Shown here piece after piece: positions 1 through 64,000 of a DNA stretch of 64,000 nucleotides (positions within the stretch are counted from its first letter, which is position 1; each line of letters starts with the position of its first letter). Under the pieces are notes generated by a model, which was given only the letters and a program-made list of their open reading frames with translations, was not told the DNA's origin and made no database searches. The DNA lies in NCBI GenBank assembly GCA_008012315.1, contig SSEL01000042.1, positions 1 to 64,000 on the forward strand. The letters are read 5' to 3'. The position numbers were made by a program, and so were the translations under genes. Source of the DNA: Rhodospirillaceae bacterium (GTDB lineage: Bacteria > Pseudomonadota > Alphaproteobacteria > Dongiales > Dongiaceae).

Positions 1-2
1 CC

Positions 3-200
3 CTTCAGGAGGCCTGTGGCACCGATCTCTCCATCTTAAATGGGGAACCGAGTTGGACGCTTACGATGCCCGCGCGCTATGTCGTCGCTCCTGACGGTAT
101 GGTCGAGTATACTGACATCAGCATCGACTATACCCGCCGCTGCGATCCGGCAGACCTCTTACCCGTCCTCAGGCATCTCAGCGCGCGGTCGAACCACTGA
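3..200 (+). CDS. Peroxiredoxin-like (AhpC/TSA) protein, C-terminal part, cut by window edge
   Basis: An open frame enters from the left edge and ends at TGA 198-200; about 65 residues are visible. It contains SWTLTMPARYVVAPDGMVEY and ends PADLLPVLRHLSARSNH. These match, residue for residue in many places, the C-terminal part of the complete peroxiredoxin-like gene that follows at 530-1246 (SWTLPMPARFVIDRAGIIAY, EPEDILPVLDFVLARS). The visible segment corresponds to the last beta strands of a thioredoxin fold, so the catalytic cysteines would lie outside the window. It is therefore a tandem paralogue of the next gene. The family assignment is by similarity to that neighbour; whether the missing part is intact cannot be seen. 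Confidence 0.7.
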   Translation, partial: LQEACGTDLSILNGEPSWTLTMPARYVVAPDGMVEYTDISIDYTRRCDPADLLPVLRHLSARSNH

Positions 201-529
201 TCCGTTGCCAACGCTGTGACCTACTCCGCCACTTCAGAACTAGTGTCCACGTTTGTCGCCTCGGTTGGATGGCGTAGCCGGCTCAATCACGCGAATTTGA
301 AAGGTGGGATGAGGTTACCCACAGCAGGTACTCCTACAGGGTTCCTTGGCGGATGGCTGCCGGTCGCGATCTTAGCAGAGTTGCCGGCACATCGGCCCTC
401 CATTCCGACGCTGCCATTCATGATTTCGACAAATAACTCTAAGTTGTCGTCGGCGACTACTGCGACCGGCTTCGGTGACCCATTCTCCATTGTATGACGC
501 ATAAGCGTCGGCGGCATGACGGAACAGAC
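201..529. other. Gap between tandem peroxiredoxin-like genes; nothing recognised
   Basis: Short overlapping open frames occur on both strands, but none has a convincing ribosome binding site or a recognisable domain. No clear terminator hairpin was found. It presumably holds the promoter of the downstream gene. Confidence 0.4.
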
Positions 530-1246
530 ATGACCATGCGCGAGGAGACCTCGGCGGCCGTATCTAAGCCACTGTGCAATTCCAAGTCCGGAGCTGTCCG
601 GACTCTTCGTGATGCGGCCGAATACCTGATCGCATCGCGCCTCGCGGAACGTGCCCTAACGGCAGGGAGCTATGCTCCAACCTTCTGCCTGCCGAATCAA
701 AACGGGACTGATGTCACGTCAGAATCTCTGCTCAGGCGCGGCCCGTTACTGCTCACTTTCTACAGCGGCACATGGTGTCCGGCCTGCAGCCTCGACCTTC
801 AGGCACTCGAAAAGATGCGTCCGGCGATCGAACAGCGCGGGGCGGCTCTCCTCAGCATTTCACAGCAAACGGTTGCGGAGAATCTGCGCGCGCAAAACCT
901 GACAATGGTCAAATTTCCAATCTTAAGCGACAGGGGCGGGAGGGTTACGTCCGAATTTGGCGTCCGCTGGCGGATTCCCGAACTGCTCCGTGAGTGCCAT
1001 AGGAACAGCGGAATAGACTTGCCATCGCTCAATGGAGAGGAAAGCTGGACCCTGCCGATGCCAGCACGCTTCGTTATCGACCGGGCTGGCATCATCGCCT
1101 ATTCGGAAATCAGCCCGGACCCGACCCGCCGTTTCGAACCAGAGGACATCCTCCCTGTGCTCGACTTTGTACTCGCGCGCAGCCAGACCGGCTCTGACTC
1201 TCGGCAGACGTGGCGAGGGTCGCGCAAAGCTCAGCTTGCTGAATAG
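530..1246 (+). CDS. Peroxiredoxin-like family protein (AhpC/TSA, thioredoxin fold)
   Basis: Predicted cytoplasmic thiol peroxidase or reductase of the AhpC/TSA superfamily, 238 residues from ATG 530. The thioredoxin-fold core starts at APTFCLPNQNG and continues into LLLTFYSGTWCPAC, which carries the active-site WCPAC with two cysteines, then SISQQT and the conserved PMPARFVIDRAGIIAY strand. I prefer ATG 530 because ACGGA precedes it at usable distance; an in-frame ATG at 494 would add 12 residues without a visible RBS. The gene directly follows the C-terminal remainder of a close paralogue, so the locus is a tandem duplication. Members of this family commonly accompany oxidative or reactive-chlorine stress genes, which fits the surroundings. 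The substrate is unknown. The GC-rich right part of the window has cleaner coding statistics than this region. Confidence 0.8.
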   Translation: MTMREETSAAVSKPLCNSKSGAVRTLRDAAEYLIASRLAERALTAGSYAPTFCLPNQNGTDVTSESLLRRGPLLLTFYSGTWCPACSLDLQALEKMRPAIEQRGAALLSISQQTVAENLRAQNLTMVKFPILSDRGGRVTSEFGVRWRIPELLRECHRNSGIDLPSLNGEESWTLPMPARFVIDRAGIIAYSEISPDPTRRFEPEDILPVLDFVLARSQTGSDSRQTWRGSRKAQLAE

Positions 1247-1890
1247 GGAGCATCGATGATCTCGAGCGACAACTCGCTGACGGTGAGTTGGGCGAGCGCT
1301 GAGTAAAGCGTAGCTGAGCGTTCTTGTTGTTTCGGTGAGCCGCTGCATCGCCCCTCAGTCGATTGTTGCTTGATACAATAAGCTGTGCGCCATCATGATA
1401 TCGAAGATCACTGCCAAGGGCGTCGTCGGCATGCTGATTACAGCACCGCGGCGCATCGCAAGGTAGTTCGATCTCGACGATTCGGCGCCGCCGGTCCGAA
1501 TGCCGACGCTGTCTCGGCGTTTCCTCAACCGACTGCCCCACCGGAGTCTCCTGGGCCATATCCACGGATAGAGGTACTGGTTCCCGACACGAAGACCGCC
1601 CGATCAATGAGTCCACGGAAGACATCAGGGATACTAGGCAGTTGGGTTGCCGGTGCTAGATTCGCGGCATTGGTCGTCAGGAAGAAGCTGTAGCAGCCCC
1701 ATCCTTCGCGGTCGCAGCGTCGTCTACACGTCACCGATTAGCCGTGCCTGAATTAGCGCTGAAAGCCGAGGAACAGATGGGGGCCACAAGAACCGGTCAT
1801 GACTGATATCAAGCTGGGCGAGGTGCGGGCTAACAACCGGCACCGCAGTATGCCCGCTCGCCCAGTCAGTGGATCTCTTACAGTCGGATG
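1247..1890. other. Non-coding or decayed stretch; nothing recognised
   Basis: Open frames on both strands here are short and resemble no family I know. A short hydrophobic frame from about 1393 stops early at TAG near 1460. Given the decayed genes nearby, this is probably eroded sequence. Confidence 0.35.
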
Positions 1891-2388
1891 CTATATAGCT
1901 CGAGGAGCACGCGTCCGAAGCGCCTCCACGAGACCCTCCGTATCGAGCTGAAAGCCGTTGTACATGACGCGGTCGTTGGGCGCGATCACAACGAACCAAG
2001 GGGTTCCACCCGAACGATATTCCTTCATGATTGCGGGCGCAGCGTCTATCGAGGTCGAGTCAGCGACAGCATGCCCGAAGGGAATAGACAGTCGATATCG
2101 TCGTTGATTTTTCCGAAGACGATCGAAAGTGTTGACCTCTCGACCCTCGAACACAGTCTGGATGGCCGCAAGACCAACTCCCTTATCGCGAAGTTCCTCC
2201 GCAAGTGTCACGAATGTGGGAAAGCCATGTGTATGACAGCCCTCGCACCAATCCTGAAAGAAGTACAGTATTTTAAAACCCTGTCCCAACTCGGCCAAGG
2301 TCAAGGGGCTACGCTCGTCGCCATTTTCATCAATCCACCGGATATGCTCGAGCGGAGGGGCTGGCAGGCCCACAATTCCTGTTACCAT
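1891..2388 (-). CDS. Redoxin/thioredoxin-like protein with WCEGCH motif
   Basis: About 165-residue thioredoxin-fold protein. The sequence KILYFFQDWCEGCHTHGFPTF places a CxxC-type motif (WCEGC) after the first core beta strand, as in TlpA/redoxin proteins; later GTPWFVVIAPNDRVMYNGF matches the cis-Pro strand (TPW) of the fold. No signal peptide is evident, so a cytoplasmic role is likely. Start choice: GGAG sits 6 bases before the ATG at 2388 (MVTGIVG); that GGAG overlaps an alternative in-frame ATG at 2400, which itself has no RBS. The gene points back toward the peroxiredoxin pair, and the neighbourhood is oxidant-related. The partner and substrate are not evident; it could equally be annotated as a TlpA-family disulfide reductase. 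Confidence 0.75.
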   Translation of the reverse strand: MVTGIVGLPAPPLEHIRWIDENGDERSPLTLAELGQGFKILYFFQDWCEGCHTHGFPTFVTLAEELRDKGVGLAAIQTVFEGREVNTFDRLRKNQRRYRLSIPFGHAVADSTSIDAAPAIMKEYRSGGTPWFVVIAPNDRVMYNGFQLDTEGLVEALRTRAPRAI

Positions 2389-2525
2389 GAAATTCTCCAT
2401 TAGTGGGCTCGCGGCGTCGCGCCGCGACAAAAGCAGCGATGCTGAGCACGCGGCGCCGCGTCAATGCTAATACAGCACCCTTGATCATGTTAGTCGACCC
2501 AGGTCTCGGCCTACGGTTCGCGTTT

Positions 2526-2550
2526 GGGACGACTGGACACCCCTTCCGGA
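2526..2550 (+). repeat. 25-bp element also found upstream of intact P460 gene
   Basis: The 25 bases at 2526-2550 match 20 of 25 bases at 3686-3710, which lies 114 bp upstream of the intact cytochrome P460 start codon. The shared core includes GGACAC and TTC-GGA. Here it precedes a P460 C-terminal remnant instead. It may be a retained promoter or operator piece of a duplicated P460 unit; this is inference from similarity alone. Confidence 0.35.
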
Positions 2551-2613
2551 TTCCGCAATTGAGTATTTGGACTAGAGTAACTCATCAATTCCTTCAATAC
2601 CCGAGTTCAGTTT

Positions 2614-2700
2614 TACAAATCAGCTCAGCGAACGGCAAAGGACGATGTCTGGAGCCAGTTCTACCGCCAGCTCGACATTGAGCCTGACGGAGGGTCTTAG
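2614..2700 (+). pseudogene. Cytochrome P460 C-terminal remnant
   Basis: The frame ending at TAG 2698-2700 reads TAKDDVWSQFYRQLDIEPDG, which aligns with the C-terminus of the intact P460 at 3824-4435 (SAKKDMVWTQFYRLLDK). The heme-binding CxxCH that should lie just upstream is lost, and no start codon or N-terminal part is present. The 25-bp upstream element at 2526 suggests an internal deletion has joined a P460 promoter region to the gene's tail. It cannot encode a functional protein. Confidence 0.65.
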
Positions 2701-3823
2701 ATTAAACGAGCTTGCGTTCAGACCGTCCCCCACGTGATGCGCAAATCGTCAATCTAAGGCCCTGTTTTCTCGAAGCGGGGCGTAAGTCTTGGCTCGTTGC
2801 CACAATATACTTACGCACGCCGTGACGCCGGCCATGGGGCGAGGACGGTCGGGCGAGCCCGATCCAATCGCCCGGTGGTGGCAGGCGAGGCCATCCGGAT
2901 TAAAGTCGGTGGCGCGGCCGGAGCAGCAAACATTTGCCCGGCGGACGGATTCATGGCCAATACGAAGCTGAGCGCCGCACGGGATAATAATGCCGAACCC
3001 GGGCTACAGAGGTGCGGGCGTCGTAATCAACTTCTGGATTCTCGCTGCATTGATGACGCTGTCTGCGTTGCAATTCTTGTGATCCCACTTTTCGAGATGC
3101 TTGGGGCGAGGGACGAAAGGGGCATGACCATATCGCGACCAACTAAGGGAAATTGGCCGAGATAACACCTTCGGTGTGCTGCCGTAAGACCTGGCCCCGC
3201 AGCGCAATTGGAAATCCAGCGCCGCATCCTGGCGCTCGCGGACGTACCGACAGCGCGCCCAGTCGAGTTCTCCACAATCGCTTTATCGCGATAACCGGCG
3301 TTCTACTGCCAATATTCGGCGTCCTCTTTTGCCCGCCGTCGCCTGCAATGTCAGCGCAGCCGTGCGCCCGCTGCAAGCGGGCGGTCGACTCCCCGCAGCT
3401 TCACGACGCAGCTGAACATCTTGCAACCAGCAAGGCGAATGTCGGTAAGGCCGTTCAGCGCTCGGAAGCACGCCTCAGCATTCAGCTCTTTCGGCGCGCG
3501 ATGCGAGCGGTCCGCCTGCGGGAAGATGGCAATATCTATGTTCAGGTCGCCCGGGCGGAATGCGCGCGGCAAAAAAACTGGCGTGCAAAAAAGAGCTTCA
3601 TTCTCGACTGACAGTGCAGTCGGCAGAGGCACAACGTGGGCATCCAACTCCGTCGTCAAAATTCGGAATCCGGAATCTGCGAACTGGGGCGACCGGACAC
3701 GCTTTCGGGACCTCGAGGTTGATTTTCTATCTTATCTATAAGCGTCGCTTCACACGACTTAGACATCACTTGTCACCAAAGCAAGCAGATGTTTTTTCAG
3801 GAATTTATTATGGGAAGAGAAAC
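2701..3823. other. Long stretch without a supported gene
   Basis: About 1.1 kb. A short hydrophobic frame near 2991-3093 (PGYRGAGVVINFWILAALM) looks membrane-spanning but ends after about 33 residues. A longer plus-strand frame at 3153-3611 has no RBS and no known domain. The copy of the P460-linked 25-bp element lies at 3686-3710. I regard the rest as decayed or intergenic sequence. Confidence 0.35.
3686..3710 (+). promoter_or_regulatory. 25-bp element upstream of P460, repeated at 2526
   Basis: Matches 20 of 25 bases of 2526-2550. It sits 114 bp before the P460 start, a distance suited to an operator or upstream promoter element. The regulator is unknown; function is inferred from position and repetition. 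Confidence 0.35.
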
Positions 3824-4435
3824 ATGACTGAGAAGCCACGGAAAAGGAAAGCATTCTGCGCAGCTTCGGCAGCATTTGTCGCGGGAATGTTAGTCGTTGG
3901 AGTTGCAGGGGCGTCTGCCGATGATGGCAGCAAGATGCCCGGGCGGTACTTGCCGGAATACACTGCTTCCGGGGAGATTAAGCTCCCCAAAAATTTCCAC
4001 GAATGGGTTTATGTCGGATCGCCACTGACGCCCAACGCCCTTAACAAGGGTAAGGCGGCTTTCCCGGAGTATCACAATGTCTATATAGAGCCGGGAGCAT
4101 ACGCTATTTACAAGAAAACGAACGCGTTTCCGGAAGATACAATCTTCGTGAAGGAGTTGCAGCTAACACAGCCAGCTGAGAATCCAGATGGATCGAGGAC
4201 CGAGCCTTCAGGGCGAGGTTATTTCCCTGGAGACTTTTACGGTGCTGAAGTGGCTGTGAAGAATTCCAAGCGATATGCTGCATCCGGCGGCTGGGGATAT
4301 TTCGATTTCAAATATGCCGACCCAAAGATGACCACTGCGAAGGTTCAAGAAAACGGTAGTTGCGCGTACTGCCACACAGCAAGTGCGAAGAAGGATATGG
4401 TCTGGACGCAATTCTACCGTCTACTGGACAAATAA
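3824..4435 (+). CDS. Cytochrome P460 family protein
   Basis: Periplasmic c-type heme protein of 203 residues. An N-terminal signal peptide (RKRKAFCAASAAFVAGMLVVGVAGASA) is followed by the conserved segment LPKNFHEWVYVGSPLTPNAL and, near the C-terminus, the heme-binding CAYCH (about residues 182-186), then MVWTQFYRLLDK. P460 proteins oxidise hydroxylamine or bind NO in nitrifiers, and related members occur in many proteobacteria with unknown roles. The ATG at 3824 has GGAAGAG upstream and starts directly at the basic signal-peptide region; the open frame extends further upstream but without coding character. Two partial copies of this gene lie at 2614-2700 (same strand) and 5385-5535 (opposite strand), so this is the surviving intact copy. 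The crosslinking lysine typical of true P460 was not located with certainty. Confidence 0.85.
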   Translation: MTEKPRKRKAFCAASAAFVAGMLVVGVAGASADDGSKMPGRYLPEYTASGEIKLPKNFHEWVYVGSPLTPNALNKGKAAFPEYHNVYIEPGAYAIYKKTNAFPEDTIFVKELQLTQPAENPDGSRTEPSGRGYFPGDFYGAEVAVKNSKRYAASGGWGYFDFKYADPKMTTAKVQENGSCAYCHTASAKKDMVWTQFYRLLDK

Positions 4436-4535
4436 GACAAAGCCTATCAGGGCAGAGGCGGGATGAGATATTCCGAAGGCAAAGATAAGTAGAATTTGAG
4501 GCAGTATTCATGGAGGGCTGATCGTGATCTGGCGA

Positions 4536-5339
4536 TCAGTCCTGCTCGATCCGCTGCTGCGCGGCCTCCCAATCGGCGATGTTGCGTCGGGCTTCCTGCA
4601 CATAAGGGCTGTAACGCACGGCGGCTAGGAACAAGTCGCCGAGCACCTTGCCGGGTTGACGCAGCGGCCGCTTGAACTGCAGGAACAGCACAACCCGGGT
4701 GTGCTCCGTGTCATTCCAGACTTCATGCGGGTAGGTGTCATCGAACACTAGGCACCTGCCCTCTTCCCAACGGAAGATCTTATCGTCCACGGCGATGCGG
4801 CAGCCTTCGGTGCCGGGCGGGATCGGTCGAGGCACGATCAAGGCAAGATGGCAGTTGATGAGGCGTTTTGAGACGCCTTGATGGCGCGGTATATGGGTTC
4901 CAGGCGCCAAGATCGAAAAAAAGGCCGTGGTCAGGCCGGGCACGCATTCAAGGGCCAAGGTGGTCTGGAGACAACGGGCACAATTGGTCGGGACGTTATA
5001 ACCGAAGCCACAAAGGAAGAAGGAGCGCCACTGCTCCCCTTTTGAAATCTCGTACTGGTCCGGCGACACGTCGTGAAAAGTGGGGATCTCCTCGCGCTTG
5101 CTCAACAGCGCTTCGACCTCGGCGCGGATCGCCGGCCAATGTCCCTCCAGATCACCGATCCATGGAAACACATCGTTGTCGAAGACGGCCGGATCGCCGA
5201 CCTCGGAATGCGCCGCCAGAATCCGGTTTAGCCAAAGTCGGAGCCTTTTAACTGCTCTGAACACCGGGCCGCGTTTCTTCTCGCGCTGTCCAGCCTGAGC
5301 CTGCATTGCAAGCTGCTGACCCGTCTCCCCTTCATTCAT
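4536..5339 (-). CDS. Aspartyl/asparaginyl beta-hydroxylase family dioxygenase
   Basis: Predicted non-heme Fe(II)/2-oxoglutarate-type dioxygenase of the AspH family, 267 residues. Visible family signatures are FFSILAPGTHIPRHQG (first metal-ligand histidine region), an INCHLALIVP strand, and CLVFDDTYPHEVWNDTEHTRV (second histidine, followed by a basic residue for the co-substrate). The C-terminus is a helical tail. Start choice: ATG 5339 has GAAGGG four bases upstream; longer in-frame starts exist to 5423, but that upstream DNA is the remnant of a P460 gene, so the real start should lie after it. Target unknown: relatives hydroxylate proteins or lipid A and ornithine-lipid acyl chains. No partner gene is obvious. 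Confidence 0.8.
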   Translation of the reverse strand: MNEGETGQQLAMQAQAGQREKKRGPVFRAVKRLRLWLNRILAAHSEVGDPAVFDNDVFPWIGDLEGHWPAIRAEVEALLSKREEIPTFHDVSPDQYEISKGEQWRSFFLCGFGYNVPTNCARCLQTTLALECVPGLTTAFFSILAPGTHIPRHQGVSKRLINCHLALIVPRPIPPGTEGCRIAVDDKIFRWEEGRCLVFDDTYPHEVWNDTEHTRVVLFLQFKRPLRQPGKVLGDLFLAAVRYSPYVQEARRNIADWEAAQQRIEQD

Positions 5340-5384
5340 TTTCCCTTCCGTCATTTCCGCGTTCCGACTGATTGCCATGCCTGT

Positions 5385-5535
5385 TCGCCGTTCGAGGTGA
5401 GAGGGGATCCGACGAAAACCCACTCATGCAAATTTTTTCGGCAGAAGAAGCTTAACGACGGAATCGTACTCGGGCAGCCACCGGCGGGAAGGCGGAGCAT
5501 CATCGGCCGCCGATTTCGCCAAATAAGCGGCAGCA
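5385..5535 (-). pseudogene. Cytochrome P460 N-terminal remnant, frameshifted
   Basis: On the minus strand one frame reads AKSAADDAPPSRRWLPEYDS and then VVKLLLPKKF before a stop. A second frame continues with NLHEWVFVGSPLTSNG. Joined across a frameshift near 5430, these align with the intact P460 (ASADDGSKMPGRYLPEY and LPKNFHEWVYVGSPLTPN). The end of a signal peptide (VAAAYLA) is still visible upstream. The remnant stops abruptly next to the start of the AspH-like gene. It is a broken third copy of the P460 gene. Confidence 0.7.
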
Positions 5536-5545
5536 ACCGAAATTC

Positions 5546-5929
5546 CACAAGTTCGTTCCACAGGCCACAGTAGTCTTGGCGTCGAGAATCCTGCCGATCA
5601 TCGAATTCTCCATCTCTTCAATGTCAGTTTGGTGCCGAGGCGCATGGTTAGTAACAGAGAGCACTGTAAGGAGGAGCGGACATCTTATGGTCCTGAATGC
5701 GTGTCCAAATGCCCACTGCTGTCTTGAGATCTGTACACTCGATCTCGTGATTATGGATGAATTAACACATATTCAGGGCTCGGGAGATCAGGCGCTCGAA
5801 TTATCCTTCGAACAGCCATTAGAGTGGCAACATCTCCGGTGCACGAGGACCGCAGACTTCGTTCGCCGGATAATTTAAAGAGCTTAGCTCCACCCGAGCC
5901 TTACACGGTTGGAGACCAGTTGGTGTCAT
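5546..5929. other. Stretch between remnants; nothing recognised
   Basis: A 100-residue open frame on the plus strand (5576-5878) has no RBS and no recognisable domain. No other signal was seen. Confidence 0.3.
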
Positions 5930-6120
5930 CCCCGCTAATCTGTTTTGGAATCTTCCGTCTAAGGCTCAAATGGGCGCGAATTGGCTCTGACGTCTTTCCT
6001 GCCTGGTGGATAAGGCCATCGGCCATCCTCACGGGCACGCTCGTTTCCTCGGTAGCGAGGATGATGCCGCTACGAGTAACATCGCCTTCTCGCCATGCCA
6101 ATACTGGGAAAGCCGCGTCA
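5930..6120 (-). pseudogene. Multicopper oxidase remnant
   Basis: The minus-strand frame at about 6116-6042 reads AAFPVLAWREGDVTRSGIIL and continues ATEE. It aligns with [20 protein letters not shown] in the intact multicopper oxidase at 14889-16361. Further along, IRAHLSLRRKIPKQIS is weakly similar to the next segment of that protein ([16 protein letters not shown]). No start, no copper-ligand motifs and no rest of the gene remain. It is a decayed fragment of a second CopA-like oxidase gene. Confidence 0.6.
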
Positions 6121-6217
6121 TCACAAGAACTTCGGCCTCGACGAAACCGAAGAGACGTTTGAAACTTCTGACCACGATAGCCATGCGGTTTCATCGGAAT
6201 CTCCGTATCGATTGACA

Positions 6218-6568
6218 TCAATTGATATCGTCAGCTCGATCCACGCAAGACGCCAACATATTCGGTATATTCTCATGTGCTGCCAGCTTAGCGATCTCCG
6301 CTTGCAACTCAGATACCGCATCGCCAAACGCTGTACAGATCTCAGCACATCGGCTCATCCTTACACGCCACAGAGAAGTTATGATTTTATATACTCTTCC
6401 ATCTAATTCCTTAGCGAGCAGATGTAGGTCGATCATTGCACTCTGCTCGACGGTAGTGAGCTGATGAAAAGGGCGCAATCGATTACTGTTGATTCCGCCA
6501 GTATATTTATCTTCCGCGTAATCCAGTACGAAGCACGATCCCTTTCGTCCGTCCTGCAGCGGCATCAT
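6218..6568 (-). CDS. Hypothetical protein, 116 residues, unassigned
   Basis: An open frame starting with two consecutive methionines and ending in CVDRADDIN. It contains a helical, coiled-coil-like segment (FGDAVSELQAEIAKLAAHEN) near the C-terminus and no signal peptide. I recognise no family. Its frame stays open upstream without another good start, and it overlaps the end of the truncated SCO-like gene by 4 bases. It may be a real small gene at the end of the DUF411-SCO transcript, or the tail of a larger gene whose front was lost. Composition is somewhat less GC-rich than the copper genes upstream. Confidence 0.35.
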   Translation of the reverse strand: MMPLQDGRKGSCFVLDYAEDKYTGGINSNRLRPFHQLTTVEQSAMIDLHLLAKELDGRVYKIITSLWRVRMSRCAEICTAFGDAVSELQAEIAKLAAHENIPNMLASCVDRADDIN

Positions 6569-6834
6569 GATCGCAACACGCTCTGGCTGGACAAGCCAAC
6601 GATACGGATCAGGATCGAAGATGTTTCCGTAGCCTCTCGTCCTAATCCGAGTAGGAGGATCACTCTCTCGCCGTCCTGAAGCACGAAATCAGGGGTGGCG
6701 CTGTCCGCCGGCTGAAAGTACTGCTCCGACCCCTTGAGTTCGTCATTGAGTTCCTGCAACGAGCGCGCCTGCGCTGGCGGTGTCACCGCCAGCGCCAGCA
6801 CGGCTGTAAGAACAATATTACGAATAGTCTTCAT
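6565..6834 (-). pseudogene. SCO-like copper chaperone, truncated after its first strand
   Basis: Starts MKTIRNIVLTAVLALAVTPP with a clean signal peptide ending in AQA, followed by an exported segment (RSLQELNDELKGSEQYFQPA) and DFVLQDGERV. This resembles the start of SCO1/SenC copper chaperones, where xPDFxLxDxxG begins the thioredoxin fold. The expected CxxxC copper site and the rest of the fold are absent; the frame runs into an unrelated tail (LLLGLGREATETSS) and stops after about 89 residues. It lies 13 bp downstream of the DUF411 gene in the same direction, as expected for a copper operon. Calling it SCO-like rests on this short N-terminal match and on context. Confidence 0.45.
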
Positions 6835-6847
6835 CGATACTGCCCGA

Positions 6848-7288
6848 TCACTCGATGGCATAGACTGTCGGCGCCTGTCCGTCTTTGGTGAAGGCGTAGA
6901 TCTTGAACGGCTCCGCTTTCATGCCGGGCATGCCGGGAGCGCCCGTCGGCATCCCAGGCAGAGTGATGCCGGCGACGGCAGGGCGCTCCTTCAGGAGTTT
7001 TTGGACAACATTCACCGGCACAAGACCATCGATGACATAGCCATCCACGAACATCGTATGGCAGCCCTCCAAGGCGGGAGGGACACCCGCATTTTCGCTG
7101 ATCTCGGCCAAGTCGTTGGTGGGCTTAACTTCAACCTTAAATCCGTTTTGCTCGAGATAGGCGGCATAGCCTTCGCAGCAGGTGCATTGGGGATTTTTGT
7201 AGAGGACGGCCTCGATGGGAGCTGCCAGTGCCGGCAGCGGCAACGAAAGAAGCGTGACAAGGGTGCCAAAACGTAATGCCGATTTCAT
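6848..7288 (-). CDS. DUF411 metal-binding protein, exported
   Basis: 146-residue DUF411 protein with an N-terminal signal peptide (KSALRFGTLVTLLSLPLPALA). The core begins IEAVLYKNPQCTCCEGYAAY, with cysteines at about 35, 37 and 38 of the thioredoxin-like metal-binding motif, then GCHTMFVDGYVIDGLVPV with a further Cys-His. A Met-rich linker (GMPTGAPGMPGMKAE) precedes the C-terminal strand. DUF411 proteins are periplasmic and are linked to copper or silver resistance operons. An AAGGAG RBS lies 8-9 bases before the ATG. It sits immediately downstream of a multicopper oxidase on the same strand and upstream of the SCO-like remnant, so it very likely belongs to the same copper transcript. Confidence 0.9.
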   Translation of the reverse strand: MKSALRFGTLVTLLSLPLPALAAPIEAVLYKNPQCTCCEGYAAYLEQNGFKVEVKPTNDLAEISENAGVPPALEGCHTMFVDGYVIDGLVPVNVVQKLLKERPAVAGITLPGMPTGAPGMPGMKAEPFKIYAFTKDGQAPTVYAIE

Positions 7289-7320
7289 AAGAGTTCTCCT
7301 TGGCTAAGCGGTTTCAAAGT

Positions 7321-8763
7321 TTATGCGACGCGCAGTACGGTCATCAGTCCAGACACCTGGTGATCCATTACATGACAATGCAACATCCAGTCGCCGGGAT
7401 TGTCGGCGACGAAGGCGCAATCGACCGTTTCCTTCGGTGAAAGAAGTACTGTGTCGCTCCATTGGTGATAGGGAACGGAAGCGCCATTGCGGCTCATCAC
7501 ACGGAAGCTATGGCCGTGAAGATGCATTGGGTGCCACCAAGCCGTCTGATTGCGGATGGAAAGGACATAGCTCTTGCCGCGCTGCAATGTGAGTAGCGGC
7601 GGCATGTTGGATTGCCCATCGCCGGTCATGGACATGCCGTTGATCGCCCAGACGGCACCGCCATCCATGCCAGGCATCGCCATGCCGTTCATGCCGCCTA
7701 TCCCGGACATCATTCCACCGCCCATCATGCCGCCTTGCAGAACGATGTCGTGCCGCTCCGCCGAGGAGAGGTCGGGCTCCGGCACGGGATTGCTCGGCAG
7801 CCGCAAAGATGCGTCCGATGGATGAGCGCGGAGCGGCGCTTCATCACCGTAGTTGAAGCGGGTCAGCGTATAGCCGAGACCGTCATAGAAGTCGTCCCTC
7901 ACGAGATAGCGACGTCCAGGATCGCCTTGCATGTCGATCACGAGGTCGACGCGCATAGCCGGCGCCAAAAGAATGCGACTATCAGCCGGTTCATGGGGTT
8001 CGCATGGCTGACCATCGATCGCGATAATGACGGGGCGATGTCCCTCGAAGCGTAAGGCCATGATGCGGGCCAGGGCGGCATTAATGAGGCGCAGGCGGAT
8101 CCGTTCGCCTGCCCGGACCGTTTGGTCACCGGGCACCTTTCCGTTCAGGGTCACCGCATTGCCAACCCGGCCGCCCATTCCGGCATCCATCATATTGCCA
8201 AACCCGGCGGCGAGCTGGCCGGTCGCCTTCAATCGCCAGTCCGACAGCACCCAAAGAAGGTCGCGATCCACGGCGACCGGCTGACGCTCCTCGACAATAA
8301 GCGCTCCTGCCAGACCGTGGCCGAGTTGTTGCAGGCTATTGGCATGGGGATGATACCAGAACGTGCCAGCATCGGGCGGCGCGAATTCGTAGATAAAACG
8401 CTCTCCCGGTTTGATGGGCGGCTGTGTCAGCTCCGGCACACCATCCATGGCATTGGGTAACCTGATGCCGTGCCAATGGACTGTCGTATCCTGATCGAGC
8501 TTGTTCTCGACGACGATCCGCATGGTCTCGCCTTGCCGCGCACGGACGACAGGGCCGGGTATCTGGCCGTTATACCCCCATACCTCCGTTTCCGAGTGGT
8601 TTGGCCCAAGCAGTTGGCTACGAGTGCGAATTGGGGCAAGTTGGTAATCGGTAGAGGAAGCCGCCCAGCTTTGAGGGCGAGGTCCGGTCGCGGCAAGAAG
8701 CAGGCCGCCACCAGCCCACAGCAATTTGCGGCGCGAGATGGACAAAGACGATATTCGATGCAC
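7321..8763 (-). CDS. Multicopper oxidase, Tat-exported
   Basis: About 480-residue periplasmic multicopper oxidase, likely oxidising Cu(I) or phenolic substrates. A Tat signal (SISRRKLLWAGGGLLLAATG) leads into three cupredoxin domains. Copper ligands are visible in order: HWHG and HPHA in domain 1, then HPMHLHGH and HCHVMDHQVSGLM in domain 3 (T1, T2 and T3 sites complete). A Met-rich stretch (GGMMGGGMMSGIGGMNGMAM) before domain 3 resembles the methionine-rich insert of CueO. Start: GTG 8763 has AAGGA 8 bases upstream and gives a short, typical Tat peptide; in-frame ATGs at 8787 and 8805 are alternatives. The DUF411 gene follows 32 bp downstream. Confidence 0.92.
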   Translation of the reverse strand: MHRISSLSISRRKLLWAGGGLLLAATGPRPQSWAASSTDYQLAPIRTRSQLLGPNHSETEVWGYNGQIPGPVVRARQGETMRIVVENKLDQDTTVHWHGIRLPNAMDGVPELTQPPIKPGERFIYEFAPPDAGTFWYHPHANSLQQLGHGLAGALIVEERQPVAVDRDLLWVLSDWRLKATGQLAAGFGNMMDAGMGGRVGNAVTLNGKVPGDQTVRAGERIRLRLINAALARIMALRFEGHRPVIIAIDGQPCEPHEPADSRILLAPAMRVDLVIDMQGDPGRRYLVRDDFYDGLGYTLTRFNYGDEAPLRAHPSDASLRLPSNPVPEPDLSSAERHDIVLQGGMMGGGMMSGIGGMNGMAMPGMDGGAVWAINGMSMTGDGQSNMPPLLTLQRGKSYVLSIRNQTAWWHPMHLHGHSFRVMSRNGASVPYHQWSDTVLLSPKETVDCAFVADNPGDWMLHCHVMDHQVSGLMTVLRVA

Positions 8764-8913
8764 GTTCCCATCCTTCGGAAACTCCATTAACCATGAAACG
8801 CTCAACCTTCTCGCCGCCGATTTTGCAGAGAGATTGGCCAGTCGCGCGACCTCAGGTGAGAGCGACGAGGTTCCAGCGATCAGTACGTGACCAACCCGTC
8901 GGCCAGTACTGTG

Positions 8914-9282
8914 CTATATGAAGGAATAGGATCTCGGAGGGGAGGGATCGGGCGCCGTCATGCGGCCTGACAGCAAAGGAGTCTTTGCTGGGTTTGTCAC
9001 AGCAAGATCGATACTCTCGACAAGTGGGAACTGATGCAGCAGCAAAGCTGCGACCGAGGCGGTGCAGAGTGAACTGCAGGTCATCCGCTGCGCCTTATTA
9101 GTCTTGCCGCAAGCGCGACAGTCACCGGAATCGGCCGAACCCGTTTGGGCTGTCATCGTCATCGAGCCTGACATCCGGCATCCGGCCATCTCATTCGCAT
9201 TGACCAATTGCAGGCTCATGCCGAGAGCGAAAAGAGCGCTCAGCGCGAAAAAGAAGATCTGTCTGATGGGGCGCAGTATCAT
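8914..9282 (-). CDS. Small exported Cys-rich protein, copper-island type
   Basis: 122-residue protein with an N-terminal hydrophobic signal or anchor (IRQIFFFALSALFALGMSLQ), then several cysteines (AGCRMSG, SGDCRACG, TCSSLC) and a second hydrophobic stretch. The C-terminus ends in a Pro-rich tail (TAPDPSPPRSYSFI). The layout, cysteine distribution and PPR-x-I tail match the protein at 16473-16883, so the two are distant paralogues, each placed just upstream of a multicopper oxidase gene on the same strand. The family is seen by me as uncharacterised, similar in style to DUF2946 proteins; a role in periplasmic metal binding is inferred from context only. Confidence 0.6.
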   Translation of the reverse strand: MILRPIRQIFFFALSALFALGMSLQLVNANEMAGCRMSGSMTMTAQTGSADSGDCRACGKTNKAQRMTCSSLCTASVAALLLHQFPLVESIDLAVTNPAKTPLLSGRMTAPDPSPPRSYSFI

Positions 9283-9489
9283 GACGCCAGCAGGATGGCC
9301 GGGTTCGCGCGTGAATTCAAGTTCGAATGAGTCCTGTGACCTTTTGCCAACTTGTGCGAACTATCCAACGCGGGAAGGTTTGGAGGCTGCCACGTTCTCG
9401 TCAGAGGAAGTTGCTTGTGTAAGATAAGGCACATCGCAGGCTGACTATGATTGTGGCGTGCCGCACTAGCTATTATCACACGCTCCAGC

Positions 9490-9637
9490 CAGCTGGCCGA
9501 GCTGGTCATGCGGATCAAAGCTTTCGACGACCGGCGAAGCGAGCGAACCTAAAAGATCCGGTCCCAGACCGTAAGCCGCTTGGCTCTCCCGATGTGGAGG
9601 CAGGCTCCAGCGGCAAACAAACACTCGGACACCGAAG
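9490..9637 (-). pseudogene. Internally deleted copy of the AraC regulator gene
   Basis: On the minus strand one frame reads SVSECLFAAGACLHIGRA, matching SARLSECLFAAGARLRIERA near the N-terminus of the intact AraC regulator at 20712. It then jumps, in another frame, to AAYGLGPDLLGSLASPVVES and FDPHDQLGQL, matching residues about 130-160 of the same protein (AAYGLGLDLFGLLASPVVES). About 90 codons between these segments are missing and the DNA-binding domain is absent. Nucleotide identity in the retained parts is high, so the duplication is recent compared with other remnants. Confidence 0.75.
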
Positions 9638-9885
9638 CATGATGTCGACCTAGATCCCACCGGGTGTTGGAGCGGAAATAGTTGCAACCAATGTGCTGTG
9701 CCGGTCAGCCCGTGAAAATTGGATTGTTGAGCGTCACTTTCTTCCTCGTAGCCTTGTCGGTACATACATATGGAAGCCCAGACGCGTTCCCAACAATTCG
9801 GGGTACATCTGGGCTTTGGCATTACGCTGGCGTCACATGAAGCCTCCAAGCACCGTCGGAGATGATCGATGCGACGGGCGAAAGT
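9638..9885. other. Gap downstream of CMD gene; one inverted repeat
   Basis: No gene is supported. AGCCCAGA at 9775-9782 and TCTGGGCT at 9808-9815 form 8-bp inverted arms around a 25-base loop. There is no T-run, so a terminator is not proven. Confidence 0.3.
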
Positions 9886-10428
9886 TCAGATCGAGCCTGC
9901 CGGCTCAACGGCCGGATAGTCCTTCTCAGGATCGAACACGTTGTTGAAAAAGTTCGTCAGGGAGTACACCGCCACCAGCGCGACGATCTCCATGACGTTC
10001 GCATCGGTGTAGCCGGCATCGCGGACGGCTTTCAGATCGGCGTCACCGATCTTGCCGCGGGTCTCGATGACTTTGCGCGCAAACTGGACGGCAGCGTCCC
10101 GCTTCGGGTCGCTGGCATGACCCTTCCGAGCGAGAATGATTTCATCGGCCGACATCTTCGCATGCTTAGCCCCAAAGCTGTGAACCGCCAGGCAGTAGTT
10201 GCAGCCATTCACTTCGGAGACGGCGAGGCTGATGCTCTCGCGCGTCTTCAGGTCGAGCGCCTTGTTCAAAGAGCCGCGCATGGTGGCCCATGCGTTGAAT
10301 GCGATCGGGCTCAGGGCGAAGGTCGCCAGCATATTGGGAGTGAACCCGATGTTCTTGGTGAAGGCATCGAGGGTCGGTTTCGAATCGTCCGGCAGCTGCT
10401 CCGGGTTTGGCACTGCGGTTCTGGGCAT
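9886..10428 (-). CDS. Carboxymuconolactone decarboxylase / AhpD-like peroxidase
   Basis: 180-residue all-helical CMD-family protein. The AhpD signature is complete: SEVNGCNYCLAVHSFGAK has the CxxC pair followed by His three residues later, with the upstream Glu (SLAVSE). Members act as alkylhydroperoxidases that use the CxxC pair, often with AhpC-type partners. Start ATG 10428 has AAGGTG six bases upstream; a GTG at 10437 overlaps that RBS and is less likely. The protein is cytoplasmic. A broken DUF417 gene lies upstream on the same strand, and such pairs are common in reactive-chlorine or peroxide response loci. It is probably the most intact member of an older detoxification operon here. 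Confidence 0.88.
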   Translation of the reverse strand: MPRTAVPNPEQLPDDSKPTLDAFTKNIGFTPNMLATFALSPIAFNAWATMRGSLNKALDLKTRESISLAVSEVNGCNYCLAVHSFGAKHAKMSADEIILARKGHASDPKRDAAVQFARKVIETRGKIGDADLKAVRDAGYTDANVMEIVALVAVYSLTNFFNNVFDPEKDYPAVEPAGSI

Positions 10429-10495
10429 GGAATTCACCTTACGTTTTCGGTTTCATTAATGTCACTCACGACTCTGAACGCTGAGTCACGGGGCC

Positions 10496-10740
10496 TCGCA
10501 CAGATGCCAAGAGACGGGAAAGCGATGCCGCCAGCAGGATAAGGTCTTTAAGAAGGACCTGGCCCGGTGCCGCCGAGATCGTCGGAAAACCGCCAGCCGT
10601 CCCCCTTCTGCTACCCCAGGAGTGCTTGAGAGGAAGGTGAGCGTAATAAGATAGGTCACAGCAGACATCGCCGCTCCCAACGCGGTGCGTATTTCCATGA
10701 TCAGCTGGGCGACGACGCCGTAGCGAGAGGAAGTCCTGCG
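10496..10740 (-). pseudogene. DUF417 (YkgB/RclC-like) membrane protein remnant, frameshifted
   Basis: The minus strand carries AVTYLITLTFLSSTPGVAEG in one frame and, 1-2 bases out of phase, GGFPTISAAPGQVLLKDLIL then LAASL. Together they align with the C-terminal half of the DUF417 family (in E. coli RclC: VTLSFLITTPEAW, then HGFPYLSGAGRLVLKDTLML). The frameshift lies near 10595-10600. The N-terminal half is not recognisable. RclC is an inner-membrane protein of the reactive-chlorine response controlled by the AraC-family RclR. The remnant therefore fits with the AraC gene and its truncated copy in this region. Confidence 0.65.
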
Positions 10741-11093
10741 CAAAACGACTATCTAACCCCGATCTTAAGCTCGCCGCGGCGGTTGATGAACGGTGACGGA
10801 GCGTCGCTAGAGATTTGAGCGATTGGTAAGCCCGCCGGTCGCCCTCGACACTCAGCTTTACCCTATGACGAATCCATTGCCTCATGGGTCCTCAATCGGT
10901 GTCCGGACGTCCGGCACTCTTCCCGGACTGCAACAGGGAGATGATCATTGCAGCGGCCGCGGAGATTGGGGGCATACGTCAGAAAGCAACTGCCGGTTAC
11001 CTTCGTTCCGTCGTGCTCACAGCCGAAGAAACGGCGGAAGTCCTCGCCGCGGGTCAGAAAACGGAATTGGCTAAAGCCGAGGAGACCTATCGG
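10741..11093. other. Stretch without a recognised gene
   Basis: An open frame runs through here on the plus strand into the LigD-like fragment (start about 10884), but its N-terminal part resembles no family. It may be unrelated DNA joined to the fragment. Confidence 0.3.
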
Positions 11094-11288
11094 ATGCCAT
11101 CTTCCTGGGTTAAGGTAAAGTGCTCGCCGCAGCAATTCTCAGCATCGTCCGGCGCGGGGTTGGCTCTCTCCTGCTGGGGCCATTACCAGGGCGGATTCCT
11201 AGTTTATAATGGCCGAGCAGGAACGGGCTTTACCCATCGAATGTCGATTGAGCTGAAGCAGATGCTAAAGCCTCTGACAATTAAGAAG
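11094..11288 (+). pseudogene. ATP-dependent DNA ligase (LigD) fragment
   Basis: The frame reads MPSSWVKVKC, then GLALSCWGHYQGGFLVYNGR and AGTGFTHRM followed by LKQMLKPL. This matches the junction of the nucleotidyltransferase and OB-fold domains of LigD-type ligases, where a W-x-K-x-K-C motif is followed by the G-x-L-x-Y-x-G-x-V-G-T-G-F motif. Neither the catalytic lysine region (xDG) nor the rest of the OB domain is present. The spacing between the motifs is shorter than usual. It is an isolated fragment of a non-homologous end-joining ligase gene, probably carried in by rearrangement. Confidence 0.6.
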
Positions 11289-11520
11289 CTCAACTTGCAT
11301 AACGTCTCGCGCGAGCATGGCATCAGGGCCGCATGCGTGAAGCTTGCTGCAGGATGTTCGGCCAAAGGAGGTCATGGATGCGCCAGTCGTTTCGGTCACG
11401 CAAAGCTTTCCTCAGCCCAGGTTCGCATCTAGGTCGCGTGGACAAATCTAATCCAGAAGACGCTTGCAGCGTCATCGTTCGCTCCGCCAGGAACCCGCGC
11501 CGCGCACGGCCGCCGAGCCG

Positions 11521-11946
11521 CTATTGCTTCGACATCTGGCCGCGGATTTCACCGTTCGGGTTTTCCTTGGTATGGATATTGACGTAGACATTGCCGGCCG
11601 CAAAGTCGGCGATCTGATCATCGGAAATCTTGGCCATACCCTTGATGGGGCTGTCAAGCGGCGCCATTATCGGGATGAGCACCGCTGCGTTCTTGCCCAC
11701 AGCAGCGGGGCCATGGAAATGCCCCGCCGTTGCCGGACCAGAAAGACCCGTGTACTCCACCGTGTAACTCAGCATCTTGAGATCGGTGTCAATCGTGGCT
11801 GTGGCGGTTCCGGTGCCCGCGGTCTTGTTCGGCGGCACTTCGGCAGCGCTGCTGAGAGTCGCATGATAGGTAATAATTTCAGCTCCCGCCGCGGCGGGCA
11901 TCAAGCAGGTGGCAAATGCGGTTAGGAGCAGAGCGGAGCGAAACAT
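11521..11946 (-). CDS. CHRD domain protein, exported
   Basis: 141-residue secreted protein consisting of one CHRD domain after a signal peptide (FRSALLLTAFATCLMPAAAGA). Family features include ATLSSAAEVPPNKTAGTGTA near the N-terminus, TAGHFHGPAAVGKNAAVLIP in the middle and YVNIHTKENPNGEIRGQM at the C-terminus. CHRD domains were defined in chordin; bacterial single-domain members are periplasmic or extracellular and mostly uncharacterised. His-Phe-His-Gly may bind metal, which would suit the neighbouring copper genes, but this is inference. Start ATG 11946 has GGGAG 8 bases upstream; an ATG 6 bases earlier is too close to it. Transcribed on its own, away from the Cu-ATPase gene downstream in coordinate order. 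Confidence 0.88.
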   Translation of the reverse strand: MFRSALLLTAFATCLMPAAAGAEIITYHATLSSAAEVPPNKTAGTGTATATIDTDLKMLSYTVEYTGLSGPATAGHFHGPAAVGKNAAVLIPIMAPLDSPIKGMAKISDDQIADFAAGNVYVNIHTKENPNGEIRGQMSKQ

Positions 11947-11952
11947 TATCAT

Positions 11953-12456
11953 ATCTCCCTGAAGAAGAAGGGCGGGTCATTCATTAAGTCAAGAAACAAA
12001 GATTCTGAGAATGTGTTCCAAAGTGCTTTCCTTCAGAGTGCCGCTGGAGCATCCAAAGCGGGCAGTATGGCTCAAGCAGGATCACACTTTCGCGCAGAAG
12101 AAAACCGACCCGCTTTGACCCAGGCGCATCAATTCCCGCGCTCCGGTGATGTGCCGGTTTTCCGTTTGCTTGGCTCCGGCTTGGATTGCGGGCAGTTCAC
12201 TGCGCCCTTGCCCAGCGCTCAGCACGCCTGATCTTTTCGCTCCTGATCGGTCTTCGCTTCTATCGCAAGTTGGTTTGCGTCGATCAACTGGTCGCACCAA
12301 AGGCAGCCATGACCGGGTCGGACGGGACGATTAACGATCAAGCATCCCGTCTATGAAATTCCTGTCTGCCACATTAGATATTCGGGCGCTCGTGCCATTG
12401 TACATTGATCCAAATCAGATTCGTGCAGATGAATTCTGCTCTCTAGTCAAGCAGAC
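11953..12456. other. Intergenic stretch; nothing recognised
   Basis: About 500 bp between the CHRD gene start and the end of the Cu-ATPase gene. Only short frames without RBS or known domains were seen. It presumably includes the CHRD promoter. Confidence 0.35.
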
Positions 12457-14859
12457 CTACAATTGGAGCCAGCGGAGCCGCAGCGAATTGCCGATGACCG
12501 AGACTGAGCTGAGAGCCATGGCGGCTGCCGCGATAATCGGCGACAGGACGATGCCGAAACTCGGATAAAGCACTCCGGCAGCGATAGGGATTCCAAGAAC
12601 ATTATAGATGAATGCCAGAAACAGGTTCTGGCGGATATTGCTCATCGTTGCCTGGCTCAGTTCACGCGCCCGCGCGATGCCAGCCAGGTCTCCCTTGACG
12701 AGGGTGACTGCGGCACTGCGGATGGCAATCTCCGTGCCGGTACCCATGGCGATCCCGACATCGGCCTCTGCGAGAGCGGGAGCATCATTGACGCCGTCTC
12801 CCGCCATGGCCACGATATGGCCTTTCTTCCGCAAGTCCTTGACCACCCTGTTTTTGTCCTCTGGCAGGACCTCCGCGACGACATTCTGAATACCAAGCCG
12901 CCGTGCTACCGCCTCGGCTGTCGTCTTATTGTCGCCGGTCAGCATCACTATGCGGATGCCGTTCTTTTCCAGCAGCTCCAGAGCAGGTTTGGTCGTCACC
13001 TTGACCGGATCGGCGACGGCGATGGCGGCAGCCAGCTTGCCCTCAATCGCCATGAACAGCGCGGTCGTGCCGTCCCCCCGCAGTTCCTCCGCTTTAGCCG
13101 ACAGGGCGGACATGTCAATACCGGCGTCCTGCATGATTTTCATATTGCCAAGCTGGACGGACTTTCCATCCACCCGGCCAGATACCCCCTTGCCGGTGGC
13201 AGAGGAAAATTCCGCGATATCCTTGAACGGCAGGTTTTTGGTGCGAGCAGCGGCCACGATGGCGGCTGCCAGCGGGTGCTCGCTGGATCTCTCGACGGAG
13301 GCGGCGATGCTGAGAGCTTCGTCGGCATTGAAGTTATTCGCCGTCACGATGGCGAGCACCTTCGGCTTGCCTTCCGTTAACGTGCCGGTCTTGTCGACAA
13401 CGAGGGTGTCCACCTTCTCCATGTGCTCCAGGGCTTCCGCATTCCTGATAAGAACACCTGCTTTGGCTCCCTTGCCGACCCCGACCATGATCGACATGGG
13501 GGTCGCCAGGCCAAGGGCACAGGGGCAGGCAATGATCAGCACACTCACGGCAGCCACCAGGCCGTGGGCCAGCGGCTGCTCGATGCCGAACCTGGCCCAG
13601 GCAATGAAGGCAGCGATGGCTATGGCGATCACCGCCGGGACGAACCACCCGGAAACGGTGTCCGCCAAGCGTTGGATCGGTGCGCGGCTCCGTTGTGCTT
13701 CGGCAACCATGGCGACAATTTGGGAAAGTACGGTGTCTGCGCCTACCTTCTCCGCCCGCATCACCAGAGATCCGCCGCCGTTGATGGTCCCGCCGATCAC
13801 TTTCGATTCCGGACTCTTCTCGACCGGTATCGATTCGCCGGTCACAACCGACTCGTCGACAGAGCTGTTGCCCTCTTCAACAATGCCGTCCACGGGTATG
13901 CTTTCACCGGGGCGGATGCGCAGCCGGTCGCCAATTGCGACAGCTTCCAGCGCGACCACCTCATCGTCGCCGCTCGCAGTCAAGCGGTGAGCGGTCTTGG
14001 GAGCCAGGTCCAGCAATGCCCGGATCGCTCCGCCGGTCTGCTCGCGGGCTCTCAGTTCCAGAACCTGCCCCAGGAGCACGAGGACGGTAATGACGGCAGC
14101 GGCCTCAAAATAGACGGGAGCTGTCCCTTCGGGTGTTCGGAAGCCGCTTGGAAAGGTGTCCGGAAACACGACGGCCGCCACGCTATAAATGTAGGCCGCA
14201 CCGGTCCCCAGGGCGATCAGGGTGAACATGTTTAGGTGACGCGTCACGAGCGAGATGGCGCCCCGCTGGAAGAAAGGATAGCCGCCCCAAAGGACCGCAG
14301 GTGTCGCAAGGCCGAACTGAACCCAGAGCGCGATTTTGGGGTCGATCCATTGATGGATCATCAGGCCGGGGATGTGGCCTCCCATTTCCAACACCAGAAC
14401 CGGCAGAGTAAAGACCAGGCTGATCCAGAACCGCCGGGTCATATCGATCAGTTCCGGGTTCGGCTTCTCTTCCCCGACGGCCACCAGAGGTTCGAGCGCC
14501 ATGCCGCAAATCGGGCAGTTCCCAGGCTTGTCCTGACGAATTTGCGGGTGCATGGGGCAGGTGTAAATCACGTCCGCCTTCGACTCTGGTTTGGCTTGGC
14601 CGGGCGTCAGGTAGGCTTGCGGATCGGCCTCGAACTTCTGCTTGCACTTGGCACTGCAGAAATGAAAGGACTTCCCTCTATGGACCAGCGAATGAGATGT
14701 CGTCGCTGGATCGACCGTCATGCCGCAAACGGGATCTTTTACCGTCGTATGGCTATCATGTGCACCGGAGGCATGGTCATGCTGGTGATGGTGGTGTTCC
14801 TGCTTCACGATGGTGCCTTTCGGTTCGAATGCAAGGATTTTGGCGATCGACCGTTTCAT
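12457..14859 (-). CDS. Copper-translocating P1B-type ATPase with YHS and metal-binding N-domains
   Basis: 800-residue inner-membrane Cu exporter. The N-terminus holds a His-rich stretch ([18 protein letters not shown]), a YHS domain ([10 protein letters not shown] with FHFCSAKC) and a short heavy-metal-binding domain ([20 protein letters not shown], about residues 98-117). Then come eight predicted membrane segments with the CPC motif ([13 protein letters not shown]), the phosphorylation site [11 protein letters not shown], the SSEHPLA nucleotide-binding motif and [10 protein letters not shown]. It exports Cu+ to the periplasm at the cost of ATP. Start: the ATG at 14859 lacks an RBS; GTG 14808 has AAAGG upstream and could be the true start, which would still include the His-rich stretch. 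It follows the multicopper oxidase by 29 bp on the same strand, so the pair is co-transcribed. Confidence 0.93.
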
Positions 14860-14888
14860 CGGTCGACCGCAAGCGTCAGAACTCCGCT

Positions 14889-16361
14889 TTAGGCGTACTG
14901 GTCATAGACAACTTCGGTCATCATCCCGGTCGCCATATGAAGTAAGTTATGGCAGTGCAAGGGCCATCGGCCGGGATTCTTGGCATCGAAGGCGACGCTC
15001 ACTGCCATCATTGGTGGCACCAGCACCGTATCCCGGACGGCACCGTTCATCGGCCTGCCGTCAATGCCGATAACCTGGAAATGATGGCCATGTAGATGCA
15101 TGGGATGCGCCATCATCGTCTGGTTAACCATCTCGACCACGACGCGTTGTCCCTCACTCACCTTCAGGGGAAGGTGATTCTCCCATGTCAGACCATTAAT
15201 CGACCACATGTAAGGCCGCATGGAGCCAGTCAGCGTGATCTTGTGCGTGATATCGGGGGCCCGTGATGCCAGTGGTTCAATTGCCTGCAACATACGTAAG
15301 GCCAGGTTCAAGGCAGCGCTCTTGGCGCTTGCTGTACTCGACACCTTTTGAACCTTGCTTCCAAGTGTTGCAAGGATGATGCCGGCACGAACAGCATCGC
15401 CTTCTCGCTGTGCCAATACCGGGAAAGCCCCACTTTCCGGAAGTTCGATCAGGATATCGAGGCGCTGTCCCATCGTGACGCCAAACTGGTTCCCAGTGAC
15501 CGCTTTGACAGGGTTGCCGTCGACCGCAATGAGCTGCCCGACCAATCTACCCAGATCGAGATTGAAGCCGGTCGAGGTGGCGCCGTTAATTAGGCGCAAC
15601 CGCACTTTCCCCTTGCGCTCCACAGTGACAACTTCCGGATCTTCCAATGTCCGGTCGTTGGCCAGATATGCGTCATAGTCTACATCATTGAGGTCCATTT
15701 GCATGGACCCGGGCGTCGAACCCATCGACATATCGTGACCGCTTGACATGTTCATGCCTGACATGTCCATGCCGGGCATACCCATATCGTGGGGCATGGA
15801 ACCGTCGCGCTTCGTCAGGCCAGCAAGAAGATCGGCCGGATTCCTGAACGTAAAGTCATGCAGTAGCACCGTCACCTCCTGCACGTCCGCTGCCATATCT
15901 TCCTTGGTTCGCACGATTAGAGGAGCTGCCATGAGCAACTGCTCCTGGAGACCATGGTGCGAATGCATCCAATGTGTGCCGGACTGAGGTTCGAAGTCAT
16001 AAGCGGCTGATTGACCGTTGGCTATTGTGGGCCGCTTCGAATCGGCAACACCGTCCTGCAGGTATGGCGGCGTCATACCATGCCAATGAATGATGGCGTC
16101 TTCGCCGGCTTGGTTATGGAGGGTTACGTTGAAGCACTCTCCTGCGTCCAGAAATAACCCTGGTTTGCCGTCTGGTCGGACGATGCCGAAAACCTTCGCC
16201 GGTTTGCCGAGAACCTCAAGATCACGCTGGAGAATTCGAAGCTCTGTCGGTGACGAAGGATTTGCGAAACTCTTGGCAAATGGCTGTGATGCAACCAAGC
16301 CTGCAGCAGCGGAGACGGTGGAGTAGGCAAGTAACCGCCGTCTTGAAAAATTGAGAGACAT
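14889..16361 (-). CDS. Multicopper oxidase, CopA-like, Tat-exported
   Basis: 490-residue periplasmic multicopper oxidase. A Tat signal ([20 protein letters not shown]) precedes three cupredoxin domains. Copper ligand motifs are complete: [18 protein letters not shown] and [14 protein letters not shown] Met/His-rich insert ([20 protein letters not shown] and onward, about residues 195-235) resembles copper-binding repeats of plasmid-type CopA. It probably oxidises Cu(I) to Cu(II) in the periplasm. ATG 16361 has AGGGTG five bases upstream; ATG 16376 is an alternative. The Cu-ATPase gene follows closely. Together these are the export-and-oxidise core of the island. A decayed fragment of a related gene lies at 5930-6120. 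Sequence differs strongly from the other oxidase at 7321, so the two are not recent duplicates. Confidence 0.92.
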
Positions 16362-16472
16362 GATCACCCTGTTCATCTGAAGAGCCAGATGGGGAACTGA
16401 TGACTCCGTTCCCTTGGACTAGCTGATAAAAGAGCCTCCACCATAGAGCGAAAGGCGGCTCAATCCGGTATT

Positions 16473-16883
16473 TCAGATAAACTGGCGCGGAGGCCTTAAA
16501 CTTGGCGCTGGACGCAAGCCCTGGCCGGTCGCCGAAGCGGAGAGTGGCTTGATGCCTACCGTAAGGCTCGGTAGCGGGATGGCCACCGCCATTAACGCGA
16601 CGATCTGCACCATCGAGCATGGAGCGCCAAGACAGCAAGCTGCCTTCGGTGCCTTCCCATGGCTACAAAGGTCGACATCGCCGCTATCGCTTGGCTGGGC
16701 AGTATGATGCCCCATCATTGCCGAACCGTAACCGCTCGAGCAATCGGCAGTACGGATAATCCCGGCATGTGCGTGGCCTGTCTCGGCATTTCCGATTAGT
16801 GGAAGCAAGACAAAACCCGTTGCGGCCAGCACAACGGCCAAAGTTCTGAATAGACGCCAAACTACGAGTTGCATGCGATGCAT
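16473..16883 (-). CDS. Small exported Cys/His protein, copper-island type
   Basis: 136-residue protein with an N-terminal hydrophobic segment (FRTLAVVLAATGFVLLPLIG), a central Cys/His part (DCSSGYG, MMGHHTAQ, DLCSHG, ACCLGAPC) and a second hydrophobic segment (VQIVALMAVAIPLPSL). The C-terminus is Pro/Arg-rich (APSLRPPRQFI). It resembles the protein at 8914-9282 in layout and in the C-terminal tail. It lies 112 bp upstream of the multicopper oxidase on the same strand and may be its first operon gene. An ATG at 16874 is an alternative start. No function is known to me; periplasmic metal binding is a reasonable guess. Confidence 0.6.
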   Translation of the reverse strand: MHRMQLVVWRLFRTLAVVLAATGFVLLPLIGNAETGHAHAGIIRTADCSSGYGSAMMGHHTAQPSDSGDVDLCSHGKAPKAACCLGAPCSMVQIVALMAVAIPLPSLTVGIKPLSASATGQGLRPAPSLRPPRQFI

Positions 16884-17105
16884 CCGGTTTCCGCTTAAAA
16901 GATAGGGCGGTTGGACGGAAAGCTCAATGATCTAAGTCAAACGGCGCTTTCCTCATCTTATTCAAGAAACGAACCTTCCCACTTCAGGTAGTTATGCGAG
17001 CACCGGATCTGACGTGCTTATCCTTTTTTCTACGAATTTGAGCTGGTTGATCTGCGCCGACTAAAGCGCTGTTTCCCATCATTGGAAGGCCAACGGTATC
17101 AGCGC

Positions 17106-17747
17106 TCACCATCTCAGCAGCCGAGGGCCCAAGAGTGCGCCGATCAGCGTGCAGAAGACAATGGGCCCCAGGTACCAGAGAACCATGAAGGGTATCGAGC
17201 TGGAGGGTTGATGGAGCGTAAAGGTAGCTGCACCAATAGCTCCCGCAACCAATCCGGCGATTGCACCGGTCCAACCCGGGCTGGTCGGCGCTTCCTTCCG
17301 CAAGGCCCAAATGAGGGCAGTGAACGGGAGAAGGGCAAAAAACGGGATACAGAGCAGACATGCTACCCATTGCGGCCCGAATAGCATCGCGTTCCACGTA
17401 GAAGGATGGCTCGACAAGAGGGTTGCACCGGCCGCCACCATGACAACAAGAGGCAGGAGCGCAATAATAATCAGTGGCTTAGGCAAGATTTTTCCGGGTC
17501 GGGCGGCTTTGAGCAGGAACGATACACCGGCCACAACCAAGCCAAATGTCAGGCCCAGGTACACAATCTTGATGGCCAAATCCTCGCTGCCAGGAACAGC
17601 CTCTGGCGTGCCAAGCGTCAATAGCATCAGACAAAGTGTCGCCGCTGCTCCTGCCGCAACGGCTGCAAGAATCGTATTGCGCAAGTGGGTACGCTTAACA
17701 GGTTTGGTATGTGTGGCGAGCAAGTTGATGAGATCGTCTGTCTTCAT
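17106..17747 (-). CDS. nrsF: NrsF-family (DUF1109) anti-sigma factor
   Basis: 213-residue integral membrane protein with six predicted transmembrane helices (for example LRNTILAAVAAGAAATLCLM and LIIIALLPLVVMVAAGATLL) and a short cytoplasmic N-terminus starting MKTDDLINLLATHTKPV, characteristic of DUF1109/NrsF. NrsF proteins bind and hold ECF sigma factors at the membrane; in Caulobacter the SigF-NrsF pair responds to dichromate, cadmium and copper stress. The gene overlaps the upstream ECF sigma gene by 4 bases (ATGA), so they are translationally coupled. Two cysteines (AVACLLCIP-type region and VFCTL) lie within or near helices, and cysteines have been implicated in sensing in this family. 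It very likely controls the metal response here. Confidence 0.88.
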   Translation of the reverse strand: MKTDDLINLLATHTKPVKRTHLRNTILAAVAAGAAATLCLMLLTLGTPEAVPGSEDLAIKIVYLGLTFGLVVAGVSFLLKAARPGKILPKPLIIIALLPLVVMVAAGATLLSSHPSTWNAMLFGPQWVACLLCIPFFALLPFTALIWALRKEAPTSPGWTGAIAGLVAGAIGAATFTLHQPSSSIPFMVLWYLGPIVFCTLIGALLGPRLLRW

Positions 17748-18307
17748 GACTGCTCCCTCTCCCGAACCAGCAGCGACAAGATTTTTAACCCGCGGTGAAC
17801 GGAAACCTTGATAGCCGATGGTGACATGCCGGCTCTCTTGGCCGCTTCGTTGACACTCAATCCATCGACTTTGACAGACTGAATGGCCACCCGCATCTTT
17901 GGTGTCAGTTGGGAGAGCAGCTTCGACAGGTCGATCCCACTGTCGACGGCTGCGGCATCGCTCTCCACGAATATGCCGTCCGCAAATTCGACGGGTACGC
18001 TCAAACTTACCGACTTGCTCCGGCGCAGATAGTCAATCAGCCTGTACCGCGCAATCGTATATACCCACGGTGCAAGAGGTTCAGATCGGTCATAAGTGTG
18101 CCGACGCACGTGCAGGGAGATCAGCGTCTCTTGAACAAGATCTTCCGCATCCGCCGAACTCCGACCGACACGCACTAGTTGGTCCTTAAAGTATGCGCGC
18201 AAATAGGAGCTCAATTTCGTTAGCAAGGCTTTATGGGATGTGTCGTCGCCGTCCAAGCCAGCAAGCATCAGGGCCCTGAGTTCAGCTTCGTTCGAATTTA
18301 TCGTCAT
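17744..18307 (-). CDS. ECF sigma factor, SigF-like
   Basis: 187-residue ECF sigma-70 factor. Region 2 includes DAEDLVQETLISLHVRRHTY and WVYTIARYRLIDYLRR (core binding and -10 recognition); region 4 holds the helix-turn-helix LSVNEAAKRAGMSPSAIKVS VHRGL for the -35 element. It directs RNA polymerase to a stress regulon and is paired with the overlapping NrsF anti-sigma gene. The linker is long (VPVEFADGIFVESDAAAVDS), as in related proteobacterial members. The likely targets are the copper-island genes nearby, but I could not find a convincing repeated ECF promoter in front of them. No clear RBS precedes ATG 18307. Confidence 0.9.
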   Translation of the reverse strand: MTINSNEAELRALMLAGLDGDDTSHKALLTKLSSYLRAYFKDQLVRVGRSSADAEDLVQETLISLHVRRHTYDRSEPLAPWVYTIARYRLIDYLRRSKSVSLSVPVEFADGIFVESDAAAVDSGIDLSKLLSQLTPKMRVAIQSVKVDGLSVNEAAKRAGMSPSAIKVSVHRGLKILSLLVREREQS

Positions 18308-18457
18308 TTAGTTCGGACGGCCCAAGAAATTGGTCGTCATTCAAAGCCCTCTTCATTGATCTGTGGTAGTCCGCTACATACGACGTTTAGAAATGGCGCG
18401 AACTTTTCGGCCACTGGCACCAAAGCGAACTTACACTTCAGCACCAGATGCTGAAAG

Positions 18458-18778
18458 TCATCGCCCTTGGCAAATTTTGGGGCCCGTATCGACCGGTTTG
18501 TCGTCCTTGGCGTCCTGACTGAGAGCCGTTTGCCGGTTGTGACCCATACCCTTCATGCACACGAACATCATGAGGGCACACGGCAGGATATAAAGAAAGG
18601 GTGCCAACGCAGCGAGAGTAAGCCAGTGCTGGCTCAGAGCGAGGCTCAAAGCTAGAACAGCTGCGCTCCCGGCAAGGTATAACTCACGTCGTCGACCGAG
18701 CAAGCTACCCAGGTTTCTGCCGTTCCGATGACAGGGCGGGCGTTGGTTTGCGGACGGAGGGGTAACAGCGGTTTCCAT
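18458..18778 (-). CDS. DUF2933-like small membrane protein
   Basis: 106-residue protein with a hydrophilic N-terminus, two predicted membrane helices (LYLAGSAAVLALSLALSQHW and LAALAPFLYILPCALMMFVC) and a short cytoplasmic-type tail. The helix pair ending in C-x-L-M-M-F resembles DUF2933 proteins, which often sit beside copper ATPases and multicopper oxidases. Cys and Met residues at the second helix exit (CALMMFVCMKGMGH) could bind metal. AGGAAA lies 8 bases before ATG 18778. It is 150 bp upstream of the ECF sigma gene on the same strand and could be its target or operon partner. Function unknown. Confidence 0.65.
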   Translation of the reverse strand: METAVTPPSANQRPPCHRNGRNLGSLLGRRRELYLAGSAAVLALSLALSQHWLTLAALAPFLYILPCALMMFVCMKGMGHNRQTALSQDAKDDKPVDTGPKICQGR

Positions 18779-18919
18779 ATCTATTTTCCTATATAGCGGT
18801 CAAGACGCTCTTCGCTATCCAGTGCCCGACCGTTGGCAGTCCGATGAATTGACGAATATCTTGGTAACCTGAACCGGTCTCGGTGAGGAGCGACGCGATG
18901 ATCGCTCCTCACCGGCCCA

Positions 18920-19234
18920 TTAATTGTTCTGGCCGGTCGAGCCATTCGGGCTCGACCTCATGGAATTCATGCGCATGGATTCCATCATGTGATTGCAGTT
19001 GGTGACCATTTTATCGAGCTTTTGCTGTGTCTCGCTGGCGGAGGCGGTGGCGGTGTTACCCGTCGACTCACCGAGCGCGGTCTGACTGGGGTGGGCGGCC
19101 GCGATAAATCTTCGAGTCGCCGAATCTGCCGGATCTTGATGCGGCTCTGCAAAAGCGGCGGTGCCACTTAGGGCCATTCCAGCCAGAAGTCCGGCCGCTG
19201 CGATGACTCGCTTTCTGTTTTGCTTCGTAGCCAA
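18920..19234 (-). CDS. Small exported Met-rich protein, hypothetical
   Basis: 104-residue protein beginning at TTG 19234, which has GGAG 8 bases upstream; no ATG fits better. The signal peptide (KRVIAAAGLLAGMALSGTAA FA) is followed by a Ser/Thr/Ala-rich linker and a C-terminal helix with a single Cys-Asn-His and several Met (NCNHMMESMRMNSM). The Met/His/Cys cluster could bind Cu(I) in the periplasm, in line with the copper genes around it. No family recognised. It is divergent from the broken small gene at 19615, with a long palindrome between them. Confidence 0.55.
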   Translation of the reverse strand: MATKQNRKRVIAAAGLLAGMALSGTAAFAEPHQDPADSATRRFIAAAHPSQTALGESTGNTATASASETQQKLDKMVTNCNHMMESMRMNSMRSSPNGSTGQNN

Positions 19235-19614
19235 TTTCTAAACTCCATAATGGGCCCTCCTTGGGTAACGCGGGAGGGAGACGCGCTGTCTGCACTCGGC
19301 AAGTGAGGGGCTGCGCGAGAGAGGGCAGCAATTCGGTGTGCCCAACAGGATGAGAGAAGCCATCCGGTAGTTGGTGGTCCAATCTGCTTCCAATAATGAA
19401 TACGCAAGGCAGCCGTGGCTGGTTACAGCGACGCTGTAACCAGCACAATATTTTGGATTAATGAACGGGAAGTGGGCGTGGTCTACCCGCCGATCAACAC
19501 GTCCCACGTGGTAAGCTTTGGTGGCAAAATTTCTGCCCCGGTGTGTAACCGTGCCGCAGGTGCTAACGAATTAAGGCTAAGGAACTCCGCCGCGGCCATC
19601 TTCATATAATCATC
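19235..19614. other. Divergent intergenic region carrying a long palindrome
   Basis: No gene supported. It separates two small exported-protein genes transcribed away from each other, and contains the 27-bp palindrome at 19418-19444. Confidence 0.4.
19418..19444. promoter_or_regulatory. 27-bp perfect palindrome, candidate operator
   Basis: Arms GCTGGTTACAGCG (19418-19430) and CGCTGTAACCAGC (19432-19444) are perfectly complementary around a single A. The core has TTACA-N7-TGTAA symmetry, reminiscent of boxes bound by copper-responsive CopR-type regulators, though no such regulator is in the window. Followed on the plus strand by ACAATATTTTGG, so a terminator is a second possibility, but no gene ends just before it. 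Confidence 0.45.
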
Positions 19615-20024
19615 ATGACGAAGATAATCCGCCTGGTTCTTGCAACTATGTCTGCCCTGTCATTTATGCTAGGCAGCCTAGGCGGAGCTGCGTCTGCGCA
19701 GTCCGTTGGCCTCGTTGCGAATCAGCCTTGTCATATGGTTGCCGGCCACGCCGTCCGGGCTCGAAGCCGATGGCACCTCGTAAGGGTGTAAAGACGGATT
19801 GCGCCAATCAAACGGCTTGCGTCACCGTTGACGCAATGATGGCTCAGCCGTCTGGTCACCAGATCGGCATGCAATATGTTGCCAAGCCTGACTATTTCTC
19901 GGTGGTCGACGCCCTGCCAAGCTTTATTCGTGTTCCTGAGCTCCTTCCCCCAGGACAGCCTGATTTCGTCCCCGCACGCCAGCCTCGTCGTCAACCTGCC
20001 AGCCGCCGCGCAACCCGCAGATAA
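19615..20024 (+). pseudogene. Small exported Cys-rich protein gene, frameshifted
   Basis: ATG 19615 opens MTKIIRLVLATMSALSFMLG and a signal peptide ending in ASAQ, then NQPCHM, but stops near 19790. A second frame continues PGSKPMAPRKGVKTDCANQT with ACVTVDAMMA, and later FIRVPELLPPGQPDFVPARQ. The combined order (signal peptide, PCHM, DC-x-x-x-C, Pro-rich tail) resembles small metal-island proteins of unknown function. The frame change lies between about 19735 and 19790. Either it is a broken gene or there is a sequence error. Confidence 0.5.
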
Positions 20025-20711
20025 CCTGCTTGGCGCAGCCGTGGACGACCTGCTGGCGGCAGCGCATCAGTTGAGTCCGAATTTGCCGGCCAGTTATCCC
20101 CCGGGCGTTGTTATGCCTGCTCGCAATGATGACCGGTATCCGACCTTTCCAGCATGCCTCGTGGCAGCGTTCAATGGACTGATTTGCCATCAATACGGAG
20201 AGCGAGGATCTGCACTTTTCGAAGAAAACGATCAGGCTTGACCAGTATTATCTGACTCGGGCCGAAACGGCGATCCCGCAAAAGCGGCAGAGGGACGTTG
20301 CCGAGTTTGTAGGGTCTGCCGCAATTCTCGTCGAGTATGGCGCAGCAGTCGGCGGGTTGCCCGCTCTGGTGGACGGAAAATTGCCGAGGCTTGGCAGGAT
20401 TCGGAAGGGCTCTTCGGCCTTTTTGGGGCCGCTCGCTACAGCCATCGATCGCCAGACCGCAACGTATTGATATGCTGGGTGAATAAAACATATTTGGGCG
20501 AGGACACTATACCAAACCATACAGCTAAGCGATTATGCACGCACTCTCATTGGGGCGAAGACAGAATTTAATGCTCAACCGTGCAGTCAGGCTGGAGCTA
20601 TATGACCGTAGAATTGGCGCGCTGTGGGGAGCGTCGCGTCGGACAATGGTGTCGCAACCCTCTAGCCATTGATCTGATGTGTGAGCTGATGCACCGTGAG
20701 GCTTTCTAGAC
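20025..20711. other. Stretch with an unassigned open segment
   Basis: From 20183 to the stop at 20468-20470 the plus strand stays open without any start codon; it reads FSKKTIRLDQYYLTRAETAI and later AEFVGSAAILVEYGAAVGGL. I recognise no family. It could be the tail of a lost gene. The remainder shows nothing. Confidence 0.3.
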
Positions 20712-21788
20712 GTGGTAGGTGAACCGCTTTGGCGAATATCGCAAGCTGATCTCAACAGACTGATGGGGACGATCGAAGTAGTGTCGGCCCGGTTGTCCGA
20801 GTGTTTGTTTGCCGCTGGCGCCCGCCTCCGCATCGAGAGAGCCAATCTGCCGACCATACTTTATGGTCTCAGAGGTTCCGGTATGATCATCATCGAAGGC
20901 GAACGAGCGTTCGAGCTCGTTCCGCACATGCTCGTCGTGGCACCGCCAAATAAGTCGATCGACATCGTCGCCGCCAGTTCACTGTTAAGGCGTTCCCTTT
21001 CCGGTTCCGGCAGCATCAGGAAAAACAACTTTGTTCCTGGCTCGGTGCATCGCTACAAGGTCGGCGAGGGCGAGGCATCATTTTCGCTCGTTTGTGGTCG
21101 ATTCCATGCGGCTTATGGTCTGGGACTGGATCTTTTTGGTTTGCTCGCTTCGCCGGTCGTCGAAAGCTTTGATGCGCATGATCAGATTGACCAGTTCATG
21201 AACTATGCGATCGTTGAACTTGCCGCGCGCGAGGTTGGCGCAGAACCGATAGCATCAACCCTGTTCAAGCTTGTGTTGCTGACTCTGCTTCGTCGCAGTC
21301 TGTCTTCGACAAACGCTTGGGTGAAGGGTTTTTCGCTTCTGAACGACCCGCCGATAGCGCGAGCCTTTGCTGATATGGCGTCACGCCCGGCGGAGGATTT
21401 CAGTGTTCAAACCCTGTGTGAATCGGTAGGGTTGAGCCGCTCGGCGTTCATGAAGAGATTTGCGGCCGCGTTTGGTGATTCGCCGATGTCCGTCCTGAGG
21501 CGTCTTCGAATGCGGTTTGCGGCAAGCCTGCTGGCCGCCAATGCACTGTCCATCGAGCAAGTTACACATTACGCAGGCTATCAGAGCCGCAGTAGCTTCA
21601 CGCGAGCCTTCCGGAAGCAGTACGGGACCGATCCTTCAGACTATCGGGCGAGAGCGAACGGCGTCGTCGTTGCATATGAGATCGAAGAGGAGAACGCCCG
21701 GAATGATTATCCGCCGTCGGCCATTAAGCCGCTAGATGACGCCGGTCAGTCGATTGCCTACTCCACGCCTTTCCAGAATGCGATATAG
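20712..21788 (+). CDS. AraC-family regulator with cupin-type sensor domain
   Basis: Up to 358 residues. The N-terminal part (about 20-190) is an AraC cupin-type sensor (RIERANLPTILYGLRGSGMI; YGLGLDLFGLLASPVV). The C-terminal part (about 215-320) has two helix-turn-helix motifs: QTLCESVGLSRSAFMKRFAA and IEQVTHYAGYQSRSSFTRAF, ending in the family's DPSDYRA. A GTG at 20712 is the longest start; ATG 20763 is an alternative. The domain type (cupin plus AraC HTH) is that of RclR-like and related redox-responsive activators, which fits the broken DUF417 gene and peroxiredoxins in the same region. An internally deleted copy lies at 9490-9637. A 40-residue extension beyond the HTH is unusual. Confidence 0.88.
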   Translation: MVGEPLWRISQADLNRLMGTIEVVSARLSECLFAAGARLRIERANLPTILYGLRGSGMIIIEGERAFELVPHMLVVAPPNKSIDIVAASSLLRRSLSGSGSIRKNNFVPGSVHRYKVGEGEASFSLVCGRFHAAYGLGLDLFGLLASPVVESFDAHDQIDQFMNYAIVELAAREVGAEPIASTLFKLVLLTLLRRSLSSTNAWVKGFSLLNDPPIARAFADMASRPAEDFSVQTLCESVGLSRSAFMKRFAAAFGDSPMSVLRRLRMRFAASLLAANALSIEQVTHYAGYQSRSSFTRAFRKQYGTDPSDYRARANGVVVAYEIEEENARNDYPPSAIKPLDDAGQSIAYSTPFQNAI

Positions 21789-21989
21789 CCTTTGATGGCC
21801 ACCGCGGCATCGAAGAACTCGCCATAATACGATACTGCGTCTTCATTAATTTTCCCTCGACGATAAGCGAACGGCAATTTGTAAGACTGTTCTATGGACA
21901 CCGCCTGGTCGTCGTGCCCGGCCTAAGAATTTGCTTGTTATTGACGGGTTCGGGGGAAAAGTAGTCGTTGCCTTCGGGCCGACTATTGA

Positions 21990-22238
21990 AGCCGCGTACC
22001 AATTCGGTGCCGCCGTGCAGGTCTCTTGCGAATATGCCGATACCCTCGGCCAATTTTGCCTTTTCTCCATGACAGCGACCAGGCCGAAGTTGGCAAAGTG
22101 ATTGTGCCCCCTGTGACCGCCCCGCCCCCCGCCACTACTGCGCGTTGTTTAATTTAATTCCCATCAATAATAGCGCCGGGGATGCCCACATGGACGCCGT
22201 CTGCACCGCTCACTTCCATCTCGGGAACGATCTGTTGT
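21990..22238 (-). pseudogene. DUF2171 protein gene, broken by a stop and a frameshift
   Basis: With RBS CAGGAG before ATG 22238, the minus strand reads MSQQQIVPEMEVSGADGVHV then GIPGAIIDGN and a TAA. Reading through gives IKQRAVVAGGGAVTGG, and in the next frame GHNHFANFGLVAVMEKRQN. These pieces match the DUF2171 pattern (MEV-x-G-x-DG-x-HVG near the start, then a His-containing segment followed by GLVA-x-VE). So the gene carries a nonsense change near 22146 and a frameshift in a GC-rich run near 22120. DUF2171 proteins are small and of unknown role. Confidence 0.55.
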
Positions 22239-22294
22239 TGGCTCATGGGTGTCTCCTGCAGATTGCGATTAACACGCCTTGACTCGCCGATCTT

Positions 22295-23572
22295 CTACGC
22301 ATCCTCTGCGAGCCTCATGCCCGAAAACTGCCATCGAGCAGCCCCGGGGAAGAAGTTTCGGTAACTCGCACGGATATGCCCTGATGGGGTTAGGCAGGAG
22401 CCCCCGCGGAGCACGAATTGGCCTGACATGAATTTGCCGTTGTACTCGCCGACAGCGCCCTCAACCGCGCGAAACCGCGGATATGGCGAGAACGCGCTTC
22501 GGGTCCACTCCCAGACATCCCCAAACATCTGCTGGAGACCACCAAGGCGAGGTGATGCCGGTTTGGGACGAAGACGATGCGTGTCGAGGAAATTGCCCTG
22601 GATCGCGATTCCCCGAACCGCAGCTTCCCACTCGACCTCTGTTGGAAGGCGCTTTCCAGCCCATGTCGCGAATGCGTCTGCTTCGAAGTAGCTTATGTGA
22701 GTGACTGGAGCGGTGGGATCGACAGGTTGGAAACCTCTCAGCGTCATTGTCCAGTTTTGTCCGTCGCGCTCCTCCCAGTAGAGAGGCTGAGACCATCCCT
22801 CAGCCTGCACCTTAACCCAACCTTCTGACAACCATAGGAGCGGTTTTTTATACCCGCCGTCATCGATGAAGGCCGTCCATTCGGCATTCGTTACGAGGCG
22901 ATTGGCGAGCCGGAAAGGCTCGACAAGGACGCGATGTCGCGGACCTTCGCTATCGTACGCGAATCCAACGGATCCATGCCCAATCTCAACGATCGCCTCG
23001 TCAAACTCGGTGAAGGAGAGCGAAGGAAGATCAGCAGTCTCTACCGCAACAGGCGCAGGATCGCGATAAGCCGGACGAAGGGGATTCTGAGCGAAGAGAT
23101 GTAAGATATCGGTGAGTAGGAGTTCCTGATGTTGCTGCTCATGATGACAGCCGAGCTCGATCAGCTCGGCTATGCGGTGGCATGGGCTCGTGCGCAATAA
23201 CGCGTCGATGGCGTCATCGACATGCTTCCGATAATCCAGCACGCGGCTCAGTTGGGGCCGTGTGAGCATTCCACGTCGGAGACGTGGCTGCCGTGGCCCG
23301 AGCGTTTCGTAATACGAGTTGAAGAGAAAGTCGAAATTCTCATCGAAGGATTTGTAGGCTGAGACAAATGGCTTGAGGACCATTGCCTCGAAGAACCACG
23401 TCGTATGTGCTAGATGCCATTTAGCCGGGCTCGCGTCGGGCATGGACTGTACCGTGGCATCGGCATCGGAAAGTGGCTCGCCCAGCCCTTCGCTGGTCTG
23501 ACGAACATCGTGAAAGAAAGTATGAAGGTCGTTCGGCGCAAGCGCCGTTCGGAAGAGATGCGAAGGTTTCAT
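22295..23572 (-). CDS. egtB: Ergothioneine biosynthesis protein EgtB
   Basis: 425-residue iron-dependent sulfoxide synthase that couples hercynine with a thiol donor in ergothioneine synthesis. The N-terminal DinB-like domain carries the iron-binding pattern WHLAHTTWFFE and GCHHEQQHQELLLTDI; the C-terminal FGE-sulfatase domain has NAEWTAFIDDGGY, EVEWEAAVRG, FGDVWEWTRSAFSPYPRF and the ending RGGSCLTP, RASYRNFFPG and RWQFSGMRLA. Length matches EgtB. Cytoplasmic. The usual partner egtD (histidine methyltransferase) is not in the window; downstream lies a broken DUF2171 gene and upstream a MocR remnant. Ergothioneine is an antioxidant, so the gene suits the redox-stress theme, but without egtD nearby the pathway may be completed elsewhere. 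Confidence 0.95.
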   Translation of the reverse strand: MKPSHLFRTALAPNDLHTFFHDVRQTSEGLGEPLSDADATVQSMPDASPAKWHLAHTTWFFEAMVLKPFVSAYKSFDENFDFLFNSYYETLGPRQPRLRRGMLTRPQLSRVLDYRKHVDDAIDALLRTSPCHRIAELIELGCHHEQQHQELLLTDILHLFAQNPLRPAYRDPAPVAVETADLPSLSFTEFDEAIVEIGHGSVGFAYDSEGPRHRVLVEPFRLANRLVTNAEWTAFIDDGGYKKPLLWLSEGWVKVQAEGWSQPLYWEERDGQNWTMTLRGFQPVDPTAPVTHISYFEADAFATWAGKRLPTEVEWEAAVRGIAIQGNFLDTHRLRPKPASPRLGGLQQMFGDVWEWTRSAFSPYPRFRAVEGAVGEYNGKFMSGQFVLRGGSCLTPSGHIRASYRNFFPGAARWQFSGMRLAEDA

Positions 23573-23883
23573 CGCAAGGTCCTCACAAGAGGTTTAGAAC
23601 TGGCTGTCGGAAACTGAAGATCCCACTTCGACACGAAGTTTAAGCAGGCTCACACCAGAGGAATCCGAAAGCGGTGTCCGAGCGTCCAAAAGGCGTTGGC
23701 ATCCCATACGGTTTGACGCAGTACGATCGCTTTCTGAAGACGATCAGGACTCTGTTGGCGTCGATCGTGGAGTACCACTTGGTGGCAAACGCCGACCACG
23801 CTCGTGATCCGCTGTATCACCGGATTTTGCGCCTGGTACGGCTTCGCTCGACAAGAGGGGCAAGGAATCGGTTGGGGCGAATT
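23573..23883. other. Stretch upstream of egtB; nothing recognised
   Basis: Probably contains the egtB promoter. The minus-strand frame continues out of the MocR-like remnant but loses all similarity. Confidence 0.3.
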
Positions 23884-24021
23884 GGGAGCGACCAGCACCC
23901 GCAACGCCAGATCGATGGCCTGCTGTGAGCCAATGACAATCAGCACCTGCTCCGGCCGAGCGTCGGTGATGCTGAAGCGACGCCTCACACCGACTAAGAT
24001 CTCACCGGGATTCCGGAACAC
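23884..24021 (-). pseudogene. MocR-type (PLP-binding GntR) regulator fragment
   Basis: The minus-strand frame reads RRFSITDARPEQVLIVIGSQ then QAIDLALRVLVAP. This matches the segment of MocR/PdxR regulators where the aminotransferase-like domain begins (P-x-QV-x-I-x-x-G-x-QQALDL-x-x-R-x-L-x-x-PGD). The winged-helix domain, the PLP lysine and the rest of the enzyme-like domain are missing, and similarity ends after the VLVAP. An isolated fragment. Confidence 0.55.
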
Positions 24022-24070
24022 AGAAGCGAGATTCGATATACTTATTTCGTGACGCCGCTGCTGTGACAGC

Positions 24071-24310
24071 CTATTCGAGATTCAGCCAGGCTTGGTCGTC
24101 GAATTGATGCCAGCGGCTGTCACGATAAGCGGTGCCATAGGGACCGGCGACTGGATGGAATGTTTCGGTGCAATAGTTGTCGGTAACGTACCCGTTGCCG
24201 CTGCAATTGTTGTCGACAAGGATGTTACCGGGGCCTCTGGTATCGGAAGCGCAACCGCCGACAAGTGTAATCGCGCCGAGTGCGAGGATGATTGCCATTG
24301 TCTTACGCAT
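24071..24310 (-). CDS. Small lipoprotein, hypothetical
   Basis: 79-residue lipoprotein. The signal peptide (RKTMAIILALGAITLVGGC) ends in the lipobox LVGGC, with Cys at about position 21. The mature part has further cysteines (DNNCSGNGYVTDNYCTETF) and an aromatic C-terminus (DSRWHQFDDQAWLNLE). ATG 24310 is preceded by GGGGAAAG. I recognise no family. It is the last gene before the change to dense, clean coding sequence at about 24.5 kb, and stands alone on the minus strand. Confidence 0.6.
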   Translation of the reverse strand: MRKTMAIILALGAITLVGGCASDTRGPGNILVDNNCSGNGYVTDNYCTETFHPVAGPYGTAYRDSRWHQFDDQAWLNLE

Positions 24311-24536
24311 TCTTTCCCCCATTTGAAGGTCAGCCAAGAGCGTTCAAGGAACAGTTAGCAAATCACCCTGCAATGATAGGTTACAGGCGACCTGCCTGGC
24401 AAGAACTCCTGGTTGCGCATGGCTTCGCCGTGAAAGGTCACAAGAATTCGAGCCTAAGCCAACTTATTCAGCAATCTGACCAACTCGGTCTGAACGGTCA
24501 GCACGGCACGTGAGCTGGCCTACGACATCATGGCGA

Positions 24537-25358
24537 TCAGATGCCGGTAACGATCAGATCGATTTTGCTGGCCTTGAAGGCGCGAGCCAGATGGTTGGGT
24601 GGCGGCGCTTCCGTGATGATGACATGGCAGCGGTCGAGGCTGCATATCTGCGCCAGGGAGCGGCGGTCGAATTTCGTCGAATCGCAGAGGACGACGACCT
24701 GTCGCGCCCGTTCGATGAAAGCACGTTTCACCTCGGTATCTTCCAGGGTGTAGTCGTAGAGCCCGGATTCGATGATACCGGAAACACCGATGAAGACGCG
24801 GTCGAAGTAATAATCGGTCACCTGCGAGGTCGCGACCGGGCCGATCACCGCGAGTTCGGGGCCACGCAATTGCCCGCCCAGGAGATAGATCGGACTGCGT
24901 CCGGAGGTGAGGGTGATGGCCGTGGGCAGGCTGTTGGTGAAGATCCGCAGATCCGAGCGCGCGACCAGCTCTTTCGATAAAGCCAGGACGGAGGTGCCGA
25001 CATCCAGGGCCACGGTTTCGCTGGGGCCGATCAATTGCGCGGCGGCGGCGGCGATCCGTGCCTTGGCGGCGGCATTGCGGCGCTGCCGCTGCTTGAACAT
25101 CGGCTCTTCGGCGTCGAAGACTTCATGCTTATCGGTTTCGGTCGCGACGGCGCCGCCATGGGTGCGTTTCAGGATGCCGCGTTCTTCCAGGATTTCGAGA
25201 TCGCGCCTGATGGTCATGGCCGAGACGCCGAGCGTCTGGGCGATATCCGCGACCGTGATGAAACCGTGGCGGCCAACGATCTCCGCCAGGCGGGCTTGCC
25301 GGGCACCCGCCGGCAAGCGGCTGGCTGGGATCACTTCCTTCTGGGACGCCTCATGCAT
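24537..25358 (-). CDS. DeoR-family transcriptional regulator of sugar catabolism
   Basis: About 273 residues. The N-terminal HTH_DeoR domain reads ARQARLAEIVGRHGFITVAD and LGVSAMTIRRDLEILEERGI with the family's KRTHGGA; the C-terminal DeoRC domain (RRNAAAKARIAAAAAQLIGP, ALDVGTS, then FDRVFIGVSGI) binds a phosphorylated sugar. ATG 25358 starts just before the conserved part; the frame is open to 25448 but the added residues overlap the operator side and look non-coding. It is divergent from the ABC sugar transport and catabolism genes, with a perfect inverted repeat in between. It most likely represses that operon and is released by a sugar phosphate made by the FGGY kinase. Confidence 0.92.
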   Translation of the reverse strand: MHEASQKEVIPASRLPAGARQARLAEIVGRHGFITVADIAQTLGVSAMTIRRDLEILEERGILKRTHGGAVATETDKHEVFDAEEPMFKQRQRRNAAAKARIAAAAAQLIGPSETVALDVGTSVLALSKELVARSDLRIFTNSLPTAITLTSGRSPIYLLGGQLRGPELAVIGPVATSQVTDYYFDRVFIGVSGIIESGLYDYTLEDTEVKRAFIERARQVVVLCDSTKFDRRSLAQICSLDRCHVIITEAPPPNHLARAFKASKIDLIVTGI

Positions 25359-25452
25359 CGTCTTGAAAACCTTCGCTTTCCCTGACCTCGGCCAGCTTCC
25401 GAGACGTGCCGAAAAGCGAGTCGCGGGCCGGCTTTCTGATCGGATCATAACA

Positions 25453-25491
25453 AAAAACGAACAAGTTTGCTGGTAGATAATGTTCGTTTTT
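25453..25491. promoter_or_regulatory. Perfect 11-bp inverted repeat, probable DeoR operator
   Basis: AAAAACGAACA (25453-25463) and TGTTCGTTTTT (25481-25491) are exact inverted copies with a 17-base spacer. They lie in the gap between the divergent DeoR gene and the ABC transporter operon, where an operator for both is expected. T/A-rich arms with a CGAA core resemble sites of DeoR/GlpR-type repressors. Confidence 0.7.
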
Positions 25492-25563
25492 GTTTGTTAT
25501 TGCACATTTGTGTCGAGCGTGGAATCATGTCGTGGAATCGGCAAGCGGGGATCGTTGAGGCCA

Positions 25564-26679
25564 ATGGCTGATATTGAGTTGCGCAATGTTTCGAAGCGGT
25601 ACACTGGTCGCGTCGCGGCGGTCGAGGATGTGAACCTGCATATTCGCGATGGCGAGTTCATGATCTTCCTCGGCCCCTCGGGCTGCGGGAAATCGACGAC
25701 ATTGCGCATGATCGCCGGGCTTGAGAACATTTCCAGCGGCGAGCTTTTCATCGGCGGCAAGCGGATGAATGATGTGGCGCCGCGCGATCGCAATATCGCC
25801 GTGGTGTTCCAGAGCTATGCGCTTTATCCCCATATGACCGTGGCGGAAAATCTCGCCTTCGGCCTGAAGATGCATAAGCGCCCGCAGAGCGAAATCGAGG
25901 AACGCGTGAAGCGCGTTTCGGCCATGCTGGGCATCGGCCAGTTCCTCGAGCGCAAGCCCGCGGCGTTGTCGGGTGGGCAACGCCAGCGCGTTGCCTTGGG
26001 GCGCGCTTTGGTCCGCGATCCGGCAGCCTTCCTGCTGGATGAGCCCTTATCCAATCTCGATGCGCAGTTGCGTGCCGATATGCGGCTGGAACTGGTGAAA
26101 CTGCATCGTCAGCTCGGCAGCACCATTATTCACGTCACCCATGATCAGGTCGAGGCCATGACCATGGGTGAGCGGATCTGCATCATGAAGGACGGCCGCG
26201 TCGTCCAGGTGGGGGCGCCGCTCGATGTCTACCGCAACCCGGCGAATACTTTTGTCGCCGGTTTCCTCGCCAGCCCGCCGATGAATTTGATCGAGGCGCG
26301 GCTGACCGGAGAGGGCGATGGCCTGTGGGTCGAGGCCGGCGCCATGCGCCTGCAAGTGCCCGCCGCTTATCGCGAGGCCTATCGTGCCTATGTCGACAAG
26401 CCGGTGATCTTCGGTATCCGGGCGGAGGATATCCACGCCCATCAGGCCCAGCCTGACTGGCAGGCGCTCGATGCCGATGTGGTGGCGCTGGAGACATTGG
26501 GTGCCGAGGTCGTGCTGGTGATGGGCATTTCCGGCATTGCCCGTGCCGATATTGCCGCGCGTCTTGGTCGTGATTACCGGGCCCAGATCGGCAGCCGGCA
26601 GCAGCTTTATGCTGATCTCGCCGAAATGCAGCTTTTCGATCCACAGACGACGAATGCCATTCCCCGCCCGCAGCCATAG
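25564..26679 (+). CDS. ABC sugar importer ATP-binding protein, MalK/UgpC-like
   Basis: 371-residue ATPase energising a CUT1-type sugar importer. Walker A is GPSGCGKST (about residues 37-45), Q-loop VVFQSYALYPHMTV, signature LSGGQRQRVALGRALVRDP, Walker B FLLDEPLSNLDAQL and the switch His in HVTHDQVEAMTM. The C-terminal TOBE/OB region (about 240-370) is typical of MalK/UgpC. ATG 25564 follows GAGG; the open frame upstream to 25480 covers the operator and is not coding. First gene of the operon; the two permeases and binding protein are at 30094, 30952 and 32317. Confidence 0.94.
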   Translation: MADIELRNVSKRYTGRVAAVEDVNLHIRDGEFMIFLGPSGCGKSTTLRMIAGLENISSGELFIGGKRMNDVAPRDRNIAVVFQSYALYPHMTVAENLAFGLKMHKRPQSEIEERVKRVSAMLGIGQFLERKPAALSGGQRQRVALGRALVRDPAAFLLDEPLSNLDAQLRADMRLELVKLHRQLGSTIIHVTHDQVEAMTMGERICIMKDGRVVQVGAPLDVYRNPANTFVAGFLASPPMNLIEARLTGEGDGLWVEAGAMRLQVPAAYREAYRAYVDKPVIFGIRAEDIHAHQAQPDWQALDADVVALETLGAEVVLVMGISGIARADIAARLGRDYRAQIGSRQQLYADLAEMQLFDPQTTNAIPRPQP

Positions 26680-26756
26680 CGGGTCGACCGAATTCCAAGG
26701 ATGAGCCGCCAGCATTGCGCGGCGATATGAGATCACTCTAGAAGGAGATTATCGGT

Positions 26757-27554
26757 ATGCTGAAGGAAACGTTTGGCAGCACGAAGCCCATCATTTCCAT
26801 GGTCCACCTGTTGCCGCTGCCCGGCTCGCCGCTTTATGACGCGAAGGGCGGTGTGAATGCCATCATCGATTCAGCAGCCAGGGACATCGAAAAACTGCAG
26901 GATGGTGGCGTTGATTGCATCATGTTCGGCAATGAAGGTGATCGTCCCTATCTGATCAAATCGACGCCGGAAAGCCTCGCCGCGATGGCGGCGGCGGTGT
27001 CGGCCCTGAAGCCGATCATCAAGATTCCTTTCGGCGTGGATTACCTGTGGGATCCCGTCGCCACGGTGGCTTTGGGCAATGCGACCGGCGCCCGTTTCGG
27101 CCGCGAAGTCATGACCGGCGTCTATGATTCAGATATGGGCCTATGGCAGCCGGATGCCGCCAGCGCGATCCGCCTGCGCCACAATCTGGCGCGCGACGAT
27201 TTCAAGATGATGTATAACGTCAATGCGGAATTCGCTTCGCCCATCGGCACGCGCACGATCGCCCAGCGCGCAAAGAGCGCCGTTTTCTCGGCGCTGGCGG
27301 ATGTGGTGCTGGTTTCCGGCATCATGACCGGCCAGGCGGTCGATACCAGCGATATCAAGTCGGTCAAGGAAGTGCTGACGGACACGCCTGTCTTCGCAAA
27401 TACCGGCGTCAATATCGACAATGTCAAAAGCATCCTGTCGGTTGGCGATGGCTGTGTTATCGGCACCCATTTCAAGGTGGACGGCAATACCTGGAACGCG
27501 GTTGATGGCGATCGGGTCAAGCGTTTCATGGATGTCGTGAACAAGGTCCGCTAG
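26757..27554 (+). CDS. BtpA/SgcQ family protein
   Basis: 265-residue TIM-barrel-like protein of the BtpA family. The N-terminus KPIISMVHLLPLPGSPLYD, the GGVDCIMFGNEGDRPYL segment and the C-terminal VFANTGVNIDNV, then GCVIGTHFKVDGNTWNAVD are family hallmarks. BtpA was named for a photosystem I assembly role in cyanobacteria, but most members, such as E. coli SgcQ, sit in sugar operons and are suspected sugar- or sugar-phosphate-converting enzymes. AGAAGGAG lies 7 bases before the ATG. Here it is placed between a sugar ABC ATPase and a sugar kinase, which supports a catabolic role, perhaps an isomerase or aldolase acting on the phosphorylated product. Cytoplasmic. The exact reaction is unknown. 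Confidence 0.88.
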   Translation: MLKETFGSTKPIISMVHLLPLPGSPLYDAKGGVNAIIDSAARDIEKLQDGGVDCIMFGNEGDRPYLIKSTPESLAAMAAAVSALKPIIKIPFGVDYLWDPVATVALGNATGARFGREVMTGVYDSDMGLWQPDAASAIRLRHNLARDDFKMMYNVNAEFASPIGTRTIAQRAKSAVFSALADVVLVSGIMTGQAVDTSDIKSVKEVLTDTPVFANTGVNIDNVKSILSVGDGCVIGTHFKVDGNTWNAVDGDRVKRFMDVVNKVR

Positions 27555-27686
27555 AGCGCGATCGTCTTTGATGGCAGCATTTCGCTTCCATCAAAGACGT
27601 GAATCGCCCTCTATCTTATGGATGAGAGGCGGATTCACGTTTTAGACAAATCGCCAAGCGATTCCGTCTAAAACGATCCGGCTCTA
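27552..27686. repeat. 135-bp cloverleaf-like palindromic element
   Basis: Three adjacent hairpins are enclosed by an outer stem. Outer arms: TAGAGCGCGATCGT (27552-27565) with ACGATCCGGCTCTA (27673-27686), two mismatches. Hairpin 1: GTCTTTGATGG (27564-27574) with CCATCAAAGAC (27588-27598). Hairpin 2: GTGAATCGCCCTCT (27599-27612) with AGAGGCGGATTCAC (27625-27638), two mismatches. Hairpin 3: GTTTTAGAC (27639-27647) with GTCTAAAAC (27666-27674), plus inner AATCGC/GCGATT. The left end supplies the TAG stop of the BtpA gene. It looks like a dispersed intergenic repeat or small MITE, inserted inside an operon. Confidence 0.75.
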
Positions 27687-27719
27687 AGGTCCGCGGTAGA
27701 ATAGAGACAGGGTGGCATC

Positions 27720-29237
27720 ATGCCGGCATTGCTCGGCCTCGATATCGGAACGACCTCGACCATCGGCATCCTGATCGATGACGGTGGCCGAACCTTGGCA
27801 ACCGTGTCGCGGCCGAGCGACCTTGTTTCCCTGCATGCGAACTGGGCGGAGGAAGATCCCGCCCAATGGTGGTCGAATTGCCAGGCAATCGTCGCCGAAC
27901 TGCTGAAGAAGACCGCGTTGAACGGTGCCGATATCGCCGCTGTCGGTGTGACCGGCATGGTGCCGGCCGTCGTCCTGCTGGATGCCGAGGGCAAGGTGCT
28001 TCGCCGCAGCATGCAGCAGAACGATGCGCGGGCGGTGGCCGAGATCGAGGCCATGCAGCAGCGTTTCGACCGCCGGGCGTTTTTTCGCCTGACCGGCGGC
28101 AGCATCAACCAGCAATTGGTGGCGCCAAAACTGCGCTGGCTGCAGAAGCACGAGCCGGATGTCTTCGAGCGGACCGCGACCGTCTTCGGTTCCTACGATT
28201 ACATCACCTATTGCCTGACCGGCACGCGTTCGATCGAACATAACTGGGCGTTGGAATCCGGTCTGATGGATTTCAAGCAGCGCTGTTTCGCTCCGGAGCT
28301 GGTGGAAGCGGCCGGGATCGATCCGCAGGTTCTGCCGCCGATCCGGGCTTCCCACGAGGTGGTCGGCACGGTGACGACGGAAGCCGCCGCCTTGACCGGC
28401 CTTAAGCCCGGCACGCCGGTGGTGGCTGGTTGCGCCGATCATGTGGTCTCGGCCTATGTCGCCGGCGCGGTGCTGGATGGCGATCTGGTGCTCAAATTCG
28501 GCGGGGCGGGGGATATCCTGCTCTCGACCGCGAAGCCGGTCACCGATCCTCGCCTCTTCATCGATTACCACATCATGCCGGATCACTATTTCAGCAATGG
28601 CTGCACCGCGACATCGGGCAGCCTGCTGAACTGGATCGTCCGGCAGCTCGCCGGCGGCGAGGCGGAGAAGGCCAGGCAGGCCGGCCTCTCCGTTCACGCC
28701 TGGCTCGACCGGCTCGCGGCAAAAGTTCCGGCAGGTGCCGAGGGCGTCGTGATGCTGCCTTATTTTCTCGGTGAGAAAACCCCGCTGCACGATCCACATG
28801 CACGGGGGACCGTTGTCGGTTTAGGGCTGCATCACGGCCTACCCCATATCTGGCGCGCCGCGCTCGAGGGCGTCATCTTCGGCTTCCGGCATCATGTCGA
28901 GGTATTCACGGAGATCGGCCTGAAGGTCGAGCGGGTCTTCGCCTGTGACGGTGGCGCCGCGAGCGATCTGTGGCTGCAAATCGCCGCCGATGCCATCAAC
29001 CGGCCGGTCCAGCGCATCGCCAATCATCCCGGTTCGTGCCTCGGTGCTGCCTATGTCGCGGGCTATGGCGCCGGTGTGATCAAGAACTGGACCGGCATCG
29101 CCGATTACGTCGCCGGTGGGCAGGTCTTCGAGCCATCCGCCGATCGCGTGGCGGTCTATGACCATGTCTACACGAATTTCCGGGATATCTATGAGCGCCT
29201 GAAAAGCCTCTATCCCAATTTGCCCACGGGCATTTGA
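27720..29237 (+). CDS. FGGY-family carbohydrate kinase
   Basis: 505-residue sugar kinase of the FGGY family (xylulokinase/gluconokinase-like). The N-terminal phosphate-binding loop is LLGLDIGTTSTIGILIDDGG; substrate-domain features include QQNDARA; the second domain has LVLKFGGAGDILLS, the FLGEKTPLHDPHARG signature and the adenine-binding CDGGAASDLWLQIAADAINR and GAAYVAGYGAG. It phosphorylates a free ketose or polyol after import by the adjacent ABC system. The gene starts 34 bp after the cloverleaf repeat. The DeoR regulator probably senses its product. Substrate not deducible; the neighbouring SDR suggests a polyol or ketose. Confidence 0.92.
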   Translation: MPALLGLDIGTTSTIGILIDDGGRTLATVSRPSDLVSLHANWAEEDPAQWWSNCQAIVAELLKKTALNGADIAAVGVTGMVPAVVLLDAEGKVLRRSMQQNDARAVAEIEAMQQRFDRRAFFRLTGGSINQQLVAPKLRWLQKHEPDVFERTATVFGSYDYITYCLTGTRSIEHNWALESGLMDFKQRCFAPELVEAAGIDPQVLPPIRASHEVVGTVTTEAAALTGLKPGTPVVAGCADHVVSAYVAGAVLDGDLVLKFGGAGDILLSTAKPVTDPRLFIDYHIMPDHYFSNGCTATSGSLLNWIVRQLAGGEAEKARQAGLSVHAWLDRLAAKVPAGAEGVVMLPYFLGEKTPLHDPHARGTVVGLGLHHGLPHIWRAALEGVIFGFRHHVEVFTEIGLKVERVFACDGGAASDLWLQIAADAINRPVQRIANHPGSCLGAAYVAGYGAGVIKNWTGIADYVAGGQVFEPSADRVAVYDHVYTNFRDIYERLKSLYPNLPTGI

Positions 29238-29258
29238 CCGTCAGTTTAGGAGAGGATG

Positions 29259-30041
29259 ATGGAAAAGAATAATTTGCTCGCCGGCCGCAGAGCCTTGATC
29301 ACCGGTGGCGGTTCCGGCATCGGCAAGTCCATCGTCAAGGCACTGGCGGCGGCCGGCGCCTGGGTCGCGGTGACGGACAAGAACGGCGAAGCGGCCGCGG
29401 CCGTTGCCAAGGAAATTGGCAAGGATGCGATTTCGATGGCGCTCGATGTCACCGATGCGGCGGCGACCGCACAGGTCTTCGACAAGGTGATCGAGGAATT
29501 CGGCGGGCTGGATATCGTCTGCGCCAATGCCGGCGTCTCCACCATGAACAAGACCATCGACCTGACCGAGGCCGAATGGGACTTCAACATGAACATCAAT
29601 GCCAAGGGCGTGTTCCTGACCAACCAGGCGGCGGTGCGGCGCTGGCTCGCCAGCAACAGCCAGGGTGTCATCGTCAACACGGCCTCGCTGGCCGGCAAGA
29701 TCGGTGCGCCGCTGCTGGCGCATTATTCCGCCAGTAAATTCGCGGTGGTCGGCTTCACCCAGGCTTTGGCCCGCGAGGTTGGAAAGAACGGCATCCGGGT
29801 GAATTGTGTCTGTCCGGGTTTCGTCCGCACCGGCATGCAGGAGCGCGAGATCGAATGGGAAGGCAAATTGCGCGGCATGACGCCGGAAGCGGTGCGCGAG
29901 GAATATGTCTCGCTGACGCCTTTGGGTCGTATCCAGGAAGCGGAAGACGTCGCCGATATTGTCGTCTTCCTGGCCAGCGATCTGTCGCGCTTCCTGACCG
30001 GCGAGGCGGTGAATGCCAGCGGCGGCGTGTTGATGGATTGA
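29259..30041 (+). CDS. SDR-family oxidoreductase
   Basis: 260-residue NAD(P)-dependent short-chain dehydrogenase. The nucleotide-binding motif is ALITGGGSGIGKSI, followed by CANAGVS, the catalytic Ser in NTASLAGKIG and the YSASK catalytic Tyr-Lys pair; PGFVRTGM and FLTGEAVNASGGVLMD are C-terminal signatures. Acidic DK after the second strand (VAVTDKNG) suggests NAD+ preference. Two ATGs (29256 and 29259) follow TAGGAG; the second has better spacing. In a sugar operon it likely oxidises a polyol or reduces a keto-sugar. It sits between the kinase and permease genes. Confidence 0.92.
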   Translation: MEKNNLLAGRRALITGGGSGIGKSIVKALAAAGAWVAVTDKNGEAAAAVAKEIGKDAISMALDVTDAAATAQVFDKVIEEFGGLDIVCANAGVSTMNKTIDLTEAEWDFNMNINAKGVFLTNQAAVRRWLASNSQGVIVNTASLAGKIGAPLLAHYSASKFAVVGFTQALAREVGKNGIRVNCVCPGFVRTGMQEREIEWEGKLRGMTPEAVREEYVSLTPLGRIQEAEDVADIVVFLASDLSRFLTGEAVNASGGVLMD

Positions 30042-30093
30042 TCGGCAAGACGGCGAACGAGAGATCAACGGGATAAAAGCGAAGGGCCGGATC

Positions 30094-30897
30094 ATGCGAC
30101 TGAAAACCATCGCACCGCATATCATCCTGGTGCTTTTCGCCTGCTATATCGCCCTGCCGCCGCTCTGGGTGCTCCGGACCAGCTTCGTGCCGGATTCCGT
30201 TGCCTATCAACCGGCCCTGATGCCGGAATTCACCTGGCAGAACTATGTCAAGCTGTTCACCGAAGGCACCTTCGCGCGGGCCTATCTGAACAGCTTCATC
30301 GCCTCGGCGGGTGCCACCATCCTTGGCCTGCCGTTGGCGGCGATGACGGGTTACGCTTTCGCTCGCTATCGCACCGGCGGGCAGATCAGCCGCTTTGTTG
30401 TGCTGGCGACGCAGATGCTGCCGCCGGTCGCCATCATCCTGCCGGTCTTCGCCTTGTTCCGCATGGTCGGGCTGACCAACTCCGTTACCGGTTTGATGAT
30501 CGCCTATGCGGCGATCAACCTGCCGTTCCTGACCTGGATCCTGATGGGCTTTTTCGAAGGCGTGCCGATCGAACTGGAATGGGCCGCACAGGTCGATGGC
30601 GCCACGGTCTGGGAAGCGTTCTGGAAGATCGTCATGCCGGTCTCGCTGCCGGGCATTGCCGCAGCGGCGGTGCTGGGTTTCATCCTGGCCTGGAACGAAT
30701 TTCTGTTTGCCCTGATTTTGACTGGTCCGACGACAGCGACCATTCCCGTCGCTTTGGCCGGATTGCAATCATCGAACGGTGTGCAGATCGCCGAGATCTC
30801 CGCCGGCGTTGTCATGGGTATTCTGCCCATGCTGCTCGCCTCGCGCTTCATCCAACGCTATCTGGTGCGCGGCCTGACGTTCGGCGCGGTCAAGTAA
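30094..30897 (+). CDS. ABC sugar importer permease, MalG-like
   Basis: 267-residue inner-membrane permease with six predicted helices (first at IILVLFACYIALPPLWVL). The cytoplasmic EAA loop reads EWAAQVDGATVWEAFWKIVM PVSLPG, which contacts the ATPase. The ending RYLVRGLTFGAVK matches MalG-type CUT1 permeases. It pairs with the permease at 32317. It is unusual that the binding-protein gene sits between the two permeases and that the ATPase lies 4 kb upstream. Confidence 0.92.
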   Translation: MRLKTIAPHIILVLFACYIALPPLWVLRTSFVPDSVAYQPALMPEFTWQNYVKLFTEGTFARAYLNSFIASAGATILGLPLAAMTGYAFARYRTGGQISRFVVLATQMLPPVAIILPVFALFRMVGLTNSVTGLMIAYAAINLPFLTWILMGFFEGVPIELEWAAQVDGATVWEAFWKIVMPVSLPGIAAAAVLGFILAWNEFLFALILTGPTTATIPVALAGLQSSNGVQIAEISAGVVMGILPMLLASRFIQRYLVRGLTFGAVK

Positions 30898-30951
30898 TGT
30901 CGAAGAATTAGCAAGTCCACAGATCAGCAAATTCACAGAGGAGGAGAGGAC

Positions 30952-32247
30952 ATGAGGATCAATTTTCTACCGTCATTGCTTGGGGGCGCGTCACTGGCGG
31001 CCCTGTTGACGGCGGCCGCCCCGGCGGCGCAAGCGGATCAAGTGACGCTGCATGCCTTGATGGAAGATGTGCCGGAGACGCAGATCATCGAATCGCTGTT
31101 GCCGGAATTCGAAAAAGAAACCGGTATCAAGGTCGATTTCCAGAAGCTGGTCTATTCGGAAATGCACGACAAGCTGGTGACGCAGCTCACCAGCAATGAA
31201 AGCTTCTACAATGTCATGGAAGTCGATTTCCTCTGGGCCGGCGAATTCCCGGCAGCAGGATGGCTGGCCGATCTGCAGCCCTTCGTCGAGAAGAGCAAGT
31301 TCGACCTGAAGCCGATCATTCCGGCAATGCTCGACCTGGTCGGCTATTATCAGCAGAAGCTCTATCTGATTCCCATGTACAACTATTCCATGGGCATGAT
31401 CTATCGGAAGGACCTGCTGGAAGACGCCAAGCTGAAGGCCGCTTATAAGGAAAAGACCGGCAAGGAGCTGGCGGTGCCGGCCACGCTGGAAGACTATGTC
31501 GAGCTCTCCAAGTTCATGAAAGCCAATGCCGGCGTCGCCGGCGCGGCCATGCAGGGCCAGCGCGGCGATCCGAACAGCATGGAATTCTCCAACTACCTGT
31601 TCTCGGCCGGCGGCGAATATGTCGACAAGGACGGCAAGGTGGTGCTGAACAGCGATGCTGGCAAGAAGGCGCTCGGCCTTTATGTCGACAATATCCAGCA
31701 CGGCGTTCAGCAGGGTGCGCTCTCGGCGACGCTCGACGATACGATGCGCCTGATGTGCGATGGCAAGGCCTTCAGCATGGTCACCTATTGGTGGATGCTG
31801 CCGCAGATCGACGATAAGGCGAAGTGCCCGAATACCGCCGGCAAGGTGGCGTTGAGCGTCATGCCGGGCGGCCATGGCGAAAGCGGTGGCTGGGGCTGGG
31901 GCATTCCGCAGAACCAGTCGCCGGAAATGCAGGAAGCGGCCTGGAAGTTCATCTCCTGGGTCCAGGGCGAGAAGACCTCGATCGCCCGCGCGATGCAGGG
32001 CCATGCGCCGGTCCGCAGCGATACCTATTCCAATGCCGAGGTGTTGAAGAAATATCCTTACTACAAGGAAGCGCAGGACGTGGTGAAGAGCGGTAAGTCC
32101 TTCCCGATCTTTGCCTATTCGGCGCAATACGAAGATGTGCTGGGCCGCCAGCTCTCTTTGGCTGCTTCGGGCGATGCCAAGCCGGCAGATGCCTTGCAGG
32201 AGGCGTCCGAAGGCCTGGAGAAGCTGCTCAAGAAGGCAGGGCAGTAA
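30952..32247 (+). CDS. ABC sugar importer periplasmic binding protein
   Basis: 431-residue extracellular solute-binding protein family 1. Signal peptide LGGASLAALLTAAAPAAQA, then VTLHALMEDVPETQIIESLL PEFEKETGIKVDF typical of CUT1 binding proteins. The tryptophan-rich region SMVTYWWMLPQIDD and GGWGWGIPQNQSPEMQEAAW forms the sugar-stacking part of the cleft. GAGGAGAGG precedes the ATG. It delivers an unknown sugar or polyol to the MalF/MalG-like permeases on either side. A stable hairpin just after the gene may protect its mRNA. Confidence 0.92.
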   Translation: MRINFLPSLLGGASLAALLTAAAPAAQADQVTLHALMEDVPETQIIESLLPEFEKETGIKVDFQKLVYSEMHDKLVTQLTSNESFYNVMEVDFLWAGEFPAAGWLADLQPFVEKSKFDLKPIIPAMLDLVGYYQQKLYLIPMYNYSMGMIYRKDLLEDAKLKAAYKEKTGKELAVPATLEDYVELSKFMKANAGVAGAAMQGQRGDPNSMEFSNYLFSAGGEYVDKDGKVVLNSDAGKKALGLYVDNIQHGVQQGALSATLDDTMRLMCDGKAFSMVTYWWMLPQIDDKAKCPNTAGKVALSVMPGGHGESGGWGWGIPQNQSPEMQEAAWKFISWVQGEKTSIARAMQGHAPVRSDTYSNAEVLKKYPYYKEAQDVVKSGKSFPIFAYSAQYEDVLGRQLSLAASGDAKPADALQEASEGLEKLLKKAGQ

Positions 32248-32275
32248 GTCAGTCTGCATAAAGTAATGGCTGGGG

Positions 32276-32295
32276 CGGGGAGGGAAGCCTCCCCG
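32276..32295 (+). terminator. Hairpin between binding-protein and permease genes
   Basis: CGGGGAGG and CCTCCCCG form a perfect 8-bp stem with a GAAG loop. Only a short TTTCC follows. Located after the binding-protein stop, it is probably an mRNA-stabilising or partial-attenuation hairpin that lets the binding protein be made in excess of the permease. Confidence 0.55.
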
Positions 32296-32316
32296 TTTCC
32301 GGACAAGGATCGGAAG

Positions 32317-33225
32317 ATGGCGTCAGTGACGATGAGTGGAAATGAGGAAACGGGCCTGCGGGTCGATCGCTGGACCGTCACCGGTTGGAAATTTGCCGCA
32401 CCCGGCCTCACGGTACTGGCCATCGTCATGGGCATCCCGCTGGTCTATGCCGTGATCCTGGCGACCTCCAGCTTCACGCTGCTCCATCCCCGCGTCTCGC
32501 CCTTCGTCGGGTTCGAGAATTTCCTCTCGGTGATGGACGACGAATATTTCTGGCATTCGCTCTGGCTGACGATCAAATATTCGGCGATCGCCGTCATTTG
32601 CGAATTCCTGCTGGGCCTCGGCGTTGCGCTGATGCTCAATCGCGTGGTCAAGCTGAAGGCGATCTATTTCGCCATCCTGACCATTCCCATGGCGATGTCG
32701 CCGGTCAGCGTCGCGCTGATCTGGCATATGTTGCTGCAGCCCAATCTCGGCATCGTCAATGAGCTGCTGGTGAGTGCCGGCCTCGACGGCGTGGATTGGC
32801 TGGGCTCTTCCAATCTCGCTTTCTGGACGGTGATCTTTGTCGATGTCTGGCAGCAGGTATCTTTCGTGATCCTGATCCTCGCCGCCGGCCTTGCTTCGCT
32901 GCCAAAGGACCCCTATGAGGCGGCGGAAGTCGATGGCGCCACCGACTTCCAGCAATTCTGGTATCTGACCCTGCCGATGCTGCGGCCGGTCGCGACCATC
33001 GCCATCATCATCCAGCTGATCAACGAATTCCGCACCTATGACCTGGTTTATGTCCTGACCAAGGGCGGGCCGGGTGTGGCCACCGATCTCCTCAGCTTCT
33101 TTGCCTATAAGAAGGCGTTTCTGGGGCTCGGCATCAATGAAGGTTCGGCGACCTCCTTCGCCTTGCTTTTCCTGGTATTGGTCCTGACAATCGCCTTCTT
33201 CCGGGTGATCTCCCGCCGCAGCTGA
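32317..33225 (+). CDS. ABC sugar importer permease, MalF-like
   Basis: 302-residue inner-membrane permease. Six predicted helices begin at KFAAPGLTVLAIVMGIPLVY; the EAA loop is PYEAAEVDGATDFQQFWYLT LPMLRP. ATG 32317 has AAGGA upstream; the longer frame from 32266 would include the hairpin and is rejected. Last gene of the sugar cluster that begins at 25564. Partners: the MalG-like permease at 30094, the ATPase at 25564 and the binding protein directly upstream. Confidence 0.92.
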   Translation: MASVTMSGNEETGLRVDRWTVTGWKFAAPGLTVLAIVMGIPLVYAVILATSSFTLLHPRVSPFVGFENFLSVMDDEYFWHSLWLTIKYSAIAVICEFLLGLGVALMLNRVVKLKAIYFAILTIPMAMSPVSVALIWHMLLQPNLGIVNELLVSAGLDGVDWLGSSNLAFWTVIFVDVWQQVSFVILILAAGLASLPKDPYEAAEVDGATDFQQFWYLTLPMLRPVATIAIIIQLINEFRTYDLVYVLTKGGPGVATDLLSFFAYKKAFLGLGINEGSATSFALLFLVLVLTIAFFRVISRRS

Positions 33226-33299
33226 GGCATGAGCGAAATTCTTCCTGAGCGTTAAACGGGTGGTTGACAAAGCGGGGGCTCTGCCTCGACAGTTGGGCC

Positions 33300-33950
33300 A
33301 TGCTCAGCGCTTTCCTGCTCGCCTTTCCAGCCCTGTTCTCGATCGTCAATCCGATCGCGGGCGCGTTCATCTTTCGCGAGGCGACAGCGGAGCGCCAGCA
33401 TGAGGACCGGATCAGGCTGGCGGGTCGGGTCGCCTTTTACAGCCTGCTGGTCCTGCTGATCGCCTTGTGGACCGGCTCTTATGTCCTGTCTTTCTTCGGT
33501 ATTTCGCTGGCCGCCTTGCGTCTGGCCGGGGGGCTAGTGCTCTCGCTCTTCGCCTGGAACCTGCTGTCGGCACCGGAGCAGCGCGAGGCCCGGAAGGAGA
33601 GGGAAGCGGCACGGGCCGGCGAGGCCGAGGATGTCGCCTTCTTTCCCCTGACCCTGCCTTTCACCACCGGCCCCGGTACGATCTCGGTGGCGATCGCGCT
33701 CAGCGCCGGGCGGTCGGTTTCGCAGGCCACCTGGTTGGATTTCTTCGCTGGTGTGTCCCTGGCGGCGGTGGTGCTTGCCTTCATCATCTGGATCGCCTAT
33801 CGCAGCACCGACCAGCTCTCGCGGTTTCTCGGCCGCAGCGGCAGCCGGGTGGTAACGCGCCTCTCGGCCTTCCTGCTGTTCTGCATCGGCGTGCAGATCC
33901 TGATCACCGGCGTCACCGATGTGCTGGGGCCGCTTCTCGCCCATCGGTGA
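33300..33950 (+). CDS. MarC family integral membrane protein
   Basis: 216-residue protein with about six predicted helices. The pattern AFLLAFPALFSIVNPIAGAF at the N-terminus (with the conserved NP) and PLTLPFTTGPGTISVAIALS in the middle is diagnostic of the MarC/UPF0056 family. Once thought linked to antibiotic resistance, the family has no proven function. A longer frame begins at 33264, but ATG 33300 begins precisely at the first helix. Ends 5 bp before the convergent cyclase gene; not part of the sugar operon in function. Confidence 0.9.
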   Translation: MLSAFLLAFPALFSIVNPIAGAFIFREATAERQHEDRIRLAGRVAFYSLLVLLIALWTGSYVLSFFGISLAALRLAGGLVLSLFAWNLLSAPEQREARKEREAARAGEAEDVAFFPLTLPFTTGPGTISVAIALSAGRSVSQATWLDFFAGVSLAAVVLAFIIWIAYRSTDQLSRFLGRSGSRVVTRLSAFLLFCIGVQILITGVTDVLGPLLAHR

Positions 33951-33955
33951 GGCGC

Positions 33956-36100
33956 TTATTTCTCCGAGAGATTGACGATGCCGTCCCAGGCGACAGGCGG
34001 CGTCACGATATTAGCAGCGGCGCGTTCGGCAAAGGCGGCGGCGATCTCGTCGCCTTCCTTGGCCAGGTTGTTGAAGGCCGCGACTGCTGCCGCGAAATCA
34101 CCACTGCGCCAGGCGGCCAGCGCGTTCATCCAGCGGCCATCGGAATCGGCAAGCGGCGTGAAAAGGCGGACCGGCTGATCCCGGCCGACCACGCGGACCT
34201 GATCCAACTCCCGGAAGGTGATGGCATCGCCAACCATTTCACGCGTCTGCTCGCTGAGGATGATCGAGGTATGATAGCGTTTGCCGACGCCCTCCAGCCG
34301 CGAGGCGAGATTCACGCTGTCACCGACCACGGTGTAGTTGAAACGGTTAGGCGAACCGATATTGCCGACGATCGCTTCACCGGTATGCAGGCCGACACGG
34401 ATATGAAAACGCTCGCCATTCAATGTCAGATTGGCATCATCGGCGCAAGCGGCCACCATATCCAGCCCGGCTTGCGTGCCGGCCAAGGCATGATTGCCAT
34501 TGCGGATCGGCGCGCCGAAGACGGCGAGAATGCCGTCGCCGATGAACTTGTCGACGAAACCGCCATGATCCTGCACGATCTCCGTCATCCGCCCGAAATA
34601 GGCGTTGAGATCATGCACCAGGTCGCCGGGCGAGAGGCTCTCCGACAGTTTCGAATAGCCGGCGATATCGGAGAAGAGGATGGTGACCTCACGCAACTCT
34701 CCGCCGAGCGATGGCGCCTGTCCTTCGGCGGCGAGGCGTTCCAGTTCCGCCTCCGGTAGATAAAGCGCAAAGGAGCGCCGCAATTGGCGCCGCACGCGAT
34801 CGACCAAGGCGATCCGATAGGTGAGACTGGTCGGCACGGCTGCCAGCATGACGCCAATACCGGCGGTCAGCGGCAGGACAAGATTGCCGGTAAACACGAA
34901 AGCTGTCGCTGCCATCCAGGCGATGCCGAGCAATCCGATACCGATGGCTGCTTGAAAAAAGGGGCGATAGATCGTCAGACCGGCCGTGACGAAGCCCAGC
35001 AGGAACAAGCAGGCAAGGCGCAGGCCTTCCGACGCCGGACGTAGCCAATCGCCTTGTCTCAGATTGTCGATGGCGGTGGCGAGAATATAAGAGCCGGGAA
35101 TGAATTTGCTGGCATGGGGGCTGAGGACGCTTTGCATCACGTCTCGATGGACGCAGCGCGGCGCATAATTTTGCCCCATGGGATTGGTCGCCAGGCGCTT
35201 CGAGGTAAGGCGGCGATCCTCGGTATCCAGAACCGCGCCGAAAATCACCGTGCGTCCGGCAAATTGCTGGTGGAAGAAATCGGCATTCCCCGCTTGGGCG
35301 CAGGCATAGAGATCGGCGAAGGAATAAACCGGCGGATCGGCGGCAACCGGCTTGAAATTCAGCAGAAAGCGATCGGTGCCGGTCTCCGGCAGCCGCTTGC
35401 CGGCGATCAGGGGCGCGCCATTGCGATCGAAAGCGAGATCCTGATGGGTCGCACGGGCGAAGACCTCCAGAGCAAAGCCGGCGATATCGTGCTCCTCTTC
35501 CGGCAGGCAGGCGGTCGTGCCGGGACATTCATGGGTCTTCAGCAAGGCCGAGCGGATGACGCCGTCGGCATCGTCGATCATATTGGTGGGTCGCAGATTG
35601 GTGCTGCCGCCGACCGCCAAGGCCTGGGAGCGATAGGGCCAGAGCGGCTGTCCGCCTTGCCGGTTGTAGCTCATGACGACGCGTTTTTCCTTGCCGCCCC
35701 GATTCAAGGCGCGCAGTAAATCACGGTCGTAATTGCGCAGCACCGCATCCGCTTCCGGCGTCATGGCCGGTGCGGCAGCAACGGATTTGTTGAAGATGGC
35801 ATCGATGCCGACGACATCGGCGCCGCCATCCAGAACGGCATCGAGAACGGCACCGATCTGCGGCGTCCACATGGCCTGGGGCGTCAGGCGAAAAGGATCC
35901 CGCGCATAGGTTTCCTCATCGATGCCGATGATGACCGTGCGATCGTTTCTGCCCCCCTTATCGGCTGCCGGTGCGAAGCCGGACAACCAGTGCAGGATAT
36001 CCAGGGACAGGCCGTCGCCGCGCTCACGCCAGGCGTCGTTGCCGACCAGGGCCAGCGCGGCGGCAATCGCCGCCACGGCGAAAAGAGGTTTGACGCGCAA
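33956..36100 (-). CDS. CHASE2-domain class III adenylate cyclase
   Basis: 714-residue membrane sensor cyclase. After one N-terminal membrane segment comes a periplasmic CHASE2 domain (about 35-335: VIIGIDEETYARDPF, GADVVGIDAIF, GRTVIFGAVLDTED). Then three closely spaced helices (LACLFLLGFVTAGLTIY and following), and a cytoplasmic cyclase domain (about 460-640): ILFSDIAGYSKLSE has the first metal Asp, DKFIGDGILAVFGAP carries the substrate-specifying Lys and second metal Asp, and VVGDSVNLASRLE holds the catalytic Asn and Arg. All key residues for cAMP synthesis are present. A short C-terminal helical tail follows. It lies 27 bp downstream of the FecR-like gene, so the two form an operon. Confidence 0.93.
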   Translation of the reverse strand: MRVKPLFAVAAIAAALALVGNDAWRERGDGLSLDILHWLSGFAPAADKGGRNDRTVIIGIDEETYARDPFRLTPQAMWTPQIGAVLDAVLDGGADVVGIDAIFNKSVAAAPAMTPEADAVLRNYDRDLLRALNRGGKEKRVVMSYNRQGGQPLWPYRSQALAVGGSTNLRPTNMIDDADGVIRSALLKTHECPGTTACLPEEEHDIAGFALEVFARATHQDLAFDRNGAPLIAGKRLPETGTDRFLLNFKPVAADPPVYSFADLYACAQAGNADFFHQQFAGRTVIFGAVLDTEDRRLTSKRLATNPMGQNYAPRCVHRDVMQSVLSPHASKFIPGSYILATAIDNLRQGDWLRPASEGLRLACLFLLGFVTAGLTIYRPFFQAAIGIGLLGIAWMAATAFVFTGNLVLPLTAGIGVMLAAVPTSLTYRIALVDRVRRQLRRSFALYLPEAELERLAAEGQAPSLGGELREVTILFSDIAGYSKLSESLSPGDLVHDLNAYFGRMTEIVQDHGGFVDKFIGDGILAVFGAPIRNGNHALAGTQAGLDMVAACADDANLTLNGERFHIRVGLHTGEAIVGNIGSPNRFNYTVVGDSVNLASRLEGVGKRYHTSIILSEQTREMVGDAITFRELDQVRVVGRDQPVRLFTPLADSDGRWMNALAAWRSGDFAAAVAAFNNLAKEGDEIAAAFAERAAANIVTPPVAWDGIVNLSEK

Positions 36101-36127
36101 GCCGCCGACCCGCCCTGAACCGGTTGG

Positions 36128-36811
36128 TTACAGTTTGACGAGGCGGCGCAGCAGCGGCGTCTCGCCGGGCTTGGCGGCCGGATCGATCATGATCGTCGTC
36201 TTCCGCTTGCCGGCCGTCACCTGATAAACCCCGCCGGGCTGCAGCTTGATGCCGGCTGCCTGCAAGTCGGCGCGGCCCTTCTTCAGGGGAACGACGATCG
36301 GTGCCACCTCTTTATCGGTCCGGGTCAGCGTCACCTTGCTGGCCTTATCGGCGATAATGAAGGGGCTGAGCGAGGGAACCGTCGGCAGCGGACGGAACAC
36401 GACGGTTGCCGACTGATCCTGGGAGTCGCCCGACAGGGCAAGCTGCCTGGTGCCGCAATCCACCGTCTCACGGCTGACCTGGCCGCCTTCGACCGTTGAT
36501 TCGGTTTTACCGATTTTAACCAAACCACCGGTGATGGTTTCCCGGCTGCAATTGTCGAGATAACTGATCACCGCGTGACCGTTCGGCCGCAAATCCACGG
36601 TCTGGCCGGCCCGCAAATTATCGAACTGGGCAATGCCCTTGGGTCCGGACTCGATCTCTTCGACCAGTGCACCAGCCGATTGTTCGGCTCTGGCTGAGAC
36701 CGGTGCGGCCACGGCCCCGCCAAGCAGAACCGACAGGCCGATTGCGGCCAGCAGCGATACCGGATGTTTCTCACGAGAATAGGCGCGCATCTGTTTCATG
36801 ATCCGTTGCAT
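36128..36811 (-). CDS. FecR-like domain protein, exported
   Basis: 227-residue protein with a signal peptide or anchor (SLLAAIGLSVLLGGAVAAPV SARA), followed by a FecR-like beta fold: GIAQFDNLRAGQTVDLRPNG and HAVISYLDNCSRETITGG. Cysteines at NCSRE and DCGTRQ could form a disulfide. The C-terminal half (LSPFIIADKASKVTLTRTD to the end) is a second small beta domain. ATG 36811 has AAGGGG 8 bases upstream; the frame open to 37003 is intergenic. FecR-like proteins are often encoded next to CHASE2 proteins, and this pair shows that arrangement. It could relay an envelope signal to the CHASE2 cyclase; that is inference. Confidence 0.75.
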   Translation of the reverse strand: MQRIMKQMRAYSREKHPVSLLAAIGLSVLLGGAVAAPVSARAEQSAGALVEEIESGPKGIAQFDNLRAGQTVDLRPNGHAVISYLDNCSRETITGGLVKIGKTESTVEGGQVSRETVDCGTRQLALSGDSQDQSATVVFRPLPTVPSLSPFIIADKASKVTLTRTDKEVAPIVVPLKKGRADLQAAGIKLQPGGVYQVTAGKRKTTIMIDPAAKPGETPLLRRLVKL

Positions 36812-37149
36812 CTGGGAAACCCCTTGTGCCCCAACAGGTTTCGTGCCGTCAACTGAACCGCCGAAGCGGCCTTTTCGGCAACGAAAATTCCCTATGGGAG
36901 GAATGTTAGCAATAAACGCGGCTATCGCAATGGGCGATCTTGTGACCGGAATCACTGTCATGGGTCGTGTTTTCGGATAAATAGAATAGCATCGAAACGG
37001 CAAAAAACTGCGGAATTCCGATGCGTTGATAAATGAAACTGAGCGGTTTGCAGCTGGACAACCGGAAATTTCGTGAATAGATTGCGCGCGGGCATTGCGC
37101 GAAATGCGCGCAATGTGGGGCGATTTTAGAAAATCACATCGAGGGGGTT
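36812..37149. promoter_or_regulatory. Divergent control region of the cyclase and caspase-like gene pairs
   Basis: 338 bp with no gene, A/T-richer in the middle. It holds CATTGCGCG (37093-37101) and CGCGCAATG (37107-37115), a perfect 9-bp inverted repeat with a 5-base loop, preceded by a further ATTGCGCG at 37081. This sits 35 bp before the beta-barrel gene start. GAGGGGG forms its RBS. Confidence 0.5.
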
Positions 37150-38124
37150 ATGCGTAAGTATCTTTCGCATCCGAAAAAAGCTGCCTGCGTGGCGCTTTTG
37201 GGGGTTTTGGCTGTCCAGGGTCTGACCGCTTCGGCGGCCCGGGCGGATAACGAAGTCGAAAAGAAGATCCGTGAAGAAGTCAGCCGCCGCGTCAGCGACG
37301 CGGTGTCGAACCGAATCAGCGACCGGTTGTCCGGTACGCCGAGCGGTACGGACACGCTGGAGAACAGCGCCTGGCTCACCGCCAGCTATAACAGCCTGAC
37401 CAGTGACAACAGCGGTCTCATTGAGAAGTCCGGTGCCAAGTTCCAGTCCGATGTGGTCAACACCACCTTCGGTCTCGATCATCGCTTCGGTGACTCGTTC
37501 TTCCTGGGTCTGTCGGGTTCCTACACCCATGCCGACACCGATGTGAAGCTGATCGGCGGCGGCGATTTCAAGGCCGAGGGCGATAACGATTCCTATACCA
37601 TCTCGCCTTATGCGGCTTATGTGATCACGCCGAATCTCTTCCTGAGCGGCCTGTTCAGCTACACCTATTCGGATGCCGAGACCGAAACCAAGGTTCTCGG
37701 GCTCAAGGACTCAACCGACGCCAATACCGAGACCTTCGGTACGGAACTCGCGGCCAATGGCGTCTATGATTGGAGCAACTGGCTGTTCAAGGGCAAGGCC
37801 GGCTGGCGTTTCAACTACACCGAGCTGCTCGACAATCAGGGTGGCGGCGATGATGATGTTCATGCGAATTCCGCCATCGTGAATGCGGAAGTCGGCTATC
37901 GGTTCGACCGCTTCGTGCCATATTTCCAGGTTCAGTATGAACATGTCTGGCCGGAAAAGTTCAGCGGCGTGAAGCAAGGTGATACCGATTACGTCTTCCT
38001 GACTGGCGGCGTGCGCGCTGCCATTACCGACACCATCTCTGCCGGCGCTTCGGTGAAGGCGGAAGTTCTGAACGACGAGACCAATCAGATCGGCGGCGCG
38101 GCTGAATTCCGCGTGCGCTTCTGA
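37150..38124 (+). CDS. Outer-membrane beta-barrel (autotransporter-barrel type)
   Basis: 324-residue protein. Signal peptide CVALLGVLAVQGLTASAARA, then a charged helix (EKKIREEVSRRVSDAVSNRI SDRL), then about 12 amphipathic strands, for example FFLGLSGSYTHADTDV, YTISPYAAYVITPNLFLSGL and VPYFQVQYEHVWPEKFSGV. It ends in the aromatic residue F (EFRVRF), the outer-membrane assembly signal. The barrel type matches autotransporter beta domains, but there is no passenger beyond the short helix. The next gene, encoding an exported caspase-like protein, has a comparable helical repeat after its signal peptide, so the two products may interact. Gap to the next gene is 136 bp. Confidence 0.85.
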   Translation: MRKYLSHPKKAACVALLGVLAVQGLTASAARADNEVEKKIREEVSRRVSDAVSNRISDRLSGTPSGTDTLENSAWLTASYNSLTSDNSGLIEKSGAKFQSDVVNTTFGLDHRFGDSFFLGLSGSYTHADTDVKLIGGGDFKAEGDNDSYTISPYAAYVITPNLFLSGLFSYTYSDAETETKVLGLKDSTDANTETFGTELAANGVYDWSNWLFKGKAGWRFNYTELLDNQGGGDDDVHANSAIVNAEVGYRFDRFVPYFQVQYEHVWPEKFSGVKQGDTDYVFLTGGVRAAITDTISAGASVKAEVLNDETNQIGGAAEFRVRF

Positions 38125-38260
38125 TCATCGATTTGCGGGCGCGCCGGTTGTCCGGTGCGTCCGCCCATCGACCAAGGCTTCCGGAAGGTGAGCCGAAAGC
38201 GACCGCGAGAAGCGGTCCCGAAATAGCGACGACATCGATATAACTGGTGGTGGAGCTGCC

Positions 38261-40654
38261 ATGATCGGGCGATCCCGGCTTTTCTCCCTGGCGATGCTGG
38301 CCGGACTGTCGAGCGGCCTGGCGGCGAGTCATGTCCTTGCCCAGGATGTGACGGATAGTATCAACAATACCATCAACCAGAGCATCACCGGCTCCATCTC
38401 GGACACCGTCAGCAACACCATCACCGAGAATGTCGTCTATACCAAGGCGAAGCTGCGCGTTTCGATGCCGCTGCTCCGCTTCAAACAATTCGCCGTCGCT
38501 GCTGGCGGCGATCATCTGGCCTTGCGCGCGGAAGACGGGTCGATCCGCGTCTGGAATCTGCAGCGCGGCAGCCAGGGCCGCCCCATCACCGGAGCCGCGG
38601 CAAATGCCGTCTTCGTGCCGAGCGCCGATGGCAGCCGGCTGCTGATCGGCGATGCCGCAGGCAAGGTCGATATCCGCGATGCGCTGACCGGCAAGCCGAA
38701 CACGACCCTGAACGGGCAAGGCGGCCAGATCACCCAGCTGATGACCAGCAATGACGCGCAGTTTCTGCTGATCGGCTATGGCAGCGGCGCGATCGAATAT
38801 TGGGACATGAATAAGCGCAGCCGGCTCTGGCAGGAGCATGCCGGCACGGCTGCCGTCTCTGCGCTCGCCGTGGCGCCGGGCGATGACAAGGCTGCTTTCG
38901 GCCTCGCCGATGGCAGCCTCGGCAGCATCGATCTCAAGAGCGGCAAGGCCGCGTCGCTTGGCAAGACGGATAAAGCAGTCGAGACCATGCGGTTTTCGGC
39001 CGATGGCAAACGCGTCGCGGCGATTTCCGCCTCGGGTCAGGCCTCGCTGCGGACGATCGGCGGCAAGGCCGGTGCTGCCGGCGGCAAGCTGCCGGTCGGC
39101 GACGGCGTCGTGGCGATTGCCGATACGCTGCGTGTCGCGGCGGTGGCGCAAGGCAAAGCGATTTCAGTTCTCGATCTGGCGAGCGGCCAATCGATCGCGC
39201 AGGTGGCGGGCGAGTCCGATCGCGTGATCGGTATCCAGATCGACGACAAAGCTCAGCGCCTGATCGCGGCAACGGCCGACGGCAAGCTGGTCGTCTGGGA
39301 TCTCGCGGCGAAGAAGGAGTTGCTGTCGATCTTCATCAGCCCGACCGGTTGGGCTCTGGTCGACCGCCAGGGGCGCTTCGACGGCACCGCCGACGGGCTG
39401 CAAAACGTGTCCTGGGAAGCCAACAAGCTGAATTTCCCCGTGACCACATTGCAGCAGGCGTTTTCCGATCCTGGCCTTCTGGCGGCCGCGCTGAAGAAAT
39501 CGGCGCGCGAGCCAAGGGCCGTGCCGCAAAGCATGGAAAAGGGCTTGCCGCTGCCGCCGAAGATCGAGATCGAGCCGGTTCCCAGCGACAAGGTCGCGGG
39601 CAAACCCTATCAGTTGATCGTCATCGCCGAGGACCAGGGCGGCGGAATCAAGGATGTCCGCCTCTATCACAACGGCAAGATCGTCAGTGTCGGCGCCATG
39701 CTGGAGCAGAAGGATGCTGAGAATGACGGCCGCCATATCCGTGTTGTCGGCTATAACGTCTGGCCGACACCGGGCACCAATGTCTTTCAGGCGGTGGCGA
39801 CGGGCGCCTACGATAACGAAGGGCAGAAGGCCGAATTTCGTGAGACCTTTACCGGGCAGGCTGGCGCCGGTACTCTGAACGTCATCGCGGTCGGCATTTC
39901 CAAATATCCCAATCTCGCGCCGACGGATCAGTTGCGCGTCGCCGCAAGCGATGCGCAGGCCGTCGCATCGACGGTGGGCGGCCGGGCGAAACCGGTCTTC
40001 AAATCGGTGCAGACGCGGCAATTGCTGGACGGGCAGGCGACAAGGGCGAATCTTTTGCAGGCGCTCGGCAGCTTGAAGAACACCAAGCCGGAAGATGCGA
40101 TCCTGCTGTTCCTTTCCGGCCATGGTTTCGGCAACGAAGACGACTGGTATTTCATCCCCAGCGATGCCCGCTTCGACGATCCCAAGAGCTGGCTGAAAGC
40201 CTCGGAGATCCGCAATGCGTTGCAGGCAGCCGGGGCGCAACGCGTCTTCGTCGTGGTCGATTCCTGTTATTCCGGCGGCACGGTCGACCGCTTCAATGCG
40301 GTGACCAGCTTCCAGACCCGATTCCTGGATAACGGCTTGCGCAGCGCCGGCGTGCAGGTGCTGACGGCGACACGGCGCGATCAGATGGCGCCGGAAAGCG
40401 TGCAATTGGGTTATGGGTTCCTGACTTATGTCTTCCTGCAAGGACTGCAGGGTGCTGCCGATAAATATCCGAAGGATGGCGTGGTGACGTCGCAGGAAGT
40501 GGCACGGTACACTTATGACACGATCCCGCTAGTTTTCCTGCAGCAGAAAGAACGCAACCCGCGTGCTTTCGCCCAGGCCTATGGCGAGGCGATCCAGGAA
40601 CCTGCCGTTTACAGCCTGGGCGCGGACCTGACGCTCGGTGCTGTCGGCAAGTGA
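38261..40654 (+). CDS. Exported beta-propeller/caspase-like (peptidase C14) protein
   Basis: 797 residues. A signal peptide (LFSLAMLAGLSSGLAASHVL A) is followed by a helical repeat (DSINNTINQSITGSISDTVS). From about 65 to 375 there is a WD40/quinoprotein-type beta-propeller (repeats such as IRVWNLQRGS, VDIRDALTGKP, IEYWDMNKRS and LVVWDLAAKKE). After a linker and an Ig-like segment (about 430-530), a caspase-fold domain (about 540-760) shows NVIAVGISKYPNLAPTD, the catalytic His in LFLSGHGFGNEDDWYFIPSD and the catalytic Cys in VVVDSCYSGGTVDR. Both catalytic residues are present, so it is likely an active Arg/Lys- or Asp-directed protease located in the periplasm or outside. Confidence 0.9.
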   Translation: MIGRSRLFSLAMLAGLSSGLAASHVLAQDVTDSINNTINQSITGSISDTVSNTITENVVYTKAKLRVSMPLLRFKQFAVAAGGDHLALRAEDGSIRVWNLQRGSQGRPITGAAANAVFVPSADGSRLLIGDAAGKVDIRDALTGKPNTTLNGQGGQITQLMTSNDAQFLLIGYGSGAIEYWDMNKRSRLWQEHAGTAAVSALAVAPGDDKAAFGLADGSLGSIDLKSGKAASLGKTDKAVETMRFSADGKRVAAISASGQASLRTIGGKAGAAGGKLPVGDGVVAIADTLRVAAVAQGKAISVLDLASGQSIAQVAGESDRVIGIQIDDKAQRLIAATADGKLVVWDLAAKKELLSIFISPTGWALVDRQGRFDGTADGLQNVSWEANKLNFPVTTLQQAFSDPGLLAAALKKSAREPRAVPQSMEKGLPLPPKIEIEPVPSDKVAGKPYQLIVIAEDQGGGIKDVRLYHNGKIVSVGAMLEQKDAENDGRHIRVVGYNVWPTPGTNVFQAVATGAYDNEGQKAEFRETFTGQAGAGTLNVIAVGISKYPNLAPTDQLRVAASDAQAVASTVGGRAKPVFKSVQTRQLLDGQATRANLLQALGSLKNTKPEDAILLFLSGHGFGNEDDWYFIPSDARFDDPKSWLKASEIRNALQAAGAQRVFVVVDSCYSGGTVDRFNAVTSFQTRFLDNGLRSAGVQVLTATRRDQMAPESVQLGYGFLTYVFLQGLQGAADKYPKDGVVTSQEVARYTYDTIPLVFLQQKERNPRAFAQAYGEAIQEPAVYSLGADLTLGAVGK

Positions 40655-40841
40655 TCGCCGCAGCGATACGGGCGTCGTTACGCTTGACGCGAAATGGCTG
40701 GCGACCTGTGACAAGGATGTTGCAGGTGGATGGGTTTATTCCCGGCGTGATTTCTGTACTATGGTTTCCTTCATGCTGGGCGTTCGCGCAGCATCGCTTT
40801 GTCAATGCCGCTTTGGCGGTATGCTTAGGGAGACCCTGGTC

Positions 40842-41519
40842 ATGTCCCGTCCTCACACATCTTTTCTTTTTGACCTCGACGGCACGCTGATCGACAGCGT
40901 GTATGAACACGTGCTTGCCTGGCATGACGCGCTGCAAGCGGAAGGGATCGAATTGTCGGTCTGGCGTATTCATCGCAAGATCGGCATGAGTGGCGGATTG
41001 TTCACGAATATTCTGCTGCGGGAAACCGGCCTGGATATCGGACCGGAGCGTGTCGAACGGTTGCGGCAGTTGCATGCGGAATCCTTCAACAGCCGGTCGG
41101 CGCGCATTCGTCCCTTGCCCGGTGCCAGGGAATTATTGGCGGCGTTGAGCGAAGCGAAGATTCCCTGGGCGATCGCCACCAGCGGGCGGATGGAAACGGC
41201 GCGTGTTACCATCGAGAATCTCGGCGTCGATTTCGACCGCGTGCCGGTGGTGACGCGCGACCAGGTGAAATACGCAAAACCCGATCCGGATCTGTTCCTG
41301 GAAGCGGCAGCACGGCTGAATGTGCAGGTCGAAACGGCCTGCGTGGTCGGCGACAGCATCTGGGACATGCTGGCGGCCCGGCGGGCGCGGGCGTTGGGAA
41401 TCGGCTTGCTATCCGGTGGATACGGAGAGGGCGAGTTGGAGCGCAGCGGGGCCTACCGGGTCTTCGAAGATCCGGCCGATATGCTGCGCCATCTCGATGA
41501 AATCGGCGGCCGCCGTTAA
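40842..41519 (+). CDS. HAD-superfamily hydrolase (beta-phosphoglucomutase/phosphatase type)
   Basis: 225-residue HAD phosphatase. Motif I is FLFDLDGTLIDS (nucleophile Asp), motif II ATSGR, motif III Lys in VKYAKPDPDLF and motif IV VVGDSIWDMLAARRA. A helical cap lies between motif I and II. ATG 40842 has AGGGAG about 9 bases upstream; the frame extends upstream without coding character. It removes phosphate from a small molecule; substrate unknown. The following oxidase and FAH-family genes are in the same direction but may be a separate unit. Confidence 0.9.
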   Translation: MSRPHTSFLFDLDGTLIDSVYEHVLAWHDALQAEGIELSVWRIHRKIGMSGGLFTNILLRETGLDIGPERVERLRQLHAESFNSRSARIRPLPGARELLAALSEAKIPWAIATSGRMETARVTIENLGVDFDRVPVVTRDQVKYAKPDPDLFLEAAARLNVQVETACVVGDSIWDMLAARRARALGIGLLSGGYGEGELERSGAYRVFEDPADMLRHLDEIGGRR

Positions 41520-41560
41520 AGGTGCGCGGTCAAGCGGCCGATGGGGATCGAGGGATGAAC

Positions 41561-42982
41561 ATGACGAGATTGACTGCGGAAATCCGGGACAGCTTGCGGC
41601 AGATTGTCGGCGAGAAGGGGTGGATCGACAAGCCTGCCGATATGGCGCCCTATTTAACCGAATGGCGCGGCCTGCTCATCGGAGATGCGCCAATCGTGTT
41701 GCGGCCGGACACCACCGAGCAGGTCGGCGCCATCGTCGGAGTCTGTGCGAAAAACGGACTCCGGATCGTTCCGCAAGGTGGCAATACCGGTTTGGTTGCC
41801 GGCGCGGTGCCGTCTGCAAGCGGCAATCAGATTGTGGTCAATCTCGGCCGCCTGAATCGCATCCGCGAGCTCGATCCTCTGGACTATACCGTTATCGTTG
41901 AAGCCGGCTGCCTTCTTGCCAATTTGCAGGCCGCCGCCAAAGCGGCCGACCGCCTGTTTCCGCTTTCGCTCGGTGCCGAAGGGAGTTGCCAGATTGGCGG
42001 CAATCTCGCCACCAATGCCGGCGGCGTCATGACCCTGCGCTACGGCAATATGCGGGATCTGGTACTGGGCCTGGAAGTGGTTCTGCCGGACGGGCGGATA
42101 TGGAACGGGCTGCGCCGGCTGCGCAAGAACAATACGGGCTATGATCTCAAGCAGCTTTTTATTGCAGCCGAAGGCACGCTGGGCATTATCACGGCGGCAG
42201 CCTTGAAGCTGTTTCCCTTGCCGCAACAGACGGCGATTGCTCTGATGGCGGTGCCATCACCCGAGGCCAGTGTCGCCTTGCTGGCCGCCCTGCGCCCGCG
42301 CACCGGCGATACCATCACGGCTTTCGAACTGGTGCCGCGCCTGGCTTTGGAACTGGCCAGCCAATATGTTCCGGGCGTTGCCGATCCCTTTGACAGGTCG
42401 CATCCATGGTATGTGCTGATTGAACTCGGTGCCGGTGGCGAGCGGGGCGATATACGTGGCCTTGCCGAGGAAGCGCTTGCGGAGGCGATCGAGAATGGCC
42501 TGGTGCTCGATGCGGTGGTGGCGCTGAACGTCACCCAAGGCCAGCAGTTCTGGCGCATGCGAGAGTCGCTGGCCGAGGTGCAGAAGGAAGCGGGCGGATC
42601 GATCCGTCACGATATTTCCGTGCCGGTCTCCCGCGTGCCGCGTTTTCTGGAAGACGCAACGGCCGCCGTGCTCAAGGCCATGCCGGCAGCGCGGCCGATG
42701 CCGTTCGGCCATGTCGGCGACGGCAATATTCATTTCAACATCCTCAAGCCGATCGATATGGAGCCGAAAATCTTTCAAGCGCACACGGTGGAGATCAATG
42801 AGATCGTCCACGATATCCTCCTCGCCTTGGGAGGATCGATCAGCGCCGAACACGGCATCGGTGCCGTGCGCCGTGCCGAGCTGGAACGCACTGCTGATCC
42901 GCTGGAACTGGACTTGATGCGGCGCGTGAAGGCAGCCTTGGATCCGGACGGCATCATGAATCCGGGCAAGCTGCTGACTTGA
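41561..42982 (+). CDS. FAD-binding oxidoreductase, GlcD/D-2-hydroxyglutarate dehydrogenase-like
   Basis: 473-residue flavoprotein. The FAD_binding_4 domain (about 40-180) contains VPQGGNTGLVAGAVPSASGN and GSCQIGGNLATNAGGVMTLR with RYGNMRDLVLGLEVVLPDG. The C-terminal FAD-oxidase domain ends with FGHVGDGNIHFNILKPIDME (metal-binding His) and SAEHGIGAVRRAEL, DPDGIMNPGKLL. This matches the D-2-hydroxyacid dehydrogenase family, which oxidises D-lactate, glycolate or D-2-hydroxyglutarate. GAGGG suits the second ATG (41561) rather than the one at 41555. Likely works with the FAH-family hydrolase after it in organic-acid catabolism. Confidence 0.92.
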   Translation: MTRLTAEIRDSLRQIVGEKGWIDKPADMAPYLTEWRGLLIGDAPIVLRPDTTEQVGAIVGVCAKNGLRIVPQGGNTGLVAGAVPSASGNQIVVNLGRLNRIRELDPLDYTVIVEAGCLLANLQAAAKAADRLFPLSLGAEGSCQIGGNLATNAGGVMTLRYGNMRDLVLGLEVVLPDGRIWNGLRRLRKNNTGYDLKQLFIAAEGTLGIITAAALKLFPLPQQTAIALMAVPSPEASVALLAALRPRTGDTITAFELVPRLALELASQYVPGVADPFDRSHPWYVLIELGAGGERGDIRGLAEEALAEAIENGLVLDAVVALNVTQGQQFWRMRESLAEVQKEAGGSIRHDISVPVSRVPRFLEDATAAVLKAMPAARPMPFGHVGDGNIHFNILKPIDMEPKIFQAHTVEINEIVHDILLALGGSISAEHGIGAVRRAELERTADPLELDLMRRVKAALDPDGIMNPGKLLT

Positions 42983-43115
42983 TGATGAAATCCTGCGTAG
43001 CGATGGTCAACGTCCAGGACGAATCCGGCTGGAAGAATTTTGCGACGATTTGAAACCGTCGGCGAAGTATCGCATGATGCGCGCAATTTTCACATGCGCG
43101 TCAGAGGAACGGTAG

Positions 43116-43961
43116 ATGAAATTGCTGCGGTACGGTTCGGCGGGGGCGGAGAAGCCGGGCCTGCTGGATGGAGCTGGCATTATCCGCGATCTATCCGGCG
43201 TCATCGACGACGTCGCCGGCGATGTTCTCTCGGATGTGAGTTTGCACCGTCTGGCGGCATTGAAGGTCGACAACTTGCCGAAGGTCGGCGGACAACCGCG
43301 ACTGGGTCCCTGTGTCGGTCGGGTCGGCAAATTCATCTGCATCGGTCTGAATTATGCCGATCATGCGGCGGAGGCCGGCGTCGCGGTGCCAGCCGAGCCG
43401 GTGCTCTTCCTTAAGGCCAACAGCGCCATCTGCGGGCCGAATGATGCGGTGGAAATTCCCCGTGGTTCGGTCAAGACCGATTGGGAGGTCGAGCTTGGCA
43501 TCGTCATCGGCAAGGCTGGCAAGTATATCGCCGAAGCCGATGCGCTCGATTACGTCGCCGGCTATTGCGTGGTGAATGATGTTTCCGAGCGGGAATTCCA
43601 AATTGAACGGGCCGGCACATGGGACAAGGGCAAGGGCTGCGATACATTCGGGCCGATCGGCCCTTGGCTGGTGACCCGCGACGAGATCGCCGATCCCAAT
43701 AACCTGGATCTCTGGCTGTCGGTCGATGGCAAGATGTTCCAGAACGGCAACACCCGGACCATGGTCTATCAGGTGCCGTTCCTGATCGCCTATCTCAGCC
43801 GCTTCATGAGCCTGCAGCCGGGCGATATCATCTCGACCGGCACGCCGCCCGGCGTCGGCATGGGGCAAAAGCCGGAGCCGGTCTATCTGCGGCCGGGACA
43901 GGAAATGCGGCTCGGTGTTGCCGGGCTTGGCGAGCAGTGCCAGATAACGGTTGCGGCCTGA
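43116..43961 (+). CDS. Fumarylacetoacetate hydrolase family protein
   Basis: 281-residue FAH-fold enzyme. Signatures: FICIGLNYADHAAEAGVAVP, PVLFLKANSAICGPNDAVEI P, the metal-binding DWEVELGIVIG (Glu-Glu-Asp metal triad) and DVSEREFQIE, then DIISTGTPPGVGMG. Close relatives act as ureidoglycolate lyase-like, 2,4-diketo-3-deoxy-L-fuconate hydrolases or acylpyruvases. Its N-terminal domain is the short cap typical of this subgroup. It lies 133 bp after the FAD oxidase and may share its pathway, for example breakdown of a 2-hydroxy or 2-keto acid. Substrate not settled. Confidence 0.92.
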   Translation: MKLLRYGSAGAEKPGLLDGAGIIRDLSGVIDDVAGDVLSDVSLHRLAALKVDNLPKVGGQPRLGPCVGRVGKFICIGLNYADHAAEAGVAVPAEPVLFLKANSAICGPNDAVEIPRGSVKTDWEVELGIVIGKAGKYIAEADALDYVAGYCVVNDVSEREFQIERAGTWDKGKGCDTFGPIGPWLVTRDEIADPNNLDLWLSVDGKMFQNGNTRTMVYQVPFLIAYLSRFMSLQPGDIISTGTPPGVGMGQKPEPVYLRPGQEMRLGVAGLGEQCQITVAA

Positions 43962-43967
43962 CAGCAA

Positions 43968-45050
43968 TCAACGTCCAAGTCGCTTGAAGTCCTTCGGCGA
44001 GACCTTGTCGGCGCCGCTGGGGAGTGGTTGCGCGGGGTTGTCGATCCAGGTGGCGATATCGGTGAAGACGGTCTGGGCATCAAGATCGCGCAGCAGCAGA
44101 TGATGGCCGTCGCGATAGAGGGCCAGACGCAATTGATCGGGCGGCAGATCCGGCAGGCTCGCCAGCATCTGCCGCACGGCGCTATCAGCCTGAATATCCT
44201 CACGGCCGCCATACAGGATCAGGCAACGCGGCTCGCCAAGATCGGCGCGGCAGAGCGAGGGCAAAGCGCGATAGGCCCGGCTCATCAGATTGACGAGGCC
44301 ATATATGGAATCGACGCGGGTGTCCTTGATGACCAGCGGGTCGTAAGCGAGGGCGCGCAAGGCCGTGGTGTTATCGGATGGCTGGACGCGGATGCCGCTG
44401 GCATAGACCGGCATCCAGGGAATGGTGTGGACGGCAAGATTCAACAGGTCGCGATTGAAGCTGCTCTGCGTCTCCCAACCCCAGACCGCCGGTGAGGCCA
44501 GGATGATGCCATCGACCGGCAAGGTGGGGTTTTCAACGGCACCGGCCATAACGACCGAACCGCCCATGCTTTCACCCAGCAGGAAGAGCGGCTTGCCAGG
44601 ATATTTTTTGTGCAGCAGATCGATGGCGACGCGCAGATCCGCGACCAGCCGATTGTCGCCCGGCCAGATCCCGCGCTCCGCCGTGCCGCCGAAGCCGCGC
44701 TGATCATAGGCATAGACAGCGATCCCGCGCCGGGCCAAGCCCGCGCCGGGAATGGTCATGCCGCGCGAATAGTCATTGAAGCCGTGCAGTGCAAGAACGA
44801 CGGCCTTGATCGGTTTCACCTGCAGCCGATCATCACGGGGCAGCCATGTGCGCATCGGCAAGGCCGCACCATCGGCCGTGATGATCGATTCCGGCGTGAG
44901 GAAAGGCGCCTGGATATCCGGCCCGATGGCTTGCAGCCGCGGTGCGCAGGATGCAAGCAACGGCATGCCGGCTGCGAGCAGGGCCAAGAGAAGGAAACGG
45001 GCAAGAAGGTGGTGCTGTCGTGGTTTGGCGGTATCGGTTTGCGGGGTCAT
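43968..45050 (-). CDS. Alpha/beta hydrolase lipoprotein (lysophospholipase-like)
   Basis: 360-residue serine hydrolase of the monoglyceride lipase/lysophospholipase type. An N-terminal lipoprotein signal (LLARFLLLALLAAGMPLLASC) gives a lipobox LASC. Active site: LALHGFNDYSRG (oxyanion region), nucleophile elbow LLGESMGGSVV, acidic YGGREDIQ and catalytic His in YRDGHHLLLRD. It is likely anchored in the periplasm. Start overlaps the stop of the upstream AraC-type regulator by 4 bases, so the two are coupled; the regulator probably controls it. Natural substrate unknown: a lipid or ester. Confidence 0.9.
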   Translation of the reverse strand: MTPQTDTAKPRQHHLLARFLLLALLAAGMPLLASCAPRLQAIGPDIQAPFLTPESIITADGAALPMRTWLPRDDRLQVKPIKAVVLALHGFNDYSRGMTIPGAGLARRGIAVYAYDQRGFGGTAERGIWPGDNRLVADLRVAIDLLHKKYPGKPLFLLGESMGGSVVMAGAVENPTLPVDGIILASPAVWGWETQSSFNRDLLNLAVHTIPWMPVYASGIRVQPSDNTTALRALAYDPLVIKDTRVDSIYGLVNLMSRAYRALPSLCRADLGEPRCLILYGGREDIQADSAVRQMLASLPDLPPDQLRLALYRDGHHLLLRDLDAQTVFTDIATWIDNPAQPLPSGADKVSPKDFKRLGR

Positions 45051-45832
45051 GGTTTGGTCGCGGGCTGGGCCAGGTATCGGCTGGGCGGCACGCCCAATAC
45101 TCGTTTGAACATCGTGGTGAAAGCTGATGGGCTGTCATAGCCGAGATCCAGGGCGATGGTCGTGACCGAGTCACCCTGGGCAAGACGGCGCAAGGCAGAG
45201 AAGAGGCAGGCCTGGCGTATCCAGACGGCGAAGCTCATGCCGGTCTCGCGCTTGAAGAGGCGGGTGAAGGTGCGCCGGCTCATCGCCATGGTATCGGCCC
45301 AATCATCGATCGATTGATGCAGATGCGGCTTTTCGAGAAAGTTACGACAGCGTCGCGCCAGTTTGTGATGTCGCGGAAAAGGCAGTGACAAGGGCAGCAC
45401 TGGCAACAAGCGCAGTTCCGCCAGCATCAGCGCCATGATCAGGCCGTCGCGGCTTTGCGGTTCGTATTCCGGCGAGGTATTGACGGCGGCCTGTAGCAGC
45501 GAGCGCATCAAAGGCGAGATCGACAGCACCTGGCATGTCGTCGGCATATCGGGAACCGCGGCCATGTCGATATAGATGCTGCTGGTGGTGAGCTGCCCGA
45601 TCATACCGACGCTGTGCTGGATACCGGCGGGAATCCAGACACCTTCCTCCGGCGGCACGACCCAGGCGCCATGCTCGGTCCGCACGGTCATCGTCCCGGT
45701 GCCGCTATAGAGAAGCTGAGCCCGGCCATGACGGTGCGGGGCGATTTCGTAATTCGCCGGATAATCGTTGCCGAGCGCCACCATGGGCCTCGGTATCGTT
45801 TCCAGGGATTCACTCGTCGCGTTTTTGACCAT
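45047..45832 (-). CDS. AraC-family regulator with N-terminal cupin
   Basis: 261 residues. The N-terminal cupin (about 25-110) shows APHRHGRAQLLYSGTGTMTV and the GVWIPAGIQHSV metal-binding style pattern; two helix-turn-helix motifs are at SIDDWADTMAMSRRTFTRLF and VTTIALDLGYDSPSAFTTMF, followed by LGVPPSRYL. This layout matches NimR/YidF-like AraC regulators, which often control an adjacent divergent MFS exporter. That is the case here: the Fsr-like MFS gene begins 144 bp away on the other strand. The coupled downstream gene is a lipoprotein hydrolase. Confidence 0.92.
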   Translation of the reverse strand: MVKNATSESLETIPRPMVALGNDYPANYEIAPHRHGRAQLLYSGTGTMTVRTEHGAWVVPPEEGVWIPAGIQHSVGMIGQLTTSSIYIDMAAVPDMPTTCQVLSISPLMRSLLQAAVNTSPEYEPQSRDGLIMALMLAELRLLPVLPLSLPFPRHHKLARRCRNFLEKPHLHQSIDDWADTMAMSRRTFTRLFKRETGMSFAVWIRQACLFSALRRLAQGDSVTTIALDLGYDSPSAFTTMFKRVLGVPPSRYLAQPATKP

Positions 45833-45976
45833 TCGTGTTCTCGACCATGGCCTGATCTCGAAAGAAGCTGGCCCACTTCCGCAAGCAGGCCTTATTCTAT
45901 CGTGTATTCTGCGTTAATCCAGCGGCGAAGCAATCGCTGCTGGTGTCGTTATGTCTTTTTTCAAAGGAGTAGTTCC

Positions 45977-47191
45977 GTGACCATCGCGGCGACAGCCGAT
46001 CGCAATACGGCAGACAGGACGGCCATGGCCGTCCTGGTGAGCATCAGTTTCTGTCACATGTTGAACGACATGCTGCAGTCGCTCCTTCCGGCGATCTATC
46101 CCATGCTCAAGGACGGCTATCACCTCGATTTTGGTCAGATCGGGCTTATCACCCTGACATATCAAATTACCGCGTCGCTGCTGCAGCCCGTGGTCGGGCT
46201 CTATACCGACCATCGGCCGAAGCATTATTCGCTGTCGATCGGCATGGGCTTCACCCTGGTCGGGCTGTTGCTATTGTCGCGTGCCAGCAGCTTCCCGGTC
46301 CTGTTGCTGGCGGCCTCACTGGTTGGCATGGGCTCCTCCGTCTTCCATCCTGAATCCTCGCGGGTGGCGCGGCTGGCTTCCGGTGGCCGGCATGGCCTGG
46401 CGCAGTCGCTGTTCCAGGTGGGCGGCAATCTCGGCTCGGCCATCGGTCCCTTGGCGGCGGCTTTCATCATCCTGCCGCGCGGCCAAAACAGCGTCGCTTG
46501 GTTCTCGCTGGCAGCTCTGCTGGCCATCGTCGTGCTGGGTGGCATCGGCAACTGGTACAAGGCGCATAGCCGGGCGCGGGCCGGGCGTAAGCGCGAGGCG
46601 ATCGAGCGTCCCGATTTGTCGCGCCGTCAGATCGGCATGGCGCTCAGTGTGTTGCTGGCACTGATCTTTTCGAAGTTCTTCTACATGGCCAGTATCACCA
46701 GCTATTACACCTTCTATCTGATCGACCGGTTCCATGTATCGGTTCAGGCGTCGCAGATCTTCCTCTTCGTCTTTCTGGGCGCGGCGGCGGTCGGCACCTT
46801 GGTCGGCGGTCCGATCGGTGACCGGGTCGGCCGTAAGCTGGTGATCTGGGTCTCGATCCTGGGCGTTCTGCCGTTCACCCTGATCCTGCCGCATGTCGAT
46901 CTGTTCTGGACCGTGGCGCTCACCATCCCGGTCGGCCTCATCCTTTCCTCGGCGTTTTCGGCAATCGTCGTTTATGCCCAGGAGCTGATGCCCGGCAAGG
47001 TGGGAACGGTGGCCGGCCTGTTCTTCGGACTGGCTTTCGGCGTCGGCGGTGTCGGTGCAGCCGTGCTGGGTGAACTGGCCGACGTGACCAGCATCACCAC
47101 GGTCTATGAGGTTTGCGGTTTCCTGCCGCTGATCGGCCTGCTCACTGTCTTCCTGCCCAATCTCGAACCGGGCAAAGGCTGGCGGGGATAG
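45977..47191 (+). CDS. fsr: MFS transporter, fosmidomycin-resistance (Fsr) type
   Basis: 404-residue 12-helix major facilitator. The first helices show SISFCHMLNDMLQSLLPAIY and GQIGLITLTYQITASLLQPV, characteristic of Fsr, with GLYTDHRPKHYS loop 2-3 and GGPIGDRVGRKLVIWVS loop 8-9. GTG 45977 follows AAAGGAG at correct spacing; no ATG fits as well. It exports fosmidomycin-like or other hydrophilic compounds; native substrate unknown. Divergent from the AraC regulator, which likely controls it. A clear terminator follows. Confidence 0.9.
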   Translation: MTIAATADRNTADRTAMAVLVSISFCHMLNDMLQSLLPAIYPMLKDGYHLDFGQIGLITLTYQITASLLQPVVGLYTDHRPKHYSLSIGMGFTLVGLLLLSRASSFPVLLLAASLVGMGSSVFHPESSRVARLASGGRHGLAQSLFQVGGNLGSAIGPLAAAFIILPRGQNSVAWFSLAALLAIVVLGGIGNWYKAHSRARAGRKREAIERPDLSRRQIGMALSVLLALIFSKFFYMASITSYYTFYLIDRFHVSVQASQIFLFVFLGAAAVGTLVGGPIGDRVGRKLVIWVSILGVLPFTLILPHVDLFWTVALTIPVGLILSSAFSAIVVYAQELMPGKVGTVAGLFFGLAFGVGGVGAAVLGELADVTSITTVYEVCGFLPLIGLLTVFLPNLEPGKGWRG

Positions 47192-47217
47192 ATTTTCGAA
47201 CCCAACCTGTCTACTGC

Positions 47218-47255
47218 GAAGGCCATCGGCATGACGCCGGTGGCCTTCTTCTTTT
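47218..47255 (+). terminator. Rho-independent terminator of the MFS gene
   Basis: GAAGGCCATCGGC (47218-47230) pairs with GCCGGTGGCCTTC (47236-47248) with one G-T pair, forming a 13-bp stem with a 5-base loop, followed by TTCTTTTG. Placed 27 bp after the MFS stop codon. Confidence 0.8.
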
Positions 47256-47335
47256 GTGCTATGTCAAATAAGTGACAGGCTGGCGAGGGTGTATATGTTA
47301 AAAGGGGTAAGTTCTTGATTCTGGGAGAAGTACCA

Positions 47336-47635
47336 ATGCGGCTTTGGGTTTCGTCAGCTTTTTTCTGTGTCGCACTTGCCGTGGCCGGTTGTTCGAGCAA
47401 GCCCGAACAAAAGCCCATTTCGGCGGCGGACGATACTTGCGGCGCAAGCAAGGTGCAGGACCGCATCGGCGAGAAGCTTGATGTCGATCTGTTCCGTGAG
47501 ATCGAGAATGCCGTGCCGAAGCATCATGTGCGCGTGATCAAGCCGGACACACCGGTGACGATGGATTACATGCCGGACCGCACCAATGTGAAACTCGATA
47601 AGGAAGATCTGGTCACGGAAATTTCCTGCGGCTGA
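47336..47635 (+). CDS. I78-family peptidase inhibitor lipoprotein
   Basis: 99-residue lipoprotein. Signal peptide RLWVSSAFFCVALAVAGC with lipobox VAGC; the mature part is one I78 inhibitor domain: CGASKVQDRIGEKLD near the N-terminus, VRVIKPDTPVTMDYMPDRTN (the inhibitory and conserved DYMPDR-N core) and a final ISCG that can form a disulfide with the first Cys. GGGAGAAG precedes ATG 47336. I78 proteins inhibit serine proteases such as subtilisin. It stands alone after a terminator and converges with the PLP enzyme. Confidence 0.88.
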   Translation: MRLWVSSAFFCVALAVAGCSSKPEQKPISAADDTCGASKVQDRIGEKLDVDLFREIENAVPKHHVRVIKPDTPVTMDYMPDRTNVKLDKEDLVTEISCG

Positions 47636-47644
47636 TCGGTCCAC

Positions 47645-49474
47645 TCAATTCAATAGATCGCCCATGCTCGGTTTGCTGGCGATGTAGCGGCGGTGAATAT
47701 CGAGATAGACCGCTTCATAAAGGCTGTCGACCGCATCTGATGCCATGAATTGTGCCGAGAAGCCGGGCGACACCGGATCGAAAGCGAGTTCCGCTGCGCG
47801 GCAAATATGAGCAAGCAGGACGCGGGGGTCTTCGCAGCCGATCGCCAGGCGGATCGTGGTGCGTGAGATGCCGGCATCCTTCAAGGCTTCATCGGACATC
47901 TCCGAATGACTGGTGAGAGCCGGGCAGAGCACGACCGTATTGGTCTGGCCGAGGCTGACTTGAAGCCCGAAAACCGGTTCGAGGGAATCGAAGAAGGTCT
48001 TGAAGGCGTTGCGGGGCAGGGCTTCCCGCCCCGGTGCAGGCTCGAAGTCGATGGTGAATAACGGTGCCGGCAATCCCAGAAACATGTTCGCACGGCAAAG
48101 ATCGGCGTTCGAATGGCCCGGCACGGCAGGGCAATGCACATTGATGCCGGGATGCGCGGCCAGCGCCCGCGCGAGCACGGTCGTCGTGATACATTTCGAC
48201 AGCATGCGAAGCTCCAGCGTCCGCATGCCATTGATGACTTCATAGGCCTTGTCGGCATCAAGGAAGGCACCCTTGATGTAATAGACGTTCCAGAACAGGG
48301 TCTCGTCCCAGTTGATCCGGCGTGGCTTGCCATCGATCGCCGTCACCGTCACGCTCTCGCCCTTGGGCAGGAACATGTCCTCATTGCGGGCGATGACCAC
48401 GCCGGCCGTGGTCGCGCCGTAACCGGCGAGATCCTTGGTGTAAGAGTGAATGACGAAATCCGGCCGTTCCATCCGGTCCTCGCGCCGCAAGGTCGGCTGG
48501 AGAAAGGGCGTGCCGACGGTTGCGTCGCATATGACGGTCAGGCCTTTTTCATGCGCCCGGCGGCAGATGCCGGCGACATCGAGGACGTAGCCGTGCGGAT
48601 TGCAGGGGCTTTCGAGATAGACATAGACATGGCGCCCGGCAGCGAGCCGGTCGGCATATGTTTGTTCGATCCGCTTTAACGCAACCGCGAAATCATCCGC
48701 CGTGAACCCGTCGAACCAATCGACAGCGACATCGAGATTGCTGCGTTTGCCATACCAGTCGTGGAGCAATTGATAGACACCACCATAGACATTGCGGCTC
48801 GACAAAACGATGTCCTGATAGCCGACCAGATGGGCCAAGGTCGCATCGACGGCCGCCATGCCCGAATTGAAGTTCCAGGCGAAATACGCGCCGGCGCGCG
48901 GCCCCGCTTCGACATCGACGATATGATTGGCAAGGCTGATGGAGGTGGGGTTGAGGAGACGTGAATAGATTTCGTGCAACAGCTCCTTGCCCTTGAACGC
49001 ATCTTCCACCCATTCGACGCAGGCATAAAGATAAGTCGCCGTGCGGGTAATGACCGGCGTCGCGCTGAAGATCGCCGTCACGTTGTCGAAAATCGGATAG
49101 GGACCGCGCCCGGCAACCGGACCGCCGTCATTGGCGAGCGATTGATAAGTGCTGCGCATCGGGTTCTGCAAGGTGTCGAGCACCTTGGCGAGCTGGAAAC
49201 AGGCAAAGCGTTTGGCATTGAACCAGGCGATGCGGTCCTTGCGATCGAGACCGGCAAGCGCCTGGGTGGTCGCCGCCCAGAGATCATGGGTCGCCATATT
49301 GGCCGTATACAGGCTGGCCGTGAGACGCCCCAGCGCCTGGCCATAAGTCGAGGCCGGATCGATGGAGAAGTGCCGGAGCTGTTCGTCGATCAGGGCATCG
49401 ACGGATGCCGCCTCGGTGGTGTTGCGCAGCGGGCTCAGAATGCGGGCTGCTGCCAGGTTCGCGTCTTTCTGCAT
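47645..49474 (-). CDS. PLP-dependent Cys/Met-metabolism-type enzyme, long form
   Basis: 609 residues, about 200 longer than usual trans-sulfuration enzymes. The extra N-terminal part (1-190) is helical. The catalytic part has FNSGMAAVDATLAHL, the substrate-side YLESPCNPHGYVLDVAGI, the PLP-contacting Asp in VICDATVGTPFLQP and the PLP-binding Lys in FVIHSYTKDLAGYGATTAGV. Family members cleave or form C-S bonds (cystathionine lyase/synthase, Met gamma-lyase) or act on related amino acids. ATG 49474 follows GAGG at 7 bases; the frame open to 49666 is intergenic. It is divergent from a GAF-PAS cyclase gene, with no other enzyme beside it, so its pathway is unclear. Confidence 0.85.
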   Translation of the reverse strand: MQKDANLAAARILSPLRNTTEAASVDALIDEQLRHFSIDPASTYGQALGRLTASLYTANMATHDLWAATTQALAGLDRKDRIAWFNAKRFACFQLAKVLDTLQNPMRSTYQSLANDGGPVAGRGPYPIFDNVTAIFSATPVITRTATYLYACVEWVEDAFKGKELLHEIYSRLLNPTSISLANHIVDVEAGPRAGAYFAWNFNSGMAAVDATLAHLVGYQDIVLSSRNVYGGVYQLLHDWYGKRSNLDVAVDWFDGFTADDFAVALKRIEQTYADRLAAGRHVYVYLESPCNPHGYVLDVAGICRRAHEKGLTVICDATVGTPFLQPTLRREDRMERPDFVIHSYTKDLAGYGATTAGVVIARNEDMFLPKGESVTVTAIDGKPRRINWDETLFWNVYYIKGAFLDADKAYEVINGMRTLELRMLSKCITTTVLARALAAHPGINVHCPAVPGHSNADLCRANMFLGLPAPLFTIDFEPAPGREALPRNAFKTFFDSLEPVFGLQVSLGQTNTVVLCPALTSHSEMSDEALKDAGISRTTIRLAIGCEDPRVLLAHICRAAELAFDPVSPGFSAQFMASDAVDSLYEAVYLDIHRRYIASKPSMGDLLN

Positions 49475-49790
49475 GGGCCATACCTCGCGGCTGACGTCAT
49501 GAACGGATCCAAGTCTCAGTATGGCCGAACGAGACTGAAAATGCGCTTTCAATAGTAGAAAAACGACGATCGAGGCATTCAGGCCCAATGTGGCCTGGCA
49601 TCCTAGGCTGGAAATCCAGGCAGCGGAATTTGATGCAAGGAATGATTCCCACAAGAATTCCAACATTTCTGGGGAAAAAGCTACAAATTAAACGCGACTT
49701 TTTTGTTGTCATGTGGGATGATCCATTTCGGCGCCGGAAAGCGCCGGCTCCCAAAAGATTATCCCTGTTCACACCGCTTCGGGCACAGAC
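49475..49790. promoter_or_regulatory. Divergent promoter region, PLP enzyme and cyclase
   Basis: 316 bp without a gene. The part from 49620 to 49720 is A/T-rich and should hold promoters for both directions. I saw no clear operator repeat. Confidence 0.4.
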
Positions 49791-51458
49791 ATGACCGTGG
49801 TTCTGGCAACACAGGCGATTAATTACGAAACGCCCATCGATGAGTTGGCGCGTCGCACCGCCATGCTCGATGCGATCGGCTATGCCGCGACCAAGCTGAT
49901 CGGCAATGAGAATTGGTCCGCCGGCATCCAGGAACTGCTCAACCGGCTGGGCCATGCGACCGAGGTGAACCGGGTGACTTTATTCGAGTTTCATCCAGCG
50001 CCCGATGGCCGGCCGGCGGAGAGCTGCCGTTATGATTGGGCGAGTCCCGGTCTGGCGCGGCTGAGCGATGATGCCCGCTATCACAATATTCTGCTGACGG
50101 AAGCCGAAGGCCAATTGAGCGCTTGGGCCGAGGCGCGGATGCGCGGTGAAATCGTCCAGGCGACGCTGTCGACGGTGACGGGCGAAACGCGGCAGACTTT
50201 TATTGAACACGGCACCCAGGCCTTCATCTCCGTGCCGGTCATGCTGCAATCCGGAGTCTGGGGTTTTCTGGGGCTGGATGATTGCCGCCGGGAACGCCAG
50301 TGGAGCGCCCTGCATATCGATGTGCTGAAGACGGCCGCCGCCCTGATTGCCGGCGCCATCGACCGGGCGCAGGTCAATGAGGCGCTGCGCCTCAGCCGCG
50401 AACGATATGCGTTGGCGGCGCGCGGCGCGAATGACGGGCTGTGGGATTGGAGCCTGAGAGAGGGGACGATCTATTGCTCGCCGCGGCTGCATGAGATCCT
50501 GCAGTTGTCGATCCTGATCCCCGAACATGCACCCGATATGCTGTTCGGTTGTTTCATGGAAGAGGACCGGGGCGCGGTCATCGCCAATCTTGACCATTGC
50601 ATCGCGGCGGGCGAGCAGCAATTCCGCTTCGAAGCCAGGGTGAAAGATGCCGGGGCGGCAGTTCACTGGATCGTCGCACGTGGTCTCATCGTCTTTGATC
50701 ACGGCAAGGCCGTGCGCATAGTCGGATCCATGCGCGATATCACCGATTTCAAGCAGCTGGAATCGCAGCTCGCCGCTGTGCAATTGCAACGGGCGCAGCT
50801 TGCGCGTCATTTTTCGCCGAATATGGTGGAGGAACTGATCCGCGCCGGCGATGCGACCGGCCTGGCGCGGGAACAGTCGATCGCGGTTCTGTTTGCCGAT
50901 ATCTACGGCTATACCGAGCTGGTCGCGACGATGCCGGGCGAGAAGATCATCGAATTGCTGCGCGATTTCCGCAAGCTGGTCGAAACGGCGGTCTTCACGC
51001 AAAACGGCACCATCGACAAATATATCGGCGACGGGCTGATGGCCACCTTCGGTACACCCTATGTAGGCCGGACGGATGCGACCAATGCCGTCATCGCGGC
51101 CCAGCATATGGCGCGGGCGCTCAGGCACTGGAACCGCCGCCGCGCCGCCGCCGGGGAACCCCGCATCCAGATCGGTATCGGCCTCAATTACGGTCCGGCG
51201 ACCTTGGGCAATATCGGTACGGAACAGCGGCTGGAATTCGCCGTCGTCGGCGATACCGTCAATATGGCGAGCCGGATCGAAAATATGAGCCGTGTGGTGC
51301 AGCGCGCCATTGTCGCCAGCGACGACCTGATCGGGCGCGCGATTCAGGAAAGCGGCGCAACGATCCTGGCGGATTTCACCGATCTTGGCGAGCATTGCAT
51401 CCGCGGCAAACGCAAGCCGATCCGGCTTTGGGGCATCGCCGCGGATACGCTGATATAA
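49791..51458 (+). CDS. GAF-PAS adenylate cyclase, soluble
   Basis: 555-residue cytoplasmic sensor cyclase with no membrane segment. A GAF domain (about 22-200: VNRVTLFEFHPAP, FISVPVMLQSGVWGFLGLDD) is followed by a PAS domain with PAC (about 205-325: LWDWSLREGTIYCSPRLHEI, VGSMRDITDFKQLE). A helical linker leads to a class III cyclase domain (about 355-545): VLFADIYGYTEL (metal Asp), IDKYIGDGLMATFGTPY (substrate Lys and second metal Asp) and VVGDTVNMASRIEN (catalytic Asn, Arg). All catalytic residues for cAMP formation are visible. The signal sensed by GAF or PAS is unknown. Transcribed alone and convergent with the GntR gene. Confidence 0.92.
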   Translation: MTVVLATQAINYETPIDELARRTAMLDAIGYAATKLIGNENWSAGIQELLNRLGHATEVNRVTLFEFHPAPDGRPAESCRYDWASPGLARLSDDARYHNILLTEAEGQLSAWAEARMRGEIVQATLSTVTGETRQTFIEHGTQAFISVPVMLQSGVWGFLGLDDCRRERQWSALHIDVLKTAAALIAGAIDRAQVNEALRLSRERYALAARGANDGLWDWSLREGTIYCSPRLHEILQLSILIPEHAPDMLFGCFMEEDRGAVIANLDHCIAAGEQQFRFEARVKDAGAAVHWIVARGLIVFDHGKAVRIVGSMRDITDFKQLESQLAAVQLQRAQLARHFSPNMVEELIRAGDATGLAREQSIAVLFADIYGYTELVATMPGEKIIELLRDFRKLVETAVFTQNGTIDKYIGDGLMATFGTPYVGRTDATNAVIAAQHMARALRHWNRRRAAAGEPRIQIGIGLNYGPATLGNIGTEQRLEFAVVGDTVNMASRIENMSRVVQRAIVASDDLIGRAIQESGATILADFTDLGEHCIRGKRKPIRLWGIAADTLI

Positions 51459-51472
51459 TCGGACCTGGCGTT

Positions 51473-52171
51473 TCAGGAGGCGCGGGCGAGGAAGGTGCGG
51501 TAAGCCGTCTTCGTCTGCAGCAGGCGCAGGATATTGTTACGGGATCCCCGCACGTGCTTGCGGGCCAGCTCGCTGGCGAGGCTGGCTTTGCCAGCGCAAA
51601 TGGCGTCGACGATCTCCGTATGCTCGTCGCGCGCGGATTTCCATTCATCGAGCCAAAGCAATTCCATCCAGACATAATGCTGGCATTTGTCGAACAGGCT
51701 GGACAGAACCTGACACAAGGTCTCATTGCCGCCGATTTCGGCGATGACGCGGTGAATGTCGATGCCGAGCTGCAGCTCCGCGAACATCGCTTCGGTCGAA
51801 TGATCCGATAGCGTGGCGAGCCGCTCGCATTCCTGCACCATGCCGCACAGGCGTTCCTTGCCGGCGGCATCGATATTGGCCGTTGCCAGTTCCGCTGCGT
51901 AGCCATCCAGCAATTCGCGGATTTCGAACGCTTCGCGGAAGGTATGAAGATCGAAGTCCTTGACGGTATAGCCCTGACGCGGCCGGCCGATGACCAGGCC
52001 ATCCTGCTCCAGCCGGTTCAAAGCTTCGCGCACGGGGGTGCGGCTGACCTTGAGGCGCTCGGCCAGTTCGCTTTCGGTAACGCGAGTCCCCGGCTGCAAA
52101 TCTCCGGTGACGATCATGCCTTTCAGCGATTCATAGACCGAAGCGCGCAGGGTCTTGCGGGGTGCTCGCAT
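51473..52171 (-). CDS. GntR-family regulator, FCD (FadR) subfamily
   Basis: 232 residues. The winged helix (about 8-75) shows LRASVYESLKGMIVTGDLQP, RVTESELAERLKVSRTPVRE and ALNRLEQDGLV. The FCD domain (about 85-215) carries metal-binding histidines in the pattern D-x3-H (GIDIHRVIAE), DEHTEIVDAI and KHVRGSRNNIL. FCD regulators bind small organic acids or amino acids and usually repress. It diverges from the PotD/A/B/C-like importer operon; the palindrome at 52321 fits its expected operator and lies over the operon promoter. Confidence 0.93.
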   Translation of the reverse strand: MRAPRKTLRASVYESLKGMIVTGDLQPGTRVTESELAERLKVSRTPVREALNRLEQDGLVIGRPRQGYTVKDFDLHTFREAFEIRELLDGYAAELATANIDAAGKERLCGMVQECERLATLSDHSTEAMFAELQLGIDIHRVIAEIGGNETLCQVLSSLFDKCQHYVWMELLWLDEWKSARDEHTEIVDAICAGKASLASELARKHVRGSRNNILRLLQTKTAYRTFLARAS

Positions 52172-52287
52172 AAAACATTCGACTCCAAGAGACCGATTGG
52201 TCCAACTCGCAACGAAATAAGTCAGGTCTCGTCACTTAGGCAATAACGCAACCGAAAAACGCACGGTTTTTGCACCGGACGCAGCGG

Positions 52288-52317
52288 TTGACTTTTCCGT
52301 GAGTCTGCCTCTACATT
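52288..52317 (+). promoter_or_regulatory. Sigma-70-like promoter of the polyamine-type ABC operon
   Basis: TTGACT (52288-52293) and TACATT (52312-52317) are separated by 18 bases, close to the housekeeping consensus, and lie about 60 bp before the binding-protein start codon. The operator palindrome directly follows. Confidence 0.6.
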
Positions 52318-52320
52318 CAT

Positions 52321-52334
52321 TATTGTATACAATA
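52321..52334. promoter_or_regulatory. 14-bp perfect palindrome, probable GntR operator
   Basis: TATTGTATACAATA reads the same on both strands. FCD-type GntR regulators commonly bind TTGTATACAA-like palindromes. It sits at the expected transcription start of the ABC operon, so binding would block transcription. Confidence 0.75.
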
Positions 52335-52377
52335 TCGTACTCAATGAGAATACGAATTACATTTCCGGGAGGGATAA

Positions 52378-53418
52378 ATGGGAAAAGTAAAACTTGCTGG
52401 GATTTTTGCCCTGGCCGGCGCGACGCTAGCCATGGCGGGCGCGGCTCATGCGGAAGGAACGATCACGGTGGCGTCCTTCGGCGGCACCTATCAGGAGGCG
52501 GAGACCAAGGCCTTCTTCGATCCGGTGGCCAAGGAGCTCGGCATCACCATCAAGCAGGATACCACCAACGGCCTGGACGATGTTCGTCTGCAGGTGACCG
52601 GCAATGCCGTGAAATGGGACATTGCCGAAATGGGCGCCGATGAATGCGCACGCGGCACCAAGGAAGGCCTGTTCGAGAAACTCGACTACAACGTCATCAA
52701 ATCCGACGGCATCAATCCGCAACTGGTCAAGGACGACTGGGTCGGCATCAGCTATACCTCGGTCGTGCTGATCTATCGCACCGACGTCTTCAAGGACGGC
52801 AACGGTCCGAAAAGCTGGCAGGATTTCTGGGATGTGAAGAAGTTCCCAGGCCGCCGTGCACTCGGCGCCTTCCCGACGGAAAGCCTGATGGTTGCGGCGC
52901 TGGCCGATGGCGTGCCGATGGACAAGTTCTATCCGCTGGATATCGACCGCGCGGTCAAGTCGCTGGAAAAGATCAAACCGAATATCGACGTCTGGTGGTC
53001 CTCGGGTGCGCAGGCCCTGCAACTCGTCAAGGATGGCGAGGTCGATATGGCCAGCATCTGGAACGGTCGCGCGACCACGCTGAAGACCGAAGGCGCGCCG
53101 GTTGCCTTCAGCTATGACAATGGCGTCTTCACTGCCGATTGCATGGTCATCCCGAAGGGGTCGAAGAACAAGGATCTGGCGATGAAGGCGCTGGCTCGTT
53201 TCGTCAGCCCGGATCTCCAGGCCAACCTGCCGATGTTGGGCGCGAACGGCCCGGTCAACGAAAAGGCCTTCGATACCGGCAAGATTCCGGCCGACAAATT
53301 GCCGAGCATCAACTCCTCGCCGGAGAATATGAAGCATGAGGTCCTGCTGGATCCTGTCTTCTGGGGCGAGCATCAGGTCGAAGCGAGCGAGAAATTCGAC
53401 AATCTCATCCAGGAATAA
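52378..53418 (+). CDS. ABC importer periplasmic binding protein, PotD-like
   Basis: 346-residue spermidine/putrescine-type solute-binding protein. Signal peptide LAGIFALAGATLAMAGAAHA, then ITVASFGGTYQEAETKAFFD PV, typical of the family 1/PotD-like group (opine, polyamine, 2-aminoethylphosphonate). WDIAEMGADE, PKSWQDFWDVKKFPGRRALG and WWSSGAQALQLVKDGEVDMA form the binding cleft. GGGAGGG lies before the ATG. Delivers the substrate to the PotB/PotC-like permeases downstream. The gamma-glutamyltransferase further down suggests an amine or gamma-glutamyl compound as substrate. Confidence 0.92.
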   Translation: MGKVKLAGIFALAGATLAMAGAAHAEGTITVASFGGTYQEAETKAFFDPVAKELGITIKQDTTNGLDDVRLQVTGNAVKWDIAEMGADECARGTKEGLFEKLDYNVIKSDGINPQLVKDDWVGISYTSVVLIYRTDVFKDGNGPKSWQDFWDVKKFPGRRALGAFPTESLMVAALADGVPMDKFYPLDIDRAVKSLEKIKPNIDVWWSSGAQALQLVKDGEVDMASIWNGRATTLKTEGAPVAFSYDNGVFTADCMVIPKGSKNKDLAMKALARFVSPDLQANLPMLGANGPVNEKAFDTGKIPADKLPSINSSPENMKHEVLLDPVFWGEHQVEASEKFDNLIQE

Positions 53419-53522
53419 CGGCGTCAGAATAGCCGAACCAGAGGGTCTGCCGGGACATTCCTTAAATGGCGTGTCCCGGCAGATCGTCATCTTTCATCAA
53501 GTGATCGCAAAGGGAGTGCCAC

Positions 53523-54605
53523 TTGTCTGTCGTGCTATCTGCTCCGCCCATCAGCATACGCAAGATCGTCAAGCGTTTCGGCTCGCAGGATGTTCTGAAA
53601 GATCTCGATCTCAACGTTGCGCCCGGTGAATTCCTCACCTTGCTGGGGCCTTCGGGTTCCGGCAAGACCACCCTGCTGATGATTCTCGCCGGCTTCGTCC
53701 GCGCCAATTCCGGCAGCATCAAGATCGGCCCCGACGAAGTCATCACCATGCCGCCGCATAAGCGCAATATCGGCATGGTGTTCCAGAATTATGCGCTTTT
53801 CCCGCATATGAACGTCTTCAACAATATCGCTTTTCCGCTGAAGCAGCGTCGCGTTGACAAGGCGACAATCGCGCGCCAGGTGGAGCAGGCCTTGCATCAG
53901 GTCCAACTCGACGGCTATGCCGACCGCCGGGTCGATCAGCTGTCGGGCGGACAGCGGCAGCGGGTTGCGCTGGCGCGTGCGATCGTTTTCGAACCGCGCA
54001 TCGTGCTGATGGACGAACCGCTATCGGCGCTCGACAAGTCGCTACGCGAGCATATGCAGATCGAATTGCGCAGCTTGCATCGTCGGCTCGGCATGACCAC
54101 GGTCTATGTCACCCATGACCAGCGCGAGGCGATCACCATGTCGGATCGCATCGCCGTCATGAATAACGGCTGCATCGAGCAGTTGGACAAGCCGGAGATT
54201 CTTTACTCGACCCCGAAGACGCAATTCGTTGCCGGCTTCATCGGTGAATCGAATTTCACGCCGGTGGACTGCCGCGACGGCGTTGCCTGGTATGAAGGCA
54301 GGCAGATCGAGACCCGGTCGCAGGTGCCGCATGCCGGTCAGCACTGGCTGGTGTCGCGACCGGAAAAGGTCCGCGTGGCCGATGGCGTGAACGGCGATCG
54401 TGGCAATTTCTTCACCGGGTCGGTGCGCGAGATCGTTTATCAGGGCGACAGCTTCATCTGCTATGCGACCTTGCGGGACGGCCAGGTCATGGCACTGCGG
54501 GATTATTGCCGCAGTGATGTCCTCTCCCGCCTGCCGGCTGCCGGCGAGCCGATCCATTTGCGGATCGATGCCGAGGATGCCGCCATCGTGCAGGCGGAAT
54601 CATGA
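53523..54605 (+). CDS. ABC importer ATP-binding protein, PotA-like
   Basis: 360-residue ATPase. Walker A GPSGSGKTT, Q-loop MVFQNYALFPHMNV, signature LSGGQRQRVALARAIVFEP, Walker B VLMDEPLSALDKSL and switch His in YVTHDQREAITM. A TOBE_2 domain is at the C-terminus. The start codon is TTG at 53523, with GGGAG 7 bases upstream; there is no better ATG before the conserved N-terminus. The stop overlaps the next gene by 4 bases (ATGA). Powers the permeases encoded by the next two genes. Confidence 0.92.
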   Translation: MSVVLSAPPISIRKIVKRFGSQDVLKDLDLNVAPGEFLTLLGPSGSGKTTLLMILAGFVRANSGSIKIGPDEVITMPPHKRNIGMVFQNYALFPHMNVFNNIAFPLKQRRVDKATIARQVEQALHQVQLDGYADRRVDQLSGGQRQRVALARAIVFEPRIVLMDEPLSALDKSLREHMQIELRSLHRRLGMTTVYVTHDQREAITMSDRIAVMNNGCIEQLDKPEILYSTPKTQFVAGFIGESNFTPVDCRDGVAWYEGRQIETRSQVPHAGQHWLVSRPEKVRVADGVNGDRGNFFTGSVREIVYQGDSFICYATLRDGQVMALRDYCRSDVLSRLPAAGEPIHLRIDAEDAAIVQAES

Positions 54606-55528
54606 CGGCCGTCGTGACCGATCCGGGCAAGCGGGTCGATGACGATTCGGGCGAGCTGAATGTCGCCGTGCTTAAACGCAATGCCCGCAACGAGGTCTGG
54701 GGATTGCTCGGTCTCTGTTCGCCAAGCCTATTCCTGGTCGGCCTCATTATCATCCTGCCGGTTGGCTGGCTGTTCTGGCTGTCGCTCTATGACGAAAACG
54801 GCATGCTCAGCTTTGTCAATTATGAGCGTTTCGTTGAGCAGAGCTCCTACGTCAAGACGTTCGTGACGACGTTCGAGGTCTCCTTCGGCGTGACCGCCAT
54901 CTGCATCCTGCTCGGCTATCCGCTGGCTTACATGCTGTCGCAGATACCGCGCCGCGCCGCGTCTATCTGCATGATCCTCGTTATCCTGCCGTTCTGGACC
55001 TCGGTCCTGGTACGCACCTATGCCTGGCTGGTGATCCTGCAGCGCAAGGGCCTGGTCAACGACTGGCTGATCGACCTCGGTATCATCAACCAGCCGCTGG
55101 CGCTGGTGAACAATTTCACCGGCGTCCTCATCGGCATGACCCATATTATGCTGCCTTTCCTGGTGCTGCCGCTCTATGCCTCGATGAAATCGATCAGTGC
55201 CGATTATCAACGGGCCGGCATGAATCTCGGGGCGGGACCGGTTGCCACGTTCTGGCAAATCTTCTTTCCGCTCTCCCTGCCGGGCTTGGCGGCCGGCGTC
55301 GTCATTACCTTCGTGCTCTGCCTTGGTTTCTTCGTTACCCCGGCTTTGATGGGTGGCGGCAAGGTCATCATGTGGGCGATGCGCATGCAGCAGACGACCA
55401 GTCTTTATGCCAATTGGGGCGCCGGCAGCGCGCTCGGCGTTCTCCTGCTGGCGGTGACCTTCGGTCTTCTCGGCTTCTTCAACTGGTTGCTGCGCGGCCA
55501 GATCAAGGCTGCATGGGGTGGGAAATGA
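54602..55528 (+). CDS. ABC importer permease, PotB-like
   Basis: 308-residue inner-membrane permease. Six predicted helices, the first at SLFLVGLIIILPVGWLFWLS; the cytoplasmic EAA loop is YQRAGMNLGAGPVATFWQIF FPLSLPG. It pairs with the PotC-like permease. Starts inside the ATPase stop codon and ends inside the start codon of the next gene (ATGA overlaps at both ends), so translation is tightly coupled. Confidence 0.92.
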   Translation: MTAVVTDPGKRVDDDSGELNVAVLKRNARNEVWGLLGLCSPSLFLVGLIIILPVGWLFWLSLYDENGMLSFVNYERFVEQSSYVKTFVTTFEVSFGVTAICILLGYPLAYMLSQIPRRAASICMILVILPFWTSVLVRTYAWLVILQRKGLVNDWLIDLGIINQPLALVNNFTGVLIGMTHIMLPFLVLPLYASMKSISADYQRAGMNLGAGPVATFWQIFFPLSLPGLAAGVVITFVLCLGFFVTPALMGGGKVIMWAMRMQQTTSLYANWGAGSALGVLLLAVTFGLLGFFNWLLRGQIKAAWGGK

Positions 55529-56331
55529 GCGATCAGACAGGTCTTCCCATTACACATTGGCAACGGCTATGGCTCTATGTGGTCGGCGGTCTCGTGCTGT
55601 TCTTCCTCATTGCACCTTGCCTGATCATCGTGCCGATGTCGTTCTCCGATACGACGCTTCTGCAGTTCCCGCCGCCAAGCTGGTCGCTGCGCTGGTACCA
55701 TGAATATTTCGGCTCCATCGAATGGCGCGATGCCACGATCGTCTCGGTCAAGGTCGCCGTCATGACGACGCTCCTGGCGACGCCGATCGGCGTCGCCGCG
55801 GCTTATGCCATGAATGCCAGCGTGCTGCGCTTCACCGGCATCATCAACATGATCCTGACGGCGCCGTTGATCATTCCGGTGATCCTGATCGCGATCGGTA
55901 CCTTCTTCCTCTATGCCCGGATCGGCATCAACAACACGCTGACCGGCCTGGTTCTCGCTCATACCGTCCTCGCCATTCCACTGGTCGTGCTGACGGTGCT
56001 TTCCGGGTTCCGGAGTTATGACATGAACCAGGAACGCGTGGCGCGCAGCCTTGGTGCCGGTCGGCTGTCGGCCTTCTGGCAGGTGACTGCGCCGCAGATC
56101 CGGTTCTCGATCGTCTCCGGCGCCCTGTTCGCCTTCACCACCTCTTTCGATGAAGTCGTCGTCTCACTCTTCATCTCGGGCGGAGATACGACGACCCTGA
56201 CGCGCCGCATGTTCAGCGCGTTACGGGACGAAGTCGATCCCACCATCGCCGCCATCTCAACCTGCCTGATCGTTCTGTCGATCCTGATGCTCTCGATCGC
56301 CCAGATATTAGGCACCAAACGCGAGAAGTAA
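55525..56331 (+). CDS. ABC importer permease, PotC-like
   Basis: 268-residue inner-membrane permease. First helix LYVVGGLVLFFLIAPCLIIV; PMSFSDTTLLQFPPPSWSLR WY is typical of PotC; the EAA loop is QERVARSLGAGRLSAFWQVT APQI, followed by FTTSFDEVVVSLFISGG, a PotC hallmark. ATG 55525 overlaps the upstream stop. Forms the membrane channel with the PotB-like protein. Confidence 0.92.
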   Translation: MSDQTGLPITHWQRLWLYVVGGLVLFFLIAPCLIIVPMSFSDTTLLQFPPPSWSLRWYHEYFGSIEWRDATIVSVKVAVMTTLLATPIGVAAAYAMNASVLRFTGIINMILTAPLIIPVILIAIGTFFLYARIGINNTLTGLVLAHTVLAIPLVVLTVLSGFRSYDMNQERVARSLGAGRLSAFWQVTAPQIRFSIVSGALFAFTTSFDEVVVSLFISGGDTTTLTRRMFSALRDEVDPTIAAISTCLIVLSILMLSIAQILGTKREK

Positions 56332-56376
56332 CCGAACTTCCCCTCTAACTCACTCATTTCTGCTGGAAAGTCCACC

Positions 56377-57975
56377 ATGAGCAAATTCTCCCGAGACCTT
56401 CATTTCCCAGGTCGTTCACCGGTCCGTGCCCTTGGCGGCATGGCGGCGACTTCGCATCCGCTTTCCACCCTGGCCGCCATCGAGATGCTGCGTGACGGCG
56501 GCAATGCGATGGATGCGGCGGTCGCCGCCGCCGCCGTCCAGGCGGTGGTCGAGCCGCAATCGACCGGTATCGGTGGCGACTGCTTCGTGCTCTACAGCCC
56601 CAAGGGCAATGGCGAGGTCCTGGCTTTCAACGGGTCGGGCCGGGCGCCGATGGCGGCGACCAGCGATTGGTACCTGTCGAGGGGGATGACCAAGATCCCG
56701 ACCTATGGCCCGCATGCGGTGACGGTTCCCGGTGCGATCGATGCCTGGTGCCGGCTGTTGCAGGATCACGGCAGGAAGGGCATCGCGGCGGCACTGGCTG
56801 CGGCGATCCGCTATGCCGAGGAAGGCTATGTCGTCCACGATCGGGTTGCTTTCGACTGGGCCGACAGTGTCGAGAACCTCGAGAGCAATGCCGTCGCCAA
56901 GGAGATCTTCCTGCCGCAAGGCCGCGCCTTGCAGGCGGGTGAGGTACATCGCCAGCCAGCGCTGGCCGCGACATTGCGCGCGATCGCGGCCCAGGGCCGT
57001 GCCGCCTTCTATGAAGGCGAGATCGCGGAAGACATGGTGAAGACGCTGCAAGATCTCGGCGGCCTGCACACCAAGGAAGATTTCGCAGCGGCGGCCGGCG
57101 AGTATGTCACGCCGATCAAGACGACTTATCGCGCTGCCGACATCTACCAGATGCCGCCGAACAATCAGGGTCTGACGGCATTGATCATGCTGAACATCCT
57201 CTCCGGCTTCGATCTTGCCAGCCTCGATCCATATTCGGCCGACCGGCTGCATCTGGAGATCGAAGCGGCGCGGCTCGCTTATCGCGATCGCGACCTTTAT
57301 ATCGCCGATCCCAAGAAACAGAACTTGCCGGTCGAAGAATTGCTGTCGCCGGAATATGCGGCGCGGCTGCGCGCGGCGATCCGGCCGGACCGGGCGATGC
57401 GAGATCTGCCGCCGTCGCTGCGAGAGAAGTCGGACACGGTCTATATCTCGATCGTCGACAAGGACCGCAACGCGGTCAGCTTCATCAACTCGACCTACCA
57501 TTCCTTCGGCAGCTCCGTGGTGACCCGCAAGAGCGGCATCGTCCTGCAGAATCGCGGCAGCGGCTTCCGTCTGGATCCGAAGCATCCGAATTGCATCGAG
57601 CCCGGCAAGCGCCCGCTGCACACGATCATGCCGGGCATGGCCGTGCGAAACGGCCGCACCATGATGCCTTATGGCGTGATGGGTGGCGATTATCAGCCCT
57701 TCGGCCATGTCCGCCTGCTCACCAATGTGTTGGATTTCGAGATGGACGTCCAGGCGGCGCTCGACCAGCCACGCGTCTTCCATGACGGATCGACGGTTCT
57801 GGTGGAACGTAGCGTCGCGGCGGCAAGTCTGCGCGGCTTGCAGGAACGCGGTCATCGCTGCGAACTGGCCGGCGATCCGCATGGCGGTGGCCAGGCGGTG
57901 CTGATCGACTGGGATCGTGGCTCGCTGACCGGTGGCTCCGATCCGCGCAAGGATGGATGCGCAATCGGCTACTAA
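56377..57975 (+). CDS. Gamma-glutamyltransferase family protein
   Basis: 532-residue Ntn-hydrolase of the gamma-glutamyltranspeptidase family. N-terminal GGMAATSHPLSTLAAIEMLR and GNAMDAAVAAAAVQAVVEPQ STGIGGDCF are family marks. The autoprocessing Thr is in SDTVYISIVDKDRNAVSFIN (about residue 352), followed by FGSSVV and MPYGVMGGDYQPFGHVRLLT. No signal peptide is visible, so it appears cytoplasmic, unlike the exported E. coli Ggt. It would cleave gamma-glutamyl bonds of an imported substrate. It is the fifth gene in the ABC operon, 45 bp after potC-like. Confidence 0.9.
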   Translation: MSKFSRDLHFPGRSPVRALGGMAATSHPLSTLAAIEMLRDGGNAMDAAVAAAAVQAVVEPQSTGIGGDCFVLYSPKGNGEVLAFNGSGRAPMAATSDWYLSRGMTKIPTYGPHAVTVPGAIDAWCRLLQDHGRKGIAAALAAAIRYAEEGYVVHDRVAFDWADSVENLESNAVAKEIFLPQGRALQAGEVHRQPALAATLRAIAAQGRAAFYEGEIAEDMVKTLQDLGGLHTKEDFAAAAGEYVTPIKTTYRAADIYQMPPNNQGLTALIMLNILSGFDLASLDPYSADRLHLEIEAARLAYRDRDLYIADPKKQNLPVEELLSPEYAARLRAAIRPDRAMRDLPPSLREKSDTVYISIVDKDRNAVSFINSTYHSFGSSVVTRKSGIVLQNRGSGFRLDPKHPNCIEPGKRPLHTIMPGMAVRNGRTMMPYGVMGGDYQPFGHVRLLTNVLDFEMDVQAALDQPRVFHDGSTVLVERSVAAASLRGLQERGHRCELAGDPHGGGQAVLIDWDRGSLTGGSDPRKDGCAIGY

Positions 57976-58063
57976 AACAAAGGAGCGCCGTGTCATCGAT
58001 GCCGCGCTCCCTTGCATCCGGCAGGAACTGGCACCAGACAGATCGGTCGTAAAGGAGAATGGC

Positions 58064-58645
58064 ATGCGCGCGGCATTATTGCTGATCGACGTCCAGAAGA
58101 TATACACGACGGCCGGGTCGCCTTTATTTGTCGAAGGAAACGACGTCGCCATCGCCAATATGAATCGCCTGATCGATCATGCGGCGTCGCGCAGCGATTT
58201 TATTGTTTATGTGAAGCATGTTCATAAGAAGGACGGCAGCGATGCCGGCCGCATGTTCGATTTCACCGGGCAGCCGGGCGAAATCAGCTTTGTCGAAGGC
58301 ACTGCGGATGTCGATCTCGATCCCCGCCTGAAACTGCAGAAGGGTGCCTTGACGATTACCAAGGGACGGTATTCCGCCTTCGTCGGCACCGGCCTGGATG
58401 AAACTTTCAAGCGGGAAAAAGTCAATCGCATCGCGGTGACCGGCTTCATGACGAATTACTGCTGTGAAACCACAGCGCGCCAGGGCCATGACCTTGATTA
58501 CTATGTCGATTTCATCATGGATGCGACCGGTTGCCCGGATGCATCCGCGGAGATCAGGCAACCGTTGATCAAATCCGTCACCGGCGCCGTCCTTGCCGGC
58601 GGTTTTGCCTGCGTGATGTCGACCGGCGACTATCTCGCAAAATAA
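58064..58645 (+). CDS. Isochorismatase-like cysteine hydrolase
   Basis: 193-residue hydrolase. The catalytic triad is visible: Asp in LLLIDVQKIY, Lys in TITKGRYSAFVGTGLD and Cys in VTGFMTNYCCETTARQGHDL. Relatives include nicotinamidase, N-carbamoylsarcosine amidase, ureidoacrylate amidase and other C-N hydrolases. AAAGGAG lies before ATG 58064; the longer frame from 57932 overlaps the upstream gene and is rejected. In this operon it likely cleaves an amide produced after transport or deglutamylation. Substrate unknown. Confidence 0.9.
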   Translation: MRAALLLIDVQKIYTTAGSPLFVEGNDVAIANMNRLIDHAASRSDFIVYVKHVHKKDGSDAGRMFDFTGQPGEISFVEGTADVDLDPRLKLQKGALTITKGRYSAFVGTGLDETFKREKVNRIAVTGFMTNYCCETTARQGHDLDYYVDFIMDATGCPDASAEIRQPLIKSVTGAVLAGGFACVMSTGDYLAK

Positions 58646-58676
58646 ATTCGGATATATCGGGAAAAAAGGTGGAGAG

Positions 58677-59624
58677 ATGCAGAAGCGTGAACTGGGCCGG
58701 TCGAACCTGCAGATCGCACCGCTGGTCTTCGGCGGGAATGTCTTCGGTTGGACGGCAGATGAAGCAACATCGCATCGCCTGCTCGATATGTTCGTTGCCG
58801 CGGGCTTCAATGCCATCGACACGGCGGATGTCTATTCGATCTGGGGCGATGGTCATCAGGGCGGCGAATCCGAAACGATCATCGGTAGCTGGTTGAAGAA
58901 GCGCGGCGGCCGGGACAAAGTCGTTATTGCAACCAAAGTCGGCATGGATATGGGCGGCGATTCGAAAGGTTTGTCCAGGGCTTATATCCTGAAGGCGATC
59001 GAAGCGTCTCTGCGGCGGCTGCAAACGGACTACATCGACCTCTATTTCTCCCATCGCGATGACGACACGGTTCCCCAGGCGGAAACCCTCGATGCCTATG
59101 CCCAGTTGGTGAAGCAGGGCAAGGTCCGCGTCATCGGTGCGTCCAATTTCTCTGCCAGCCGATTGGCGGAAGCATTGGATCTCTGCGAAAACCAAGGCTA
59201 TCCGCGCTATGAGGCGGTGCAGCCCTGCTACAATCTCTATGACCGTGCGGAATATGAAGGGGAACTGCAGCAACTCTGCCAGAACCGGCAGCTCGGCATG
59301 GTCAGCTATTTTTCACTGGCCAGCGGATTCCTGACTGGCAAGTACCGAAGCAAGCAGGACCTGCAGGGCAAAGAACGTGGCGAAGACGTCGAAAAGTATC
59401 TCGATGTCCGCGGCCAGCGCATCCTCCAGGCGCTCGACGATGTGGCGGCCAAGCATACAGTGACGCCGGCGCAGGTGGCCTTGGCCTGGCTGCTGAAACG
59501 TCCCGGCGTCACGGCGCCGATTGCCAGTGCCACCAGCGAGACACAGCTCCAGCAGCTTCTAGCCGGTGTGCAACTCGACCTGGATGATCAATCGGTTCGG
59601 CAACTGACGGAAGCCGGCGAATAA
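58677..59624 (+). CDS. Aldo/keto reductase family protein
   Basis: 315-residue NADPH-dependent TIM-barrel oxidoreductase. The tetrad is visible: Asp in FNAIDTADVYS with Tyr, Lys in VIATKVGMDMGG and His in LYFSHRDDD. NADP-binding features include IGASNFSASRL and ASATSETQLQQL near the C-terminus. It reduces an aldehyde or ketone, perhaps an amino-aldehyde from amine breakdown. Last gene of the operon that starts at 52378; RBS GTGGAGAG precedes the ATG. Confidence 0.9.
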   Translation: MQKRELGRSNLQIAPLVFGGNVFGWTADEATSHRLLDMFVAAGFNAIDTADVYSIWGDGHQGGESETIIGSWLKKRGGRDKVVIATKVGMDMGGDSKGLSRAYILKAIEASLRRLQTDYIDLYFSHRDDDTVPQAETLDAYAQLVKQGKVRVIGASNFSASRLAEALDLCENQGYPRYEAVQPCYNLYDRAEYEGELQQLCQNRQLGMVSYFSLASGFLTGKYRSKQDLQGKERGEDVEKYLDVRGQRILQALDDVAAKHTVTPAQVALAWLLKRPGVTAPIASATSETQLQQLLAGVQLDLDDQSVRQLTEAGE

Positions 59625-59838
59625 TGCCGATGCGGTTCTAATAAGGACGGGTGACTTCGGCCGATTGCCGGACTGCCTGATGCCATCCAGGCAAGAAAGC
59701 TGTCGCCCGCTTTCCTCATGACCTGTTCCATCTCTAACTGTCGGTAGAATTGAATATGGCGGTGCGGCAATATCCGCACCGGAACTTCCAGCACCCTGCG
59801 ATGTTGAGCTTGGTAATGCGCATCGCAGGGGCGTGCTC

Positions 59839-60507
59839 ATGCCGCAAATCTTTACGGCATCGGCCGATACGCGGCTTCGTGCCGTAGGTCTTGTCATCGT
59901 CCTCCTGATCTTCGTCGCCACTCTGTTCGTTGGAGGGGAGATGGATTCAACCTACACGACGCTTGTAGGATGGGTGAAAGACCAGCCGGTACCTTTCAGC
60001 CACAAGCACCATGCCGGTGAGCTAGGGATCGACTGTCGTTATTGCCACACCACGGTCGATGCCGGGCCGAAGGCGGGATTGCCCAGCACCCATATCTGCA
60101 TGACCTGCCATTCGCAGGTCTGGACCGGCGCACCCATGCTGGCGCCGGTGCGCGAAAGCCTTGCCGAGAATAAGCCATTGGAATGGCAGCGCGTCGCCCG
60201 GCTACCCGACTACGTCTACTTCAATCATTCCATCCATATCGCCCGCGGCGTTCCTTGCGTCACCTGCCATGGCCGCGTCGACCAGATGCCGCTGATGACG
60301 CGCGCCCAACCATTCCAGATGCGCTGGTGCCTCGATTGTCACCGCGATCCGGGACCTCACTTGCGGCCGCCATCCGAAGTCACGCGAATGGACTGGTCGG
60401 GTTGGAACGAGAATTCGACGGAACACAAGGAATACGGCGAGCGGATGGTCAAGGCATATGGTCTTCGGCCGGATCAGCTCGACGACTGCAATATCTGCCA
60501 CAGGTGA
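59839..60507 (+). CDS. actA: Alternative Complex III pentaheme cytochrome ActA
   Basis: 222-residue membrane-anchored multiheme cytochrome c. One N-terminal helix (LRAVGLVIVLLIFVATLFVG) anchors it; the periplasmic part has five CxxCH heme sites: CRYCH, CMTCH, CVTCH, CLDCH and CNICH, as in ActA of ACIII. Histidines in FSHKHHAGELGIDC are candidate distal ligands. ATG 59839 has AGGGG seven bases upstream (GTG 59833 is less likely). First gene of the act operon, 6 bp before actB. ACIII oxidises quinol and passes electrons to cytochrome c or oxidase. Confidence 0.93.
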   Translation: MPQIFTASADTRLRAVGLVIVLLIFVATLFVGGEMDSTYTTLVGWVKDQPVPFSHKHHAGELGIDCRYCHTTVDAGPKAGLPSTHICMTCHSQVWTGAPMLAPVRESLAENKPLEWQRVARLPDYVYFNHSIHIARGVPCVTCHGRVDQMPLMTRAQPFQMRWCLDCHRDPGPHLRPPSEVTRMDWSGWNENSTEHKEYGERMVKAYGLRPDQLDDCNICHR

Positions 60508-60512
60508 CGGCG

Positions 60513-63500
60513 ATGACGATGGATCATGCACCAAAACCTGACAGGCCGGCACCTAATCTCGAAAGCCTGCGGGGGCGGCTGAAAGGCAAGAGCGGGCGGG
60601 AATTCTGGCGCAGCCTGGATGAACTTTCACGGACAACTGAGTTCACCCGTTTTCTCGACGCCGAATTTCCCGCGCTCGCGGCACAGCAGACAAAATTGGC
60701 ACGCCGCACCTTGCTGAAGGCGATGGGGGCGTCCCTGGCGATGGCGGGGCTCACGGGATGTGATGGCAAAGAGGATGAAACGGCACTTCCCTATGTGAAC
60801 ACGCCGGAATCCATCGTACCCGGCAAGCCGAAATGGTATGCGACGGCCGTTACGCTGAATGGCTATGCCCAGCCGGTGCTCGGTAAAACCTATGTCGGGC
60901 GACCGGTCAAGCTTGAAGGCAATCCGGACCATCCGGCCAGCCTGGGTGCCTGCGATGCGTTCACCCAGGCGGCATTGCTTGGCCTCTATGATCCGGACCG
61001 GTCGCAATCGCCGCGTCATCTCGATCGTCCGGCAAGCTGGAACGCTTTCGATGATGTACTCCAAGCCCGGGCGGCGATGCTCGATGGGACACAAGGCGAA
61101 GGTTTTCACCTGCTCACCGGCACGGTGACCTCACCGAGTCTAACCCATCAGATCGATATGCTGATACAGCGCTGGCCCAAGGCCGATTGGCATGTTTTCG
61201 AGCCGATCAGCGATGACCGTCGCCTGGAGGCGGCGCGCCTGGTGTTCGGGCGGCCGCTGGAACAGCAGCTGGGCCTCGACCAGGCGGAGATTGTCGTCAG
61301 CCTGGATGATGATTTCCTCGGTGCCGGTCCCCGTCAAACGATGCAAGCGGGCTTGTGGGCAAAACGCCGTCGTGGCTTGTCGCGGGGGGAGGACGGCGTC
61401 CGTCTGTTCGTCGCCGAGCCGACCCCGACCACAACCGGTGCAATGGCCGAGGAGCGATTGATCGCAGCACATGAGCGTATCGCCGCGCTGTTGCTGGGCG
61501 TCGCGGCGGCGTTGAATATTGCGACGGAGTCAAAGGCGGACCTGAATGATAGAGAGCGGACCTGGGTTGAGCTGGTTGGCCGGTTGCTGAAAGGCCAAGC
61601 GGGAAGGGCACTGGTCACCATCGGCAGCCATCATGCGCCGCAGCTCCAGGCACTCACCTTGCTCATCAATAACCGGCTCGGCAGTTTCGGCAAGACCTTG
61701 CGCTTTACAGAGCCGATCCGTGTCCTGCCGCCGGATGGGGAGGCTTCCTTCGCGAAGCTGGTGGCCGATATGGCCTCCGGCCGGGTTTCCACCTTGCTCA
61801 TGATCGGCGTCAATCCGGTTTATGCCGGCTTCGCCGATCTCGATTTCGCCGCACATCTCGAAAGGGTCGAGCTGCGCATTCATGCCGGGCTTCATGATGA
61901 CGAAACCGCGCAGCTCAGCCACTGGCACCTGCCGATCACCCATGAGCTCGAAAGCTGGAGCGATGCGCGCGCCATCGATGGTACGGCAACGATCATTCAG
62001 CCGCTGGTGCGGCCCTTCTACACGGTAAGGTCGCAACACGAGATCCTGGCCGGGTTGCTCGGTACGCCGCGCGATGGCCGAGAGATCGTCCAGGAAACCT
62101 GGCGGCAAAACTGGCGTGACGACTTCGACGCGCGATGGACCGATGCGCTCTATCGTGGCTATGTGCCAGGGACGGCGGCTGCTTTCATCGAGCCGGCGAT
62201 TATTGGCGATGCGGTTGCCGTACCGGAAGAGGGGAAAATCCAGGACTTCGCGGCTAGCGGGGTGAGCGTTATCCTGCGGCCCGATCCCACGATCTGGGAT
62301 GGACGCTTCTCCAGCAATGCCTGGCTGCAGGAGCTGCCGAAGCCGCTGACAAAGATAACCTGGGGCAATGTCATCCTGATCAGTCCGCAACTGGCAGCGA
62401 AACGGCAGTTGCGGAACGGTGATGAGATTCGGCTGGAAGCGGCGGGGAGGAGTCTCACAGGCGCGGTATGGATCCTACCGGGCCAGGAAGCGCGAACCAT
62501 CACCGTCAATTTCGGCTATGGGCGGTCGCGCTGCCCGCTTTCCGCCGGGCTTGGCTGCAATGCCTTTGCGTTGCGCGATAGCGGTGATCCCTGGCGTGTT
62601 CCAGGCGCGCAGCTTTCGGGCACGGGCCGCCAGCAGGATGTAGCAACGACGCAATTGCATCAGGGGATGGACGGATTCGACTTCGTCCGCCTGATCAATG
62701 TTTCGGCCTTGGGCACTGATAAGGCGGCAGCTCGGCCGGCATCGACACCGAATGAGCAACATCATACGGCGACCTTCTATCCCCGGCATAAATGGGACGA
62801 TCCGTCCTGGGGCATGACGATCGATCTCGATCTTTGCATCGGCTGCAATGCCTGTGTGGTTGCCTGTGCCGCGGAAAACAATATTCCCATGGTGGGTAAG
62901 GACCTTGTCGCCATGGGCCGAGAGATGCACTGGCTGCGGGTCGATCACTATTACGAGGGATCGCCCGACGAGCCCGCATCCTATTTTCAGCCGGTCCCTT
63001 GCATGCATTGCGAACAGGCACCTTGCGAGATGGGTTGTCCGGTGAATGCGGCCGTCCACAGTTTCGATGGACTCAATCTACAGGTCTATAATCGCTGCAT
63101 CGGCACGCGCACCTGTTCGTCTTATTGCCCTTACAAGGTGCGTCGTTTCAATTGGTTCGATTATACCGGCGACGATCCCGAGGCGATGAAGGCGATGCGA
63201 AATCCGGATGTCACGGTCCGGCAGCGCGGCGTCATGGAAAAATGCACCTATTGTGTCCAGCGGATCAGCGAAGCGCGTATTGCTGCCGAGATCGACGGGC
63301 GCAAGCTGCGCGATGGCGATGTCGTCACCGCGTGCCAGCAGGCCTGTCCCAGCAAAGCCATTGTTTTCGGCAATGTCATGGATCCCGATACGGAGGTCAG
63401 CCGGCAAAAGGCAGATGATCGGAATTACAGCCTGCTTGAGGAAGCGAATACCTGGCCGCGGACTACCTATCTCGCCCGGATCGAGACAAATCCCGTGGGT

Positions 63501-63518
63501 CACGAGGGAGAAGGATGA
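60513..63518 (+). CDS. actB: Alternative Complex III iron-sulfur subunit ActB
   Basis: 1001 residues. The N-terminal half resembles molybdopterin oxidoreductases but lacks cofactor-binding residues, as in known ActB; an early ARRTLLKAMGASLAMAGLTG C segment is a Tat-like signal with a possible lipid-anchor Cys. The C-terminal ferredoxin-type part (about 770-980) carries four cysteine groups: CIGCNACVVAC, CMHCEQAPCEMGCP, CSSYCPYKVRR and CTYCVQRI with ACPSKAIVFG, binding one 3Fe-4S and three 4Fe-4S clusters in characterised complexes. ATG 60513 is favoured; the longer frame from 60183 overlaps actA. Stop overlaps the actC start. Confidence 0.94.
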   Translation: MTMDHAPKPDRPAPNLESLRGRLKGKSGREFWRSLDELSRTTEFTRFLDAEFPALAAQQTKLARRTLLKAMGASLAMAGLTGCDGKEDETALPYVNTPESIVPGKPKWYATAVTLNGYAQPVLGKTYVGRPVKLEGNPDHPASLGACDAFTQAALLGLYDPDRSQSPRHLDRPASWNAFDDVLQARAAMLDGTQGEGFHLLTGTVTSPSLTHQIDMLIQRWPKADWHVFEPISDDRRLEAARLVFGRPLEQQLGLDQAEIVVSLDDDFLGAGPRQTMQAGLWAKRRRGLSRGEDGVRLFVAEPTPTTTGAMAEERLIAAHERIAALLLGVAAALNIATESKADLNDRERTWVELVGRLLKGQAGRALVTIGSHHAPQLQALTLLINNRLGSFGKTLRFTEPIRVLPPDGEASFAKLVADMASGRVSTLLMIGVNPVYAGFADLDFAAHLERVELRIHAGLHDDETAQLSHWHLPITHELESWSDARAIDGTATIIQPLVRPFYTVRSQHEILAGLLGTPRDGREIVQETWRQNWRDDFDARWTDALYRGYVPGTAAAFIEPAIIGDAVAVPEEGKIQDFAASGVSVILRPDPTIWDGRFSSNAWLQELPKPLTKITWGNVILISPQLAAKRQLRNGDEIRLEAAGRSLTGAVWILPGQEARTITVNFGYGRSRCPLSAGLGCNAFALRDSGDPWRVPGAQLSGTGRQQDVATTQLHQGMDGFDFVRLINVSALGTDKAAARPASTPNEQHHTATFYPRHKWDDPSWGMTIDLDLCIGCNACVVACAAENNIPMVGKDLVAMGREMHWLRVDHYYEGSPDEPASYFQPVPCMHCEQAPCEMGCPVNAAVHSFDGLNLQVYNRCIGTRTCSSYCPYKVRRFNWFDYTGDDPEAMKAMRNPDVTVRQRGVMEKCTYCVQRISEARIAAEIDGRKLRDGDVVTACQQACPSKAIVFGNVMDPDTEVSRQKADDRNYSLLEEANTWPRTTYLARIETNPVGHEGEG

Positions 63519-64000
63519 GCATGGCGCAGCAACCGGCGCAGACTCAATCCGGCCATATTATACCGGCAGACAAGGTGACGCGTCTTCCGCTGGCTTATCC
63601 CAAGCCGGTCGCCTGGCTGGTCTGTTTCGGCTGTGCGCTCTGCCTGCTGCTGATTTTTTGTATTTCCGCCGGGGTGCTGTTCTGGCGCGGTATCGGCGTC
63701 TGGGGCAACAACATCCCGGTCAATTGGGGCCTCGCCATCTCCAATTACATCTGGTTTCTCGGCATCGGCCATGCCGGCACCTTGATTTCCGCGATGCTGC
63801 TGTTGCTGGAGGCGCATTGGCGCAACTCGCTCAATCGCTTCGCCGAGGCGATGACACTGGTCGCGGTGATCTGCGCCGGGCTTTATCCGATCCTGCATTT
63901 GGGTCGCCCATGGCTGTTCTACTGGATGGCGCCCTATCCCAATACGATGACGATCTGGCCGCAGTTCCGCAGCCCGCTGACCTGGGATTTCTTTGCCGTC
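63515..64000 (+). CDS. actC: Alternative Complex III membrane subunit ActC (NrfD-like), cut by window edge
   Basis: The first 162 residues of a polytopic NrfD/PsrC-type subunit. Helices start at WLVCFGCALCLLLIFCISAG and NWGLAISNYIWFLGIGHAGT LISAMLLLL; the IGHAG-TLISA segment is typical for the quinol-binding NrfD family, and GLYPILHLGRPWLFYWMAPY continues it. ATG 63515 overlaps the actB stop codon (ATGA). The gene continues past 64000. Downstream actD, E and F are expected outside the window. Confidence 0.92.
   Translation, partial: MSMAQQPAQTQSGHIIPADKVTRLPLAYPKPVAWLVCFGCALCLLLIFCISAGVLFWRGIGVWGNNIPVNWGLAISNYIWFLGIGHAGTLISAMLLLLEAHWRNSLNRFAEAMTLVAVICAGLYPILHLGRPWLFYWMAPYPNTMTIWPQFRSPLTWDFFAV

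Follow-up and report, generated by a model that had tools for sequence, protein, structure and literature searches.

Probable birth and death in a cytochrome P460 gene family: an intact gene and two remnants in a relative of Dongia

The closest described systems to the locus reported here are the cytochromes P460 of Nitrosomonas, represented by the structures of NeP460 (PDB 2je2/2je3) and of NsP460 from Nitrosomonas sp. AL212 (PDB 6amg), and the cytochromes c'-beta such as McCP-beta (PDB 6hih), which share the fold family and the CxxCH motif but, as stated in the available parts of PMC6427953 and PMC11928373, have neither the cross-linking Lys nor the carboxylate. The available part of PMC11928373 also reports that active NeP460 carries Glu96 and active McP460 Asp102, that the exchange Glu96Asp abolishes the activity of NeP460, and that replacing the distal Ala of NsP460 by Glu confers activity while replacing it by Asp does not. 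In titles and opening lines of abstracts of the literature on cytochrome P460 we found no account of decay of the kind described below or of a heme-supply neighbourhood, a result that concerns those titles and abstract openings and does not amount to saying that none has been published.

The stretch of DNA that was analysed (the window) comprises bases 1-64000 of contig C70, which belongs to a draft genome totalling 5.72 Mb in 93 contigs, other contigs being designated here in the same way. In its first 6 kb a P460 family can be seen turning over, an intact gene standing beside truncated copies and a probably deleted one. Three P460 loci were found in it:

3824..4435, forward strand: intact cytochrome P460 gene, 203 aa, with PF16694, heme motif and structure matches
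2629..2679, forward strand: C-terminal P460 remnant, AKDDVWSQFYRQLD..., its open frame continuing to a stop at 2698-2700; 14.3 bits
5387..5540, reverse strand: N-terminal P460 remnant, interrupted by one frameshift and by a stop in frame, RWLPEY... / ...NLHEWVFVGSPLTSN; 20.1 + 9.4 bits

The intact gene and its catalytic residues

The product of 3824-4435 matches PF16694 (Cytochrome_P460) with 97.1 bits (E 1.3e-27; Pfam cut-off 27), the sole Pfam family above cut-off, and the top seven matches of the protein in a search of solved structures were all cytochromes P460 (E 4.7e-40 to 5.3e-38), with cytochromes c'-beta ranking far below them. The protein begins with a signal-like stretch and carries CAYCH, a c-heme motif of the CxxCH type, near its C-terminus (residues 180-184 of 203). 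Lys110 occupies the heme cross-link position and aligns with Lys106 of the AL212 protein (numbering taken from the available part of PMC11928373); both this Lys and CxxCH occur in every one of the 58 aligned P460 rows, and the hydrophobic residue that replaces Lys in cytochromes c'-beta is not found in the window protein.

At the distal position, where a carboxylate is needed for hydroxylamine oxidation, the window protein has Glu142. Asp is the residue in 53/58 rows of the alignment and Glu in the other 5/58, which are the window copy, three rows of one distant clade and the engineered chain 6e17; the window protein therefore differs from its own-genome paralogues, having Glu instead of the usual Asp. 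Because Glu142 fits the residue data for NeP460, McP460 and NsP460 in the available part of PMC11928373, the window protein looks catalytically competent on paper. Most likely it is an exported c-type heme protein of the cytochrome P460 class that is matured by the Ccm system, for which a lysine-heme cross-link through Lys110 is predicted, and its predicted reaction would be the oxidation of hydroxylamine (or handling of NO) to N2O/NO with Glu142 as proton acceptor.

The P460 family across the genome and its selection

The search for further copies that the sequence-only reading had called for was carried out at the protein level over the whole genome, and it returned intact P460 genes on four contigs (C70 3824-4432, C35 41000-41584, C32 8489-9004 and C25 5925-6440, the coordinates being match limits of this search); together with a custom profile described below, remnants were placed on three (C32, C26 and, as the two scraps of the window, C70). 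The remnant on C32 lies at 5795-6066 and gave 50.8 bits at 5792-5902 with this profile, plus two further pieces in other frames. That on C26 (11497-11637; 14.5 bits with the same profile) has a frame that encodes a signal-like stretch, then RYLPEHTASGD, and shortly after that meets a stop, and a divergent AraC gene adjoins it; because AraC-type genes also occur in 18/58 of the relatives' P460 loci (this cluster being labelled by eye), the stretch on C26 resembles a defunct P460 locus with its regulator retained. A query with a P460b-type second gene found the four intact genes alone, and such a gene was rejected as a source of the scraps on the same ground, nothing else having been matched.

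The claim that only one copy is under selection proved wrong at the level of the genome: the copies on C32 and C35 differ by a dN of 0.048 and a dS of 0.522, on account of which both are judged to be under purifying selection. For the window gene, dN to the nearest relatives is about 0.29-0.32 (0.286 to Dongia) with dS saturated. When the Dongia gene was allowed to drift neutrally to 69% DNA identity, an open frame was left in just 5 of 2000 runs, and amino-acid identity averaged 44% with a maximum of 53%, against an observed 68% over query residues 21-202. Since neutral simulation so rarely keeps the frame and falls well below the identity observed, the window gene is judged to have been under selection for most of its history. 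Its branch is nonetheless long (1.34 against a median of 0.084, in a poorly resolved tree with 25/54 inner branches open), and it departs from the consensus at 13/97 sites conserved at >=90%, which ranks it second in a comparison of 51 rows (without the PDB chain and six rows that were outgroups or duplicates), with counts of 4/96 for the copy on C32 and 3/96 for that on C35. Such a fast branch could mean that the window copy, too, is starting to decay. A more far-reaching proposal is that it has broken away from its paralogues and been neofunctionalised, the 13/97 altered sites and the change of the catalytic Asp to Glu marking a Nitrosomonas-like hydroxylamine oxidase or an enzyme with a new substrate; we consider this quite improbable.

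A Nitrosomonas-like oxidase, as predicted there, would adjoin a copper-resistance cluster in a bacterium that is not known to be a nitrifier. This cluster (window 6848-16883) contains a DUF411 protein and a multicopper oxidase, named from their matches, together with two members assigned by eye, a heavy-metal P-type ATPase and a further multicopper oxidase, and it has counterpart stretches on C49 that are 70-75% identical. When bases 1-9000 were compared with a plasmid collection, relatives were found for the 6848-8594 part alone (DUF411, multicopper oxidase). Within the cluster, 9493-9631 resembles an AraC-type gene region at 20794-21194 in two of its parts, over short inverted stretches (89-92%), and is likely an AraC-gene remnant.

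The P460 locus on C32 (970-9031) has a neighbourhood of its own, comprising a second ccm set (CcmH, thioredoxin-like, CcmF, CcmE and CcmC-like) and a second 5-aminolevulinate synthase, the genome's other CcmF being on C62 and its other 5-aminolevulinate synthase on C58. An ALAS-like gene occurs in 15/58 of the relatives' loci, and ALAS-like together with ccm-like genes in 11/58 (flanks of up to 6 kb, labels by eye). From its gene content this locus looks like a cassette for heme supply and cytochrome c maturation dedicated to P460. C32 also carries an inverted repeat of ~120 bp (10133-10253 and 15750-15868, 78% identical), and a translated stretch similar to it (ACRPA..ADRPMSE) occurs in C27 as well, perhaps as a dispersed repeat.

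Remnants and copied segments in the first 6-7 kb

The two scraps were identified with a custom profile made from the P460 proteins of 52 relatives, own-genome copies excluded, which was run in all six frames over the window and four further stretches of the genome. The C-terminal scrap (2629-2679, forward strand) scored 14.3 bits over the 17 profile positions 223-239. The N-terminal scrap was detected as two pieces on the reverse strand, one at 5430-5540 (profile 57-94, 9.4 bits) and the other in another frame at 5387-5443 (profile 90-108, 20.1 bits); as these continue each other in profile order, they are collinear with one frameshift between them. Beyond genes and remnants, the best match in the searched DNA reached 7.0 bits. 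Shuffling gave chance maxima of 10.2 bits (whole window, 30 shuffles) and 10.9 bits (bases 1-9000, 600 shuffles), and none of the 600 attained 14.3. Pfam-A, by contrast, names neither scrap as P460 at an E limit of 10, the top match of the C-terminal scrap being an unrelated splicing-factor model (E 0.016), and the whole-genome protein search retrieved the N-terminal scrap (E 0.009) but, at E 10, not the C-terminal one. At the DNA level, the C-terminal scrap matches the genes of C32, C35 and Dongia over 40 bp at 80-82.5% identity, and the N-terminal scrap matches 3989-4037, inside the intact gene, over 49 bp at 77.6%.

With the custom profile both scraps thus combine above-chance similarity with loss of the frame or of most of the gene, as pseudogenes do, while Pfam-A alone misses both, so that the profile test to which the sequence-only reading had exposed its remnants comes out in their favour with the custom profile and against them with the stock one. 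We accept both as P460 remnants, the C-terminal one with less certainty, and the arrangement of one intact and two broken loci holds, on PF16694 for the former and on scores above the shuffles for the latter. Further P460 sequence was also sought at 1500-1900, at 2700-3560 and around the scraps and was rejected: the z of 6.3 at 1500-1900 reflects a gappy chance alignment, this stretch fitting C32 intergenic DNA far better than P460, and because the same gapped-DNA scoring yields such a value for a clearly different stretch, z values for the origin of the scraps call for caution.

Other features of this part of the window are as follows:

1689..1699, reverse strand: probable deletion scar, both flanks matching the C32 P460 locus, whose ~800-bp P460 stretch is absent
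3387..3530, forward strand: LysR-type helix-turn-helix remnant (PF00126, E 3.2e-6), upstream of the intact P460 gene
4536..5423, reverse strand: aspartyl/asparaginyl beta-hydroxylase gene (PF05118, E 1.4e-47), between the intact P460 gene and the N-terminal remnant
2525..2550, forward strand: 26-bp element, copy 1 (weak), a pairwise match with 21/26 identical
3685..3710, forward strand: 26-bp element, copy 2 (weak); its end lies 113 bp upstream of the intact gene

Parts of the window's left edge repeat the C32 P460 locus in reverse orientation at 88-96% identity, with window 1-249 matching C32 12829-12580 (96%) and window 407-1300 matching C32 12099-11200 (89%). To the left of the scar, window 1617-1689 corresponds to C32 9122-9050 (86%); to its right, window 1699-1788 corresponds to C32 8243-8132 (65%, a weakly supported match). 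The C32 P460 gene (8396-9031), which lies between these counterparts, is absent at the scar; window 1-1788 is accordingly homologous in parts, reversed, to C32 8132-12829 minus its P460, and a P460 copy was probably erased by deletion at 1689/1699. The homology between C32 and C35 stops at C32 9049 and that with the window starts at 9050, which would suit a sharply bounded mobile P460 cassette; this was rejected because C35 retains similarity, seen by eye, beyond C32 9049, and the cassette-like edge reads as divergence in C35 combined with deletion in the window.

Parts of segment 2203-5159 recur on C27 with order and orientation unchanged, the Asp-hydroxylase and thioredoxin-like pieces being duplicated there in identical order. 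Copies of the Asp-hydroxylase at 82% are found on C10 and C27, and since homology to other copies stops at 5349, the true start of this gene probably lies further downstream than the GTG listed for it. Over 63 bp, 6052-6114 matches a multicopper oxidase gene region at 15367-15429. Given the counterparts on C32 and C27, the hydroxylase copies, the LysR remnant and this oxidase match, we read the first 6-7 kb of the window as a patchwork of copied and decaying pieces.

An upstream element of 25 bp had been described as kept at the first two loci. The pair exists, but its retention is weakly indicated: its score was attained by 2/1000 shuffles of the two chosen regions and by 27/3000 and 34/3000 real random segments of the same genome (~1%). 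No match of its strength lies above the other P460 genes of this genome (C32, C35 and C25), and above the P460 genes of 49 relatives there was no excess over control stretches, which led to its rejection as a P460 operator; its 17-base core has 29 sites in the genome and the reversed control pattern 30.

As regards the origin of the scraps, the DNA alignment to the intact gene proposed in the sequence-only reading gave 40.3 for the N-terminal scrap, ahead of Dongia (38.2) and of C32 and C35 (~32), and 21.6 for the C-terminal scrap, behind Dongia (29.1) and C32 and C35 (26.9 each). By these scores a local copy of the window gene would explain the N-terminal scrap and not clearly the C-terminal one. 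The two scraps cover non-overlapping ends of the protein (profile 223-239 and 57-108), lie in the relative orientation that a single inversion would give and have no trace of the middle part beside them where this was searched, and it is possible, though we rate it somewhat below even, that they come from a single P460 gene, which an inversion of ~2.7 kb (roughly 2614-5386) cut in two and which lost its middle. This orientation would, however, arise by chance half the time, and the thioredoxin-like and Asp-hydroxylase pieces, of which one lies outside and one inside the supposed inversion, keep their relative orientation on C27, so any inversion must be older than their duplication.

The account first proposed, in which the window's own gene was duplicated locally and repeatedly with one copy inverted, draws on the best score of the N-terminal scrap and on the element common to the first two loci, but the C-terminal scrap is nearer to the genes of C32, C35 and Dongia, about 1% of real segments score as well as the element, which is missing elsewhere, and the family is dispersed over the genome, which leaves this account unlikely. 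Duplication and decay survive from that proposal; 'local' does not, with the family on several contigs, and 'inversion' comes down to a difference in orientation alone. Two inverted duplicates and one inversion-split gene both fit what is seen, and the same-orientation block on C27 decides for neither. A reading of the scraps as coincidental similarity, or as short motifs common to cytochromes, would accord with the silence of Pfam and with the mere 17 profile positions of the C-terminal one, but is very improbable given 0/600 shuffles at 14.3 bits, two collinear frame pieces in the N-terminal scrap and DNA matches of both to P460 genes.

Turnover of the family and comparison with described systems

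Taken together, these results very probably reflect a P460 family undergoing birth and death genome-wide, with the window as one stop within it. Segments with P460 and redox neighbours (peroxiredoxins, a thioredoxin-like protein, Asp-hydroxylase, a CHRD-like protein, and AraC and LysR regulators) would have been copied between places in the genome, and several extra copies later deleted or truncated, an order of events that we infer from the present arrangement. In the window, 3824-4435 would be the survivor, one or two copies would be left as the scraps 2629-2679 and 5387-5540, and one would have been deleted at 1689/1699. Against this stands the fact that the scraps need not derive from the window's own gene, the C-terminal one being nearer to the genes of Dongia, C32 and C35, and that they are short and missed by stock Pfam. 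The kind of event is ordinary, being gene-family birth and death and genome decay. The point of interest that can be tested is the Glu at the distal carboxylate of a fast-evolving survivor: the Asp/Glu contrast among the paralogues of one genome offers a natural test of the claim, as made in the available part of PMC11928373, that it is the exact carboxylate on which hydroxylamine activity depends.

P460 gene pairs are known from Bradyrhizobium, Dongia and others, and most of the first genes in these pairs share 57-71% identity with the window protein. In 44/58 of the relatives' loci P460 is followed directly downstream by a second gene with weaker P460 likeness, and none was detectable in this genome with the P460b query; the genome has lost it or never had it. 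Cytochrome c'-beta (6hih) matches the window protein weakly (E 9e-5), and the window protein has both the Lys and the carboxylate that distinguish P460 from it. Unlike the Nitrosomonas enzymes, the window enzyme is known from its gene alone, in a Dongia relative that has several paralogues and is not known to oxidise ammonia. Its likeness to those enzymes extends over residues 38-201 (E 4.7e-40 to 6e17 and 5.3e-38 to 2je2), with the same Lys, the CxxCH near the C-terminus and a conserved Phe80, and, like active NeP460 as described in the available part of PMC11928373, it carries Glu at the distal carboxylate.

Follow-up and report, generated by a model that had tools for sequence, protein, structure and literature searches.

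In Sinorhizobium meliloti, the cAMP-Clr complex activates smc02177 and smc02178, two genes near cyaD1 and clr (PMC5498481), and one metacaspase-CHASE2 fusion has been reported in Trichodesmium (PMC3501461). An earlier note on the DNA studied here stated that it knew of no described system joining a FecR-like protein, a CHASE2 adenylate cyclase, an outer-membrane barrel and an exported caspase-like protein. For the combination as a whole this holds in the open-access literature; however, its signalling half has precedents in CyaD1/Clr, NsrA-CyaK and a cluster of Campylobacterota (PMC5498481, PMC7529298, PMC9239204). The pairing of CHASE2 adenylate cyclases with exported peptidases was not encountered in the open-access papers searched: in that literature, with subscription journals largely outside it, no paper linked these cyclases to CHAT or caspase peptidases, and none joined CHASE2, FecR and a caspase.

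Gene content and predicted products of the cluster

The window (the whole stretch of DNA analysed, 64,000 nucleotides long, from a soil bacterium) carries at 33956-40654 a cluster of four genes in two divergent pairs, and gene coordinates and domain matches confirm the positions and arrangement first read from the sequence (Table 1). On the minus strand the partner gene is followed after 27 bp by the cyclase gene, and an alternative upstream start of the partner gene is possible at 36847. The plus-strand pair, divergent from the first, consists of the barrel gene and then the caspase-like gene. Signal peptides were called by eye, without a predictor.

Table 1. Features of the divergent four-gene cluster, in window coordinates
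Feature	Position	Strand	Properties
CHASE2 + class III adenylate cyclase (predicted)	33956..36100	-	714 aa, TTG start; Pfam CHASE2 7.5e-20, Guanylate_cyc 2.3e-26
Exported beta-rich partner ('FecR-like' by position)	36128..36799	-	223 aa, signal peptide, two invariant Cys
CRP-like operator (candidate) TGTGACCGGAATCACT	36941..36956	.	Between the divergent operons; one mismatch vs TGTGA-N6-TCACA
GC-rich inverted repeat	37081..37115	.	Two overlapping 9-bp arm pairs
Lone autotransporter-type outer-membrane barrel (predicted)	37150..38124	+	324 aa, signal peptide, N-terminal helix, 12 strands, C-terminal Phe; PF03797 1.2e-19
WD40 propeller + clan-CD caspase-like peptidase, exported (predicted)	38261..40654	+	797 aa, H621 and C669

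The cyclase scores 72 bits for CHASE2 and 93 bits for the cyclase domain, well above the Pfam cut-offs of 26.3 and 21.9, and residues D478, K518, D522, D594, N597 and R601 are all in place. D478 and D522 are the metal Asp residues, and the Lys/Asp pair typical for adenylate cyclases is kept; by its residues, the enzyme is predicted to be of the adenylate type, in agreement with the CHASE2 adenylate cyclase with full catalytic residues that had been described before.

The label 'FecR-like', given to the partner protein in the earlier note, fails in Pfam: neither the window protein nor any of 10 relatives matched PF04773 (FecR) at E up to 1, and the name derives solely from the position of the gene beside a CHASE2 cyclase. 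The AF2 model of the partner (pLDDT 79) is all-beta with a C-terminal Ig/Fn3-like domain, and a fold search with this model returned only common Ig/Fn3-type matches to the C-terminal domain (Z up to 7.2), with no FecR fold among them. The gene is conserved directly upstream of CHASE2 cyclases and adjoins the cyclase in most of 40 loci read outside Dongiaceae; on Azospirillum plasmids its product is annotated as hypothetical. Several Dongia genomes also carry lone partner paralogues without a cyclase, flanked on one side by a metal P-type ATPase/MerR pair and on the other by an ABC transporter operon (L110-L115).

An outer-membrane barrel had been proposed for the first plus-strand gene, and the autotransporter domain PF03797 bears this out. 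In the AF2 model (pLDDT 73, moderate confidence) a helix at the N-terminus accompanies 12 strands; the best PDB matches are Hbp, BrkA, EspP and NalP. The domain match, the moderately confident model and the PDB matches agree on the 12-strand translocator with N-terminal helix of a type Va autotransporter; a passenger in the same polypeptide is absent, just about 30 residues lying between the signal peptide and the first strand of the barrel.

The second plus-strand gene had been read as encoding an exported beta-propeller/caspase-like protein with the active-site His and Cys, and this description stands: the protein has a signal peptide and WD40 repeats, and H621 and C669 are invariant in 8/8 homologues. 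An NCBIfam caspase model (EACC1-associated type) matches it with E 5e-18 and 65.4 bits, below the cut-off of 140. When the caspase region was searched alone, no PF00656 (Peptidase C14) match appeared at E up to 0.1 and no Pfam cut-off was reached, the nearest family being C13, of the same clan, at 21.7 bits versus a cut-off of 22.8. Judged from its sequence, the protein is a clan-CD caspase-like protein with no family assignment, which would be expected to act as a protease and to reside at the cell surface. The barrel (EVEKKIREEVSRRVSDAVSNRIS, 37249-37350) and the caspase-like protein (DSINNTINQSITGSISDTVSNTITENV, 38340-38440) carry similar S/D/I-rich segments after their signal peptides, and these segments might pair.

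Joint inheritance and the intergenic region

Gene calls and profile searches across 17 Dongiaceae genomes found the same divergent order of the four genes in eight (8/17; Dongia deserti and D. mobilis are among the named carriers), and the caspase-like and barrel genes were both absent from the other nine (9/17). A close homologue of the cyclase was confined to the same 8/17 genomes that hold the caspase and barrel genes (Fisher p 4e-5 for the co-occurrence, with related genomes treated as independent). The genes that flank the cluster vary between genera. Co-occurrence of the four genes in conserved order, a point raised by the earlier note, is thus seen within the family, and these distributions support the view that both pairs of genes act together as a unit. 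In Desertibaculum (L084) the barrel and caspase genes stand together with no cyclase beside them, and the neighbourhoods of remote WD40-caspases in other classes contain no partner gene of the cluster.

The inverted repeat to which the earlier note had drawn attention is real, with two overlapping 9-bp pairs; however, it is not conserved, as nothing comparable to 37081-37115 was found in the six relatives examined. The conserved element of the intergenic region is instead the CRP-like palindrome. Its half-sites, TGTG and TCAC, are invariant in 8/8 family loci, and against TGTGA-N6-TCACA the site shows at most one mismatch in 6/8 of these loci and two mismatches in 2/8. The probability of such a site in a 350-bp stretch of the same composition is 0.0045. 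CRP-like sites were also found in the promoter regions of 9 of 45 other loci, versus 0.85 expected by random placement, and the window's own genome encodes a CRP whose recognition helix, RETVNR, fits the site. A conserved site in the promoter region marks this intergenic region as a candidate cAMP-CRP operator. The DNA itself shows which parts make up the cluster, that they are inherited together and that the CRP-like site is conserved. In three alphaproteobacterial genomes of 6-7 Mb, all from one family, CRP-like sites (e.g. AGTGATTCTGGTCACA) lie some 100 bp in front of the partner gene (L230 7901, L231 7199, L233 7288).

Peptidase neighbours and a proposed cAMP circuit

Strong matches to the cyclase were collected from 385 alphaproteobacterial genomes and the DNA around 40 loci outside Dongiaceae was read, peptidases being counted within a radius of 6.5 kb with Pfam checks of the neighbours. 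A peptidase stands beside the cyclase in 26 of the 40 related loci (CHAT 13, caspase C14-like 5, M48 8), compared with 0/20 control cyclases, which come from the same genome sample and belong to a more distant cyclase subfamily. When related and control loci are compared, Fisher p is 5e-7 with all peptidases counted and 2e-4 with the caspase fold alone, values that ignore kinship, the 40 loci not being phylogenetically independent. The pairing therefore reaches beyond close relatives: exported peptidases are found beside such cyclases across Alphaproteobacteria, and one locus (L229) comes from another class. A peptidase neighbour is not obligatory, because 14/40 related loci show none of these peptidases in the 6.5-kb radius, 3 of the 14 lying at contig ends. 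For what CHASE2 domains sense, the statistical link between the cyclase, an exported partner and an exported peptidase names a concrete candidate.

In the cyclase tree, M48 partners are clustered and CHAT is widespread; the Dongiaceae cluster forms one clade nested in the CHAT-rich part, and partners exchange. Genome G311 holds two paralogues, one CHAT-linked and the other WD40-caspase-linked (L154, L161). In two loci the caspase domain belongs to a two-partner-secretion exoprotein (TpsA) whose pore (TpsB) is encoded beside it: at L152 the order is partner, cyclase, TpsB and a TpsA with a C-terminal caspase domain, and at L229 it is TpsB, TpsA with a caspase domain, partner and cyclase. Azospirillum plasmids carry partner, cyclase and TpsB. 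Another Dongiaceae genome (L105) has an independent paralogous operon, in which the partner-CHASE2 cyclase pair is followed by an exported canonical caspase (3239-4939, 5018-6871, 6895-7503). Where no peptidase was found, small secreted proteins of about 130-145 aa follow the partner-cyclase operon at L106 (9722-10631) and L107 (5003-5921). At L173 (5346-8525) the operon is adjoined by an ABC transporter in which Pfam identifies a cyclic-nucleotide-binding domain; this transporter is a possible direct target of cAMP.

Taking into consideration: (i) the shared gene order and joint absence within Dongiaceae, and the excess of peptidase neighbours over controls, (ii) the exchange of peptidase partners in the cyclase tree, the type Vb version at L152 and L229 and the L105 operon, (iii) the CRP-like site in all family loci and in other loci, the CRP of the genome itself and the Clr precedent of S. 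meliloti (PMC5498481); we consider that the four genes are probably a single envelope unit under cAMP control, where the cyclase, acting via CRP, would govern the exported caspase-like peptidase and its outer-membrane partner, with feedback. Counted against this reading are the related loci without a peptidase, the Desertibaculum pair without a cyclase, the family sites with two mismatches, and a caspase region that stays below the Pfam cut-offs. The envelope system of the earlier note, in which FecR/CHASE2 would set cAMP with a protease and a barrel, is in part upheld by the behaviour of the gene pairs, the adenylate-type residues and the peptidase neighbours, but not in its assignment of the partner to FecR.

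The sequence shows an inner-membrane CHASE2 adenylate cyclase encoded together with the exported partner protein, and a divergent operon for an autotransporter-type pore and a secreted caspase-like peptidase. As to the signal, its direction, the substrate of the peptidase and the route of transport, we infer the following scheme. An envelope signal read by CHASE2 and the partner would set the activity of the cyclase. cAMP-CRP would then bind the central site and adjust both operons, and the exported peptidase and the pore would be the output and also close a feedback loop. Less well supported are two further steps: the barrel may carry the caspase-like protein to the outer membrane or anchor it there, and the peptidase may cut envelope proteins, possibly the partner or the CHASE2 ectodomain, in which case proteolysis itself would be the signal. 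The conserved CRP-like site makes the proposed loop directly testable. More speculatively, CHASE2 cyclases of this type might as a rule be receptors that report what an exported peptidase does, in a general envelope system where a caspase-fold or M48 peptidase beyond the inner membrane and the periplasmic partner set cAMP; the Dongiaceae peptidase might then be at the outer membrane via a separate autotransporter-type pore, as a split form of type V secretion.

The main rival places the peptidase and barrel at the input: an outer-membrane signal would lead the peptidase to cut the partner or the CHASE2 ectodomain and so switch the cyclase, the CRP-like site providing only feedback. The exchange of unrelated peptidases (CHAT, C14-like, M48) beside one type of sensor fits an output and a proteolytic trigger equally well, and NsrA, a barrel of S. 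meliloti, works upstream of CHASE2 cyclases (PMC7529298); however, the Clr targets smc02177 and smc02178 are dispensable for signal perception in S. meliloti (PMC5498481), and we regard this arrangement as possible but doubtful. It is less likely still that two independent modules, partner-cyclase and barrel-caspase, became neighbours once in an ancestor of Dongiaceae and were kept without a functional link. Outside Dongiaceae the exact order of the four genes was not found, within the family it makes up a single clade of the cyclase tree, and the Desertibaculum pair has no cyclase; yet the genes are present or absent jointly while flanking genes differ between genera, the CRP-like site is common to both operons, and such cyclases have repeatedly and independently been paired with exported peptidases. 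An anti-phage or programmed-death system, in which a nucleotide alarm from the cyclase fires a caspase-like executioner, is very improbable. The Pycsar-cyclase and defence-caspase models of PADLOC give weak to moderate matches, but the signal peptide places the caspase outside the cytoplasm, and the Pycsar match covers just the cyclase domain common to all class III cyclases. The cyclase here is of the membrane CHASE2 kind and has residues of the adenylate type, and no PADLOC model matches the partner or the barrel.

Pycsar itself was rejected as an identification, since the match is to the cyclase domain only and none of the other three proteins matches a PycTM or PycTIR effector.

A cAMP-controlled envelope unit, the reading we favour, points to an envelope role for bacterial caspase-like proteins, which have so far been studied mostly for cytoplasmic defence and for cell death.

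Comparison with described systems

The clr/cyaD1/smc02177/smc02178 region of S. meliloti (PMC5498481), likened here by description, resembles the window cluster in that a CHASE2 adenylate cyclase, a FecR-domain-annotated gene and an exported-protein gene lie close together, and in that smc02177 and smc02178 have a common intergenic region and are both activated by Clr/cAMP. It differs in that no caspase or barrel is described, the Clr gene lies inside the cluster and the signal is from the plant. SMb20495, an exported TPR protein that Clr controls in S. meliloti, was considered as a possible TPR-CHAT peptidase; plasmid searches with a CHAT protein gave no Sinorhizobium record among the matches listed.

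NsrA, together with CyaK and CyaD1/D2 of S. meliloti (PMC7529298, PMC13001267), also likened by description, offers a second parallel, an outer-membrane beta-barrel that works with CHASE2 adenylate cyclases; however, NsrA is much larger, with its barrel at residues 600-1200, it is a receptor, and no peptidase is described with it. In the Campylobacterota cluster (PMC9239204) a CHASE2 adenylate cyclase is likewise clustered with an exported FecR-type protein, but a phosphodiesterase and a TPR protein, both absent from the window cluster, are added and no peptidase is mentioned.

Prokaryotic caspase homologues with WD40 (PMC3501461) share with the window protein the union of a caspase-like domain and a WD40 propeller; the survey mentions no FecR or autotransporter partners, and the window protein has a signal peptide. 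In contrast to type V autotransporters, the window cluster encodes its barrel and its caspase as two polypeptides, and transport of one by the other would be a presumed step; the barrel nevertheless has the shape of an autotransporter translocator, and at L152 and L229 a TpsB is joined to a TpsA with a caspase domain.
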